Source: Muribaculaceae bacterium (GTDB taxonomy: Bacteria > Bacteroidota > Bacteroidia > Bacteroidales > Muribaculaceae). Taken from it: 39,554 nt of DNA. The DNA is taken from positions 1-39,554 of the forward strand of contig JAFTDD010000040.1 of assembly GCA_017454355.1 (NCBI GenBank). The letters run 5' to 3'. The position numbers and the translations under genes are program-made. A model generated the notes under the pieces. The model was not told the origin of the DNA. It ran no database searches and saw only the letters and a list, made by a program, of their open reading frames with translations. Each line of letters opens with the position of its first letter. Positions within the stretch are counted from its first letter, which is position 1. Shown piece after piece: positions 1 through 39,554 of this stretch.

Positions 1-329
1 ATTTTCGATAATTTTCGGAAATTTTCGTGAGAATTTTCAAGGTTGCGGATTTTAGGTTCTTATGTTTCTTTTGTCTAAAAATTAAGGAAATTGACGAAAA
101 TAGACGTTGTTATTGACGAAAATAGACGCGAAACAATTATTTATAGCACTTTTTCATTTTTTACCGAAGTATTGTTTTTTTAATAAAAGGTTGAGGGGTT
201 GAGCCTCGATGTGGGCAGAATAAATTCTGCCCCTACAAGCGCTCGGTGATAATGGTTTGCTCTGGAGCGGCCAGGCCAAGGCCAGGCCCTACATTTCTTT
301 TCAATCGCAGCAGCAAATGGCTCAACCCC
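1..329. other. Intergenic stretch upstream edge, repeats only
   Basis: No credible gene is seen here. Bases 1-50 are AT-rich with reiterated ATTTTCG-like words. Bases 71-174 hold half of a MITE-like element and 189-334 hold a hairpin repeat, each listed separately. The left flank is cut by the window edge, so a gene ending just upstream cannot be excluded. Confidence 0.6.
71..174 (+). repeat. Partial (one-arm) copy of MITE-like GACG repeat
   Basis: This stretch matches the right arm of the full element at 1629-1803. It has the same regularly spaced GACG words (about 10-12 bases apart), the same ATTATTTATAGCACTT block, and the same end, TTACCGAAGTATTG. The left arm and left terminal repeat are absent. 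It is more diverged from the other copies than they are from each other. Confidence 0.7.
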
Positions 330-334
330 TCAAC
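189..334. repeat. Dispersed hairpin repeat, copy 1
   Basis: The ends are inverted repeats: 189-205 (GGTTGAGGGGTTGAGCC) pairs with 319-334. Between them sit a perfect inner hairpin GGGCAGAAT/ATTCTGCCC and the words CTACAAGCGCTCGG and AGCAAATGG. The same order of words recurs at 20037-20174. The right arm runs into the 3' end of the exonuclease III gene and includes its stop codon (330-332 on the minus strand). Confidence 0.75.
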
Positions 335-1118
335 GCTCAACTTCTAAACCTTTCATTTTGAGGTCGAGCGAGATTGGGCAGTGGTCACTGCCGAGGATGG
401 CGGTGTGGATGTCGGCGGCGGCGACCTGTGGGGCCAGGCGGGCCGAGACCAGGAAGTAGTCGATGCGCCAACCGGCGTTCTTCTCTCGCGCGCGGAAGCG
501 GTAACTCCACCAACTGTAGATGTCGCGACGGTCGGGATACAAGAGGCGGAAAGTATCGACCATGGCACCGTCGGCGGGGTCGAGCAACAGCGTCATCTTG
601 GCGCGCTCCTCGTCGGTGAAGCCGGCGTTGCGGCGGTTTGTCTTGGGGTTCTTGAGGTCGATTTCCTGGTGGGCGACATTCATGTCGCCGCACACAATCA
701 CGGGTTTGTCGGCGTCCAGCCGCTTGAGGTAAGCCCTGAAGTCGTCTTCCCACCGCATGCGGTAGTCCAGACGGCGCAGGCCGTCTTGGCTGTTGGGCAC
801 ATAGACGGTGACGAGGCGATAGGCCGGCATCTCGAGGGTAATCACGCGACCCTCATGGTCGTGCTCGTCGACGCCGATGCCAGTGGTAACGGCAATCGGC
901 TCGTGGCGCGAGAAGATGGCGGTGCCGCTGTAGCCTTTCTTGTCGGCGTAATTATAGTAGGCCTTATAGCCCGGCAACTCGAGGTCAAGTTGTCCGGCCT
1001 GCATCTTGGTTTCTTGCAGGCAGATGAAGTCGGCGTCAAGGGCGAGCACGCTGTCGACAAAGCCCTTGTCGACACAGGCCCTGAGGCCGTTGACGTTCCA
1101 TGAGACAAAGCGTGTCAT
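330..1118 (-). CDS. xth: Exodeoxyribonuclease III (AP endonuclease)
   Basis: A 262-residue member of the exonuclease III / endonuclease-exonuclease-phosphatase family, which cleaves DNA at abasic sites and trims 3' ends in base excision repair. Visible motifs are the N-terminal RFVSWNVNGLRA, the metal-binding ICLQETK, SGTAIFSR, the GDMNVAH loop, WRIDYFL and the C-terminal GSDHCPI with the catalytic Asp-His. The start is placed at MTRF (1118) because that is where the family begins. An in-frame ATG further upstream at 1187 only adds 23 residues translated from a MITE-like repeat. The last few residues and the stop lie inside a dispersed hairpin repeat, so the native tail may have been replaced. 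It is a stand-alone gene. No TAnnTTTG promoter is obvious upstream, where the repeat takes up the space. Confidence 0.95.
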   Translation of the reverse strand: MTRFVSWNVNGLRACVDKGFVDSVLALDADFICLQETKMQAGQLDLELPGYKAYYNYADKKGYSGTAIFSRHEPIAVTTGIGVDEHDHEGRVITLEMPAYRLVTVYVPNSQDGLRRLDYRMRWEDDFRAYLKRLDADKPVIVCGDMNVAHQEIDLKNPKTNRRNAGFTDEERAKMTLLLDPADGAMVDTFRLLYPDRRDIYSWWSYRFRAREKNAGWRIDYFLVSARLAPQVAAADIHTAILGSDHCPISLDLKMKGLEVER

Positions 1119-1130
1119 AATGATATTGCA

Positions 1131-1276
1131 TCTATAAATAATTGTTTCGCGTCTATTTTCGTCTATAACAACGTCTATTATCGTCAATTTTTTGTCTAAA
1201 ATAATTAAGATAGACGGAAATTGACGTTGTTATAGACGTGAATTGACGCTAACCCAAAAAATTACCGAACTATTGT
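1131..1276 (-). repeat. MITE-like GACG repeat, inverted copy
   Basis: Bases 1132-1269 are the exact reverse complement of 1636-1773, 138 bases without a mismatch. The outer end reads TTACCGAACTATTG, one base different from the terminal repeat of the full copy. The other end stops at TCTATAAATA, just before the exonuclease start codon, so one terminal repeat is missing. This copy and the one at 1629-1803 face each other across the small membrane-protein gene. Confidence 0.85.
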
Positions 1277-1310
1277 GTTAAAAAAAACAGAAACATTTGC
1301 AGTGTTTTTT

Positions 1311-1604
1311 TTATTGTATTTCTTCTTTTTCGTCGGTATCCTCTTCTTCGTCAAGGCGGCGCTGCGCGGCCTTGATGGTGTTGCGATAGGCCAGATAGAA
1401 GGCCACGGTCATCAACAGGGCGGCGACCAGGATCACCAGTCCCACCCATAGGCCCGTCTCGCCGATGATGCCGGCATTGCCGCAGTAAAGTAGTGCCAAA
1501 CCGGCCAGCAGCACCACCAGATTAGCCACCAGCACGATATTCAGCCCCTTGCGGGCCATGTGGCCCAGACGTCGCCGAGCCTCAATTCTTTTCTCTTGTT
1601 CCAT
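1311..1604 (-). CDS. Small two-helix membrane protein, unknown function
   Basis: A 97-residue protein that I do not recognise. It has a basic N-terminus (MEQEKRIEARRRLGHMARKG), then two hydrophobic segments at about residues 22-43 and 51-69 joined by a short GNAGIIGETG loop. A charged tail rich in Asp and Glu (DEEEDTDEKEEIQ) follows. This fits an inner-membrane hairpin protein with both ends in the cytoplasm. It is unusually placed, flanked on both sides by inverted copies of the same MITE-like repeat. Its GC-rich coding sequence matches the surrounding core genes, so it looks resident rather than imported. The ATG at 1604 is the only reasonable start. Confidence 0.7.
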   Translation of the reverse strand: MEQEKRIEARRRLGHMARKGLNIVLVANLVVLLAGLALLYCGNAGIIGETGLWVGLVILVAALLMTVAFYLAYRNTIKAAQRRLDEEEDTDEKEEIQ

Positions 1605-1628
1605 ATCAATCGGTAGTCATTAGTCGTT

Positions 1629-1803
1629 ACAATACTTCGGTAATTTTTTGGGTTAGCGTCAATTCACGTCTATAACAACGTCAATTTCCGTCTATCTTAA
1701 TTATTTTAGACAAAAAATTGACGATAATAGACGTTGTTATAGACGAAAATAGACGCGAAACAATTATTTATAGCACTTCTTCATTTTTTTACCGAAGTAT
1801 TGT
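1629..1803 (+). mobile_element. Full-length MITE-like element with terminal inverted repeats
   Basis: The ends are ACAATACTTCGGTAA and its reverse complement TTACCGAAGTATTGT, a 15-base terminal inverted repeat. Just outside and overlapping these, TCGTTAC occurs at both 1624-1630 and 1803-1809, which looks like a short target-site duplication. Inside, each arm carries four GACG words spaced 10, 12 and 10 bases, in opposite orientation in the two arms, so the element is a large imperfect palindrome. It encodes no transposase. Copies occur at 71-174 and 1131-1276. It is inferred to be a non-autonomous element moved by an enzyme encoded elsewhere. Confidence 0.75.
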
Positions 1804-1859
1804 CGTTACAAAAATACAAAAAAAATTGCACATCAAGATGTCTTGCCGGCTTTTTTGTG

Positions 1860-1867
1860 TAACTTTG
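1860..1867 (+). promoter_or_regulatory. Putative -7 element (TAACTTTG)
   Basis: TAACTTTG matches the Bacteroidota TAnnTTTG -7 consensus and lies 33 bases before the ATG at 1901. No good -33 TTTG is found at 19-21 bases upstream, so this is a partial match. It supports translation starting at 1901 rather than within the upstream repeat. Confidence 0.5.
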
Positions 1868-1900
1868 TGGCATAATTTAACTAAAACCTTTTATCCTGCT

Positions 1901-2533
1901 ATGGCAAACTATAATGCGAGCGAGGCCGTCACGCTTTACCCCGACGGCAAATACCGGTGGGTGTATGAGGTGAACCTCTACACCAACCCCACGATTTTGC
2001 TACTGGTGCTGAAGATTTTCTTTTGGATTTGCTTCGGTCTGTGGGTGTTCATGTCGTTGCTCACGGCGTGCGAGTCGCGGCACTTTGTCGACGATTGGCT
2101 GGGCGTGACCAAGTTTGCGCTCATCTTCACCGCCGGCTTTCTTACTTTCGCCACAATATGCTACTACATCTACGCCTTGATAATGGGCGGCCGCTACTGC
2201 GTCCTCTTTGAGATGGACGACAGTGGCCTGCTGCACCAGCAGTTACTCAAGGATGTGAAGAAGGCCCACGTGCTCGCGGCGCTCACCTCGCTGGCCGGCG
2301 CGCTCAGAGGCAATCTCACCGCCACGGGAATCGGCCTCAATCTTGCCACGCGTACCCAGCAGTATAGCGACTTCGCCTCGGTCACCTCGGTGGAACTATA
2401 CCGCAAGCGTGACTTAATCAAGGTGAACGCGCCACTCAACTACAACCAGGTGTACGCTGCGCCGGCCGACTTCGACCGCGTGCTCAATCACATTCTGGCC
2501 CACATTCCGGCCTCGGCTACAGTCCATCAATAA
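1901..2533 (+). CDS. Membrane protein with cytoplasmic PH-like domain, unknown function
   Basis: A 210-residue protein without a recognised family. After a short N-terminal strand-rich stretch (YPDGKYRWVYEVNLY) it has two transmembrane helices, at about residues 29-49 and 67-90. A roughly 115-residue soluble part follows, with alternating strands and a terminal helix (DFDRVLNHILAHIP). That arrangement resembles bacterial PH-like domains that follow a membrane hairpin, but this is only a fold-level impression. The start at 1901 follows a TAACTTTG promoter element. A longer in-frame version beginning at 1718 would translate the MITE-like repeat and is rejected. The downstream lipoprotein begins 29 bases after the stop, so the two may be co-transcribed. 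Confidence 0.75.
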   Translation: MANYNASEAVTLYPDGKYRWVYEVNLYTNPTILLLVLKIFFWICFGLWVFMSLLTACESRHFVDDWLGVTKFALIFTAGFLTFATICYYIYALIMGGRYCVLFEMDDSGLLHQQLLKDVKKAHVLAALTSLAGALRGNLTATGIGLNLATRTQQYSDFASVTSVELYRKRDLIKVNAPLNYNQVYAAPADFDRVLNHILAHIPASATVHQ

Positions 2534-2562
2534 TAAAAGGTGAATTTCTACGTTTTTATGGT

Positions 2563-3957
2563 ATGAAAGTTTCCAACCTCATATTGTCCGGTTTGATGCT
2601 GCTGTTGTGGTTCACGTCGTGTATCAACGATGACTTTGCCACGGGCAGCGGCGACGTGCTGGCCTTCTCGACCGACACTGTTGCTTTCGACACGGTAATA
2701 ACGCTCCAAACGACCGCCACACGCCAGTTTGCGGTTTACAATCGCGGCAAGAAACAGTTGCGCATCAGCGACATCCACGTTGAGGGCATCGCCGAGGGCG
2801 GCCACTTCAACATCAACGTTGACGGCCTGCGCGGCACGTCGTTCAGCGACATTGAGGTGCGCGGCGGCGACAGCATCTTCGTCTTTGTGGAAGGTTACCT
2901 CGACGAGACCGGCCGCAACGAGCCCGCACGCATCAACGACCGCGTGCTGTTCACCACCAACGGCGTCACACAAAGCGTTGCCCTCAGGGCGTGGGGACAG
3001 GACGTGGTGCGCATGAATGGCGACACGATAAAGAGAAACACGCGTTTCACGGCCGACAAGCCCTATTTGATTTACGACACCCTATTTGTGGCACCGGGAG
3101 TGACATTGCACCTCGATCCGGGAGTGCGTCTGCTCTTCCACGACAAGGGCGCGATGCGCGTGGCTGGCACGCTGCGCGCTATGGGCACAGCCGAGAAGCC
3201 TATCGTGATGCGGGGCGACCGACTGGACCACGTGGTGGGCGACATCGACTTCGACATCATGAGCGGCCAATGGGGAGGCCTGATATTCCCGCCGTCGTCC
3301 AACCAGCACTTTATGCGCTATGTTGACATGCACAGTTCCACGATAGGCATTCACGTGAGCACGGCCAACCCGTCGATACGCTCGCTCTACCTGCTCAACT
3401 GCGTGCTGCACAACAGCGCGTCGAGCCTGCTGACGACGGGCGGCGCGTGGGTCGAAGCCGTCGGCACCGAGTTCAGCGAGGCCGCCTCGTCGCTGGTGAA
3501 CTTTATCGGCGGCAAAATCCGGTTGAGCAACTGCACTCTGTCCAACAACTACCTGTTTGCGGTGCCCACCGAGCCGATGGTATGTTTCTACGTGCAGGAC
3601 GACAGCGGCACGGTGCCGGTGCTCGACGCGTCGCTCGACAATTGCATCCTCTTCGGCATGAGCACCGAGTTGAATATGCCCAAGCTCGACGACACCAACA
3701 TCTATATCCGCAACTGCCTGTTCCGCTCTGACGGCGATGACGACAGCCACTTTATCGGCTGCGTGTGGAAGGGCGACCCCAAGTTCAACACCGTGCGCGA
3801 GGAGTACCTCTTTGACTACCGCCTGGGTGCCGAGAGCGACGCCCGCGGCCGCGGCGACATCTCGCTGCTGCCGGCCGACGGGCGCACCGACCGCTACGGC
3901 ACCGACCGTCTCGCCCGCGGCGACGGCCTGGACCTGGGTGCCTACGCCATTCCATAA
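2563..3957 (+). CDS. Lipoprotein with right-handed parallel beta-helix
   Basis: A 464-residue exported lipoprotein. Residues 1-20 are a lipoprotein signal peptide ending in FTSC (Cys20). Residues 25-140 look like an Ig-like N-terminal region (FDTVITLQTTATRQFAVYNRGKKQLRI). From about 165 the sequence runs in short hydrophobic strands broken by Asn and Gly turns (VAPGVTLHLDPGVRLLF, VAGTLRAMGTAEKPIVMRG, IRLSNCTLSNN, IYIRNCLFRS), typical of a right-handed parallel beta-helix. Such proteins in Bacteroidales are surface or periplasmic and often bind or cleave polysaccharide. I see no catalytic signature, so the role is open. It is separated from the fructan regulator by a hairpin and probably is not part of that locus. 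Confidence 0.85.
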   Translation: MKVSNLILSGLMLLLWFTSCINDDFATGSGDVLAFSTDTVAFDTVITLQTTATRQFAVYNRGKKQLRISDIHVEGIAEGGHFNINVDGLRGTSFSDIEVRGGDSIFVFVEGYLDETGRNEPARINDRVLFTTNGVTQSVALRAWGQDVVRMNGDTIKRNTRFTADKPYLIYDTLFVAPGVTLHLDPGVRLLFHDKGAMRVAGTLRAMGTAEKPIVMRGDRLDHVVGDIDFDIMSGQWGGLIFPPSSNQHFMRYVDMHSSTIGIHVSTANPSIRSLYLLNCVLHNSASSLLTTGGAWVEAVGTEFSEAASSLVNFIGGKIRLSNCTLSNNYLFAVPTEPMVCFYVQDDSGTVPVLDASLDNCILFGMSTELNMPKLDDTNIYIRNCLFRSDGDDDSHFIGCVWKGDPKFNTVREEYLFDYRLGAESDARGRGDISLLPADGRTDRYGTDRLARGDGLDLGAYAIP

Positions 3958-4010
3958 ACGAAAAACAGAAAAGAAAAACAGGAAGGCAGTTCCATTAAAG
4001 GAGTGCAGTG

Positions 4011-4031
4011 CAAAACGGCCTCGCCGTTTTG
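4011..4031 (+). terminator. Hairpin CAAAACGGC/GCCGTTTTG, copy 1
   Basis: A perfect 9-base stem with a three-base loop lies between the beta-helix lipoprotein and the sensor gene. It lacks a T-run on the plus strand, so terminator function is uncertain. The same AGTGCAAAACGGCC word recurs at 6874-6897 on the other side of the sensor gene. Confidence 0.5.
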
Positions 4032-4073
4032 AAAAAATCATAACCCATTCACATAGAACCAAAATACCCGAAG

Positions 4074-6830
4074 ATGAAACAAATAACGGGCATCGCCGCC
4101 TTGATGCTCTTGGCAGTAACCATTTTCACCGCATGTTCCAAGCCCGACACGCGGCCCTACGTTATTGCCGTGTCGCAGTGCAGCCAGGACATCTGGCGCG
4201 AGAAACTCAACAACGAACTGCGCCTTGAGGCCTACTTCCACAACAACGTGAAGTTGCTGATGAGCACCGCCAATGACGATGACGGACGCCAAGTGGCACA
4301 AATTGACTCGTTTATCAAACGGGGCGTGGACCTGATTATCGTCTCGCCAAACCAGTTGGCAACCATCACTCCGGCCATCGACCGCGCCTACGACAAGGGC
4401 ATACCGATAATCGTGTTTGACCGCAAAACATCATCACAAAAATACAGTGCCTATATCGGCGCCGACAACCGCGAAATCGGCCGCGTGGCCGGCCGCTACA
4501 TTGCCGAACGCCTCGTCGGGCGTGGCCGCGTGCTGGAAATCACGGGGCTCAAAGGCTCATCGCCGGCTATCGAGCGCCATGAGGGTTTTATGGAAGCGTT
4601 GCGCGACTATCCCGGCGTGACTCTGGTTGCCTCGCTCGAGGGTGACTGGACCGGCGAGAGTGCCGTGAAGGCCGTGACGGCAGCCCGCGACACGCTGGGC
4701 CGGATTGACTTTGTGTTCGGCCAGAACGACCGTATGGCCTTGGGAGCCCGCAGCGTGCTCGGCAGCGTACACACCCACTACTGCGGTGTGGACGGCCTCG
4801 CCGGCAAGAACGGCGGTATCGAGGCCGTGCGCGCCGGCGAACTCGATATGTCGTATATCTACCCCACCCATGGCGACGAGGTGCTGAGCCTGGCGCTCGA
4901 CATCCTTGAGGGGCGTCCCTACAAGCACGAGAACCTGCTCTCCACCGCGCCGGTGACCGCGCGCAACGCCGATGCCCTCACCATGCAGTATATCGAGCAG
5001 CAGCGACAAGCCGACTACCTCAAACGGTTGCAGGCACAAACGAGCGAGACGCTCGAGAGCCTGCGCGCCTCACGCTTCTCACTGATGGCAATGGTGCTCA
5101 TCGCGGGCCTGCTGGCTGCAGTCGCCGTGCTCGCAATTGGCGGATATCGCCAAAAGCACAAATACAACAAGCAGTTGCAAGCCGCCCTCGACGAGCGAGA
5201 GCGCCTTGCCGCCGAGGTTGACCGCCTCCACAAGTCACACTTCGACTTCTACACCAACATCAGCCATGAACTGCGCACTCCCCTGTCGCTCATCGTCGAC
5301 CCCATCGACCGGCTGAGCCGCACCGAGGGGCTGGACGAGAGCCAGCGCGAACTCGTTGATGTAGCCTCGCGCAACGCCGCATCGCTCAGGCAACTCGTTG
5401 ACGAAATCTTGACATTGCGACATCTGCAAAACGACGCCGTGCAACTGCACCTGACACGCTTTGACCTGCCAACAATGATCAAGCAGTGGGTCACCCACAT
5501 CAACGCCAGCGGCGACAGGCACGGCCTGCAGTTAAACTTTGCGGTGGACGGCACAGGTGAGGCCGGCGACATCGTGGCCGACTACGAGAAACTCGGCGTG
5601 ATGCTCAACGCAATATTCGCCAACGCAATCCAAGCGCGTGTGCGCGGCGTCATTGAAATCCACCTCTCCAAAAAGACGGCAAGCGACAACGGACAATGCC
5701 ACAATGCCTGCCGGTGGCACATCAACATTGTTAACAAGAGCGGCACACCGGTCTATGCCGATGAGGAACGCCTCTTTGAGCGCGACTTCCTATCCGACAA
5801 ATACACCGGCTCCACCGGCGTAAAGATTGCCACGCTTGCCCAGGTTGTGCGCCTGCATGGCGGTGCCATCAGCCACACCGTGGGCGACGACGGCTACCGC
5901 CTGAAAATAGAATTGCCTTGCCGCGCCGACGCCACCGCACCTGTCACCGACGCCGCCGCGATGTCCACTCCGGTGCTGCCCGAGGGAGGCCCGGAGCCGA
6001 GCCCCGGCTCGACGGCGAGCGACGACGACCGCCCTGTAGCGCTCGTGGTTGACGACAACGACGAGGTGCGCTCCTATGTGGCGCGTTTCCTTGCCGCCAC
6101 CTACAACGTCGTTGAGGCCGAGGACGGCGAGCGAGCGCTCGCCATGGCACGCGAGATGGTGCCGGACATTGTCATCAGCGACGTGATGATGCCCAAGATG
6201 AACGGCAACGAACTTTGTACCGCACTCAAGGGTGACATCGTCACCAGCCACATTCCCGTGGTGCTGCTTACGGCTCGCGCCGCCGAGTCGCAGCAAGTGG
6301 AGGGTTGGGACAGCGGCGCCGACGCGTTCATTCCCAAGCCATTCTCCACCACCGTTCTGCAGGCCCAAGTCGCCGCGCTGCTACGCAACCGCCTGCTGCT
6401 CAAGCAGGACGACAGACGGCAAAAGAAGAGTGATGTGAGCGGTCAGGCGTCAGCGGTTGACAATGCCGGCGCCCACTCGCCGGCCATCGGACAACTCGCC
6501 ACCCCGCTGCCACCGCGCGAGCAGGAATTCCTCAACCGCGTGATGGCCGTTGTGGAGGACCGTCTGGGCGACTCGCAACTGAGCGTTGAGGACATCGCCG
6601 CCACCGTCGGATTGAGTCGAGTGCAACTCTACCGCAAGGTGAAAGCCATCACCGGCAGCACGATGAACGAACTCGTGCGCGCCACCCGACTCGAGCGCGC
6701 CCGCCGACTGCTCGCCACCACCGGCATGACAATCGCCCAAGTGGCATACGAGGTTGGCTTCTCTTCGCCATCCTACTTCTCCAAGTGCTATAAAGACGCC
6801 TACGGCACTACCCCCAATAGTAGCATGTAG
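4074..6830 (+). CDS. Hybrid two-component sensor/regulator of the fructan locus
   Basis: A 918-residue HTCS. Domain order: N-terminal hydrophobic segment (1-20), periplasmic LacI/ribose-type sugar-binding domain (about 25-310), transmembrane helix (about 335-358), HisKA with NISHELRTPLS (His398), HATPase-like domain (about 470-625), receiver with ISDVMMPKMNG (Asp703), and AraC-type helix-turn-helix (about 815-918). The Bacteroides thetaiotaomicron fructan regulator BT1754 has this type of fused sugar-binding sensor and responds to fructose, so the same signal is likely here. Oddities: the ATP-binding G1 box reads NKSG around residue 554 instead of DxGxG, so kinase activity may be altered. The N-terminus ends in FTACS, which resembles a lipobox. 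The C-terminus stops at TPNSSM, where a TAGCATG tandem array supplies the last residues and the stop. It precedes susC on the same strand. Confidence 0.93.
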   Translation: MKQITGIAALMLLAVTIFTACSKPDTRPYVIAVSQCSQDIWREKLNNELRLEAYFHNNVKLLMSTANDDDGRQVAQIDSFIKRGVDLIIVSPNQLATITPAIDRAYDKGIPIIVFDRKTSSQKYSAYIGADNREIGRVAGRYIAERLVGRGRVLEITGLKGSSPAIERHEGFMEALRDYPGVTLVASLEGDWTGESAVKAVTAARDTLGRIDFVFGQNDRMALGARSVLGSVHTHYCGVDGLAGKNGGIEAVRAGELDMSYIYPTHGDEVLSLALDILEGRPYKHENLLSTAPVTARNADALTMQYIEQQRQADYLKRLQAQTSETLESLRASRFSLMAMVLIAGLLAAVAVLAIGGYRQKHKYNKQLQAALDERERLAAEVDRLHKSHFDFYTNISHELRTPLSLIVDPIDRLSRTEGLDESQRELVDVASRNAASLRQLVDEILTLRHLQNDAVQLHLTRFDLPTMIKQWVTHINASGDRHGLQLNFAVDGTGEAGDIVADYEKLGVMLNAIFANAIQARVRGVIEIHLSKKTASDNGQCHNACRWHINIVNKSGTPVYADEERLFERDFLSDKYTGSTGVKIATLAQVVRLHGGAISHTVGDDGYRLKIELPCRADATAPVTDAAAMSTPVLPEGGPEPSPGSTASDDDRPVALVVDDNDEVRSYVARFLAATYNVVEAEDGERALAMAREMVPDIVISDVMMPKMNGNELCTALKGDIVTSHIPVVLLTARAAESQQVEGWDSGADAFIPKPFSTTVLQAQVAALLRNRLLLKQDDRRQKKSDVSGQASAVDNAGAHSPAIGQLATPLPPREQEFLNRVMAVVEDRLGDSQLSVEDIAATVGLSRVQLYRKVKAITGSTMNELVRATRLERARRLLATTGMTIAQVAYEVGFSSPSYFSKCYKDAYGTTPNSSM

Positions 6831-6855
6831 CATGTAGCTTGTAGTTTGTAGCAGG
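6821..6855 (+). repeat. TAGCATG tandem array at the sensor stop codon
   Basis: Five 7-base units: TAGCATG, TAGCATG, TAGCTTG, TAGTTTG, TAGCAGG. The first unit is coding (it supplies most of Ser-Ser-Met) and the second unit begins with the TAG stop at 6828-6830. Arrays of the same unit occur at 18792-18847 and 25155-25168. Confidence 0.85.
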
Positions 6856-6876
6856 TGGAATTATAAGAGTGGAGTG

Positions 6877-6934
6877 CAAAACGGCCTCGCCGTTTTGTCA
6901 AAGCCGGTGAATGATAAATATCGTTCACCGGCTT
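6877..6934 (+). terminator. Two adjacent hairpins after the sensor gene
   Basis: The first hairpin (6877-6897) repeats the CAAAACGGC/GCCGTTTTG stem found at 4011-4031. The second (6901-6934) has a perfect 11-base stem, AAGCCGGTGAA with TTCACCGGCTT, a 12-base loop, and is followed by GTAATTTTG. Together they probably terminate the sensor transcript and isolate it from the susC promoter. Confidence 0.6.
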
Positions 6935-6948
6935 GTAATTTTGTTGCA

Positions 6949-6976
6949 TTGAAACAAAAGTGCAACAAGTTGAAAC
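6949..6976 (+). promoter_or_regulatory. Candidate regulator binding site: two TTGAAAC direct repeats
   Basis: TTGAAAC occurs at 6949-6955 and again at 6970-6976, exactly 21 bases (two helical turns) apart. The second copy ends 31 bases before the susC -7 element. Direct repeats at this position fit binding by an AraC-type activator, here the adjacent HTCS. GTTGCA and TGCAAC flank the first copy as an inverted repeat. Confidence 0.5.
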
Positions 6977-7007
6977 GTATGTTAAAATCGCATATTTATA
7001 AAGATGT

Positions 7008-7015
7008 TAATTTTG
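7008..7015 (+). promoter_or_regulatory. susC -7 promoter element (TAATTTTG)
   Basis: TAATTTTG matches TAnnTTTG and lies 52 bases before the susC ATG. There is no TTTG at the -33 position, as expected if transcription depends on an activator bound to the repeats just upstream. Confidence 0.6.
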
Positions 7016-7066
7016 CGGCATTAAACGTGAACAAACCATTCAATCTATTAACAAAACCTAAAAACG

Positions 7067-10000
7067 ATGAAAGATCTGAAAAGACTTTTACTGAGCATCA
7101 TGCTTGTGATTGGATGTGTGGCCGCCTACGGCCAGGACATCATCACGGGCACGATTGTTGACGAGACCGGCGAGACGGTCATCGGCGCGAGTGTGGTCGA
7201 GAAAGGCACGACCAACGGCACTGTGACCGACTTTGACGGCAATTTCTCAATCAAGGTTGCCCCTGGCGCAACGCTTGTCATCTCGTACATTGGCTATGAG
7301 AAGATGGAGGTTGCCGCCCAAAACGGCATGACCATCGAATTGAAAAACGGCGCTCTTGAACTGGCCGAACTCGTGGTGACCGGCTATCAGGTGCAGCGCA
7401 AGGCCGACTTGACCGGTGCTGTCGCCGTTATGGACATGAAAGGCCCCATCAGCGAAAGCGACCCGAACATGCTGAACTCGATGCAAGGCAAGTTGAGCGG
7501 TGTTGACATCGTTACCGATGCCTCGCCGGGCGGCGGCAGTTCGACGATCAGAGTGCGCGGTATGAGCACGGTGAACGCCTGCGACCCCCTCTACGTGATC
7601 GACGGTGTTGCCACCAACGAGAACCTGAACTCGCTCAACGGCGCCGACATCGAGAGCATCCAAGTGTTGAAGGACGCCTCGTCGGCTTCAATCTACGGTT
7701 CCCGCGCAGCCAACGGTGTGATTATCATCACCACCAAGAAGGGCAAAGAGGGCAAAATGACCATCAACGTGGGCTACAACGCCGCGGTGCAGACCGTTGC
7801 CAAGAAGTTCAAAATGCTTGACGCCAACCAATGGGGCACCGCCTACTGGCAGGCCGCTGCCAACGACGGCATCGCTCCCACGGCCGCAAGTTCGCTCTAC
7901 GGCACCGGCGACACCCCGCAACTGGTGGACCAGATTAACGGCATCAACACCGCCAACACCGATTGGCAGAAGGCCGTTTACAGTTCGGCATGGACCCACA
8001 ACCTCACGGCAAGCATCAGCAACGCCAGCGAAAAGGGTTCCTACCTGTTCAGCGGCAACTACATCACCCAGAACGGCTTGATGGACCAGACGTTCTACCG
8101 CCGCTACAGCGCCCGCGTCAACTCGACCTACAACTTCAACAAGTACATCCGCGTGGGTGAGAACTTGATGATCGCCAAGTGGGACAACCGCGGTGCCGAC
8201 GTCAACGGCGACCGTGGCATTCCTTACAGCGCGATGCGCCAGCACCCGGCCGTGCCCGTCTACGCCGCCAACGGCGTGTTTGCCGACCCCACCACCATGA
8301 TTGGCAGCGACATCGACAACCCGGTGCAGACCCTCTACAATGCCCGCGACAACAAGAACTCGTCGTGGCGCATCTTTGGCAACGCCTATATCGACATCAT
8401 GCCCGTCAAGGGATTGACAATCAAGAGCAACCTGGGTATCGAGCACGTGCAGTACCTCAACAAGACGCTCACTCGCAACGTGCGTCCCAGCGATGTGAGC
8501 GCCAACCGCGCCGTCTCAAGCGGCTACGGCCAGGGCGACACGTGGACGTGGACCAACACAGCCAACTATCTGCTCGACATCAAGGGAGAGCACCACCTGA
8601 ACTTCCTGCTTGGCACCGAGGCCATCAAGTACACCTTTGAGGACTTGAGCGCCACCCGTAAGGACTACGCGTTTGAGGACGCCGACTATATGCAGATTGG
8701 CGCCGGTAGCGGCACACAGACCAACGGCGGCGGAAAGCAGGAGTGGGCTTTGTTCTCAATCTTCGGCAAAATTGACTACAACTACGCCGACCGCTACCTG
8801 CTCTCGATGACGATGCGTCGCGACCAAACGTCGCGCCTGTCGAGCAAGCACAACAGCGGCGTGTTCCCCGCCTTCTCGGCCGCATGGCGCATCAGCGAGG
8901 AGAAATTCTGGCACAAGAACAACATCATCGACAACGTGAAACTGCGCGCCGCGTGGGGCCAGAACGGTAACTCGGCTATCAGCAACAACTACGCTGCCTA
9001 CACCACTTATATTTATGACATCGGCAACGGCGCCTATGACCTCAACGGCACGGGCACCGGCACCGTGAGCGGCATCAAGGTACTCGCCACCGGCAATCCC
9101 GACCTCAAGTGGGAGACCACTACGCAGACCAACATCGGTTTGGACGCCTATCTGTTCAACAACACGTTGAGCCTTTCGGTGGACTACTACTGGAAGAACA
9201 CCAAGGACATGATTACCAAGCCGCAGGTGCTGTCGGTTGCCGGCGAGAACGCCGAGAAGTATGTCAACACGGGTAAGATGAAGAACCACGGTCTCGAGAT
9301 CAACCTCGGCTACCGCTCGCCACAATACGGCGACTGGTCATGGGAGGGTAGCCTCAATTTCTCGATGTACCGCAACAAGTTGGTGAAGTACAACGACAAG
9401 TCGACCGGCGATGGCACCGACTTCCGCTTGATTGAGGGCCAGCCGATGGGCGTGTACTACGGCTATGTGTGCGACGGCATCTTCCAGACGCGCGACCAAG
9501 TGAGCAACCACGCCATCCAAGAGGGCAAGGACGTTGGCCGCCTGATTTTCCGCGACATCAATGGCGACGGCACGGTCGACGATGCCGACCGCTGCATCAT
9601 CGGTGACCCGAACCCCGACTTCGGCATGGGCATCACGCTCGCGGCCAACTACAAGAACTGGTCGCTCTCGACCTTCTTTGCCGGCGAGTTCGGCTTCGAC
9701 ATCTATAACGGTACCCGCAAGCAACTCGAGTTCATGACCTACGGCAACCTGTACACCAACCGCGGCCGCGATGTGCTCAACGCATGGCGCCCTGACAACA
9801 CCGGAGCCTCGATTCCGGCGCTCACCACCGTCGACGACAACAACGAGAGCCGCATGTCGACCTACTTTGTCGAGGACGGTTCCTACATGAAGTGCAAGTA
9901 CATCAAACTCAGTTACCGCTTTGACCAACCGTGGCTCAAGACTCTGGGTATGAGCGCGCTGAATATCTACGGACAGGTGGAGAACGTGTTCACCATGACC

Positions 10001-10114
10001 AAGTATAAAGGTCTCGATCCCGAGGTGCCCCTGGGCACTTACGGCGCTCGCATCGACAACGGCCCGTATCCTCGCGCGAGAACGTTCTCGCTGGGCGTGA
10101 ACATCTCTTTCTAA
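7067..10114 (+). CDS. susC: SusC-family TonB-dependent transporter (fructan importer)
   Basis: A 1015-residue outer-membrane transporter that imports surface-generated oligosaccharides into the periplasm using TonB energy. Residues 1-22 are a signal peptide ending at YGQ. About 25-100 is the carboxypeptidase-regulatory-like domain (ITGTIVDETGETVIGASVVEKGT). A SusC-type linker (ELVVTGYQVQRKADLTGAV) precedes the plug, which carries IRVRGMSTVN, DPLYVIDGV and SIYGSRAANGVIIITTKKGK. The remainder is the 22-strand barrel ending in an aromatic residue (ISF). Length is normal for the family. Immediately followed by SusD. Fructan specificity is inferred from the GH32 enzymes and fructokinase in the same transcription unit. 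The stop codon TAA is the first three bases of a 14-base tandem repeat. Confidence 0.96.
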   Translation: MKDLKRLLLSIMLVIGCVAAYGQDIITGTIVDETGETVIGASVVEKGTTNGTVTDFDGNFSIKVAPGATLVISYIGYEKMEVAAQNGMTIELKNGALELAELVVTGYQVQRKADLTGAVAVMDMKGPISESDPNMLNSMQGKLSGVDIVTDASPGGGSSTIRVRGMSTVNACDPLYVIDGVATNENLNSLNGADIESIQVLKDASSASIYGSRAANGVIIITTKKGKEGKMTINVGYNAAVQTVAKKFKMLDANQWGTAYWQAAANDGIAPTAASSLYGTGDTPQLVDQINGINTANTDWQKAVYSSAWTHNLTASISNASEKGSYLFSGNYITQNGLMDQTFYRRYSARVNSTYNFNKYIRVGENLMIAKWDNRGADVNGDRGIPYSAMRQHPAVPVYAANGVFADPTTMIGSDIDNPVQTLYNARDNKNSSWRIFGNAYIDIMPVKGLTIKSNLGIEHVQYLNKTLTRNVRPSDVSANRAVSSGYGQGDTWTWTNTANYLLDIKGEHHLNFLLGTEAIKYTFEDLSATRKDYAFEDADYMQIGAGSGTQTNGGGKQEWALFSIFGKIDYNYADRYLLSMTMRRDQTSRLSSKHNSGVFPAFSAAWRISEEKFWHKNNIIDNVKLRAAWGQNGNSAISNNYAAYTTYIYDIGNGAYDLNGTGTGTVSGIKVLATGNPDLKWETTTQTNIGLDAYLFNNTLSLSVDYYWKNTKDMITKPQVLSVAGENAEKYVNTGKMKNHGLEINLGYRSPQYGDWSWEGSLNFSMYRNKLVKYNDKSTGDGTDFRLIEGQPMGVYYGYVCDGIFQTRDQVSNHAIQEGKDVGRLIFRDINGDGTVDDADRCIIGDPNPDFGMGITLAANYKNWSLSTFFAGEFGFDIYNGTRKQLEFMTYGNLYTNRGRDVLNAWRPDNTGASIPALTTVDDNNESRMSTYFVEDGSYMKCKYIKLSYRFDQPWLKTLGMSALNIYGQVENVFTMTKYKGLDPEVPLGTYGARIDNGPYPRARTFSLGVNISF

Positions 10115-10186
10115 TGCATAATTCATAATGCATAATTCATAATTTATTCGACCATTCGAACACTCGACCATTCGAGCATTCGAAAA
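10112..10186 (+). repeat. Two tandem arrays filling the susC-susD spacer
   Basis: TAATGCATAATTCA is repeated twice at 10112-10139 and begins with the susC stop codon. A second array of five 8-base units follows at 10147-10186 (TTCGACCA, TTCGAACA, CTCGACCA, TTCGAGCA, TTCGAAAA). The 14-base unit also occurs twice after susD. Confidence 0.85.
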
Positions 10187-10208
10187 AACGAACATAATAA
10201 TAACAACA

Positions 10209-11900
10209 ATGAAATCTACATTATATAAATTGATGTGTGGAGCGGCACTGCTCACTGCCGCCACGGCATGTAACAAGATGCTCGACACGGTGCCCCAGGG
10301 TCAGTTCACGAGCGAGCAACTCGACGACAGTTCCATTGAGGGTCTTGTCGCATCGGCCTACGCCGGCCTCGAGGCTCACTTCTACGGCAACAACGAGGCC
10401 TTTGCCGGTCCGTCGACCAACTGGATTTTTGACGTGCGCAGCGACGATGCCTACAAGGGCGGCGGCGGCACGGGTATGGAGGAGAACATCCACATGTTGG
10501 AGGTGAGCGAGATTACGGCCGACAACGTGAGCGGTCTCGACAAGTGGCGCAACAACTACTTCGCCATCTCGCGCGTCCACAGCGCGATGAACGCCCTGCA
10601 CGACGCGACAAGCGTCTCCAACGCCGACCAACTGATGGGTGAACTGAAAACCCTCAGGGCATGGTACTACTTTGACCTGATCCGCATCTTCAACCGCATC
10701 CCCTATTTCACCGAGGCAGATGACGTTAACTCCAAGACCAACGACGAGTTCTCGCGCGCCGAGATTTTCGGCTTCATCAAGCAAGACCTCGAGGAGGCCA
10801 TCGCCGTGCTGCCGGCCGCCAAGAGCGCTGCCGGCCGCATCACCCGCACCACCGCCCAAGCCATCATGGCCAAGGTGTGTGCCTTCACGGGCGACTGGGG
10901 CGGCGTCAAGACCTATGCCGACGATGTGATTAAGAGTGGCCAATACAAGTTGTTCACCAACTTTGGCGACATGTCGAAAATTGCGTTCAACAACGGCTCG
11001 GAGAGCATCTTCGCGCTGCAGTGCTCCACGGCGAGCGACAACGCCCACATCAACTGGTCGAACCTGCTCAACTGCACCTATAGCGACGGAAACCTCTACG
11101 GCACCGGCGATGACTTCTTCTATGGCTCGCAGAACCTGGTGAACGCCTTCCGCACCAACCCCGACAACGGTCTGCCCTACCTTGACGGCACGTTCAACGA
11201 CGTTGACGTTACCGAGGACTACGCCGGCACGCTTGACCCGCGTGTGGACTTCACCGTGGGCCGCATCGGCTTCCCGTGGCGTGGCCACACTTACACCGCC
11301 GGATGGTGCCGCGCCATCGACGTGTACGGCCAGTTCTCCAACAAGAAGGCATGGCCCGCTCCCGAGGACGCGCTGGCCGCTTGGCCGTGGGGTTGCAGTT
11401 CGCTGAACTTCATGTTCATCCGCTATGCCGACATCCTGCTGCTCAAGGCCGAGGCTCTCATTGAACTTGCCGCCGGCACCAACGCCGCCACCGACGCCGA
11501 CCTCGTTGAGGCCCGCGAACTGGTCAACCAGGTGCGCGCCCGCGCCGCCGCCAGCATCGACGGCAACTATACGCCCGTGGACCTCGAACCGCAGAAGGCC
11601 GACTACTACGTCGAGCCTTATCCCACCGACTGGGACGGCAACCTCTACTGGACCAAGGAGCGCGCCCGCCTGGCCGTGCGCTTCGAGCGCCGTCTGGAAC
11701 TCGCATTGGAGGGTCACCGCTGGTTTGACCTGGTGCGCTGGGGCGAAACATATCTGGTGAACACAATGAACACCTATATGACCCAGGAGAGCGAGTTGCG
11801 CAACTACTACGGCGGCCGCTCGGTGAGCGCCAACGAGATCTTCCTGCCCGTGCCGCAAGAGGAAATCGACAAGAGCAACGGCCTCTATAAGCAACTGTAA
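10209..11900 (+). CDS. susD: SusD/RagB-family surface glycan-binding lipoprotein
   Basis: A 563-residue lipoprotein that caps the SusC barrel and captures the glycan at the cell surface. The signal peptide ends in ATAC (Cys21), followed by NKMLDTVPQGQFTSEQ, a typical SusD start. The tetratricopeptide-like core shows the expected LRAWYYFDLIRIFNRIPYF motif, the FMFIRYADILLLKAEALIE motif, and the C-terminal RFERRLELALEGHRWFDLVRWGE motif. The protein ends in IFLPVPQEEIDKSNGLYKQ, the usual SusD ending. Length is in the normal range. It lies 94 bases after susC, with the gap filled by tandem repeats. Confidence 0.96.
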   Translation: MKSTLYKLMCGAALLTAATACNKMLDTVPQGQFTSEQLDDSSIEGLVASAYAGLEAHFYGNNEAFAGPSTNWIFDVRSDDAYKGGGGTGMEENIHMLEVSEITADNVSGLDKWRNNYFAISRVHSAMNALHDATSVSNADQLMGELKTLRAWYYFDLIRIFNRIPYFTEADDVNSKTNDEFSRAEIFGFIKQDLEEAIAVLPAAKSAAGRITRTTAQAIMAKVCAFTGDWGGVKTYADDVIKSGQYKLFTNFGDMSKIAFNNGSESIFALQCSTASDNAHINWSNLLNCTYSDGNLYGTGDDFFYGSQNLVNAFRTNPDNGLPYLDGTFNDVDVTEDYAGTLDPRVDFTVGRIGFPWRGHTYTAGWCRAIDVYGQFSNKKAWPAPEDALAAWPWGCSSLNFMFIRYADILLLKAEALIELAAGTNAATDADLVEARELVNQVRARAAASIDGNYTPVDLEPQKADYYVEPYPTDWDGNLYWTKERARLAVRFERRLELALEGHRWFDLVRWGETYLVNTMNTYMTQESELRNYYGGRSVSANEIFLPVPQEEIDKSNGLYKQL

Positions 11901-11902
11901 AA

Positions 11903-11930
11903 TAATGCATAATTCATAATGCATAATTCA
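11903..11930 (+). repeat. TAATGCATAATTCA tandem pair after susD
   Basis: Two exact 14-base units, identical to those after susC and starting two bases after the susD stop codon. The spacer to the next gene consists of little else. Confidence 0.85.
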
Positions 11931-11950
11931 TAATTATTTCAACGACTAAT

Positions 11951-13945
11951 ATGAAACAGATATATTTGGGCCTGGTGGCCCTGCTGGTAAGCCTGGCCGC
12001 GTGTTCTAACGTGGACCTCAAGCCGATGAACGCCAGCGAAGGCGTGACCAACCTCGTGGCCGAGTACACCTCCGGCAGCCGCGAACTCACCCTGAAGTGG
12101 ACCAACCCGTCGATGCCGGGCCAAATCGGTGTGCAGATTATCAAGGACGATGCCGACATCACCAATATTGACGGCGTCGTGGACAGTTACTACATCAAGA
12201 AGGCGCCCACCAACGTGGAGGTGTCCTACACTGTGAAAGCGCGCTATAGCGACGGCCGAGTGAGCCAGGGTCAGACGGTGCGCGTCAACATCCCCTACGA
12301 GTCAAAGGGCAACGGCTCGATGATTGCCATGCTCGTGGCCAACGACTATGAGACGAGTGCCGACGAGAAGGCCGCCGTTGCGTGGTTCAAGGCTAACTAT
12401 GTGAATAGCGGCAAGGGCGTGCTGCTCACGGCAGCCGACATCGACGAACTCGACACCGAGGCTCACGCCGCCTGCTGGGTGGCCTGCGACCGCGTTGGCC
12501 TTGACCGCGGTTGGGACAAACTGCCCGGTGACCTTGCTTCGACCGAGGTTATCAACGCCCTGAAGGCGTTTGTCACCGACGGCGGCAACCTGCTGCTCAC
12601 CAACCACGCCACGCAACTCACTGTGGGCGTGGGCCGCTTACCCGAGGCTCTCGCGCCGGGCATCTACGGCAGCGGCGACGGCGGTCCCAACTCCGACATC
12701 TGGGGCTCGCAACCCATCATCGGCAACGCCGAGGGGCAGATCTACGACCACAGCGGCCACGACATTTATCGCGGCATGAACTTCGTCAGCGGCCTGTATG
12801 AGCGCAGCATCTACACGTTCATCGGTGCCGGCGTCAAGGGCGACCACAACTGTATGTGGGACCTCAACAGTTACGGCCTCGCACCCAGCCCCAACGTGGT
12901 GAAGGCGTGGGAGGACCAGACGGGCAGCCATGTGCTGGGCACGTGGAACCACGTGGTGGACTACTGCTGCGCCGGTATCGTTGACTTTGACCCGACCACG
13001 GCCATCAACGGTCGCATCCTCGCCGTGGGTCTGGCGGCCTATGAGTGGGATCTGGGCGGTGAGACCAACTCTTGCCAGGACCAGTTGGAGAAGTTCACGG
13101 CCAACTGCTTGAGTTACATCAGCGAGAAGCCCACCACCAAGGTGGCTATGCTCGTTGCCGCCGACTATGAGCAGAGTGCCGACGAGAAGGCCGCCGTGGC
13201 ATGGTTCACCGAGAACTATGTGAACCAGGGCACCGGCGTGCTGCTCAAGCCGTCGACCATCGACGAACTCGACATCGAGAGCAACCCGATGTGCTGGGTG
13301 GCCTGCGATCGCGTGGGCATCGACCGCGGTTGGGACAAACTGCCGGGCAACCTTGCCTCTAACGAGGTGATTAACGCCCTGAAGACTTATGTGGCCGACG
13401 GCGGCAACCTGCTGCTCACCAACCACGCCACGCAACTCACCGTGGGCCTGGGCCGTATCGCCGAGGCCTACGCGCCGGGCATCTTCGGCAGCGGCGACGG
13501 TGGTCCCAACGGCGACATCTGGGGTTCGCAGCCCATCATCGGCAACACTGAGGGTCAGATCTACGACCACAGCGGCCACGACATCTATTGGGGCATGAAC
13601 TTCGTCAGCGGCCTGTATGAGCGCAGCATCTACACGTTTATCGGCTCCGGCGTCAAGGGCGACCACAACTGCATGTGGGACCTCAACAGTTACGGCCTCG
13701 CTCCGAGCCCCAACGTGGTGAAGGCTTGGGAAGACACCACCAACAGCCACGTGCTGGGCACGTGGAACCACGTGGTGGACTACTGCTGCGCCGGCATCGT
13801 TGACTTCGACCCGACCACGGCCTTCAACGGCCGCGTCCTGGCCGTGGGCCTGGCGGCCTATGAGTGGGACCTGGGCGGCGAGACCAACTCTTGCCAGGAC
13901 CAGTTGGAGCGCTTCACGGCCAACTGCATCGGCTACCTGAAGTAA
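11951..13945 (+). CDS. Surface fructan-binding lipoprotein with duplicated DUF4960
   Basis: A 664-residue lipoprotein in the SusE/SGBP position. The signal peptide ends in LAAC (Cys18). Residues about 25-120 look like an FnIII/Ig-type domain (SRELTLKWTNPSMPGQ). Two very similar modules follow, about 124-397 and 398-664. Each starts with AMLVAxDYExSADEKAAVAWF, carries WVACDRVGxDRGWDKLPG and GGNLLLTNHATQLTVG, and ends near GGETNSCQDQLE. I recognise these as DUF4960-type domains, as I recall for the corresponding lipoprotein BT1761 of the B. thetaiotaomicron levan locus; a profile search would settle it. The duplication is obvious even at DNA level, so it is recent or kept similar by conversion. 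The likely role is fructan capture at the surface, with two binding modules raising avidity. Confidence 0.85.
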   Translation: MKQIYLGLVALLVSLAACSNVDLKPMNASEGVTNLVAEYTSGSRELTLKWTNPSMPGQIGVQIIKDDADITNIDGVVDSYYIKKAPTNVEVSYTVKARYSDGRVSQGQTVRVNIPYESKGNGSMIAMLVANDYETSADEKAAVAWFKANYVNSGKGVLLTAADIDELDTEAHAACWVACDRVGLDRGWDKLPGDLASTEVINALKAFVTDGGNLLLTNHATQLTVGVGRLPEALAPGIYGSGDGGPNSDIWGSQPIIGNAEGQIYDHSGHDIYRGMNFVSGLYERSIYTFIGAGVKGDHNCMWDLNSYGLAPSPNVVKAWEDQTGSHVLGTWNHVVDYCCAGIVDFDPTTAINGRILAVGLAAYEWDLGGETNSCQDQLEKFTANCLSYISEKPTTKVAMLVAADYEQSADEKAAVAWFTENYVNQGTGVLLKPSTIDELDIESNPMCWVACDRVGIDRGWDKLPGNLASNEVINALKTYVADGGNLLLTNHATQLTVGLGRIAEAYAPGIFGSGDGGPNGDIWGSQPIIGNTEGQIYDHSGHDIYWGMNFVSGLYERSIYTFIGSGVKGDHNCMWDLNSYGLAPSPNVVKAWEDTTNSHVLGTWNHVVDYCCAGIVDFDPTTAFNGRVLAVGLAAYEWDLGGETNSCQDQLERFTANCIGYLK

Positions 13946-13949
13946 AAAC

Positions 13950-14029
13950 CTAGTTTTCTAGGGTTCCTAGAAATTCTAGGAGCCCTAGAAATTCTAGGAA
14001 CCCTAGTAATCCTAGGAACCCTAGTAAAC
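13950..14029 (+). repeat. CTAG-based 9-mer tandem array
   Basis: Roughly nine units beginning with CTAG, mostly 9 bases long (CTAGGGTTC, CTAGAAATT, CTAGGAGCC, CTAGGAACC, CTAGTAATC). The array starts four bases after the stop codon of the DUF4960 gene and fills the spacer to the next ATG. Adjacent units are partly complementary, so the RNA could fold in several registers. Confidence 0.85.
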
Positions 14030-14042
14030 TAAAAGAAAAACT

Positions 14043-16418
14043 ATGAAACACTTGCTTACCACGGCGCTATTGGCAGCCGCAATGCAGATTGCCGGCGCGC
14101 AGCAGCCGGCGGCTCACTTCCCGATGACGCTCAGCGCCGACGGCAAGATTGAGGAAACGTCAACCCACGCCACGTTTACCGTGGCGTCGCACCTGCCGGC
14201 GTGTGACGTTGACGGCCTTGACGGCAAGGCACTTCGCTTTGACGGCAACAGCAACTACGTCAAGGCGACCGTGCCCGTGGCGCAGTTCAACACCGAGGCG
14301 CTGACGGTGAGCGTGACGCTCGCGCCGGAGACCTATCCGATGATGGTGCTGGACGTGGCCGAGACGACGCCCACGTTTGCCACGGTGTGCGGCAACCTGA
14401 ACGGCAAGACCGGTTTCTCGCTGGAACTGTCGTCGCATGGCGACCTGAAGTTCAACTTCGGCTCGGCCTACGCCGGCGGCTTTTTGTTTAGCGTTTCCGG
14501 CACCGAGAAACTGCCTCGCGGCAAGTGGAGCGTAGTGACCGCCGTGCTCAACAAGGCCGGCAACGCCGCCACCCTCTACCTCAACGGCAAGAGCATCGGC
14601 ACGGCACGCATGAACCGCGCCGCCGTGGTTCACGGCCCGGCCGAATTCTACATCGGCAAGGGCGCCGACGACGCCAAGTCCGGACCTTTCCTGCTCAACA
14701 CGTTCTGCGGCCTGATTGACGACATTGCCGTCTATAACAAGGCCTTCACGGCCGATGAGGTGGCGGCACTCGTGCCGTCCACGCTACCTGCGCCGGACTT
14801 CAACTTCCCAGCCTCGCGCTACGCGTCGAGCCTGTGGCGCCCGGCGTTCCACGGGATGCCCTCCGGCAACTGGACCAACGAGTGCCACGGCATGACCTAT
14901 AGTGACGGCCGCTTCCACGTGTTCTTCCAGAAGAACGCCTGCGGCCCGTATATGTCGCGCCTGAACTGGGGCCACATCACCAGCGAGAACCTCTATCTGT
15001 GGCGCGAGGAGCCCATCGCCTTCGGCCCGGACCAGAGTTACGACATCAAGGGGTGCTGGAGCGGCTGCGTGTTTGACATGGGCGGCACTCCGGAAATCCT
15101 TTACACCGCCGTTGACAACGCCCGCGCCACCATCGTCCACGCCACTCCGGCCGACGCGTCGCTGCTCGACTGGAACAAGCAGGGCATCGTGATTAACGGC
15201 CGTCCGGCCGGACTGAGCGACGACTTCCGCGACCCGTACTACTTCACGGCGGGCGGCAAGCGTTACATCATCGTGGGCACGAGCAAAAACAACGTGGGTG
15301 CCTGCACGCTGCACCGCTGGGAGAACGGCGCGTGGACCAACGACGGCACCATCTTCTTCCAGGGCGCCACTGCAAGCCAGCACGGCACCTTTTGGGAGAT
15401 GCCCAACGTGACCGACATGGGCGGCGGCAAGTGGCTGTTCACTTGCACTCCGCTGGGCACGAGCGTTGGTGTGCGCACCCTGTGCTGGACGGGAACCATC
15501 GGCGACGACGGCAAGTTTGTGCCCGACGGAACCGGTGTGCAGTATCTCGAGATGGGCGGCGTGAGTCGCGACGGCTATGGCCTGCTCTCCCCCACCATCT
15601 ACCGTCACAACGGCAAGACGCTGCTGCTGGGCATCGTGCCCGACAAACTGCCAGGCTCGGTGAACTACGATATGGGTTGGGCCCACAACTACTCGCTGCC
15701 GCGCGAGATTTCGCTCGACGACGGAGGCAAGTTGGTGCAAAAACCCTACAGCGGGCTGACAGGCATGCGCACGTCCACAACGTTCTCGCGCTCGTTGACG
15801 CTCAACGGCACCCAGTCGTTGGCACCCGTCAGCGGCCGCCAGATTGAGTTGCTGGGCACATTCACCGTTCCGGCCTCCGGCAAGGTGGGCTTCAACTTCC
15901 TGCAGAGCGGTGCCGACAAGGCCACGCTGGGCTATGACGCCGCGACAGGTATGCTCACGCTCGACGCCAGCGCGCTGAGCCGCCGCGCTAACGATGGCGG
16001 CAGTTACGGCGGCGTGTATAGCGCCGCGCTGCCCGTCAAGCCGGCCACCGGAAGCGCGTTGAAGTTGCATTTGTTCCTCGACGGCTCGATTGTCGACATC
16101 TTTGTGAACGACACGTGGGCCTTCTCTGTCAGAGTGTTCCCGACCGAAGCCTCCGGCACCGGAGCCGAGGCGTTCTCCACCGTGGCCACAGCGGCCACCC
16201 TCAAGGCTTGGACGCTGGACCCTACACTGGAGGGCGGTGGCACCACTGACCCGATGGACGTCAACAGCGACGGAAATGTTGACGTGGGTGATGTGAACAC
16301 CGTCCTGAGCGACATTCTCACCACCGGCGGCAAGACGTTGGCCTACGACGTGAACAGCGACGGCAACGTTGACGTTGGCGACGTGAACGCTATCCTGGCC
16401 GCAATCCTCAGCAGATAG
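14043..16418 (+). CDS. LamG-GH32-dockerin-like secreted glycosidase (fructan)
   Basis: A 791-residue secreted protein. Signal peptide 1-19 (AGA/QQ), no lipobox. Residues about 22-240 form a LamG/concanavalin-like domain. About 262-570 is the GH32 five-bladed propeller and about 600-725 its C-terminal beta-sandwich. Residues 738-791 carry two dockerin-like calcium repeats (DVNSDGNVDVGDVN twice). GH32 enzymes cleave fructosyl bonds in levan, inulin or sucrose. The motif aligning with the nucleophile block WMNDPNG reads WTNECHG (277-283), so Glu280 replaces the usual Asp. The stabilising Asp is present in FRDP (Asp397), and the acid/base Glu in FWEMPN (Glu452). Activity may therefore be altered, lost or characteristic of a subfamily. 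The partner of the dockerin-like tail is not in this window. Confidence 0.9.
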   Translation: MKHLLTTALLAAAMQIAGAQQPAAHFPMTLSADGKIEETSTHATFTVASHLPACDVDGLDGKALRFDGNSNYVKATVPVAQFNTEALTVSVTLAPETYPMMVLDVAETTPTFATVCGNLNGKTGFSLELSSHGDLKFNFGSAYAGGFLFSVSGTEKLPRGKWSVVTAVLNKAGNAATLYLNGKSIGTARMNRAAVVHGPAEFYIGKGADDAKSGPFLLNTFCGLIDDIAVYNKAFTADEVAALVPSTLPAPDFNFPASRYASSLWRPAFHGMPSGNWTNECHGMTYSDGRFHVFFQKNACGPYMSRLNWGHITSENLYLWREEPIAFGPDQSYDIKGCWSGCVFDMGGTPEILYTAVDNARATIVHATPADASLLDWNKQGIVINGRPAGLSDDFRDPYYFTAGGKRYIIVGTSKNNVGACTLHRWENGAWTNDGTIFFQGATASQHGTFWEMPNVTDMGGGKWLFTCTPLGTSVGVRTLCWTGTIGDDGKFVPDGTGVQYLEMGGVSRDGYGLLSPTIYRHNGKTLLLGIVPDKLPGSVNYDMGWAHNYSLPREISLDDGGKLVQKPYSGLTGMRTSTTFSRSLTLNGTQSLAPVSGRQIELLGTFTVPASGKVGFNFLQSGADKATLGYDAATGMLTLDASALSRRANDGGSYGGVYSAALPVKPATGSALKLHLFLDGSIVDIFVNDTWAFSVRVFPTEASGTGAEAFSTVATAATLKAWTLDPTLEGGGTTDPMDVNSDGNVDVGDVNTVLSDILTTGGKTLAYDVNSDGNVDVGDVNAILAAILSR

Positions 16419-16421
16419 GTT

Positions 16422-16453
16422 GTCCTCCCCCAACCCCCTCCTAAAGGAGGGGG
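16422..16453 (+). repeat. Dispersed palindrome CCCCCTCCTAAAGGAGGGGG, copy 1
   Basis: A GTCCTCC lead followed by a near-perfect palindrome. The same roughly 30-base word occurs in the opposite orientation at 27462-27492. It can fold into a strong hairpin after the GH32 gene but has no T-run. Confidence 0.75.
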
Positions 16454-16470
16454 CTACAGGTTTGCGGAGC

Positions 16471-16506
16471 AACTCTTAGAACTCTTAGAACTCTTAGAAC
16501 TCTTAG
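16471..16506 (+). repeat. AACTCTTAG tandem array
   Basis: Four exact 9-base units lie directly before the DUF1573 start codon at 16516. They contain TAG in the reading frame of that gene, so no longer upstream start is possible. Confidence 0.9.
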
Positions 16507-16515
16507 AAACAACAA

Positions 16516-17130
16516 ATGGTTGCCGACACACTGGTTGTAATTGGAATGGCCGTCGCCTCGCTAGGCACGGTGCCTGAACTGGGCGGAGCGCACGAACGCG
16601 TGTTCCGTCTGGTGAACGACGGCACCGAGGCGGTGACGCTCGTGCAAGGCTACACCTCATGCGAGTGTACCAAGATTGACATGCCGCTTGGCGCGACACT
16701 CGCGCCGGGCGACACGGCCACGGTGACACTGCGCTTTGACCCGCGCGGGCGCGGCGGCGAGTTCTCGACCACGGGCACGGTGACCTATAGCGGACAGGGC
16801 GGCAAGCGCAAGCGCGTCAAACTCGAACTGCAAGGCAACGTGGCCCTGAGCGAGCAGACGCTGCTGCGCCGCTTTCCGGTGGATGCCGGCAACGGCTTGC
16901 GGTTGTCCTCCGACCGCTTTGACTTGGGCGTGATGCGCACCGGGCAGAAGGCCGAGCGCACCGTGATGGTCCTCCACCGCGACGAGGGCGACCGCACCGA
17001 GGCGATCACCGTGCGCTACACCGCCACCGGACACGGCCTGCAACACGTGCCGCACACAATCACGGTGACCGACGCCACCGGCAATCGGCACCGACTAACC
17101 ATCACCATTGACGTTCTTGTCAAAACCTAA
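16516..17130 (+). CDS. DUF1573 Ig-like protein without signal peptide
   Basis: A 204-residue protein of the DUF1573 type (ASPM-SPD-2-Hydin-like Ig fold). The first domain is about residues 5-110 and contains the usual SLGTV, FRLVNDGTEAVTLV, the Cys pair in TSCECT, and LAPGDTATVTLRFDPRGRGGEFSTTGTV. A second similar Ig fold covers about 115-204 (FDLGVMRTGQKAERTVMV). The family is common in Bacteroidetes and normally exported, but this copy has no signal peptide: the first Ig strand begins almost at residue 5, and a stop codon within a tandem array blocks any longer form. It may be cytoplasmic or a 5'-damaged gene. Its role in a fructan locus is not known to me. It is followed nine bases later by the second GH32 gene. 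Confidence 0.85.
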   Translation: MVADTLVVIGMAVASLGTVPELGGAHERVFRLVNDGTEAVTLVQGYTSCECTKIDMPLGATLAPGDTATVTLRFDPRGRGGEFSTTGTVTYSGQGGKRKRVKLELQGNVALSEQTLLRRFPVDAGNGLRLSSDRFDLGVMRTGQKAERTVMVLHRDEGDRTEAITVRYTATGHGLQHVPHTITVTDATGNRHRLTITIDVLVKT

Positions 17131-17139
17131 AAAGCAATT

Positions 17140-18801
17140 ATGAAAAAAATTTTGACTTTAGTTACCGCAGCGTTGGTGGCACTGGGTGCCGCGGCACTCA
17201 CGCCGCAGATGCTGAGTGACAACCACGCGATGCTGCGCGTGAGCGTCGACGGCCGCTACCTGCTGCTGCCCGTGCAGGAGAAGGAAGAGATTGCCCACCT
17301 GCGGGTGGTCGTCGACAACAATCTGGTCCAGACGCTCAACGTGCGCCTGGCAGTGGACAAGGTGGACTACTTCGTGCCGCTGGACCTCAAGCGCTACGGC
17401 AGCGACAAAGCCCTGGTGGACATCACCTTCCACGGCGACCGCCGCACCACGGGCGCGGTCAAGGACTTTGCCTGCTGGCGGGAAATGAAGGTGAGCGACA
17501 CGTTCGACGCCACCAACCGCGAGCGCTTCCGCCCGGCCTACCACCACACCCCGGAGTACGGCTGGATGAACGACCCCAACGGCATGTTCTACAAGGACGG
17601 CGTGTGGCACCTCTACTACCAACTCAACCCCTACGGCTCAATGTGGGAAAACATGACCTGGGGCCACAGCACCAGCCGGGACCTGATTCATTGGCAGGCC
17701 GAGCCCATCGCCATCGAGCCGGACGCCATCGGCACCATCTTCTCGGGCTCGTGCGTCACGCGCGGCGACGATGTGGTGGCCTTCTACACCACCGCCGGCC
17801 AGAACCAGACGCAGTCGATGGCCATCTCGCGCGACGGCGGCATGACATTCGACAAATATGACAACAACCCCGTTATCACCGCAAACATTCCTGACTTCCG
17901 TGACCCGAAAGTGTTCTGGAACGCCGACATCAACCGCTGGAACCTCATTCTGGCTGCCGGACAAGAGATGCACATCTACTCCAGCGCCGACCTCATCGAC
18001 TGGCGCTTTGAGAGCGCCTTCGGCAAGGAGTACGGCAACCACGGCGGCGTGTGGGAGTGCCCTGACTTGATGAAGATTGACGGCAAGTGGGTGCTGCTGT
18101 GCAACATCAACCCGGGCGGCCCGTTCGGCGGCTCGGCCACGCAGTACTTTGTGGGCGACTTCGACGGCCACAAGTTCACGTGCGAGTCGATGCCCAAGGT
18201 GACCAAGTGGATGGACTACGGCAAGGACCACTATGCCACGGTGTCGTTCTACAACGCTCCAGCCGGCCGCCACGTGGTGCTCGCGTGGATGAGCAATTGG
18301 CAGTATGCCAACCAGGTGCCCACCAAGCAGTTCCGCAGCGCCAACTCGCTGCCGCGCGACCTGGGCCTGTTCTCCCACGGCGAGGAGACCTACCTCAGCG
18401 TCAAGCCGTCGCCCGAGGTGGACGCCATCCGCGGCGCCAAGGTCAAGAAGCCGACCGAGGCTTGCGAGATTGTTGTCGACATCAAGAGCGCCATGGAACT
18501 CACGCTGGCCAACGCGGCAGGTGAGAAAGTCATACTGAGTTACGACCCGCAGGCCCAAACGCTTTCGCTGGATCGCACTCTCAGCGGACAGACGGCCTTC
18601 AGCGAGGCATTCCCGTGTGTGACCGTCGCGCCCACCCACGGCTCTGTCAAGCAACTGCGCGTCTTTATCGACCGCTGCAGCATCGAGGTCTTTGACGCCG
18701 CCGGCCACGTGACAATGACCAACCTTGTGTTCCCCTCCGCCCCATACGACAACCTCTCCGTCAAGGGCGGCAAAGCCACCATCTATAAACTTAGCATATA
18801 G
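17140..18801 (+). CDS. GH32 exo-fructanase (beta-fructosidase)
   Basis: A 553-residue exported GH32 enzyme expected to release fructose from the non-reducing end of fructans or sucrose. Signal peptide 1-19 (GAAA/LTP). Residues about 20-125 form an N-terminal beta-sandwich extension seen in Bacteroides fructanases. The propeller has all three canonical blocks: WMNDPNG with nucleophile Asp145, FRDP with Asp255, and WECPDL with acid/base Glu306. The C-terminal sandwich ends with the usual CSIEVFD motif. There is no lipobox, so it is probably periplasmic, supplying the fructose that the HTCS senses. Its start lies nine bases after the DUF1573 stop. The last codons and the stop fall inside a TAGCATG array. 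Confidence 0.95.
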   Translation: MKKILTLVTAALVALGAAALTPQMLSDNHAMLRVSVDGRYLLLPVQEKEEIAHLRVVVDNNLVQTLNVRLAVDKVDYFVPLDLKRYGSDKALVDITFHGDRRTTGAVKDFACWREMKVSDTFDATNRERFRPAYHHTPEYGWMNDPNGMFYKDGVWHLYYQLNPYGSMWENMTWGHSTSRDLIHWQAEPIAIEPDAIGTIFSGSCVTRGDDVVAFYTTAGQNQTQSMAISRDGGMTFDKYDNNPVITANIPDFRDPKVFWNADINRWNLILAAGQEMHIYSSADLIDWRFESAFGKEYGNHGGVWECPDLMKIDGKWVLLCNINPGGPFGGSATQYFVGDFDGHKFTCESMPKVTKWMDYGKDHYATVSFYNAPAGRHVVLAWMSNWQYANQVPTKQFRSANSLPRDLGLFSHGEETYLSVKPSPEVDAIRGAKVKKPTEACEIVVDIKSAMELTLANAAGEKVILSYDPQAQTLSLDRTLSGQTAFSEAFPCVTVAPTHGSVKQLRVFIDRCSIEVFDAAGHVTMTNLVFPSAPYDNLSVKGGKATIYKLSI

Positions 18802-18847
18802 CATGTAGCATGTAGCGTGTTGCATGTAGCGTGTAGCATGTAGCATA
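18792..18847 (+). repeat. TAGCATG tandem array at the GH32 stop codon
   Basis: Eight 7-base units with minor variants (TAGCATA, TAGCGTG, TTGCATG). As in the sensor gene, the first unit is coding (it supplies Ser-Ile) and the TAG stop at 18799-18801 opens the second unit. The array fills most of the spacer to the transporter gene. Confidence 0.9.
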
Positions 18848-18867
18848 CTAAAAAAGAACGATTAAAT

Positions 18868-20034
18868 ATGAACAACAAAACCAATTCAATCGCAATCGTG
18901 TCGGTGATGCTGTGCTTCTTCTGCATGGGCTTCGTCGACCTCGTGGGCATCGCCTCCAACTATGTGCAAAAAGACCTTGGACTGAGCCACACCGTGGCCA
19001 ACTTCCTGCCGTCGCTCGTCTTCTTCTGGTTCCTCATCTTCAGCGTGCCCACGGGAATGTTGATGAATAAGATCGGCCGCAAGAACACGGTGCTCATCTC
19101 GCTGGTGGTGACGGTGTTGTCGCTGATGATTCCGCTGTTTGGCAACAGTTTCCCGGTGATGCTGTGCTCGTTCTCGCTGCTCGGCATCGGCAACGCGCTG
19201 ATGCAGACGTCGCTCAACCCGCTGGTGTCGACGGTGATGGGTGGTGACAAGAACCTTGCCTCGACGCTCACCTTTGGCCAGTTTATCAAGGCTATCGCCT
19301 CGTTCCTCGCGCCTTATTTGGCCATGTGGGGCGCCACGGCCGCCATTCCCAGTTTTGGCCTCGACTGGCGCGTACTGTTTGCCATCTACTTTGTGGTGGG
19401 CCTGTGCTCGACGCTGCTGCTCGGCGTGACCCACATCGATGAGGAACCCATCACGGGTCGTCCCTCAACGTTTGTGGAGTGCTTCAAACTGTTAGGCACG
19501 CCGGTGGTGCTGCTGTCCTTCCTGGGCATCATGTGCCACGTGGGCATCGACGTGGGCACCAACACCACCGCTCCCAAGATTCTCATGGAGCGATTGGGCT
19601 GGACGCTCGACCAGGCGGCTTTTGCCACCTCGCTCTACTTCATCTTCCGCACCATCGGCTGCTTGACCGGCTCGTTCTTCCTGCGCGTACTCAAGACCCG
19701 CACCTTCTTCATCATCAGCGTCATCATGATGGCGCTCTCGATGTGCGGCCTGTTTATCGGCGACGAGCAGTGGGAACTCTACGCCGCCATCGCCCTGGTG
19801 GGCTACGGCAACTCCAACATCTTCTCGATCTGCTTCGCCCAGGCACTCAACTCGATGCCCACCAAGCAGAACGAAGTGTCCGGCCTGATGATTATGGGCC
19901 TCTTTGGCGGCACCATCTTCCCGCTGCTCATGGGCTTCGCCAGCGATGCCGTCGGCCAAGTCGGCGCCGTGGCCGTCATGGCAGTCGGCGTGATCTACCT
20001 CTTCACTTACATCAAGCAACTAACCACCAACTAA
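18868..20034 (+). CDS. MFS sugar transporter, FHS (FucP/GlcP) family
   Basis: A 388-residue inner-membrane permease with 12 predicted helices, of the fucose/glucose-galactose:proton symporter type. Visible features are the N-terminal FFCMGFVDLVG helix, the loop-2 GMLMNKIGRKNTV signature, and NALMQTSLNPLVSTV in helix 4, the region that carries the NPL signature in this family. Position between GH32 and fructokinase genes points to fructose import, as for the equivalent gene (BT1758) of the B. thetaiotaomicron locus. Length is slightly short for the family (usually about 400-440). A hairpin repeat element occupies the gap to the next gene. Confidence 0.92.
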   Translation: MNNKTNSIAIVSVMLCFFCMGFVDLVGIASNYVQKDLGLSHTVANFLPSLVFFWFLIFSVPTGMLMNKIGRKNTVLISLVVTVLSLMIPLFGNSFPVMLCSFSLLGIGNALMQTSLNPLVSTVMGGDKNLASTLTFGQFIKAIASFLAPYLAMWGATAAIPSFGLDWRVLFAIYFVVGLCSTLLLGVTHIDEEPITGRPSTFVECFKLLGTPVVLLSFLGIMCHVGIDVGTNTTAPKILMERLGWTLDQAAFATSLYFIFRTIGCLTGSFFLRVLKTRTFFIISVIMMALSMCGLFIGDEQWELYAAIALVGYGNSNIFSICFAQALNSMPTKQNEVSGLMIMGLFGGTIFPLLMGFASDAVGQVGAVAVMAVGVIYLFTYIKQLTTN

Positions 20035-20036
20035 CT

Positions 20037-20174
20037 GTTGAGAGGTTTAGGGTTGAGAGGTTGAGCCTCGAAGTGGGCAGAATAAATTCTGCCCCTACAG
20101 GCGCTCGGGGATAATACATTTCTTCCCATTTGCGATAGCAAATGGCTCAACCTCTCAACCCTCAACCTCTCAAC
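20037..20174. repeat. Dispersed hairpin repeat, copy 2, inside the operon
   Basis: The arms 20037-20067 and 20144-20174 are 31 bases long and pair with a single mismatch. Inside are the hairpins GGGCAGAAT/ATTCTGCCC and TTTGC/GCAAA. The sequence order matches copy 1 at 189-334. It fills the gap between the transporter and fructokinase genes. Confidence 0.85.
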
Positions 20175-20190
20175 CTTTCACTCAAAGAAT

Positions 20191-21069
20191 ATGGAAACCA
20201 AACGATTTGTAGTGGGCCTGGGCGAGGCCCTGTGGGACGTACTGCCCGACGGCAAGAAGTTGGGCGGCGCACCTGCCAATTTCGCCTATCATGCCGCTCA
20301 GTTCGGCCTCGACACGCTCGCCGTGAGCGCCCTCGGAGAGGACGCACTGGCCGAGGAAACTGTTGCCGCCCTCAAGGAGCACAACCTCAACTATTTGATG
20401 CCTCGCGTGCCGTACGAGACCGGCACAGTGCAAGTGAGCCTCGACGCCGACGGCATCCCCAGTTATGACATCCGCCAGAACGTGGCGTGGGACAACATCC
20501 CCCTCACTCCCGAGATTGAACAGGTGGCACGCAACTGCCGCGCCGTGTGCTTCGGCTCGCTCGCCCAACGCAACGAGGTCTCGCGCGCTACCATCCAGCG
20601 CTTCCTCGACCTCACGCCGCGCGACTGCATGAAGATTTTCGACATCAACCTGCGTCAGCAGTTCTATAGCCGCGAAGTCATCGTCGAGTCACTCAAGCGC
20701 TGCAACGTCCTCAAGATTAACGACGAGGAGTTAGTGATTATCGGCCGCATGTTCGGCTATCCCGGTCTCGACATTCAAGACAAGTGCTGGCTCATCTTGG
20801 GCAAGTATAACTTGGATATGCTCGTGCTCACGTGTGGCGTGAACGGCAGTTACGTCTTCCGTCCGGGCGAGATGTCATTCCAGGCCACGCCCAAGGTGAC
20901 GGTAGCCGATACTGTTGGTGCCGGCGATTCGTTCACCGGCTCGTTCTGCGCCCGCATCCTGCAGGGCGCTCCTATGGCCGAGGCCCATCGCACAGCCGTG
21001 CAGGTGAGCGCCTACGTCTGCACCCAGAACGGCGCAATGCCCACCCTCCCCGACAACCTCAAAGCCTAA
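20191..21069 (+). CDS. Fructokinase, PfkB family
   Basis: A 292-residue cytoplasmic sugar kinase of the ribokinase/PfkB family that would phosphorylate fructose to fructose-6-phosphate with ATP. Seen are the N-terminal GLGEALWDVLPDGKKLGGAPANFAYH, where the Gly-Gly-Ala-Pro-Ala-Asn motif contacts sugar, and the C-terminal PfkB signature DTVGAGDSFTGSFC with catalytic base Asp246. Length is typical. As the last gene of the fructan unit it completes the path from polymer to central metabolism, matching the fructokinase of the B. thetaiotaomicron locus. A strong double hairpin with a T-run follows. Confidence 0.95.
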   Translation: METKRFVVGLGEALWDVLPDGKKLGGAPANFAYHAAQFGLDTLAVSALGEDALAEETVAALKEHNLNYLMPRVPYETGTVQVSLDADGIPSYDIRQNVAWDNIPLTPEIEQVARNCRAVCFGSLAQRNEVSRATIQRFLDLTPRDCMKIFDINLRQQFYSREVIVESLKRCNVLKINDEELVIIGRMFGYPGLDIQDKCWLILGKYNLDMLVLTCGVNGSYVFRPGEMSFQATPKVTVADTVGAGDSFTGSFCARILQGAPMAEAHRTAVQVSAYVCTQNGAMPTLPDNLKA

Positions 21070-21153
21070 GTTAAAGCGTGGCGAGCACCGCCCCGCCACA
21101 GCCCCCGTTGTCCATAGCGCGCCCCCGGCGCTGCCCACGCCAAAAGACAAGAG

Positions 21154-21226
21154 GACAGGAGCGAAAAGAGAACACGAGAACAGTGCCCCTCGTGTTCTCT
21201 TTTCCTTTTGGTCTCCTGTCTTTTTT
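21154..21226 (+). terminator. Rho-independent terminator of the fructan operon
   Basis: The outer stem GACAGGAG (21154-21161) pairs with CTCCTGTC (21213-21220). The inner stem AAAAGAGAACACGAG (21164-21178) pairs perfectly over 15 bases with 21189-21203. TTTTTTG follows directly. It sits 85 bases after the fructokinase stop. Confidence 0.85.
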
Positions 21227-21230
21227 GAAG

Positions 21231-21284
21231 ACAATAAGGACAATAAAGACAAGAATATCTCATCATTGTCCTTATTGTTTTTTA
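21231..21284 (+). terminator. Second hairpin with T-rich tail
   Basis: ACAATAAGGACAAT (21231-21244) pairs perfectly with 21265-21278 and is followed by TTTTTTATT. It looks like a backup terminator. Related ACAATAAGGACAAT-type words reappear in reverse orientation before the permease gene near 23840-23865. Confidence 0.6.
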
Positions 21285-21369
21285 TTCTTGCTGTCCGGTA
21301 AAATTCATCTGGATTGTCAAAGACTGTAGGGCCTCGCCTTGGCGTGGCCGCAAGCGGCGACAAATGTGA

Positions 21370-21495
21370 GCCCCGTCAGGGGCGACAGTTCCTAGGCGGG
21401 GGCGCCAGCCCCCGTGACTATGGTGTGAGTTTTTTCTCAAACAAAGCCCTGTAAGGGCGACAGAAACGTGCGGAGACTGTCGCCCCTACGGGGCT
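21370..21495. repeat. Three copies of a GCCCC(N)GGGGCGACAG palindromic repeat
   Basis: Copies are at 21370-21388 and 21445-21463 on the plus strand, and at 21477-21495 on the minus strand. Each is a short palindrome followed by GACAG. They look like dispersed intergenic repeats, not coding sequence. Confidence 0.7.
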
Positions 21496-21502
21496 GCGGT
21501 TA

Positions 21503-21571
21503 CTTGTAGGGACACAATTCATTGTGTCCACCCCTGCGGCACGTGGACACAATGAATTGTGTCCCTACAAG
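21503..21571. repeat. Perfect 29-base inverted repeat
   Basis: Bases 21503-21531 and 21543-21571 are exact reverse complements around an 11-base loop. Each arm is itself partly palindromic (GGACACAATTCATTGTGTCC). The core GGGACACAAT...GTGTCC resembles the GGGCAGAAT...ATTCTGCCC hairpins at 189-334 and 20037-20174 in style, with CTACA flanks in both. Confidence 0.85.
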
Positions 21572-21733
21572 TCGCCGCCTATTATTAACATGACTATCAA
21601 TTACTTTTACATCAGAAACTTGAGTTTTATAAAGTTGACCGTTAATAGTTGATCGCCCGCCGTTGGCAATGCCTCGCGCCGACATGCGGACGGTGGGCGG
21701 TCTACTATTGATGGACTAACAATTAAAAGAAAA

Positions 21734-21765
21734 TTTGGTTTGTAAAACAGAATTTTATAAATTTG
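21734..21765 (+). promoter_or_regulatory. Promoter TTTG-N20-TAAATTTG
   Basis: A full match to the Bacteroidota consensus: TTTG at 21734-21737 and TAAATTTG at 21758-21765. The expected transcript start is near 21772, about 26 bases before the ATG at 21798. It excludes an upstream in-frame ATG at 21735, which falls within the -33 region. Confidence 0.85.
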
Positions 21766-21797
21766 CAGCAATTTATAAACTGCGACTTCACAAATTC

Positions 21798-22859
21798 ATG
21801 AGGTGGATTTTGAAATTCATGACAACCCTGCTTGGGTTGCTATCCATGACGGCGTGTGAGAACGGTATCCTCACCGACGCGCCACAAAACAAGCCGGTTG
21901 AGGAGCGCCGCGTGGTGCTGCTCGATGTGCTCGGCAACGTGTATGACCAGACGGGCAAACTGGTAAGCAAACTGCCCAACTGTGAATTCGCCTCGCAAAT
22001 TATCGCCGACGGGGAGGACTGGTTTGTTTCCGGAAGCGAAAGCAACGGGCGCATCGGCTATTGGAAAAACGGCAAGTGGAACACCCTGCACGTCGACGAC
22101 CTTGATGACGTGGATCACACCATCTACGGCATGGGCAAATGGGATAGTTACATGTACCTGTTTGACTATCCCAAGGTGTTGAAAAACAGCGGCATCTTCC
22201 GCCTCGAGGATAGCGACAACTTCATTCCGGCCAACATGGCCATCTCTGTGTCAATCGGCAACGTCTATGTGGTGGGGCAAATGCTGGAGGGCAGCACCGA
22301 GGACGGCACCTCACAACACGTGCCGGTTCTATACACCGAGCACAAGGGAGTCTTCACCTGCGAGAGGTTGCCAATGCCTGAAGGAACCACCGTCGGCGAG
22401 TGTACGGGCGTACACGCCTACGATGGCTCACACACGGTGATTTGCGGCTCGGCCGACTATCAGGCTACCGTCTGGGTCGACAAGGTGCCGCAACTGTTGC
22501 CGCTCACCCTCGCTCCGGACCTCAAGTTCGATGATATCATCAGGCGCTCGATAGCCAACGGCACAACCGTTTGTGGCGGCAAGGTCTACGTGGGCGGCTA
22601 TGAACTCGACAACGACCTGAAAATGGTAGCCACCGTGTGGTGTGACGGGGTACCGCTGCGACCGGTCAGTGGCGACCCCCGCTTCCCCAGTTCGATAGTG
22701 CAAGAGGTTGAGGCCTACGGTGACGACATCTACTACCTCACGGTCGAGTTTGGCGTCGACGAGGAGGACAACGACATCTCCACCACAATCCTCTGGATGA
22801 ACGGCAACATCATCGCGCGCTTCGCCGACATCGTCGCCGTCAACTTCGCCGTACTGTAA
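21798..22859 (+). CDS. Lipoprotein with beta-propeller-like repeats, unknown function
   Basis: A 353-residue lipoprotein. The signal peptide MRWILKFMTTLLGLLSMTAC ends at Cys20. The rest has repeated four-strand-like blocks (VVLLDVLGNVYDQTGKLV, DWFVSGSESNGRIGYWKNGKW, ISVSIGNVYVVGQM, GGKVYVGGYELDNDLKMVATVW) that resemble propeller blades. No catalytic motif is seen and I do not recognise the family. It is transcribed from its own consensus promoter and converges with miaA, whose stop lies 20 bases away. A second possible start is the internal ATG at 21819, but that would shorten the signal peptide too far. Confidence 0.85.
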   Translation: MRWILKFMTTLLGLLSMTACENGILTDAPQNKPVEERRVVLLDVLGNVYDQTGKLVSKLPNCEFASQIIADGEDWFVSGSESNGRIGYWKNGKWNTLHVDDLDDVDHTIYGMGKWDSYMYLFDYPKVLKNSGIFRLEDSDNFIPANMAISVSIGNVYVVGQMLEGSTEDGTSQHVPVLYTEHKGVFTCERLPMPEGTTVGECTGVHAYDGSHTVICGSADYQATVWVDKVPQLLPLTLAPDLKFDDIIRRSIANGTTVCGGKVYVGGYELDNDLKMVATVWCDGVPLRPVSGDPRFPSSIVQEVEAYGDDIYYLTVEFGVDEEDNDISTTILWMNGNIIARFADIVAVNFAVL

Positions 22860-22879
22860 ACCGGCCAATCCACATTTGC

Positions 22880-23797
22880 CTAAATACATAGCGCGCTGTG
22901 TGCGTCGAGCCAACGAACCGACGGGTCGCGGCGAAGCCACGTCAATTGTTTCTTGGCATAGACGCGTGTGTTCTTCTTGACGCGTTCCACTGCCTCGGGC
23001 AGCGTCATCGTCCCATCAAAAGCCGCAAAGATTTCGCGTACACCCACCGTGTCGAGCGTCGAGAGCCCCCGCAGCGGCAACAGTCGCCTCACCTCGTCGA
23101 CCATCCCGGCCTCCACCATCGCGTCCACGCGCCGGTTGATGCGCTCAAAAAGTTCAGGCCTGGGCAGGTTGAGCGCAAACTTCACAATATCGAAATCGCG
23201 AGGTGCCTCACAACCCGTGAGCAGCGAACTATACGGTGAGCCCGTCTGGCGACACACCTCAACGGCGCGCAACACGCGCCGTGGGTTGCGGCGGTCCACC
23301 ACGGCATAGTGCCGCGGGTCAAGCCGTCGCAACTCGTCGAGCATCGCCTCGAGGCCGAGCCGCTCATAGTCGTCGAGCACCGCCTGCCGCACCTCGGGAC
23401 GAATGTCAGGCACGGCGTCGATGCCGCGCGTGACGGCGTCGATATACATCATCGAGCCACCGCACAGGATTGCCTGACCATGGCCGGCGGCAAACACCCG
23501 TGGCAGCATGTCGAGTACTTCGTCGGCGTAGGCCGCCGCCGAGCACGGCTCCGTGACGCTGCGGCACGCCACCATGTGATGAGGCACGGCGGCAAGTTCA
23601 GCGGCGGTCGGCATCGCCGTGGTGACGGGCATCTCGCGGTAGAGTTGACGAGAGTCGGCACCGATGATGTGACAGCCCAACTGCCGGGCCAGCGCGATGG
23701 CCGCCGCCGTCTTGCCCACACCCGTCGGACCGGTGATTACAATCAATCGAGGCCGTGAATCCTTCAACTGTGAGAATAGTTTTGATTTTGTTGCCAT
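22880..23797 (-). CDS. miaA: tRNA dimethylallyltransferase
   Basis: A 305-residue MiaA, which transfers a dimethylallyl group from DMAPP to N6 of A37 in tRNAs reading UNN codons. Seen are the P-loop GPTGVGKTAAA, the substrate loop GADSRQLYREM, the GGSMMYIDAVTRGI segment, DPRHYAVVDRRNPRRVLRAVEV, and the C-terminal VKKNTRVYAKKQLTWLRRD. Length is typical. The start is set at the ATG at 23797, which lies eight bases after a minus-strand TACCTTTG promoter element, so an upstream in-frame ATG at 24046 is not used. It is divergent from the AI-2E-type permease gene, and the two promoters lie about 50 bases apart. Confidence 0.96.
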   Translation of the reverse strand: MATKSKLFSQLKDSRPRLIVITGPTGVGKTAAAIALARQLGCHIIGADSRQLYREMPVTTAMPTAAELAAVPHHMVACRSVTEPCSAAAYADEVLDMLPRVFAAGHGQAILCGGSMMYIDAVTRGIDAVPDIRPEVRQAVLDDYERLGLEAMLDELRRLDPRHYAVVDRRNPRRVLRAVEVCRQTGSPYSSLLTGCEAPRDFDIVKFALNLPRPELFERINRRVDAMVEAGMVDEVRRLLPLRGLSTLDTVGVREIFAAFDGTMTLPEAVERVKKNTRVYAKKQLTWLRRDPSVRWLDAHSALCI

Positions 23798-23804
23798 AAT
23801 CACA

Positions 23805-23834
23805 CAAAGGTACAAAAAAAGAATTAAAAAACAA
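23805..23834 (-). promoter_or_regulatory. miaA promoter TTG-N19-TACCTTTG
   Basis: On the minus strand, TACCTTTG (23812-23805) is preceded by TTG (23834-23832) at 19 bases. It is placed so close to the start codon that the miaA leader must be nearly absent. Confidence 0.75.
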
Positions 23835-23886
23835 TTCTCGTATTGTCTTAATTGTCCTTGTTGTCTTCTGATTATTATTTTTTTTG

Positions 23887-23894
23887 TACTTTTG
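23887..23894 (+). promoter_or_regulatory. -7 element TACTTTTG for the permease gene
   Basis: TACTTTTG matches TAnnTTTG and lies 21 bases before the ATG at 23916. TTGTTG lies about 23 bases upstream, slightly off the usual spacing. Confidence 0.65.
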
Positions 23895-23915
23895 CAATGA
23901 AAAAGACAAACGACA

Positions 23916-25157
23916 ATGGAGAATAACGAAGTGAACAATAGCCTGCCATCGATGCGAGAGTTAGGCACGAGCAACACGCGCGAGCCGCAGCCCGAGCGCA
24001 AGTATGACTTCGACCGCGTGGTGCGCATCATCATCACTTTGGTCACCGTGGGCTGTATCCTCTATGCCATCGACTACTTGTCGCCGGTGCTGCTACCGTT
24101 CCTGGTGGGCTGCCTGATGGCTTACGTGCTCAATCCGCTCGTCGACCTGATACAGCGTTGCCCGCTGACGCGCAACCGCGCGGTGGCCGTGGTCGTGACG
24201 CTGCTGCTGGTAATCGCGATTGTGGGCGGCGCGCTGTGGCTGCTCATTCCTTACATCATAGCCGAGTTTGCCGGCATGGGAAAGATGCTGGCCGCCTACG
24301 CCGAGAGCAATATCCACATGCCGTATATCCCCGACGTGGTCACCGAGTATATCAAGAGCCATATCGACTTGAGCCAGTGGGACACGATGCTAACCAAGGA
24401 ACAGTGGTTTGAAATCGCCAACAATGTATTCGCGGGCACGTGGAGCGTGGTGGGCGGCACGGTGAGCGTGGTGCTGAGCATCGTCAGTTCGCTCATAGTG
24501 TTGCTCTATATGTTCTTTGTGCTGATGGACTTCAACAAGATTTCAAAGGGCTTCAAGGCGATGGTGCCGCGCCGTTACCGCCGCATGACATTCCGCATCC
24601 TGCGAGACGTGCAAGAGACGATGAGCGGCTACTTCCGCGGTCAGGCGTTGGTATCGCTGCTGGTGGGCATCGTGTTTGCCATCGAGTTCTCGATTATCGG
24701 TCTGCCGATGGCAATCGTGTTCGGCCTGTTTGTGGGCGTGTTGAATATGGTGCCTTACTTGCAGTTGGTGTCCTTCCCCATTGCTATGTTCCTCGGTCTG
24801 GTGGCGAGCGTGGCAACCGGCACGAGTTTCCTGACGTGGTTCCTGTGGATTTTTGGCGCCTACTGTCTGTGTCAGGTGATACAAGACTTGGTGTTCATCC
24901 CGCTGATTATGAAAGAACAGATGGGCCTCAACCCGGCCATCATCTTCCTGGCGCTGTCACTGTGGGCCTACATTCTCGGCTTCATCGGCCTCATCGTCGG
25001 CCTGCCGCTCACCACCATCATCATCAGTTACTATAACGAGTTTGTGCTCGATCAGCCCAACCCGCTGCACCACCGCAAGCACGCGTCATCGCGCAAGCCG
25101 CTGCTCAAGGGGTTTGCCAACTGGGTGCGCCGTAACACGAGCAACACGAGTGTGTAG
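23916..25157 (+). CDS. AI-2E family (PerM/YdiK-type) membrane permease
   Basis: A 413-residue polytopic membrane protein of the AI-2E/UPF0118 family. A cytoplasmic N-terminus of about 40 residues is followed by helices arranged in the family pattern, including LSPVLLPFLVGCLMAYVLNPLVDL near residue 60 and the C-terminal block FGLFVGVLNMVPYLQL followed by IMKEQMGLNPAIIFLALSLWAYILGFIGLIVGLPL. Members have been linked to export of autoinducer-2, to sodium/proton exchange and to other transport, so the substrate here is open. It has its own promoter. The TAG stop opens a short TAGCATG tandem array. Confidence 0.93.
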   Translation: MENNEVNNSLPSMRELGTSNTREPQPERKYDFDRVVRIIITLVTVGCILYAIDYLSPVLLPFLVGCLMAYVLNPLVDLIQRCPLTRNRAVAVVVTLLLVIAIVGGALWLLIPYIIAEFAGMGKMLAAYAESNIHMPYIPDVVTEYIKSHIDLSQWDTMLTKEQWFEIANNVFAGTWSVVGGTVSVVLSIVSSLIVLLYMFFVLMDFNKISKGFKAMVPRRYRRMTFRILRDVQETMSGYFRGQALVSLLVGIVFAIEFSIIGLPMAIVFGLFVGVLNMVPYLQLVSFPIAMFLGLVASVATGTSFLTWFLWIFGAYCLCQVIQDLVFIPLIMKEQMGLNPAIIFLALSLWAYILGFIGLIVGLPLTTIIISYYNEFVLDQPNPLHHRKHASSRKPLLKGFANWVRRNTSNTSV

Positions 25158-25168
25158 CATGTAGCATG
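25155..25168 (+). repeat. TAGCATG pair starting at the permease stop codon
   Basis: Two exact TAGCATG units, the first of which begins with the TAG stop codon. It is the third array of this unit in the window. Confidence 0.8.
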
Positions 25169-25179
25169 TAGGCGTCAGC

Positions 25180-25227
25180 GGTTGGCCATGCCGCGCGCCC
25201 CCGCGCCGGCCATACCGCCCCGCCACT
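25180..25227. repeat. GC-rich GGTTGGCCATGCC repeat, copy 1
   Basis: This block reads GGTTGGCCATGCCGCGCGCC, then CGCGCCGGCC, and ends in CCCCGCCACT. Related blocks with the same word order occur at 29451-29517 and, shortened, at 30281-30310. All three lie between genes. Confidence 0.75.
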
Positions 25228-25240
25228 CAATTGTTTTTTC

Positions 25241-26905
25241 TTGGAATTGTTCAATCTTTTCACTCCGGAGGAACTCGAGGGCATCGAGGTGCCGAGGCGA
25301 TTCACGTGGCCGTTCTGCTACGAGCCGCACCCGTTGGCGCGCCTTGCCGTGAGCCACACGTTTGACCGCCTGGAGGCTATGCACCGCGAGGAGAGCGAGG
25401 CCGCCTGGCTCGCCGAACTGGACAGCGGCAAAATGCTCGGCGTGCTCGTGGTGAGCGATGACGCGGGGCACCTCGGCTGGCTGGCCGCCTTCTCGGGCAC
25501 CGTGGCCGGCAGTTACCGCCACACGGGCTTTGTGCCGCCCGTCGACGACCTGCTCACCCCCAGCCATTTTTACACAGCCGGCATGGCCCGCATCGACAGC
25601 CTCACGGCTCGCATCAACGCCGCCATCACCAACGACGAGCGCCACCGCGCGGCTGAGGCGCTTGTCCGGCACGACCACCGCGCCGAGAGCCTGCTCACCG
25701 ACTTCAAGCGCATGATTGAGCGCGACCGCACCCACCGACGCGAGATGCGGCAGAGTGGACTGCTCGACGACGCGGCGATGGACGCATTGGAGAACGACAG
25801 CAAATACCAGCGAGCCGAACTCAAACGGTTACGCCAACGGTTGGAAAGTCAGCGCGAGCACTTCCTGCGCCGCCTGAGCGACATCGACAGCGCCACGGCC
25901 GAACTGCGGCGGCAGCGCGAGCAACTGTCACAGCAACTGCAGTTGAGGCTATTCGAGAGCATGATGGTGAGCAACGCGCGCGGCGAGCAACTGTCAGTGC
26001 TCGACGCGGTCCACACCTTTCAGCGCGACCACGGTCTGCCACAGGCATTGCCACCCGGCGGCACCGGCGAGTGCGCCGCCCCAAAACTGCTGCAATATGC
26101 CTTCTCCCACGGCCTGCGCCCACTATGCATGGCCGAGGTGTGGTGGGGCAGGAGCAGCACCGGCGAGTTACACCGCCACGGGCATTACTACCCCTCGTGC
26201 AGCAGCAAGTGCAAGCCATTGCTACACTTCATGCTGCAAGGCCTTGACGTGGAGCCCGACCCTCTTGACAAGCCGTGTGACGAGCCGCTCACCATCCTCC
26301 ACGACGACGAGTGGCTGGCGGTAGTGAACAAGCCGGCGGGAATGCTCTCGCAGGAAGGGCACCTCGAGAATGTCGTCACCGTTGAGCAGGCGTTCCTCCA
26401 CGCTGTACCGCAGCCCGGTCTCGCGCGCGTCGTCCACCGCCTGGACATGGACACCAGCGGCGTGATGATAATAGCCAAAACCGTGGAGGCCTACACCAAA
26501 CTGCAACGACTATTCCACAAATGCAAGGTCGACAAGCGATATATAGCCGTGCTGGACGGTGATGTGAGTGCCGATAAAGAAACCGTAAACCTGCCGCTCG
26601 CGCCCGACATCAACGATCGTCCGCGTCAAAAAGTGGACCGCGATTTCGGCAAGGTGTCAATAACAAATTATAAAGTGCTGGACCGCACGGACGGCCGCAC
26701 CCGCGTGGAGTTCGCGCCGGTCACCGGCCGTACCCACCAACTGCGCGTCCACGCCGCAAGCGTCGAGGGCCTCAACGCCCCCATCGTCGGCGACCGCCTC
26801 TACGGCATCACCGGTCCGCGCCTGCTGCTGCACGCCACCACCATCTCCTTCACGCATCCCTTCACCGGACGCGACCTCACCGTCACCTCACCCGTCCCGT
26901 TCTAA
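25241..26905 (+). CDS. RluA-family pseudouridine synthase with long N-terminal extension
   Basis: A 554-residue protein. The C-terminal part (about 340-554) is an RluA-type RNA pseudouridine synthase with WLAVVNKPAGMLSQ, the catalytic RVVHRLDMDTSG, RYIAVLDG and the RTHQLRVHAA motif. Before it lie about 335 residues with a long charged helical region (about 140-235, rich in Arg, Glu and Gln), probably coiled coil. Long RluA-like proteins of this layout are common in Bacteroidales. The RNA target is unknown. The gene appears to start at TTG (25241), because no ATG or GTG lies in frame between an upstream stop at 25169 and the conserved N-terminal block (VPRRFTWPFCYEPHPLA). A later start would cut into that block. 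Confidence 0.92.
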   Translation: MELFNLFTPEELEGIEVPRRFTWPFCYEPHPLARLAVSHTFDRLEAMHREESEAAWLAELDSGKMLGVLVVSDDAGHLGWLAAFSGTVAGSYRHTGFVPPVDDLLTPSHFYTAGMARIDSLTARINAAITNDERHRAAEALVRHDHRAESLLTDFKRMIERDRTHRREMRQSGLLDDAAMDALENDSKYQRAELKRLRQRLESQREHFLRRLSDIDSATAELRRQREQLSQQLQLRLFESMMVSNARGEQLSVLDAVHTFQRDHGLPQALPPGGTGECAAPKLLQYAFSHGLRPLCMAEVWWGRSSTGELHRHGHYYPSCSSKCKPLLHFMLQGLDVEPDPLDKPCDEPLTILHDDEWLAVVNKPAGMLSQEGHLENVVTVEQAFLHAVPQPGLARVVHRLDMDTSGVMIIAKTVEAYTKLQRLFHKCKVDKRYIAVLDGDVSADKETVNLPLAPDINDRPRQKVDRDFGKVSITNYKVLDRTDGRTRVEFAPVTGRTHQLRVHAASVEGLNAPIVGDRLYGITGPRLLLHATTISFTHPFTGRDLTVTSPVPF

Positions 26906-26994
26906 CGGCCGCGCAGCGAGATGAACGTGGGCCTGTGATTACGGTTTTCACGGGATAAATATCTCACGGTGTGGTTAGTGAACAGACAAAACTA

Positions 26995-27028
26995 AGAGCC
27001 GCTTGACCCTCCCCAGTCAAGCGGCTCT
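26995..27028 (-). terminator. Terminator downstream of tRNA-Arg
   Basis: AGAGCCGCTTGAC pairs perfectly with GTCAAGCGGCTCT over 13 bases with an eight-base loop. On the minus strand it is followed by TAGTTTTGTC and lies four bases after the tRNA 3' end. Confidence 0.8.
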
Positions 27029-27032
27029 CAAG

Positions 27033-27106
27033 TGATTCCCACAGGATTCAAACCTGTAACCTTCTGATCCGTAGTCAGATGCTCTATTCAATTGAGCTAG
27101 GGAACC
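27033..27106 (-). tRNA. tRNA-Arg (anticodon ACG)
   Basis: A 74-base cloverleaf on the minus strand. The acceptor GGTTCCC pairs with GGGAATC (one G-U). The anticodon stem TCTGA/TCAGA encloses the loop CTACGGA, giving anticodon ACG, so A34 is expected to be modified to inosine. The T arm is ACAGG-TTTGAAT-CCTGT. CCA is not encoded. A consensus promoter lies 23 bases upstream and a hairpin terminator follows. Confidence 0.95.
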
Positions 27107-27128
27107 ATTTGCTTCCGAATTGCGACTG

Positions 27129-27160
27129 CAAAATTACTGCTTTTTTTCGAACCGGCCAAA
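27129..27160 (-). promoter_or_regulatory. tRNA-Arg promoter TTTG-N20-TAATTTTG
   Basis: On the minus strand, TTTG (27160-27157) and TAATTTTG (27136-27129) are separated by 20 bases, a full consensus match. The expected transcript start is about 15 bases before the mature tRNA 5' end. Confidence 0.85.
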
Positions 27161-27224
27161 TTTTTTTGCAATTATTTTTTCAAAAAAAATCACAAAATTT
27201 CACAACAACCAATCGCACAACACT

Positions 27225-27428
27225 TTACATCAGCCACGTCACAATCGCCCATACCGCAAAAATCAGCAAAGCGAGCACGGTAGGCCATGCCAGCGTCTTG
27301 TAGTTGACCAGATACAACTCGGGTTCCGGCGCCTTGACCGGCTCGGCAGGTTGTGCGGCGAGAGCCTGCTGCTCCACGTCCAGAGCCTCAACGGGCTCGC
27401 TCACCTCGTTATATAATGCTGCTTTCAT
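27225..27428 (-). CDS. Small membrane-anchored protein, unknown function
   Basis: A 67-residue protein. Residues 1-44 are polar and rich in Glu, Ala, Pro and Val (EPVEALDVEQQALAAQPAEP). Residues about 46-66 form one hydrophobic helix with three Trp (LAWPTVLALLIFAVWAIVTW) ending almost at the C-terminus. This is the layout of a tail-anchored inner-membrane protein. I do not recognise a family. The gene is supported by a full consensus promoter at 27539-27509 on the same strand, leaving a leader of about 75 bases that contains a CCTCC palindrome. It lies between tRNA-Arg and the divergent ATP-grasp-like gene. Confidence 0.65.
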   Translation of the reverse strand: MKAALYNEVSEPVEALDVEQQALAAQPAEPVKAPEPELYLVNYKTLAWPTVLALLIFAVWAIVTWLM

Positions 27429-27461
27429 TCTTCTATATTATAAATGATTATTCCATTTCTT

Positions 27462-27492
27462 CCCCTCCTTTAGGAGGGGGTTGGTGGAGGAC
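27462..27492 (-). repeat. Dispersed palindrome CCCCTCCTAAAGGAGGGG, copy 2
   Basis: The same roughly 30-base word as at 16422-16453, in the opposite orientation, including the GTCCTCC(A/C)CCAACC flank. Here it forms a hairpin within the 5' leader of the small membrane-protein gene. Confidence 0.75.
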
Positions 27493-27508
27493 TCTTTGTT
27501 TTCAAGTG

Positions 27509-27539
27509 CAAAATTATCCATTTTTTCCCACTTGACAAA
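27509..27539 (-). promoter_or_regulatory. Promoter TTTG-N19-TAATTTTG for the small membrane protein
   Basis: On the minus strand, TTTG (27539-27536) is 19 bases from TAATTTTG (27516-27509), a full consensus match. It points to the 27225-27428 gene. Confidence 0.8.
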
Positions 27540-27548
27540 AAAAATTGC

Positions 27549-27556
27549 TAATTTTG
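27549..27556 (+). promoter_or_regulatory. -7 element TAATTTTG for the ATP-grasp-like gene
   Basis: TAATTTTG lies 20 bases before the ATG at 27577. No TTTG is present at -33, and the space is shared with the divergent promoter on the other strand. Confidence 0.55.
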
Positions 27557-27576
27557 TACGATAATTAAGATCGTGA

Positions 27577-28656
27577 ATGAACGTTTACCTCTTCAACCCC
27601 GATAGCGACCGCGCGCTTGCCCACGAGGCCGAGCAGCGCCGCAAAGGCTTGCCGCGTGCCGTGTACACCGCCAAGTCATTCGCGCGGCGCATGGCGCTGG
27701 CACTGCAACTGCTGCCGTGCTGGATTGCCTCGCCGGGCGATGCGGTGCTCGTTGAGGGCAGCGACGAGCAGGTGGCGCAGTGGCAACGCTGGGTTGACGA
27801 GAAGATGGCCGGCATCACCATCGTCAACAGGCCACCCGCGGGCGGCGACGTCGCTTACCGACCGTGGGGATGGTGCAACAGCGTGGCCCACCGCCTGCTG
27901 GCGCGCGGCGCGGCGCCGACGGGGATGCCTCTCGACGACGGGATGCTGCTTGACGCCGATATTGTTGCGGCGGCGAGCCGCCTGACAACCGTCAAACTGC
28001 ACCGCCTGATTGCCGACCGGCTGGGCCGCGAACTCTGTCCGCCGCCGGTCGCGATAAGCGACGACGAGACGCTGCGCGAGCGCCTCACGGCAGCCGCGAG
28101 CCGCGGTTTCTACCTCAAGAAGTTGTATAGCGGCAGCGGGCAGGGCATTTTCAGGCAGCCGCCCGCCACGGCCGGCGGTATGCCGGAGATGTGGCGGTGG
28201 CTGCGCGACGAGTTCAAGCGGCAAGAGGCGGTGATGCTTGAGCCGCTCTACGACCGCATGATGGACATGGCGGTGGAGTTCCGTTGCGATGGTGACGGGA
28301 TTGAGGTGGACGGCTACTCGGTGTTTGAGGTCGACAGCCACAGCCAGTGGGTTGGAACGCGCATCGACAGCCGGCAGGCGCTGCATGGACTCATCACCGC
28401 GGCCTACCCCGGGTTTGACGACGTGGTGGAGGCGGTCAGGCAAGCGCTCAACGAGGTGGTGCCAAAACGGTATGCCGGCTTCCTGGGCGTGGACATGCTA
28501 CTCTACCGCAAGAGCGACGGCGGCGTGGGCCTCAATCCCTGCGTGGAACTCAACCTGCGCACGACCATGGGCGTTGTGGCCGCCCACATGGGCGAGCGAC
28601 ACGGCCGTCGCGGCGTCCTTTCAATGCGCAACGCGGCTTTGGCCGTACAAAATTAA
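27577..28656 (+). CDS. ATP-grasp-like protein, unknown substrate
   Basis: A 359-residue soluble protein with an ATP-grasp look. The start MNVYLFNPDSDRALAHEAEQ and the motif YRPWGWCNSVAHRL are conserved-looking, in the style of Bacteroidales proteins I know only as hypothetical. Residues about 135-165 (RLTTVKLHRLIADRLG) lead into FYLKKLYSGSGQGIF, a plausible nucleotide-binding lysine and glycine loop. AVMLEPLYDRMMDMAVEF and the C-terminal FLGVDMLLY followed by NPCVELNLRTTMG resemble the metal-binding Glu-x-Asn strand of ATP-grasp ligases. The substrate cannot be read from sequence. The menG gene follows after 43 bases on the same strand, but the link may be incidental. Confidence 0.75.
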   Translation: MNVYLFNPDSDRALAHEAEQRRKGLPRAVYTAKSFARRMALALQLLPCWIASPGDAVLVEGSDEQVAQWQRWVDEKMAGITIVNRPPAGGDVAYRPWGWCNSVAHRLLARGAAPTGMPLDDGMLLDADIVAAASRLTTVKLHRLIADRLGRELCPPPVAISDDETLRERLTAAASRGFYLKKLYSGSGQGIFRQPPATAGGMPEMWRWLRDEFKRQEAVMLEPLYDRMMDMAVEFRCDGDGIEVDGYSVFEVDSHSQWVGTRIDSRQALHGLITAAYPGFDDVVEAVRQALNEVVPKRYAGFLGVDMLLYRKSDGGVGLNPCVELNLRTTMGVVAAHMGERHGRRGVLSMRNAALAVQN

Positions 28657-28699
28657 TCTCTCGAAAAATTCACGAGAAAAGCTTTTTCCGGAACACGAA

Positions 28700-29443
28700 A
28701 TGAATAGCGAAGTTGAGAAGATAAAGCCGTACTCGCCCGAAGGCGAGAGCAAGACAGAACAGGTTAGACAGATGTTTGACAACATCGCTCCGGCCTACGA
28801 TTTCATGAACCGCGCGATGACGCTGGGCATCGACCGCCGGTGGCGGCGCGCCGCCGTCAAGACAGTGGCGGCTGCCGCGCCTCGCGACGTGCTCGACGTG
28901 GCAACCGGCACGGGCGACTTTGCCCTGCAGATAGCGCGCTCGCTGCCCTCGGCCACGGTCACCGGCATCGACCTGAGCGACGGTATGCTCGAGGTCGCGC
29001 GCCACAAAGCCCGCGAAGCCGGCCTCGACGAGCGCATCAGTTTTACTCAGGGCGACTGCCTGGCACTCCCCTACCCCGAAGGATCGTTCGACGCCGTGAC
29101 GGTCGCATTTGGAGTGCGTAACTTTGAGAGCCTTGAGCGGGGGTATGCCGAGATGGCGCGCGTATTGCGGCCCGGAGGCACTCTGGCCGTGCTCGAGTTG
29201 TCTACACCAGGCAATCGATTGATACGGTGGTTCTACGACCTCTACACCCTTCACATCATTCCGTGGGCCGGCTCGCTCAAGAGTGGCGACAGCGAGGCCT
29301 ACCGCTACCTGCCGCGCAGCATCGCCGCCGTGCCACAAGGCGACGACATGCTCGCCCTGATGCGAGCCGCCGGCTTCAGCGACACATCCGCCCGCCGCTT
29401 CACCCTCGGCACCTGCACCCTCTATCTGGCACATAGACTGTAG
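28700..29443 (+). CDS. menG: Demethylmenaquinone methyltransferase
   Basis: A 247-residue class I SAM-dependent methyltransferase of the UbiE/MenG family, performing the last methylation in menaquinone synthesis. Seen are the N-terminal VRQMFDNIAPAYDFMNRAMTLGIDRRWRR, motif I DVATGTGDFA, ATVTGIDLSDGML, VTVAFGVRNFE and the C-terminal SLKSGDSEAYRYLPRSI. Ubiquinone synthesis is not expected in Bacteroidales, so the menaquinone role is preferred. The start is the ATG at 28700; a longer open frame from 28289 only reads through the preceding gene in another frame. A GC-rich intergenic repeat follows directly. Confidence 0.95.
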   Translation: MNSEVEKIKPYSPEGESKTEQVRQMFDNIAPAYDFMNRAMTLGIDRRWRRAAVKTVAAAAPRDVLDVATGTGDFALQIARSLPSATVTGIDLSDGMLEVARHKAREAGLDERISFTQGDCLALPYPEGSFDAVTVAFGVRNFESLERGYAEMARVLRPGGTLAVLELSTPGNRLIRWFYDLYTLHIIPWAGSLKSGDSEAYRYLPRSIAAVPQGDDMLALMRAAGFSDTSARRFTLGTCTLYLAHRL

Positions 29444-29450
29444 CACCACC

Positions 29451-29517
29451 GTTGGCCATGCCACTCGCCCCCGCGCCGGCCCTTCAGCCCCCGCGCAGCG
29501 AGCACCACCCCGCCACT
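29451..29517. repeat. GC-rich GTTGGCCATGCC repeat, copy 2
   Basis: It begins GTTGGCCATGCCACTCGCCC, contains CGCGCCGGCC and GCGAGCACCACCCCGCCACT, and matches 25180-25227 in word order. The GCGAGCACC-CCCCGCCAC part also occurs at 21081-21099. Confidence 0.7.
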
Positions 29518-29549
29518 TAACGAAAAACGAAAAACAAACAACGACAAGT

Positions 29550-29580
29550 TTTGCCGTTTCACAAAAAATCATTATTTTTG
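29550..29580 (+). promoter_or_regulatory. Promoter TTTG-N19-TATTTTTG
   Basis: TTTG at 29550-29553 and TATTTTTG at 29573-29580 make a full consensus match. It would drive the two kinase genes with a leader of about 55 bases containing CATGCTA-like reiterations. Confidence 0.8.
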
Positions 29581-29641
29581 TGGCAGAAATGATTTTTAAA
29601 CTGCATGCTACATGCTGAATGCTACACGCTATTAATTTTTT

Positions 29642-30274
29642 ATGCATATCGCTATCGCAGGCAACATAGGCTCGGGAAAATCGACGCTCACCAGACTGCT
29701 CGCCCGCCACTACGGGTGGACGCCACGCTACGAGTCGGTCGACAACAACCCCTATCTCGAGGACTACTACAACGACATCCACCGATGGTCGTTCAACCTT
29801 GAGGTGTACTTCCTCAAGGAGCGCTTCCGCGACCTGCTGGCCATCGCCCAGGCGCCGGGCACGATAATTCAGGACCGCTCCATCTTTGAGGGCGTGTATG
29901 TGTTCATGGCCAATAACAAAGCGATGGGCCACCTGTCGGACCGCGACTTCAACACCTATATGGAACTGTTTGAGCAGATGCTGTCCGTTGTAAAACTACC
30001 GGACCTGATGATTTACCTGCGGGCCTCGGTGGCCCACCTGGTGGCAAACATCCAGAAGCGCGGCCGAGAATACGAGCAGACCATGCAACTGGCCTACCTC
30101 GAGAACCTTAATCGCCGCTATGAGGACTTTATCACAAACCAATATAAAGGCCGCGTGATGATTGTCGAGAAAGACAACCTCGACTTTGAGAACAACGCCG
30201 AGCACTTCAGCCAAGTGACACGCCGCATCGACGGCCTGCTCTACGGCCTCTTCCCACTAACGACTACCGACTAA
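29642..30274 (+). CDS. Deoxynucleoside kinase, first of a tandem pair
   Basis: A 210-residue cytoplasmic kinase of the deoxynucleoside kinase (dNK/dGK) family, which phosphorylates deoxynucleosides in the salvage pathway. Seen are the P-loop AIAGNIGSGKSTLT, the substrate residues in RYESVDNNPYLEDYY, the QDRSIFEGVYVF motif (with the DRS signature) and the arginine-rich lid NIQKRGREYEQTM. Its own promoter lies about 60 bases upstream. The second copy lies 72 bases downstream. By analogy with Lactobacillus, where adjacent genes encode a dAK/dGK heterodimer, the two products may pair, but specificity cannot be read here. Confidence 0.93.
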   Translation: MHIAIAGNIGSGKSTLTRLLARHYGWTPRYESVDNNPYLEDYYNDIHRWSFNLEVYFLKERFRDLLAIAQAPGTIIQDRSIFEGVYVFMANNKAMGHLSDRDFNTYMELFEQMLSVVKLPDLMIYLRASVAHLVANIQKRGREYEQTMQLAYLENLNRRYEDFITNQYKGRVMIVEKDNLDFENNAEHFSQVTRRIDGLLYGLFPLTTTD

Positions 30275-30280
30275 CGACTG

Positions 30281-30342
30281 GTTGGCCATACCGCGCTCCC
30301 TCGCGCCGGCCTTCTAACATCTAACATCTAACATCTAACATC
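30281..30342 (+). repeat. GC-rich repeat fragment plus TAACATC tandem array
   Basis: Bases 30281-30310 are a shortened copy of the GTTGGCCAT(A/G)CC repeat. They are followed by four exact TAACATC units at 30315-30342, ending four bases before the next start codon. The spacer holds little else. Confidence 0.85.
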
Positions 30343-30346
30343 TCTT

Positions 30347-30967
30347 ATGCATATCGCTATCGCAGGTAACATCGGCAGCGGCAAGACTACGCTCACTTGC
30401 ATGCTCGCCAAGCACTACGGCTGGGAGCCGCGGCTCGAGTCCGTCAGTGACAACCCCTATCTGGAGGACTTCTACGCCGACATGGAACGCTGGGCATTCA
30501 ACCTCCAAATCTACTTCCTCAACCGCCGCTTCAAGGACGTGGTGGAGATTTCGCGCACCGACAAAGTCATCGTGCAGGACCGCACCATCTTTGAGGACGC
30601 GCGCATTTTCGCACCCAACCTCCATGACCAGGGCAAGATGAGCGACCGCGACTTCGACAACTACTGCGACCTATTCGACCTGATGATGTCGCTGGTCAAA
30701 CTGCCCGACCTGATGATTTACATCCGCTCGAGCGTGTCGACACTCGTCGCCCAAATCCAAAAGCGCGGCCGAGAGTACGAGCAGTCAATGCGCCTCGACT
30801 ACCTCCAGGGCCTGGAGCGGCGCTACGAGCAGTGGATTGAGACCTACCCCGGCAAACTCATGATTATCGACGGTGACAACTGCAAGTTCGGCGACAACCT
30901 CGAGCACTTCAGTCAAGTCACCAAGCGCATCGACGGCCTCCTCTACGGCCTCTTCCCCATCGTGTGA
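30347..30967 (+). CDS. Deoxynucleoside kinase, second of a tandem pair
   Basis: A 206-residue paralogue of the preceding kinase. It keeps the P-loop (AIAGNIGSGKTTLT), the ESVSDNPYLEDFY substrate segment, QDRTIFEDARIF and the QIQKRGREYEQSM lid. The first 20 bases of the two genes are identical and similarity continues throughout, so they arose by tandem duplication. Differences near the substrate pocket (DNNPYLEDYY against DNPYLEDFY, DRSIFEG against DRTIFED) suggest different base preference. It is probably co-transcribed with the first copy. A long hairpin follows the stop codon and marks the end of the GC-rich part of the window. Confidence 0.93.
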   Translation: MHIAIAGNIGSGKTTLTCMLAKHYGWEPRLESVSDNPYLEDFYADMERWAFNLQIYFLNRRFKDVVEISRTDKVIVQDRTIFEDARIFAPNLHDQGKMSDRDFDNYCDLFDLMMSLVKLPDLMIYIRSSVSTLVAQIQKRGREYEQSMRLDYLQGLERRYEQWIETYPGKLMIIDGDNCKFGDNLEHFSQVTKRIDGLLYGLFPIV

Positions 30968-30980
30968 CCACTTGCTTATA

Positions 30981-31058
30981 CGGGAGAAAATCTGCATGAT
31001 TTTCTCCCGTGAATTCCCGTGAATTATCGTGAATATTTTTTTCACGGCAATTCACGGG
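30981..31058 (+). terminator. Hairpins after the kinase pair
   Basis: CGGGAGAAAATC pairs with GATTTTCTCCCG (30981-31009, 12-base stem). It is followed by a nested hairpin with outer arms CCCGTGAATT/AATTCACGGG (31016-31058) and inner arms CGTGAA/TTCACG. The first has no T-run; the inner loop of the second is T-rich. CCCGTGAATT-type words recur near 31505-31535. Confidence 0.6.
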
Positions 31059-31170
31059 ATGCTTTTTAGACAATCCTGCCTATTCTCGAAACGAATTAGG
31101 AGGTGCGTCTAACTTCCCTCAGCCCCTCGGCCCCTCGGAGAATTCTCGTGAGAAAAAATGAAAAAATTAT

Positions 31171-31201
31171 TTTGTGATATGAAACAATTATATTAATTTT
31201 G
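31171..31201 (+). promoter_or_regulatory. Promoter TTTG-N19-TAATTTTG for candidate RNA 1
   Basis: TTTG at 31171-31174 and TAATTTTG at 31194-31201 are a full consensus match. The predicted start, near 31208, falls on the first base of a strong hairpin rather than ahead of any gene. Confidence 0.75.
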
Positions 31202-31207
31202 CAAACG

Positions 31208-31496
31208 GTATCGCCAAGTGTCGTGGCCAGACCACGATGCTCTTGAGATACCAAACATATAGAAAAGCGTTTCTTGCTCTATCCTTTGCTCAGTAAAATC
31301 GGCAAAATTTTAACTACAAAAAGGAGAGGCTCTCGAATGAAACGCCATTGCGAGCCAATACATTCACCCCTCAAGCGACAGGCGGCGATATTTCGGCAGT
31401 GCGTGGATTGACTGTTTATCTTCACTTCAAGGACATTCGCCAATGTCACCCTGAGCAGGTAGACGGTAAAGTGTCGCACGCTTTTTTATTTCCTCG
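31208..31496 (+). ncRNA. Candidate structured non-coding RNA 1 (about 290 nt)
   Basis: It begins with three nested helices: GGTATC/GATACC (31207-31212 with 31247-31252), CAAG/CTTG, and TCGTGG/CCACGA. Further stems are GGCTC/GAGCC around 31330-31360, GACATT/AATGTC with a four-base loop near 31430-31445, and GCGACA pairing with TGTCGC near the end. It finishes in CGCACGCTTTTTT. No reading frame fills it. It lacks the hallmarks I would expect of tmRNA, RNase P RNA or SRP RNA, so its class is unknown. Confidence 0.5.
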
Positions 31497-31660
31497 AAAA
31501 TATATCTCCCGTGAATTCCCGTAAATTTACGTGAATTATTTTATCTCGCAAATAATGATTTTGTATTGAAAGACGAAGTCTTGTACAAACTCAAGAAAAT
31601 TCACGCGTTGTTATTTACGTAATCCATGTGATGTTTTTTTGTAAAAAATCTCGGAAAAAT

Positions 31661-31691
31661 TTTGCGTTTCCAATCAAAACCATTACCTTTG
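31661..31691 (+). promoter_or_regulatory. Promoter TTTG-N19-TACCTTTG for candidate RNA 2
   Basis: TTTG at 31661-31664 and TACCTTTG at 31684-31691 are a full consensus match. The nearest downstream protein start is at 32140, about 440 bases from the predicted transcript start. Confidence 0.75.
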
Positions 31692-31697
31692 CGGCTA

Positions 31698-32070
31698 GAT
31701 AAGTAAAGATTCGGTTTAACCGATATCGAAATTATCTAAAAAATCCCACGCCGACGGGCGGCCGGCCTCAATGCAATGGCTGAAATAGAGGGTGGGTGAC
31801 ATATAATTACTGGCGTTTTCTATAACGCTTTGGTTTTGACTTCTTGAGAATCTAGCAAGTTCCAAAGACTGTTTGTCAAAAACAAAGCAACGAGAACGTC
31901 CCTAAGGTGATATATAGGATTCGTCCATCATGATTTAGTTATGATGTGATGATATATAAATCATCGGCGTGGGGCTTTCAGCGTTGCTCGTTCCGACAAA
32001 CATGGCAATGCTAGAGCCTTCAAGAGGTGGAACCGAGCAACAAGAATCGGCTCCACGTTTGGTTTTTATA
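31698..32070 (+). ncRNA. Candidate structured non-coding RNA 2 or long leader (about 370 nt)
   Basis: Successive inverted repeats suggest a folded RNA: TAGATAA/TTATCTA enclosing TCGGTT/AACCGA at the 5' end, GCGTT/AACGC, TTTTGAC/GTCAAAA, GATGAT/ATCATC. A long 3' hairpin follows with CGTGGGGC (31968-31975) pairing with GCTCCACG (32050-32057), and GTTGCTCG pairing with CGAGCAAC. TTTGGTTTTTATA follows, like a terminator. It could be a free RNA or a leader controlling the operon starting at 32140. I see no match to tmRNA or RNase P motifs. Confidence 0.5.
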
Positions 32071-32139
32071 TGTCTAACTGATTTACATTGAATCAAGTGC
32101 CTTATGGAGCTGGAAGCATCGCAATAAGTTTCAACAAAC

Positions 32140-32745
32140 ATGAAAAGCTTGAAATTTGTAATTTTGCTATTCTTCACCTCGTTGATCGTTTCGGGGTGTG
32201 GAAGTTCAAAAGGAGTTCAGTCTAGACGAACTAAGCTTGAAGAGAATGAGTGCAGAAAGTTAGCTATGGAAAAGCCTAGCACTCGCGCATGGGGTCGTGC
32301 CGTACATCCTGATATGTCTCATGCAATTTCTTATGCCGAAGCAGATGCTCGCAACAAATTTGCAGCCGCTATTGAAACTGCTGTGAAATTGGGTAGAACA
32401 GTTTATGATGAAGGGTATCAGAAAGCTACAGCCGATAATCATGAGGGGGCTGTCGTACGAGATGATCAGGGCAAAAGAGAATTGGAAAATGCCCAAGTTG
32501 CAGGTGCTGTTGTCAGAAATACTGTTGTAATAAAAGATGAATTGTATGAGCTGAGAAATGGACAAATTGAGGCGTATGTAACTTTGGAGTACACTGGCGA
32601 TATTGGAGATATGACTTCAGCCATCGTGAAGAACATTAAGCAAAGAGTCTCTGATGAAGAGCGCCAACGAATCGACTACGATGAAAAGAAGTTCCGAGAA
32701 TATATTGAAGAGGAACTGAAAAAGATGAGAGCCGCAGACAAGTAG
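32140..32745 (+). CDS. LPP20-like lipoprotein
   Basis: A 201-residue lipoprotein with signal peptide ending in VSGC (Cys20). The mature part resembles the LPP20 lipoprotein family: HAISYAEADARNKFAAAIETAVKLG, the helix that typically opens the domain, then a strand region VVIKDELYELRNGQIEAYVTLEY. A charged C-terminal helix (SDEERQRIDYDEKKFREYIEEELKKMRA) ends the protein. The function of LPP20-like domains is poorly known; they occur in outer-membrane and secretion-related lipoproteins. First gene of an AT-rich run; the next gene starts seven bases after the stop. Codon use is AT-rich, unlike the genes before 31 kb. Confidence 0.8.
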   Translation: MKSLKFVILLFFTSLIVSGCGSSKGVQSRRTKLEENECRKLAMEKPSTRAWGRAVHPDMSHAISYAEADARNKFAAAIETAVKLGRTVYDEGYQKATADNHEGAVVRDDQGKRELENAQVAGAVVRNTVVIKDELYELRNGQIEAYVTLEYTGDIGDMTSAIVKNIKQRVSDEERQRIDYDEKKFREYIEEELKKMRAADK

Positions 32746-32752
32746 CTTCAAG

Positions 32753-34639
32753 ATGAGAACCTTGATTAAGAACATAACATTGATACTCCTATGCTCTATA
32801 CCCCTAGAGCATGCCATATATTCTCAAAACGTACAAGATATAAAGAATAGTGGCGCATACGTTTGGGGTGAGGGCATGGGAGTCTCATTGGAAGAGGCTG
32901 AAGAAATGGCCATGTCACGTATGTGCAAGAGCATATCTGTTGATGTCTTTCATCTAACATCAAGAGAAGATAATAACCGTCAATTAACGGATAGAGATGT
33001 TCAATTAACATTGACCACCGCAAGATTGCAAAATGTTCAGACCCGTACATTGGCAGAGGAACCGGAATTTAGAGTGTTGTGTTTTATGTCGCGCGATGAA
33101 GTCGCACGTATTTATGATGCGCGTGCGAAGCGCGTGATTGATTTGGTACAATCCGGAAAGAGAGCAGAGGAACGACTCCAAATTGATGATGCATTGAGAT
33201 GTTATTATTGGGCATTATTGTTATCACGCACCAATCCGAACCCTATTCAAGTCTCTTTTCTTGATAAAAAAGGCGATGCAACAATTTTGCTATATGAGAA
33301 AATCAATTCAGTAATTAAGCAGATAAAAGCTGAAGTTACAGATGGAGTTTGCACAAATGAAACAGTTAAGGCTACAATACACTTCACTTATAATGGCAAA
33401 GATATTTCGACACTACAATTTCGATATAATGATGGCCAGCACATGGTAGGACCAGAGTTTGTCCGAGATGGTGTCGGCGAAGTTGATCTAGTGAGTGTGC
33501 CTAGCGATAAAATGCTCCATATTAGTTATGAAACTCAATTTCGTAATGATATAGATCCTCTTGATAGTGAGTTGGCTGGCTTATACACTGTATTGCGTAA
33601 TCTTCCATCTTTCAATTCATTAACGCAAGTGCCATTTAAACAGAAAGGCAAAGAAATTAAAGCGGTAAAGCCATCTAAGAAAGAGATTGATATCGAAAAT
33701 GACAGTTCTTTCATTATGGCACAAACAGCAATCCAAAAGAAACCGATTGCTCTTAGAGAGGTGCAAGATGTCAAGCCTCTATTAGAAAAGATTCACACAA
33801 TTGAGATGGCGATTGAGTCAAGAAACGCTAAAATTGCTAGCGATTGTTTCACTGTGGACGGCTATAAACTATTTCACACCTTGCTTAATGAAACTGGGCG
33901 TGTTACATTGGTTGGCAAGTCGGACTACGAGTTTGTTGAAGCAGATGGCTATCTTGTTGGTCGCGCCACTCAAATAAAGATTAAATTTAAAAACGGCAAA
34001 TCATTTATTGAGAATATTGTATATCGTTTTGACGCTCAATCAGGCAAAATCTCATCTATCGCATTCAGATTGACCAAAACAGCAGAAAACGATATAATGA
34101 ATGCGGCTGCACAATGGCCAGAAGTATCACGATGGGCAATATTGAGTTTTATGGAAGATTACCAAACTGCATTTGCCCTCAAACGTCTAGATTATATTAG
34201 CAGTATATTTTCCGAGGATGCCATTATTATAACTGGAACAGTGATTAAGAAAGCGAACACCTCAAATGACTTTATATTTAACGACAATCGATTAATACAA
34301 CTTAATCCAGAGACGTCACAAAGAGTTAAATATAGCCAACATACCAAGTCGGAGTATATACAAAAATTAGGAAGAATTTTTGATCGTCGTGAATATGTTC
34401 ATTTAACATTTGAGGATAACATAACTCAAATTATCGATTTACCAATCGTGTCCAGGGGCGCAGCTTTCGGCATTGAAATTAAGCAAAGGTATACAACTCC
34501 AACGTATAGTGATGAGGGTTATTTAACGCTAGCCTTTGACACAAGAGGAGAGCACCCACTAATACATGTTCGCTTTTGGCAACCAAATAAGAACGAAATG
34601 ATGAGCTTGCAACAATTTATATCATTGTTTGCCGAGTAA
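32753..34639 (+). CDS. Exported protein with LPP20-like and NTF2-like regions
   Basis: A 628-residue protein with a signal peptide (about 1-24). Residues about 30-125 echo the LPP20-like pattern (YVWGEGMGVSLEEAEEMAMSRM, then FRVLCFMSRDEVARIYDARAKRV). A helical stretch follows (ALRCYYWALLLSRTNP), then an Ig-like region near 195-290. About 365-460 and 465-620 each look like an NTF2/SnoaL-type cone fold, with the pattern of a leading helix followed by strands (FMEDYQTAFALKRLDYISSIFSEDAIIITG). These assignments are by eye only. No active site is evident. It is tightly coupled to the upstream lipoprotein gene and followed by the PEGA/barrel gene 33 bases on, suggesting a common complex in the envelope. 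Confidence 0.7.
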   Translation: MRTLIKNITLILLCSIPLEHAIYSQNVQDIKNSGAYVWGEGMGVSLEEAEEMAMSRMCKSISVDVFHLTSREDNNRQLTDRDVQLTLTTARLQNVQTRTLAEEPEFRVLCFMSRDEVARIYDARAKRVIDLVQSGKRAEERLQIDDALRCYYWALLLSRTNPNPIQVSFLDKKGDATILLYEKINSVIKQIKAEVTDGVCTNETVKATIHFTYNGKDISTLQFRYNDGQHMVGPEFVRDGVGEVDLVSVPSDKMLHISYETQFRNDIDPLDSELAGLYTVLRNLPSFNSLTQVPFKQKGKEIKAVKPSKKEIDIENDSSFIMAQTAIQKKPIALREVQDVKPLLEKIHTIEMAIESRNAKIASDCFTVDGYKLFHTLLNETGRVTLVGKSDYEFVEADGYLVGRATQIKIKFKNGKSFIENIVYRFDAQSGKISSIAFRLTKTAENDIMNAAAQWPEVSRWAILSFMEDYQTAFALKRLDYISSIFSEDAIIITGTVIKKANTSNDFIFNDNRLIQLNPETSQRVKYSQHTKSEYIQKLGRIFDRREYVHLTFEDNITQIIDLPIVSRGAAFGIEIKQRYTTPTYSDEGYLTLAFDTRGEHPLIHVRFWQPNKNEMMSLQQFISLFAE

Positions 34640-34672
34640 ACTTTAAAATAACTTAATAACTTATAAATAAAG

Positions 34673-36406
34673 ATGAACAGATATTTATTAATTATTCTAC
34701 TCATGATTGTTGTTGGCAACATCTGCTATGCTCAAGAGCAAAGACAGATGGAGTTCGACAACGATTTTAGAGAGACAAAAGCTACATTGGGCAATCTAAC
34801 ATCAATATTTGCTGATGATAGCTGGAAAACAGATGCTAATGGTAGAGCGGCTGCTATCATCCGTATCCGTGTAACTCACATGTCAGTTGCTGAGATGAGA
34901 AAATTGTCTCCAAAAGGGTCTCCGCAATTAGCAATGGGGAACCGGAACTTTGATGAAGAGAATCATAATTGGTATATTGCAGTAAGTACCTCAAAGGGCA
35001 ATTGGCTTGAAATGGCACATCCGGCCTATGGTGTAAGTACGAGACTTTATTTTAGTGATGAGCTCAATCCGAACTCAATCTATGACGTGACTCTCATTAA
35101 TAATGAGACAACAACAATTTCCGTTCGTTCTATTCCCCAAGGGGCAACTGTGTTTATTGATGGAGACCGCAAGGGGGTTACGCCATGTGAAGTCCCCGGA
35201 CAACGATTCGGAAAGCACTCTTTGAAATTGTTGCTCGACGGCGCAAGTATTATCAAAGATATCGAAGTTGAGCAGGGACATGCTACTTTTGATGACTTTG
35301 ATTTCAGAAAACGCGCAATAGTACGCCTCATTAGTGATCCATCAGGAGCAAAAATCTACATGGATGATGTGGAAATAGGGAAAGCTCCAATTAACGAATA
35401 TAGCGTTGTCCTTGGTGCTCACACATTTAAGGCCGTCTTAAATGCCGAGCAGATTGACGAAATAAGCTTGAATGTGACAGAAAACACAACCTTGATTGAC
35501 TTGCATCCAGTAAAAAAAGGAACAGTACAAATCAGTACTCGATATAGCGGTAGACCAGTAGAAGCAGATCTTTACATAGATGATAATGAACATTTCTCAG
35601 GGCAAGCAGTTTATAATATAACCAAACCCTATGGTGAGTATAATTTTCGAGTATCCTATGGAGCTCGAGTTAAAGAAAAACGCATCAAGGTTAATAAACC
35701 TGAAATAAATCACATTTTTAAGCTCTCTGCTAAGAACGACTTTGTTTGGCCGTGGCAAAGAGAGCATGATAGGGCTGTTGCCGGTCTCTCGCTTGGATGT
35801 GTAGCAAAAGAGTTAGTTGCAGTTGGCGAATCCGACAAATTAAGTGGAGAACCGGCTTACTGGCGTGAGGGAAAATGGCTAAAAGGATTTCAAGCCGGTT
35901 TCTATTTTATGCCATCACTTTCTTGGGGAGGAGGCTTGTATTTCGGTCTATTCTATGAGTTATATATCGCAAAAAGCGATATTTATGCCGGAACAAGCAT
36001 TGATAGCGACTTTAATCACTTCACTGAGCATTCATTAAATATTCCATTTCATTTGTGCTACACTTTGCCCTTCTCAAGAAAATTCAGCATTTCTCTGCAT
36101 AGTGGTGTTGGAATGGACGTTGGCATTCATGCGAGTTATGCTGGTGGTGCTCTTGGCATCGGTAATGCGGATGACGCTGAGCCAATAACTGACTATTATG
36201 GTAAGAGTAATAGTGGGCCTGGACGATTGAACTTTACTATTGATTTCGGTCTTCAACTTAATATGGGACCTGTCGGACTGAACGTTTTTTATTCAAAAGG
36301 AATAAAGAATCATGGTAATATTGTTGGATGGGAAGAAGATGTTAAAACAAAAATTAATAAGTTCGGATTCTCGTTGTCATATGTGATTCAACGTTCCAAA
36401 CTCTAA
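34673..36406 (+). CDS. PEGA-repeat protein with C-terminal outer-membrane beta-barrel
   Basis: A 577-residue exported protein. Signal peptide 1-20 (CYA/QEQ). A strand-rich N-terminal domain covers about 22-145. Three PEGA-like repeats follow: about 148-215 (SIPQGATVFIDGDRKGVTPC), about 218-280 (SDPSGAKIYMDDVEIGKAP) and a divergent one about 283-355. From about 370 to the end, alternating amphipathic strands rich in Gly and aromatics (GFQAGFYFMPSLSWGGGLYFG, FSISLHSGVGMDVGIH, LQLNMGPVGLNVFYSKGI, FGFSLSYVI) indicate an 8- to 12-strand outer-membrane barrel. PEGA domains are common surface or periplasmic binding modules. This protein probably anchors the cluster's products at the outer membrane. 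The next gene begins five bases after its stop. Confidence 0.82.
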   Translation: MNRYLLIILLMIVVGNICYAQEQRQMEFDNDFRETKATLGNLTSIFADDSWKTDANGRAAAIIRIRVTHMSVAEMRKLSPKGSPQLAMGNRNFDEENHNWYIAVSTSKGNWLEMAHPAYGVSTRLYFSDELNPNSIYDVTLINNETTTISVRSIPQGATVFIDGDRKGVTPCEVPGQRFGKHSLKLLLDGASIIKDIEVEQGHATFDDFDFRKRAIVRLISDPSGAKIYMDDVEIGKAPINEYSVVLGAHTFKAVLNAEQIDEISLNVTENTTLIDLHPVKKGTVQISTRYSGRPVEADLYIDDNEHFSGQAVYNITKPYGEYNFRVSYGARVKEKRIKVNKPEINHIFKLSAKNDFVWPWQREHDRAVAGLSLGCVAKELVAVGESDKLSGEPAYWREGKWLKGFQAGFYFMPSLSWGGGLYFGLFYELYIAKSDIYAGTSIDSDFNHFTEHSLNIPFHLCYTLPFSRKFSISLHSGVGMDVGIHASYAGGALGIGNADDAEPITDYYGKSNSGPGRLNFTIDFGLQLNMGPVGLNVFYSKGIKNHGNIVGWEEDVKTKINKFGFSLSYVIQRSKL

Positions 36407-36411
36407 AAACG

Positions 36412-37908
36412 ATGTTGCGCTTTTATCTCGTAATACTATCTTGTATTTTGTCGTTGTCTGGATTTCCTCAATCCTCATTTGAGGAAATCCGGCAGCGCCA
36501 TCATGAGGCATTTAATCGGCAACGAGAAAGAATAGAAAGCGAATTCAATAGGCGGTATAAGCAGATTAATGAGGAATATGCTCGTATGTTAGAAAAGAGT
36601 TGGGGGCATTTCAATTCAGTCTCCCCAACAGTAACGCCACAAGATAATCCTCAACCTGTCAATCCGATTGAATATAAAGAGGGAGATCATCAAACAAATC
36701 CCAAGCCAATACCTTATGATGAAGTAATAGAACCTCCGAAACCTCAACCACAGCCGGTACCTGTTGTTCCTATCGAAAATAGAAATGATCCGCAACCTGT
36801 TTATGTTGCTTTCTCATTCTTTGGCACAAAAGCGAAAGTAAGGTTCAATGATAAATGTCGTATTAAACTTAATAAACTAGAAGAAAGCACTATCGCATCT
36901 GCTTGGAACCAAATGTGTGAAGATGATCACACTAATTTGGTATTGGATTGTATCGAGATTAGAAACACAAGAAAACTCAGTGATTGGTGCTACCTAGGAA
37001 TGTTGAAGCAATTATCAGCAACAATATATGGCAAAGACACCAACGAGGCTGTATTACTTACTTCATTCGTACTCTGTCAAACTGGTTATATGATAAGGTT
37101 GTCGTTAAATGACTCAAAAAGCAAATTATTCTTATTATTGGCTTCAGAACACTTTATTCCAGACTATAATAACGAATGTTTTAATATAGGAGGAGAGATG
37201 TTCTATTCATTTGATGGAGCACCAGAGTCTCTTTTTGCTTGTGATTTCGGTTTCATAGGAGAAAAAAAAATATCATTATGCATCAATAATGAGCAACTTC
37301 TTGATGTACAGCCAACGCAATCCATACATAGGCAGTCGCAGCGTTACCCTGAGATGAATATGAATATATCTTCAAATAAGAACTTGATTGATTTTTATAG
37401 TACATATCCATCATCAATAGTTGAAGTCAATTTTATGACTCGGTGGGCCATGTATGCCAATACACCGATGTCTGACTATATGCGCAAACAGTTGTATCCG
37501 AAATTGAAGTCAGCCATAGATGGGCTAGATGAGTTAACTGCCGCAAACAAACTTCTTAATTTTGTGCAAACAGGCTTTGCCTATGGTTTCGATGATGAAG
37601 TATGGGGTTGCGACAGAGCCTTCTTCGCAGAAGAAACATTGTATTACCCTTTTAGTGATTGTGAAGATCATTCTATACTCTTTACGCGACTCGTAAGAGA
37701 CTTATTGGGATTGCGTTGTGTGTTAATATATTATCCAGGTCATCTTGCATCTGCGGTTGAATTCAAACAATCAAATGTAAATGGAGATTATGTTCAGTAC
37801 GATGGCAAAAAATTCATTTTAGCTGATGCCACTTATATTGGTGCTCCTATTGGTTATACTATGCCCGGGATGGACAATCAAACTGCCAAACTAATATTAT
37901 TAAACTAA
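36412..37908 (+). CDS. Exported transglutaminase-like cysteine protein
   Basis: A 498-residue protein. A hydrophobic signal-like segment (1-18) leads into a charged coiled-coil-like stretch (about 20-65, EEIRQRHHEAFNRQRERIESEF). A Pro-rich linker follows (about 75-130). The middle part is unassigned. The C-terminal part (about 385-490) is transglutaminase-like: FSDCEDHSILFTRLVRDL with Cys417, YYPGHLASAVEF with His444, and FILADATY with Asp472, in the expected Cys-His-Asp order and spacing. Such domains act as cysteine proteases, amidases or transglutaminases. The substrate may be a peptide or protein of the envelope, possibly a cluster partner. The signal peptide lacks a sharp cleavage site. 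It follows the barrel gene by five bases. Confidence 0.82.
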   Translation: MLRFYLVILSCILSLSGFPQSSFEEIRQRHHEAFNRQRERIESEFNRRYKQINEEYARMLEKSWGHFNSVSPTVTPQDNPQPVNPIEYKEGDHQTNPKPIPYDEVIEPPKPQPQPVPVVPIENRNDPQPVYVAFSFFGTKAKVRFNDKCRIKLNKLEESTIASAWNQMCEDDHTNLVLDCIEIRNTRKLSDWCYLGMLKQLSATIYGKDTNEAVLLTSFVLCQTGYMIRLSLNDSKSKLFLLLASEHFIPDYNNECFNIGGEMFYSFDGAPESLFACDFGFIGEKKISLCINNEQLLDVQPTQSIHRQSQRYPEMNMNISSNKNLIDFYSTYPSSIVEVNFMTRWAMYANTPMSDYMRKQLYPKLKSAIDGLDELTAANKLLNFVQTGFAYGFDDEVWGCDRAFFAEETLYYPFSDCEDHSILFTRLVRDLLGLRCVLIYYPGHLASAVEFKQSNVNGDYVQYDGKKFILADATYIGAPIGYTMPGMDNQTAKLILLN

Positions 37909-37935
37909 CTATAAATTGTTTTAATCTGCATTAAT

Positions 37936-38727
37936 ATGAAAGTCAAGATTTATGCATTTATGATAGCCTGTTTTGCGGCACTCGCCCCATTTACGGCTAT
38001 CTGTAAGGACTACAAGGTGAATGGAGTATCATTCACAATGGTGACAGTGCAAGGCGGTACGTTCACGATGGGAGCAACCGCCGAGCAAGGAGACGACGTT
38101 AATGACTATGAGTTGCCAACACATAAGGTGACACTTAGCAGTTTTGAGATAGGTAAAACAGAAGTCACACAAGCCCTATGGAAGGCCGTGATGGGCGAGG
38201 TGGATTGTTTCTACGAGGGAGATAATCTTCCTATTTATGAACTGAGTTGGGAGGAGTGCCAAGAGTTCATCACTAAACTTAATTCTTTAACAGGCGAGAA
38301 ATTTCGGCTGCCTACAGAGGCGGAATGGGAGTTTGCCGCACGTGGGGGCAACAAGAGTAAAGGGTATAAGTATGCGGGTAGTAATGATATAGACAAGGTC
38401 GCGTGGTACTCTTATAATAGCGAACTTGATATTCACCCTGTTGCCACAAAGGCACCCAATGAATTGGGATTGTTTGATATGAGCGGTAACGTTTGGGAGT
38501 GGTGTAATGATTGGTTTGAAGAGGATTATTACACTCCTGCACCACAGACTAACCCTCAAGGGCCAGATGAAGGCTTTAACGATTGTCGTGTCATGCGTGG
38601 TGGTGATTGCGATTATCATAGTAACCCCGATTTTGATGCGTGGTTGTGCCGTGTATCAAATCGTGAATATCATAGACCTGATGACTATAGAGCGGGCGGT
38701 TATCAAGGATTGCGATTGGCAAAATAA
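37936..38727 (+). CDS. Exported SUMF1/FGE-fold protein, probably non-catalytic
   Basis: A 263-residue protein with a signal peptide (about 1-22) and one SUMF1 (formylglycine-generating enzyme-like) domain. Seen are FTMVTVQGGTFTMGATAEQGD, FEIGKTEVTQALWKAVMG, the WEECQEFITKLN helix, FRLPTEAEWEFAARGG, NELGLFDMSGNVWEWCNDWF and the C-terminal VMRGGDCD to GYQGLRLAK. These are the structural markers of the fold. The paired cysteines needed for formylglycine formation are not seen at the expected C-terminal position, where the sequence reads LCRVSNREYH. It is more likely a binding or scaffolding domain than a sulfatase activator, and no sulfatase gene is nearby. Its start lies 27 bases after the preceding stop. 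Confidence 0.85.
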   Translation: MKVKIYAFMIACFAALAPFTAICKDYKVNGVSFTMVTVQGGTFTMGATAEQGDDVNDYELPTHKVTLSSFEIGKTEVTQALWKAVMGEVDCFYEGDNLPIYELSWEECQEFITKLNSLTGEKFRLPTEAEWEFAARGGNKSKGYKYAGSNDIDKVAWYSYNSELDIHPVATKAPNELGLFDMSGNVWEWCNDWFEEDYYTPAPQTNPQGPDEGFNDCRVMRGGDCDYHSNPDFDAWLCRVSNREYHRPDDYRAGGYQGLRLAK

Positions 38728-38911
38728 CTTAGGTTGTTGAATCCTGTGCCAAGCAAAGTTGACTATTATAAGGTATTCAGTAATGCTCATCTTTGTTTGG
38801 CATACGGTTCGCTTTTCTAAAGTTTGTGATTTTAGCATTTTTCATTTTGTTGATTGATAATCTATTGTATCCTAAAAACTCAACTTATTTATAATATCAA
38901 TAATATCAATT

Positions 38912-39451
38912 ATGACGCGATTATCTTTTATACTATTATTTATCATCTCATTGCTTGGATTAACATGCAATGCCTCTGACATAGAGCAAAGAGCCCAAGC
39001 TGGTGATGCTTCGGCTCAATATTTATTGGCATGCAATTACATTTTAAGTCAGCCTTCAGACTATGCGGCGGCTCTGAATTGGCTCCGTCAGTCTTCAAAG
39101 CTGTCCTATGAGCCTGCTACAGCTCTGTTAAATAAATTAACATCTAACGGTAAAGATCGTTGGGGAAATTTTGATTTGTATTCTTTCTTTGTCTATCATG
39201 ACATAGACGAAGATAAACTAGAACAGGCAACCATATATGCATCAAGAGGGCATTCTATCGCCTCTCTGCTTGTTGCCCGTTATTATATTTACATGCAACC
39301 GGACTATACTTCAGCTGTTTCTTACCTCAAGAAAGCCTTAAGTGACTATAAGACAATACCAGAAAAGGACGATTCCATTGATTTTGATGGATATGTAAAT
39401 GAAATGTCTCCGATCACTAGTGTCCACGAAAAAACGTTAACAATTCTCTGA
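38912..39451 (+). CDS. Exported Sel1-like repeat protein
   Basis: A 179-residue protein with a signal peptide (about 1-22, TCNA/SDI). Helical pairs of Sel1/TPR type follow: IEQRAQAGDASAQYLLACNYILSQPSDYAAALNWLRQSSK (about 24-64), then a less regular pair, and ATIYASRGHSIASLLVARYYIYMQPDYTSAVSYLKKAL (about 110-147). Such repeats usually mediate protein-protein contact. The protein is short for the class and ends without a clear domain boundary, so it may be a natural short form or truncated. It is separated from the SUMF1 gene by 184 bases without an obvious promoter but shares the AT-rich composition and export signals of the cluster. Confidence 0.75.
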   Translation: MTRLSFILLFIISLLGLTCNASDIEQRAQAGDASAQYLLACNYILSQPSDYAAALNWLRQSSKLSYEPATALLNKLTSNGKDRWGNFDLYSFFVYHDIDEDKLEQATIYASRGHSIASLLVARYYIYMQPDYTSAVSYLKKALSDYKTIPEKDDSIDFDGYVNEMSPITSVHEKTLTIL

Positions 39452-39509
39452 AACCCTTATTAGCAGTGTAATTCCCAATAATAATTCGACTCCCTACTTT
39501 TGAAATGAG

Positions 39510-39517
39510 TACCTTTG
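39510..39517 (+). promoter_or_regulatory. -7 element TACCTTTG near the window end
   Basis: TACCTTTG matches TAnnTTTG, with a second match (TACTTTTG) at 39495-39502. No -33 TTTG is correctly spaced to either. They probably serve a gene that starts beyond the window. Confidence 0.5.
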
Positions 39518-39554
39518 CGCCAAACTTACAGATTGAAAGCAAAGAGACTCATGA

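What the first reader, a model, noticed from the sequence alone, without database searches (positions are those of the whole stretch)
32140..39451. AT-rich run of six exported proteins that may form one envelope system
LPP20-like lipoprotein, LPP20/NTF2-like protein, PEGA-barrel protein, transglutaminase-like protein, SUMF1-fold protein and Sel1-like protein lie on one strand with gaps of 5-33 bases for the first five. All have export signals. The combination gives an outer-membrane anchor, a lipoprotein, a cysteine enzyme and several binding modules, which suggests a surface assembly or protein-processing machine. I do not know a described system with this make-up. Composition differs sharply from the preceding 31 kb.
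Basis: partly seen in the sequence, partly recalled or inferred. Interest (0 to 1): 0.75.

Follow-up and report, generated by a model that had tools for sequence, protein, structure and literature searches.

The report
Shuffled protease operon with RNA switch
Four of the six exported proteins belong to a gene cluster that gut bacteria keep together while swapping its middle parts; it ends in a predicted protein-cutting enzyme and starts with an RNA leader that also sits in front of restriction, kinase and surface-protein genes.

Summary
LPP, P2, PEGA and TGL (32140-37908) are a conserved operon of Bacteroidota, seen in other families and, with altered order, in another class. SUMF1 is an occasional neighbour; Sel1 has no support. 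It is one form of a modular family: an exported transglutaminase-fold protein (TGL: invariant C-H-D triad, D-C-E-D motif, closest solved fold LapG), usually with an LPP20-type gene (54 of 78 loci), and exchanged middle modules (NTF2/PEGA, DUF4384-caspase, CHASE2, BACON, LpoB). Best reading: a LapG-like periplasmic cysteine protease on a lipoprotein platform; activity and substrate are untested. 5' of the operon (31794-32067) lies a ~270-nt structured RNA with strong covariation in two competing folds, one an intrinsic terminator: an attenuator architecture. It matches no Rfam family, occurs in 326 of 397 genomes sampled from the family and precedes 17 of 35 TGL operons, but also restriction, BREX, FHA/kinase, BspA, fimbrillin and RiPP-like operons, so it marks accessory operons and does not prove a defence role. 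Part of it may be among uncurated 2021 predictions whose sequences I could not read.

The parts
31684..31692 (+). promoter-like -7 box TAnnTTTGC (Bacteroidota consensus, recalled), about 100 nt 5' of the RNA element
   Evidence: TACCTTTGC here; box present in 66 of 89 leader copies (one of 90 dropped for a short flank) against 6 of 89 on the reverse strand and 1.8 expected by mononucleotide shuffling
31794..32067 (+). structured leader RNA (attenuator-like): 5' hairpin 31812-31829, long-range helices joining 5' and 3' halves, variable hairpin between
   Evidence: 131 double-changed cells against 38.5 shuffled, 0/500; long-range helix complementary in 55 copies of other genera, 0/2000 shuffles; no Rfam match
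31968..32067 (+). terminator conformer of the leader's 3' domain: stem 31968-32057, T-rich tail 32058-32067; shares strands with the long-range helices
   Evidence: (91 rows, 149 double-changed cells against 26.8, 0/500; alignment fitted to the model)
32098..32118 (+). small hairpin before the LPP start; its GGAGCC-type loop can pair with GGCTCC of the terminator
   Evidence: helix 7: five pairs, 95% of cells paired, no pair changed on both sides
32140..32745 (+). LPP: LPP20-like lipoprotein, 201 aa, lipobox LIVSGC
   Evidence: no Pfam match itself
32753..34639 (+). P2: exported; LPP20-type N-terminus, helical/beta middle, two NTF2-like domains (about 341-450 and 457-610, read from the model)
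   Evidence: PDB 4kzs LPP20, E 8e-4; Cds6_C NTF2 on homologues, 18 and 27.4 bits, cut-off 27
34673..36406 (+). PEGA: exported, two PEGA domains plus a beta-barrel-like C-terminus (barrel by eye, not modelled)
   Evidence: 65.5 bits; only gene with a PEGA match in this genome at the threshold
36412..37908 (+). TGL: exported transglutaminase-fold protein; C417, H444, D472 invariant; D416-C417-E418-D419
   Evidence: (pLDDT 89.2)
37936..38727 (+). SUMF1/FGE-fold exported protein; possible optional module
   Evidence: not enriched in TGL directons (p 0.58)
38912..39451 (+). Sel1-like exported protein; probably not part
   Evidence: 184-nt gap, below Pfam cut-off, its profile hits none of the other loci

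Best explanation
A conserved envelope operon (LPP-P2-PEGA-TGL) transcribed through a conditional leader RNA. LPP (lipid-anchored) and the LPP20-type N-terminus of P2 would form an outer-membrane periplasmic platform; PEGA (barrel plus PEGA domains) would tie it to the outer membrane and cell wall; the tandem NTF2 domains of P2 would bind a ligand or partner; TGL, an exported LapG-like cysteine enzyme, would cut a surface or periplasmic partner, and the exchanged middle modules would set what is sensed or processed. The leader folds either into a long-range structure or into an intrinsic terminator, so a protein or other signal could gate the operon. Shown here by sequence: conserved gene set, module exchange, catalytic triad, fold, RNA covariation, leader position. 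Inferred: localisation, protease activity, substrate, platform assembly, terminator switching.
Against: No Foldseek hit passes 1e-3, and no BTLCP/peptidase Pfam family matches; only Transglut_core weakly, best 1e-3, in 17 of 35 members. No substrate is known. Most TGL loci lack the P2+PEGA pair (28 of 35 in the family set; 63 of 78 named), so the core of four is one variant. 24 of 78 directons show no LPP-type gene (six have one elsewhere in the locus). The leader is shared with many unrelated operons, so it says little about function. The long-range fold is 7.5-24 kcal/mol better than the separately folded halves in 16 of 16 copies computed, so termination would need kinetics or a factor.
Confidence: 0.5

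Rival explanations
1. TGL is a crosslinking or amidase-type transglutaminase that joins or trims cell-wall or surface polymers, not a protease; the operon builds a covalent surface structure.
Against: LapG ranks first in both structure comparisons and the D-C-E-D motif resembles its calcium site.
Confidence: 0.2
2. It is a conflict or defence system: a periplasmic arm that senses invasion and acts through cysteine enzymes (TGL, caspase).
For: The same operon family carries caspase and CHASE2 modules and, in one distant locus, a CHASE2-cyclase that also hits Pycsar cyclase profiles. The leader precedes R-M, BREX, SNF2-helicase or FHA/kinase/vWA/PP2C genes in 17 of 20 fetched copies of this genus (two judged by likeness). 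Conflict systems with PEGA, Sel1, caspase and transglutaminase-like parts are described (PMC7159879, PMC8195603, passages).
Against: No PADLOC match for the six window proteins beyond hits of 16.4 and 10.9 bits. In 60 copies from other genera the leader often precedes surface-type genes: LRR_5/BspA in 19 of 85 scanned proteins, while each PADLOC family shown matches 3 of 85.
Confidence: 0.18
3. An outer-membrane ring or export assembly of the FlgP/CsgG/T9SS kind, with TGL only structural.
For: LPP20-type and LpoB-type proteins occur in the family; FlgP builds concentric rings in the C. jejuni basal disk (PMC11756786, passages); window SUMF1 best matches GldK (86 bits).
Against: GldK cut-off is 350 bits; I recognised no secretion ATPase, usher or pore in the loci (not searched for); TGL triad is invariant.
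Confidence: 0.08
4. Unrelated accessory genes gathered in a variable, AT-rich spot.
For: The window block is 19 points lower in GC than its flank; distribution is patchy, 45 of 119 genomes of the family.
Against: Same gene set and order in other families, and the same genes in another class; in 35 loci the GC difference is only -2.1 points on average.
Confidence: 0.04

Closest known systems
LapG / BTLCP periplasmic cysteine proteases (Lap system)
   Same: Exported, transglutaminase fold, C-H-D triad, D-C-E motif at the catalytic Cys
   Different: No Pfam BTLCP match; about 300 further N-terminal residues with a long helix; encoded with LPP20/NTF2/PEGA genes; no adhesin or c-di-GMP receptor recognised beside it (not searched for)
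LPP20 lipoproteins (PDB 4kzs; PF02169; FlgP)
   Same: P2 profile matches solved LPP20 (E 8e-4); some relatives pass the Pfam cut-off
   Different: Window LPP itself has no Pfam match; no flagellar genes seen
vWA-MoxR ternary and GTPase-centric conflict systems (Kaur et al. 2020, PMC7159879, passages)
   Same: Share PEGA, Sel1, NTF2, caspase and transglutaminase-like parts
   Different: No MoxR, vWA or STAND gene in the window operon; all its parts look exported
Transcription attenuators, riboswitches and processive antitermination leaders (general kind; LoaP/EAR recalled)
   Same: 5' leader, terminator, competing conserved fold, many operons under one RNA family
   Different: Matches no Rfam family; found before functionally unrelated accessory operons
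Candidate RNAs HMP2_1881, HMP2_1032, HMP2_4205 (Fremin and Bhatt 2021, PMC8040213, passages)
   Same: 106-132 nt, Bacteroidetes; two palindromic and terminator-like, one near radical SAM genes and transcribed in 13 of 13 places
   Different: Their sequences are in figures and supplements that I could not read; no 5' half or switch is described in the passages I saw

Membership tests
LapG / BTLCP | Cys-His-Asp triad | tested here: met
   C417, H444, D472 invariant in 35 of 35; geometry not measured
LapG / BTLCP | calcium-site acidic residues flanking the catalytic Cys | tested here: met
   D416 and D419 invariant, E418 in 34 of 35, D in one; motif as in DvhG D316/E318. Calcium binding not testable
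LapG / BTLCP | fold | tested here: met
LapG / BTLCP | profile membership (Pfam) | tested here: not met
   No peptidase/BTLCP family among those listed at E 0.1 for 35 members; 17 weak Transglut_core. Not filed as a member
LapG / BTLCP | LapD-type receptor and T1SS adhesin substrate | not tested
   None recognised in neighbourhoods; no search was made
LPP20 lipoproteins (PF02169) | Pfam profile | tested here: inconclusive
   Window LPP none; P2 profile hits 4kzs; relatives L092 46.6 and L178 32.3 bits pass, L182 18.7 does not
SUMF1 / FGE | Pfam FGE-sulfatase fold | tested here: met
   151 bits against 23.3
SUMF1 / FGE | formylglycine-generating cysteines | not tested
   not examined
T9SS GldK/PorK | NCBIfam equivalog cut-off | tested here: not met
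   86 bits against 350
Known anti-phage systems (PADLOC 2.0) | profile matches of the window proteins | tested here: not met
   Only 16.4- and 10.9-bit hits
Rfam families | covariance model match of the leader | tested here: not met
   None at gathering; the E-value search gave three microRNA-type matches at 31002-31062, outside the element
Intrinsic-terminator attenuator | two exclusive conserved folds, one a terminator, 5' of coding genes | tested here: met
   by sequence only
Intrinsic-terminator attenuator | condition-dependent termination | not testable with these tools
   needs RNA data

The most novel reading that the evidence does not exclude
The leader is a new class of gut-Bacteroidales RNA switch: a ~270-nt bistable terminator/antiterminator element, often several copies per genome, that gates a regulon of otherwise unrelated accessory operons (restriction and BREX, FHA-kinase, surface LRR and fimbriae, RiPPs, and the LPP20-protease operons) in answer to one common signal or factor. 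The window operon would be one output of that regulon.
Probability: 0.5. Interest if true: 0.88.

Novelty: new variant of a known kind. Interest (0 to 1): 0.74.

Why it matters
If right, gut Bacteroidota carry a widespread, shuffled LapG-like protease platform in the envelope, a kind of surface control not described in the papers found here. Separately, one structured leader RNA in front of immune, surface and peptide-natural-product operons would suggest that these accessory genes are switched together, which is directly testable with RNA ends, reporters and named strains that carry the operon (Bacteroides muris NM69_E16B, Parabacteroides acidifaciens 426-9).

Tried and rejected

A result that needed care: the consensus fold of 56 family-wide copies is the terminator state with the 5' half folded on itself, not the long-range fold found in the 21 genus copies. 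So I tested the long-range helix by itself: the seven bases after TTGAC and the seven before GTGG pair at 6.78 of 7 in 55 copies of other genera against 4.21 when shuffled between copies, 0 of 2000, and 1.9-3.1 when slid. The copies are related, some share the same seven bases, so this is not a probability.

Literature: searches (listings) showed no paper on this operon or this leader; the listings were capped. Passages only were read in PMC13090378, PMC4241560, PMC8040213, PMC7159879, PMC8195603 and PMC11756786; in PMC11109978 a word search for Bacteroid, Muribac, Prevotella and restriction found nothing. Supplements could not be read.

Choices that bias counts: the 20 genus copies are high-scoring long matches, with G899:C119, G899:C30, G896:C160 and G935:C148 not fetched. 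The 60 copies from other genera were picked by hand from high-ranking rows; two known TGL loci and many other rows were passed over; only 9 candidates per genome were scored there; L306 and L308 carry near-identical genes and both count. Five of 90 downstream ORFs were left out of A6. The 78 named loci are the best 80 of 581 or more, and several are the same contigs as G-handle loci (for example L328, L329, L334, L341, L346, L358, L359, L365, L366, L377), so the two sets are not independent. My HMMs were built and iterated on the family loci and are broad (the PEGA profile also takes barrels without PEGA). ORFs come from a simple longest-ORF caller; some starts are too early. A7 is fitted to its model's structure, and one of its 91 rows is an antisense match (L293). 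Searches were early ticket checks.
Full report
WHAT IS THERE. The six + strand ORFs exist as described, with gaps of 7, 33, 5, 27 and 184 nt, signal-like N-termini and a lipobox in the first (by eye). The block is 39% GC against 58.5% for the first 31 kb. The window is one whole contig of a 102-contig assembly, and the last ORF ends about 100 nt from its end.

THE PROTEINS. Pfam places only PEGA and SUMF1 above cut-off. P2 has an LPP20-type N-terminus (profile hit to solved LPP20 4kzs, E 8e-4) and two C-terminal NTF2-like domains: homologues hit Cds6_C weakly (18 and 27.4 bits, cut-off 27) and the model (pLDDT 77.7) finds NTF2-like structures, VirB8-like and Bd1075 chains. TGL models well (pLDDT 89.2, pTM 0.86). 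Its C-terminal 200 residues match LapG best in both structure comparisons, though no Foldseek hit passes E 0.001. C417, H444 and D472 are invariant in 35 homologues, as are D416 and D419 around the Cys. In the LapG-type enzyme DvhG the Cys and the acidic calcium residues beside it are needed for activity (PMC13090378, passages). Pfam sees only a faint Transglut_core in 17 of 35 members, so I call it LapG-like by fold, not a LapG.

THE OPERON IS CONSERVED AND MODULAR. In 119 genomes of the family TGL occurs in 45 (22 of 30 genera) and P2 or its C-terminal part in 29. Of 35 family TGL loci, LPP-P2-PEGA-TGL is found in the window, L062, L063 and L064, and LPP-like-P2-PEGA-TGL in L073, L085 and L090; 28 lack the P2+PEGA pair. 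The set recurs in other families (L168, L195) and, with TGL first, in another class (L176). Elsewhere TGL sits with other sets: LPP-like, DUF4384, caspase; LPP, an unplaced protein (c7), BACON/CarboxypepD_reg; LpoB-like, DUF6175, LPP20; CHASE2 and a FecR-like gene (the last by eye). In loci of other classes LPP20-type genes and TGL sit with CHASE2 (L175, L182; L178 by eye), in L182 a CHASE2-cyclase and an SH3/M48 gene. Many TGLs of the order lie in frames of about 880 aa; the one scanned has a sub-threshold SBBP hit in its C-terminal part.

STATISTICS. In 78 named loci (Prevotella, Bacteroides, Parabacteroides, Alistipes, Odoribacter and others) the TGL directon holds LPP 14, LPP-like 44, P2 24, PEGA 26, DUF4384 29, caspase 31 and CHASE2 12 among 373 ORFs, against 0, 7, 5, 8, 3, 12 and 0 among 580 outside; SUMF1 is 6 against 7, p 0.58. 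An LPP-type gene is in 54 of 78 directons, P2 with PEGA in 15, all with an LPP-type gene in 14. TGL is constant by choice, being the query. In 393 genomes of the order 30 of 32 genomes with full-length P2 also have TGL, which 89 of 393 have (relatedness not controlled). SUMF1 follows TGL directly in 3 of 78 (gaps 1, 1 and 23 nt), and is next to or two genes from a P2-type NTF2 gene in 6 of 15 such loci fetched (L110, L122, L125, L126, L127, L129), in L126 as a PEGA-SUMF1 fusion. So it is a possible optional module.

THE LEADER. The noncoding stretch 31794-32067 has diverged copies at other loci of the same genome and matches in 25 of 61 genomes of the genus, its own included. Aligning 21 copies gives a consensus of 56 pairs, 96.3% of cells paired and 131 double-changed cells against 38.5 in shuffles (0/500), far above slid controls; the count of further pair types is less striking, 60 against 54.6. 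Here the 5' half pairs with the 3' half over long range. The 3' half can also fold on itself into CGTGGGGC...GGCTCCACG followed by a T-run, with covariation in 91 rows (149 against 26.8, 0/500; alignment fitted to the model). The two folds share strands. In 56 copies across the family the consensus fold is this terminator state with the 5' half folded on itself (28 of 51 pairs with a double change) and the 3' end reads CACGCTTTTTT. The long-range helix is nevertheless kept there: seven variable bases on each side pair at 6.78 of 7 in 55 copies of other genera against 4.21 when shuffled between copies (0 of 2000). A TAnnTTTGC box, the Bacteroidota -7 element as I recall it, lies 5' in 66 of 89 copies against 6 on the other strand. 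The long-range fold is better by 7.5-24 kcal/mol than the separately folded halves in 16 of 16 copies computed. No Rfam family matches.

WHERE THE LEADER SITS. The model of its 3' domain (R1) hits 326 of 397 genomes sampled from the family, 28 of 30 genera. It stands 5' of the first gene in 17 of 35 family TGL loci. Of 17 hits in the 78 named loci, ten lie 11-117 nt 5' of the directon start (L334, L339, L353, L354, L357, L358, L363, L367, L377, L382); the other seven lie elsewhere, some perhaps because my gap rule split an operon. This supports one transcript starting at LPP. In 20 copies of the genus it precedes R-M, BREX or SNF2-helicase genes in 12 (L226 and L231 by likeness), FHA/kinase/vWA/PP2C genes in 5 (the vWA hit of L221 is below cut-off), and other genes, a transposase-like gene or a contig end in 3. 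In 60 copies from other genera, 57 have a same-strand ORF starting within 1100 nt and 41 of these start 33-121 nt downstream; 85 scanned proteins give LRR_5/BspA 19, Big_2 8, radical SAM 3, PLD/SNF2 helicase 3 (two near-identical), Eco57I 2, N6_Mtase 2, Fimbrillin_C 2. It is a leader of accessory operons, defence among them.

MECHANISM. Most likely: a lipoprotein platform with exchangeable sensing or processing modules and a LapG-like cysteine enzyme, expressed behind a conditional terminator. Not shown: localisation, cleavage, substrate, switching.

NOVELTY. I found no paper on the operon family or the leader (searches; listings of an open-access library). Fremin and Bhatt 2021 (passages) list Bacteroidetes candidate RNAs of 106-132 nt, two palindromic and terminator-like and one near radical SAM genes and transcribed; the 3' domain here could be one of them.

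Noticed in passing
window 31000-31060 and 31493-31590: Short ATTCACGGGA-type repeats with dozens of dispersed matches in the genome (67 matches listed for the whole 1140-base query).
   Followed up: no
window 29642-30274 and 30347-30967: Two tandem, similar deoxynucleoside-kinase-like genes (by eye).
   Followed up: no
window 14043-20034: Two GH32-like (fructan) enzymes with an MFS sugar transporter, by eye; upstream a SusC/SusD-like pair and a hybrid two-component regulator.
   Followed up: no
L110 (G000:C60): FHA, zinc-ribbon, Ser/Thr kinase, NTF2, TPR and a triple-SUMF1 gene in one run; a second P2-related locus in the same genome.
   Followed up: partly
L125 1168-9232: Tubulin_2-GYF protein, zinc-ribbon-like (below cut-off), NTF2-like and SUMF1 genes together.
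   Followed up: no
L119: NTF2-like, Sel1-caspase, CHASE2 and FtsW/RodA genes in one run.
   Followed up: no
L290, L292, L311: The leader precedes a small Cys-rich precursor-like gene and radical SAM genes (RiPP-like, by eye; and radical SAM).
   Followed up: partly
L160-L166: TGL in frames of about 860-930 aa; extra C-terminal region with one sub-threshold SBBP hit.
   Followed up: partly
L111 5653-5756: R1 leader hit (28 bits) 5' of another SUMF1 gene (702 aa) of the window's own genome.
   Followed up: no
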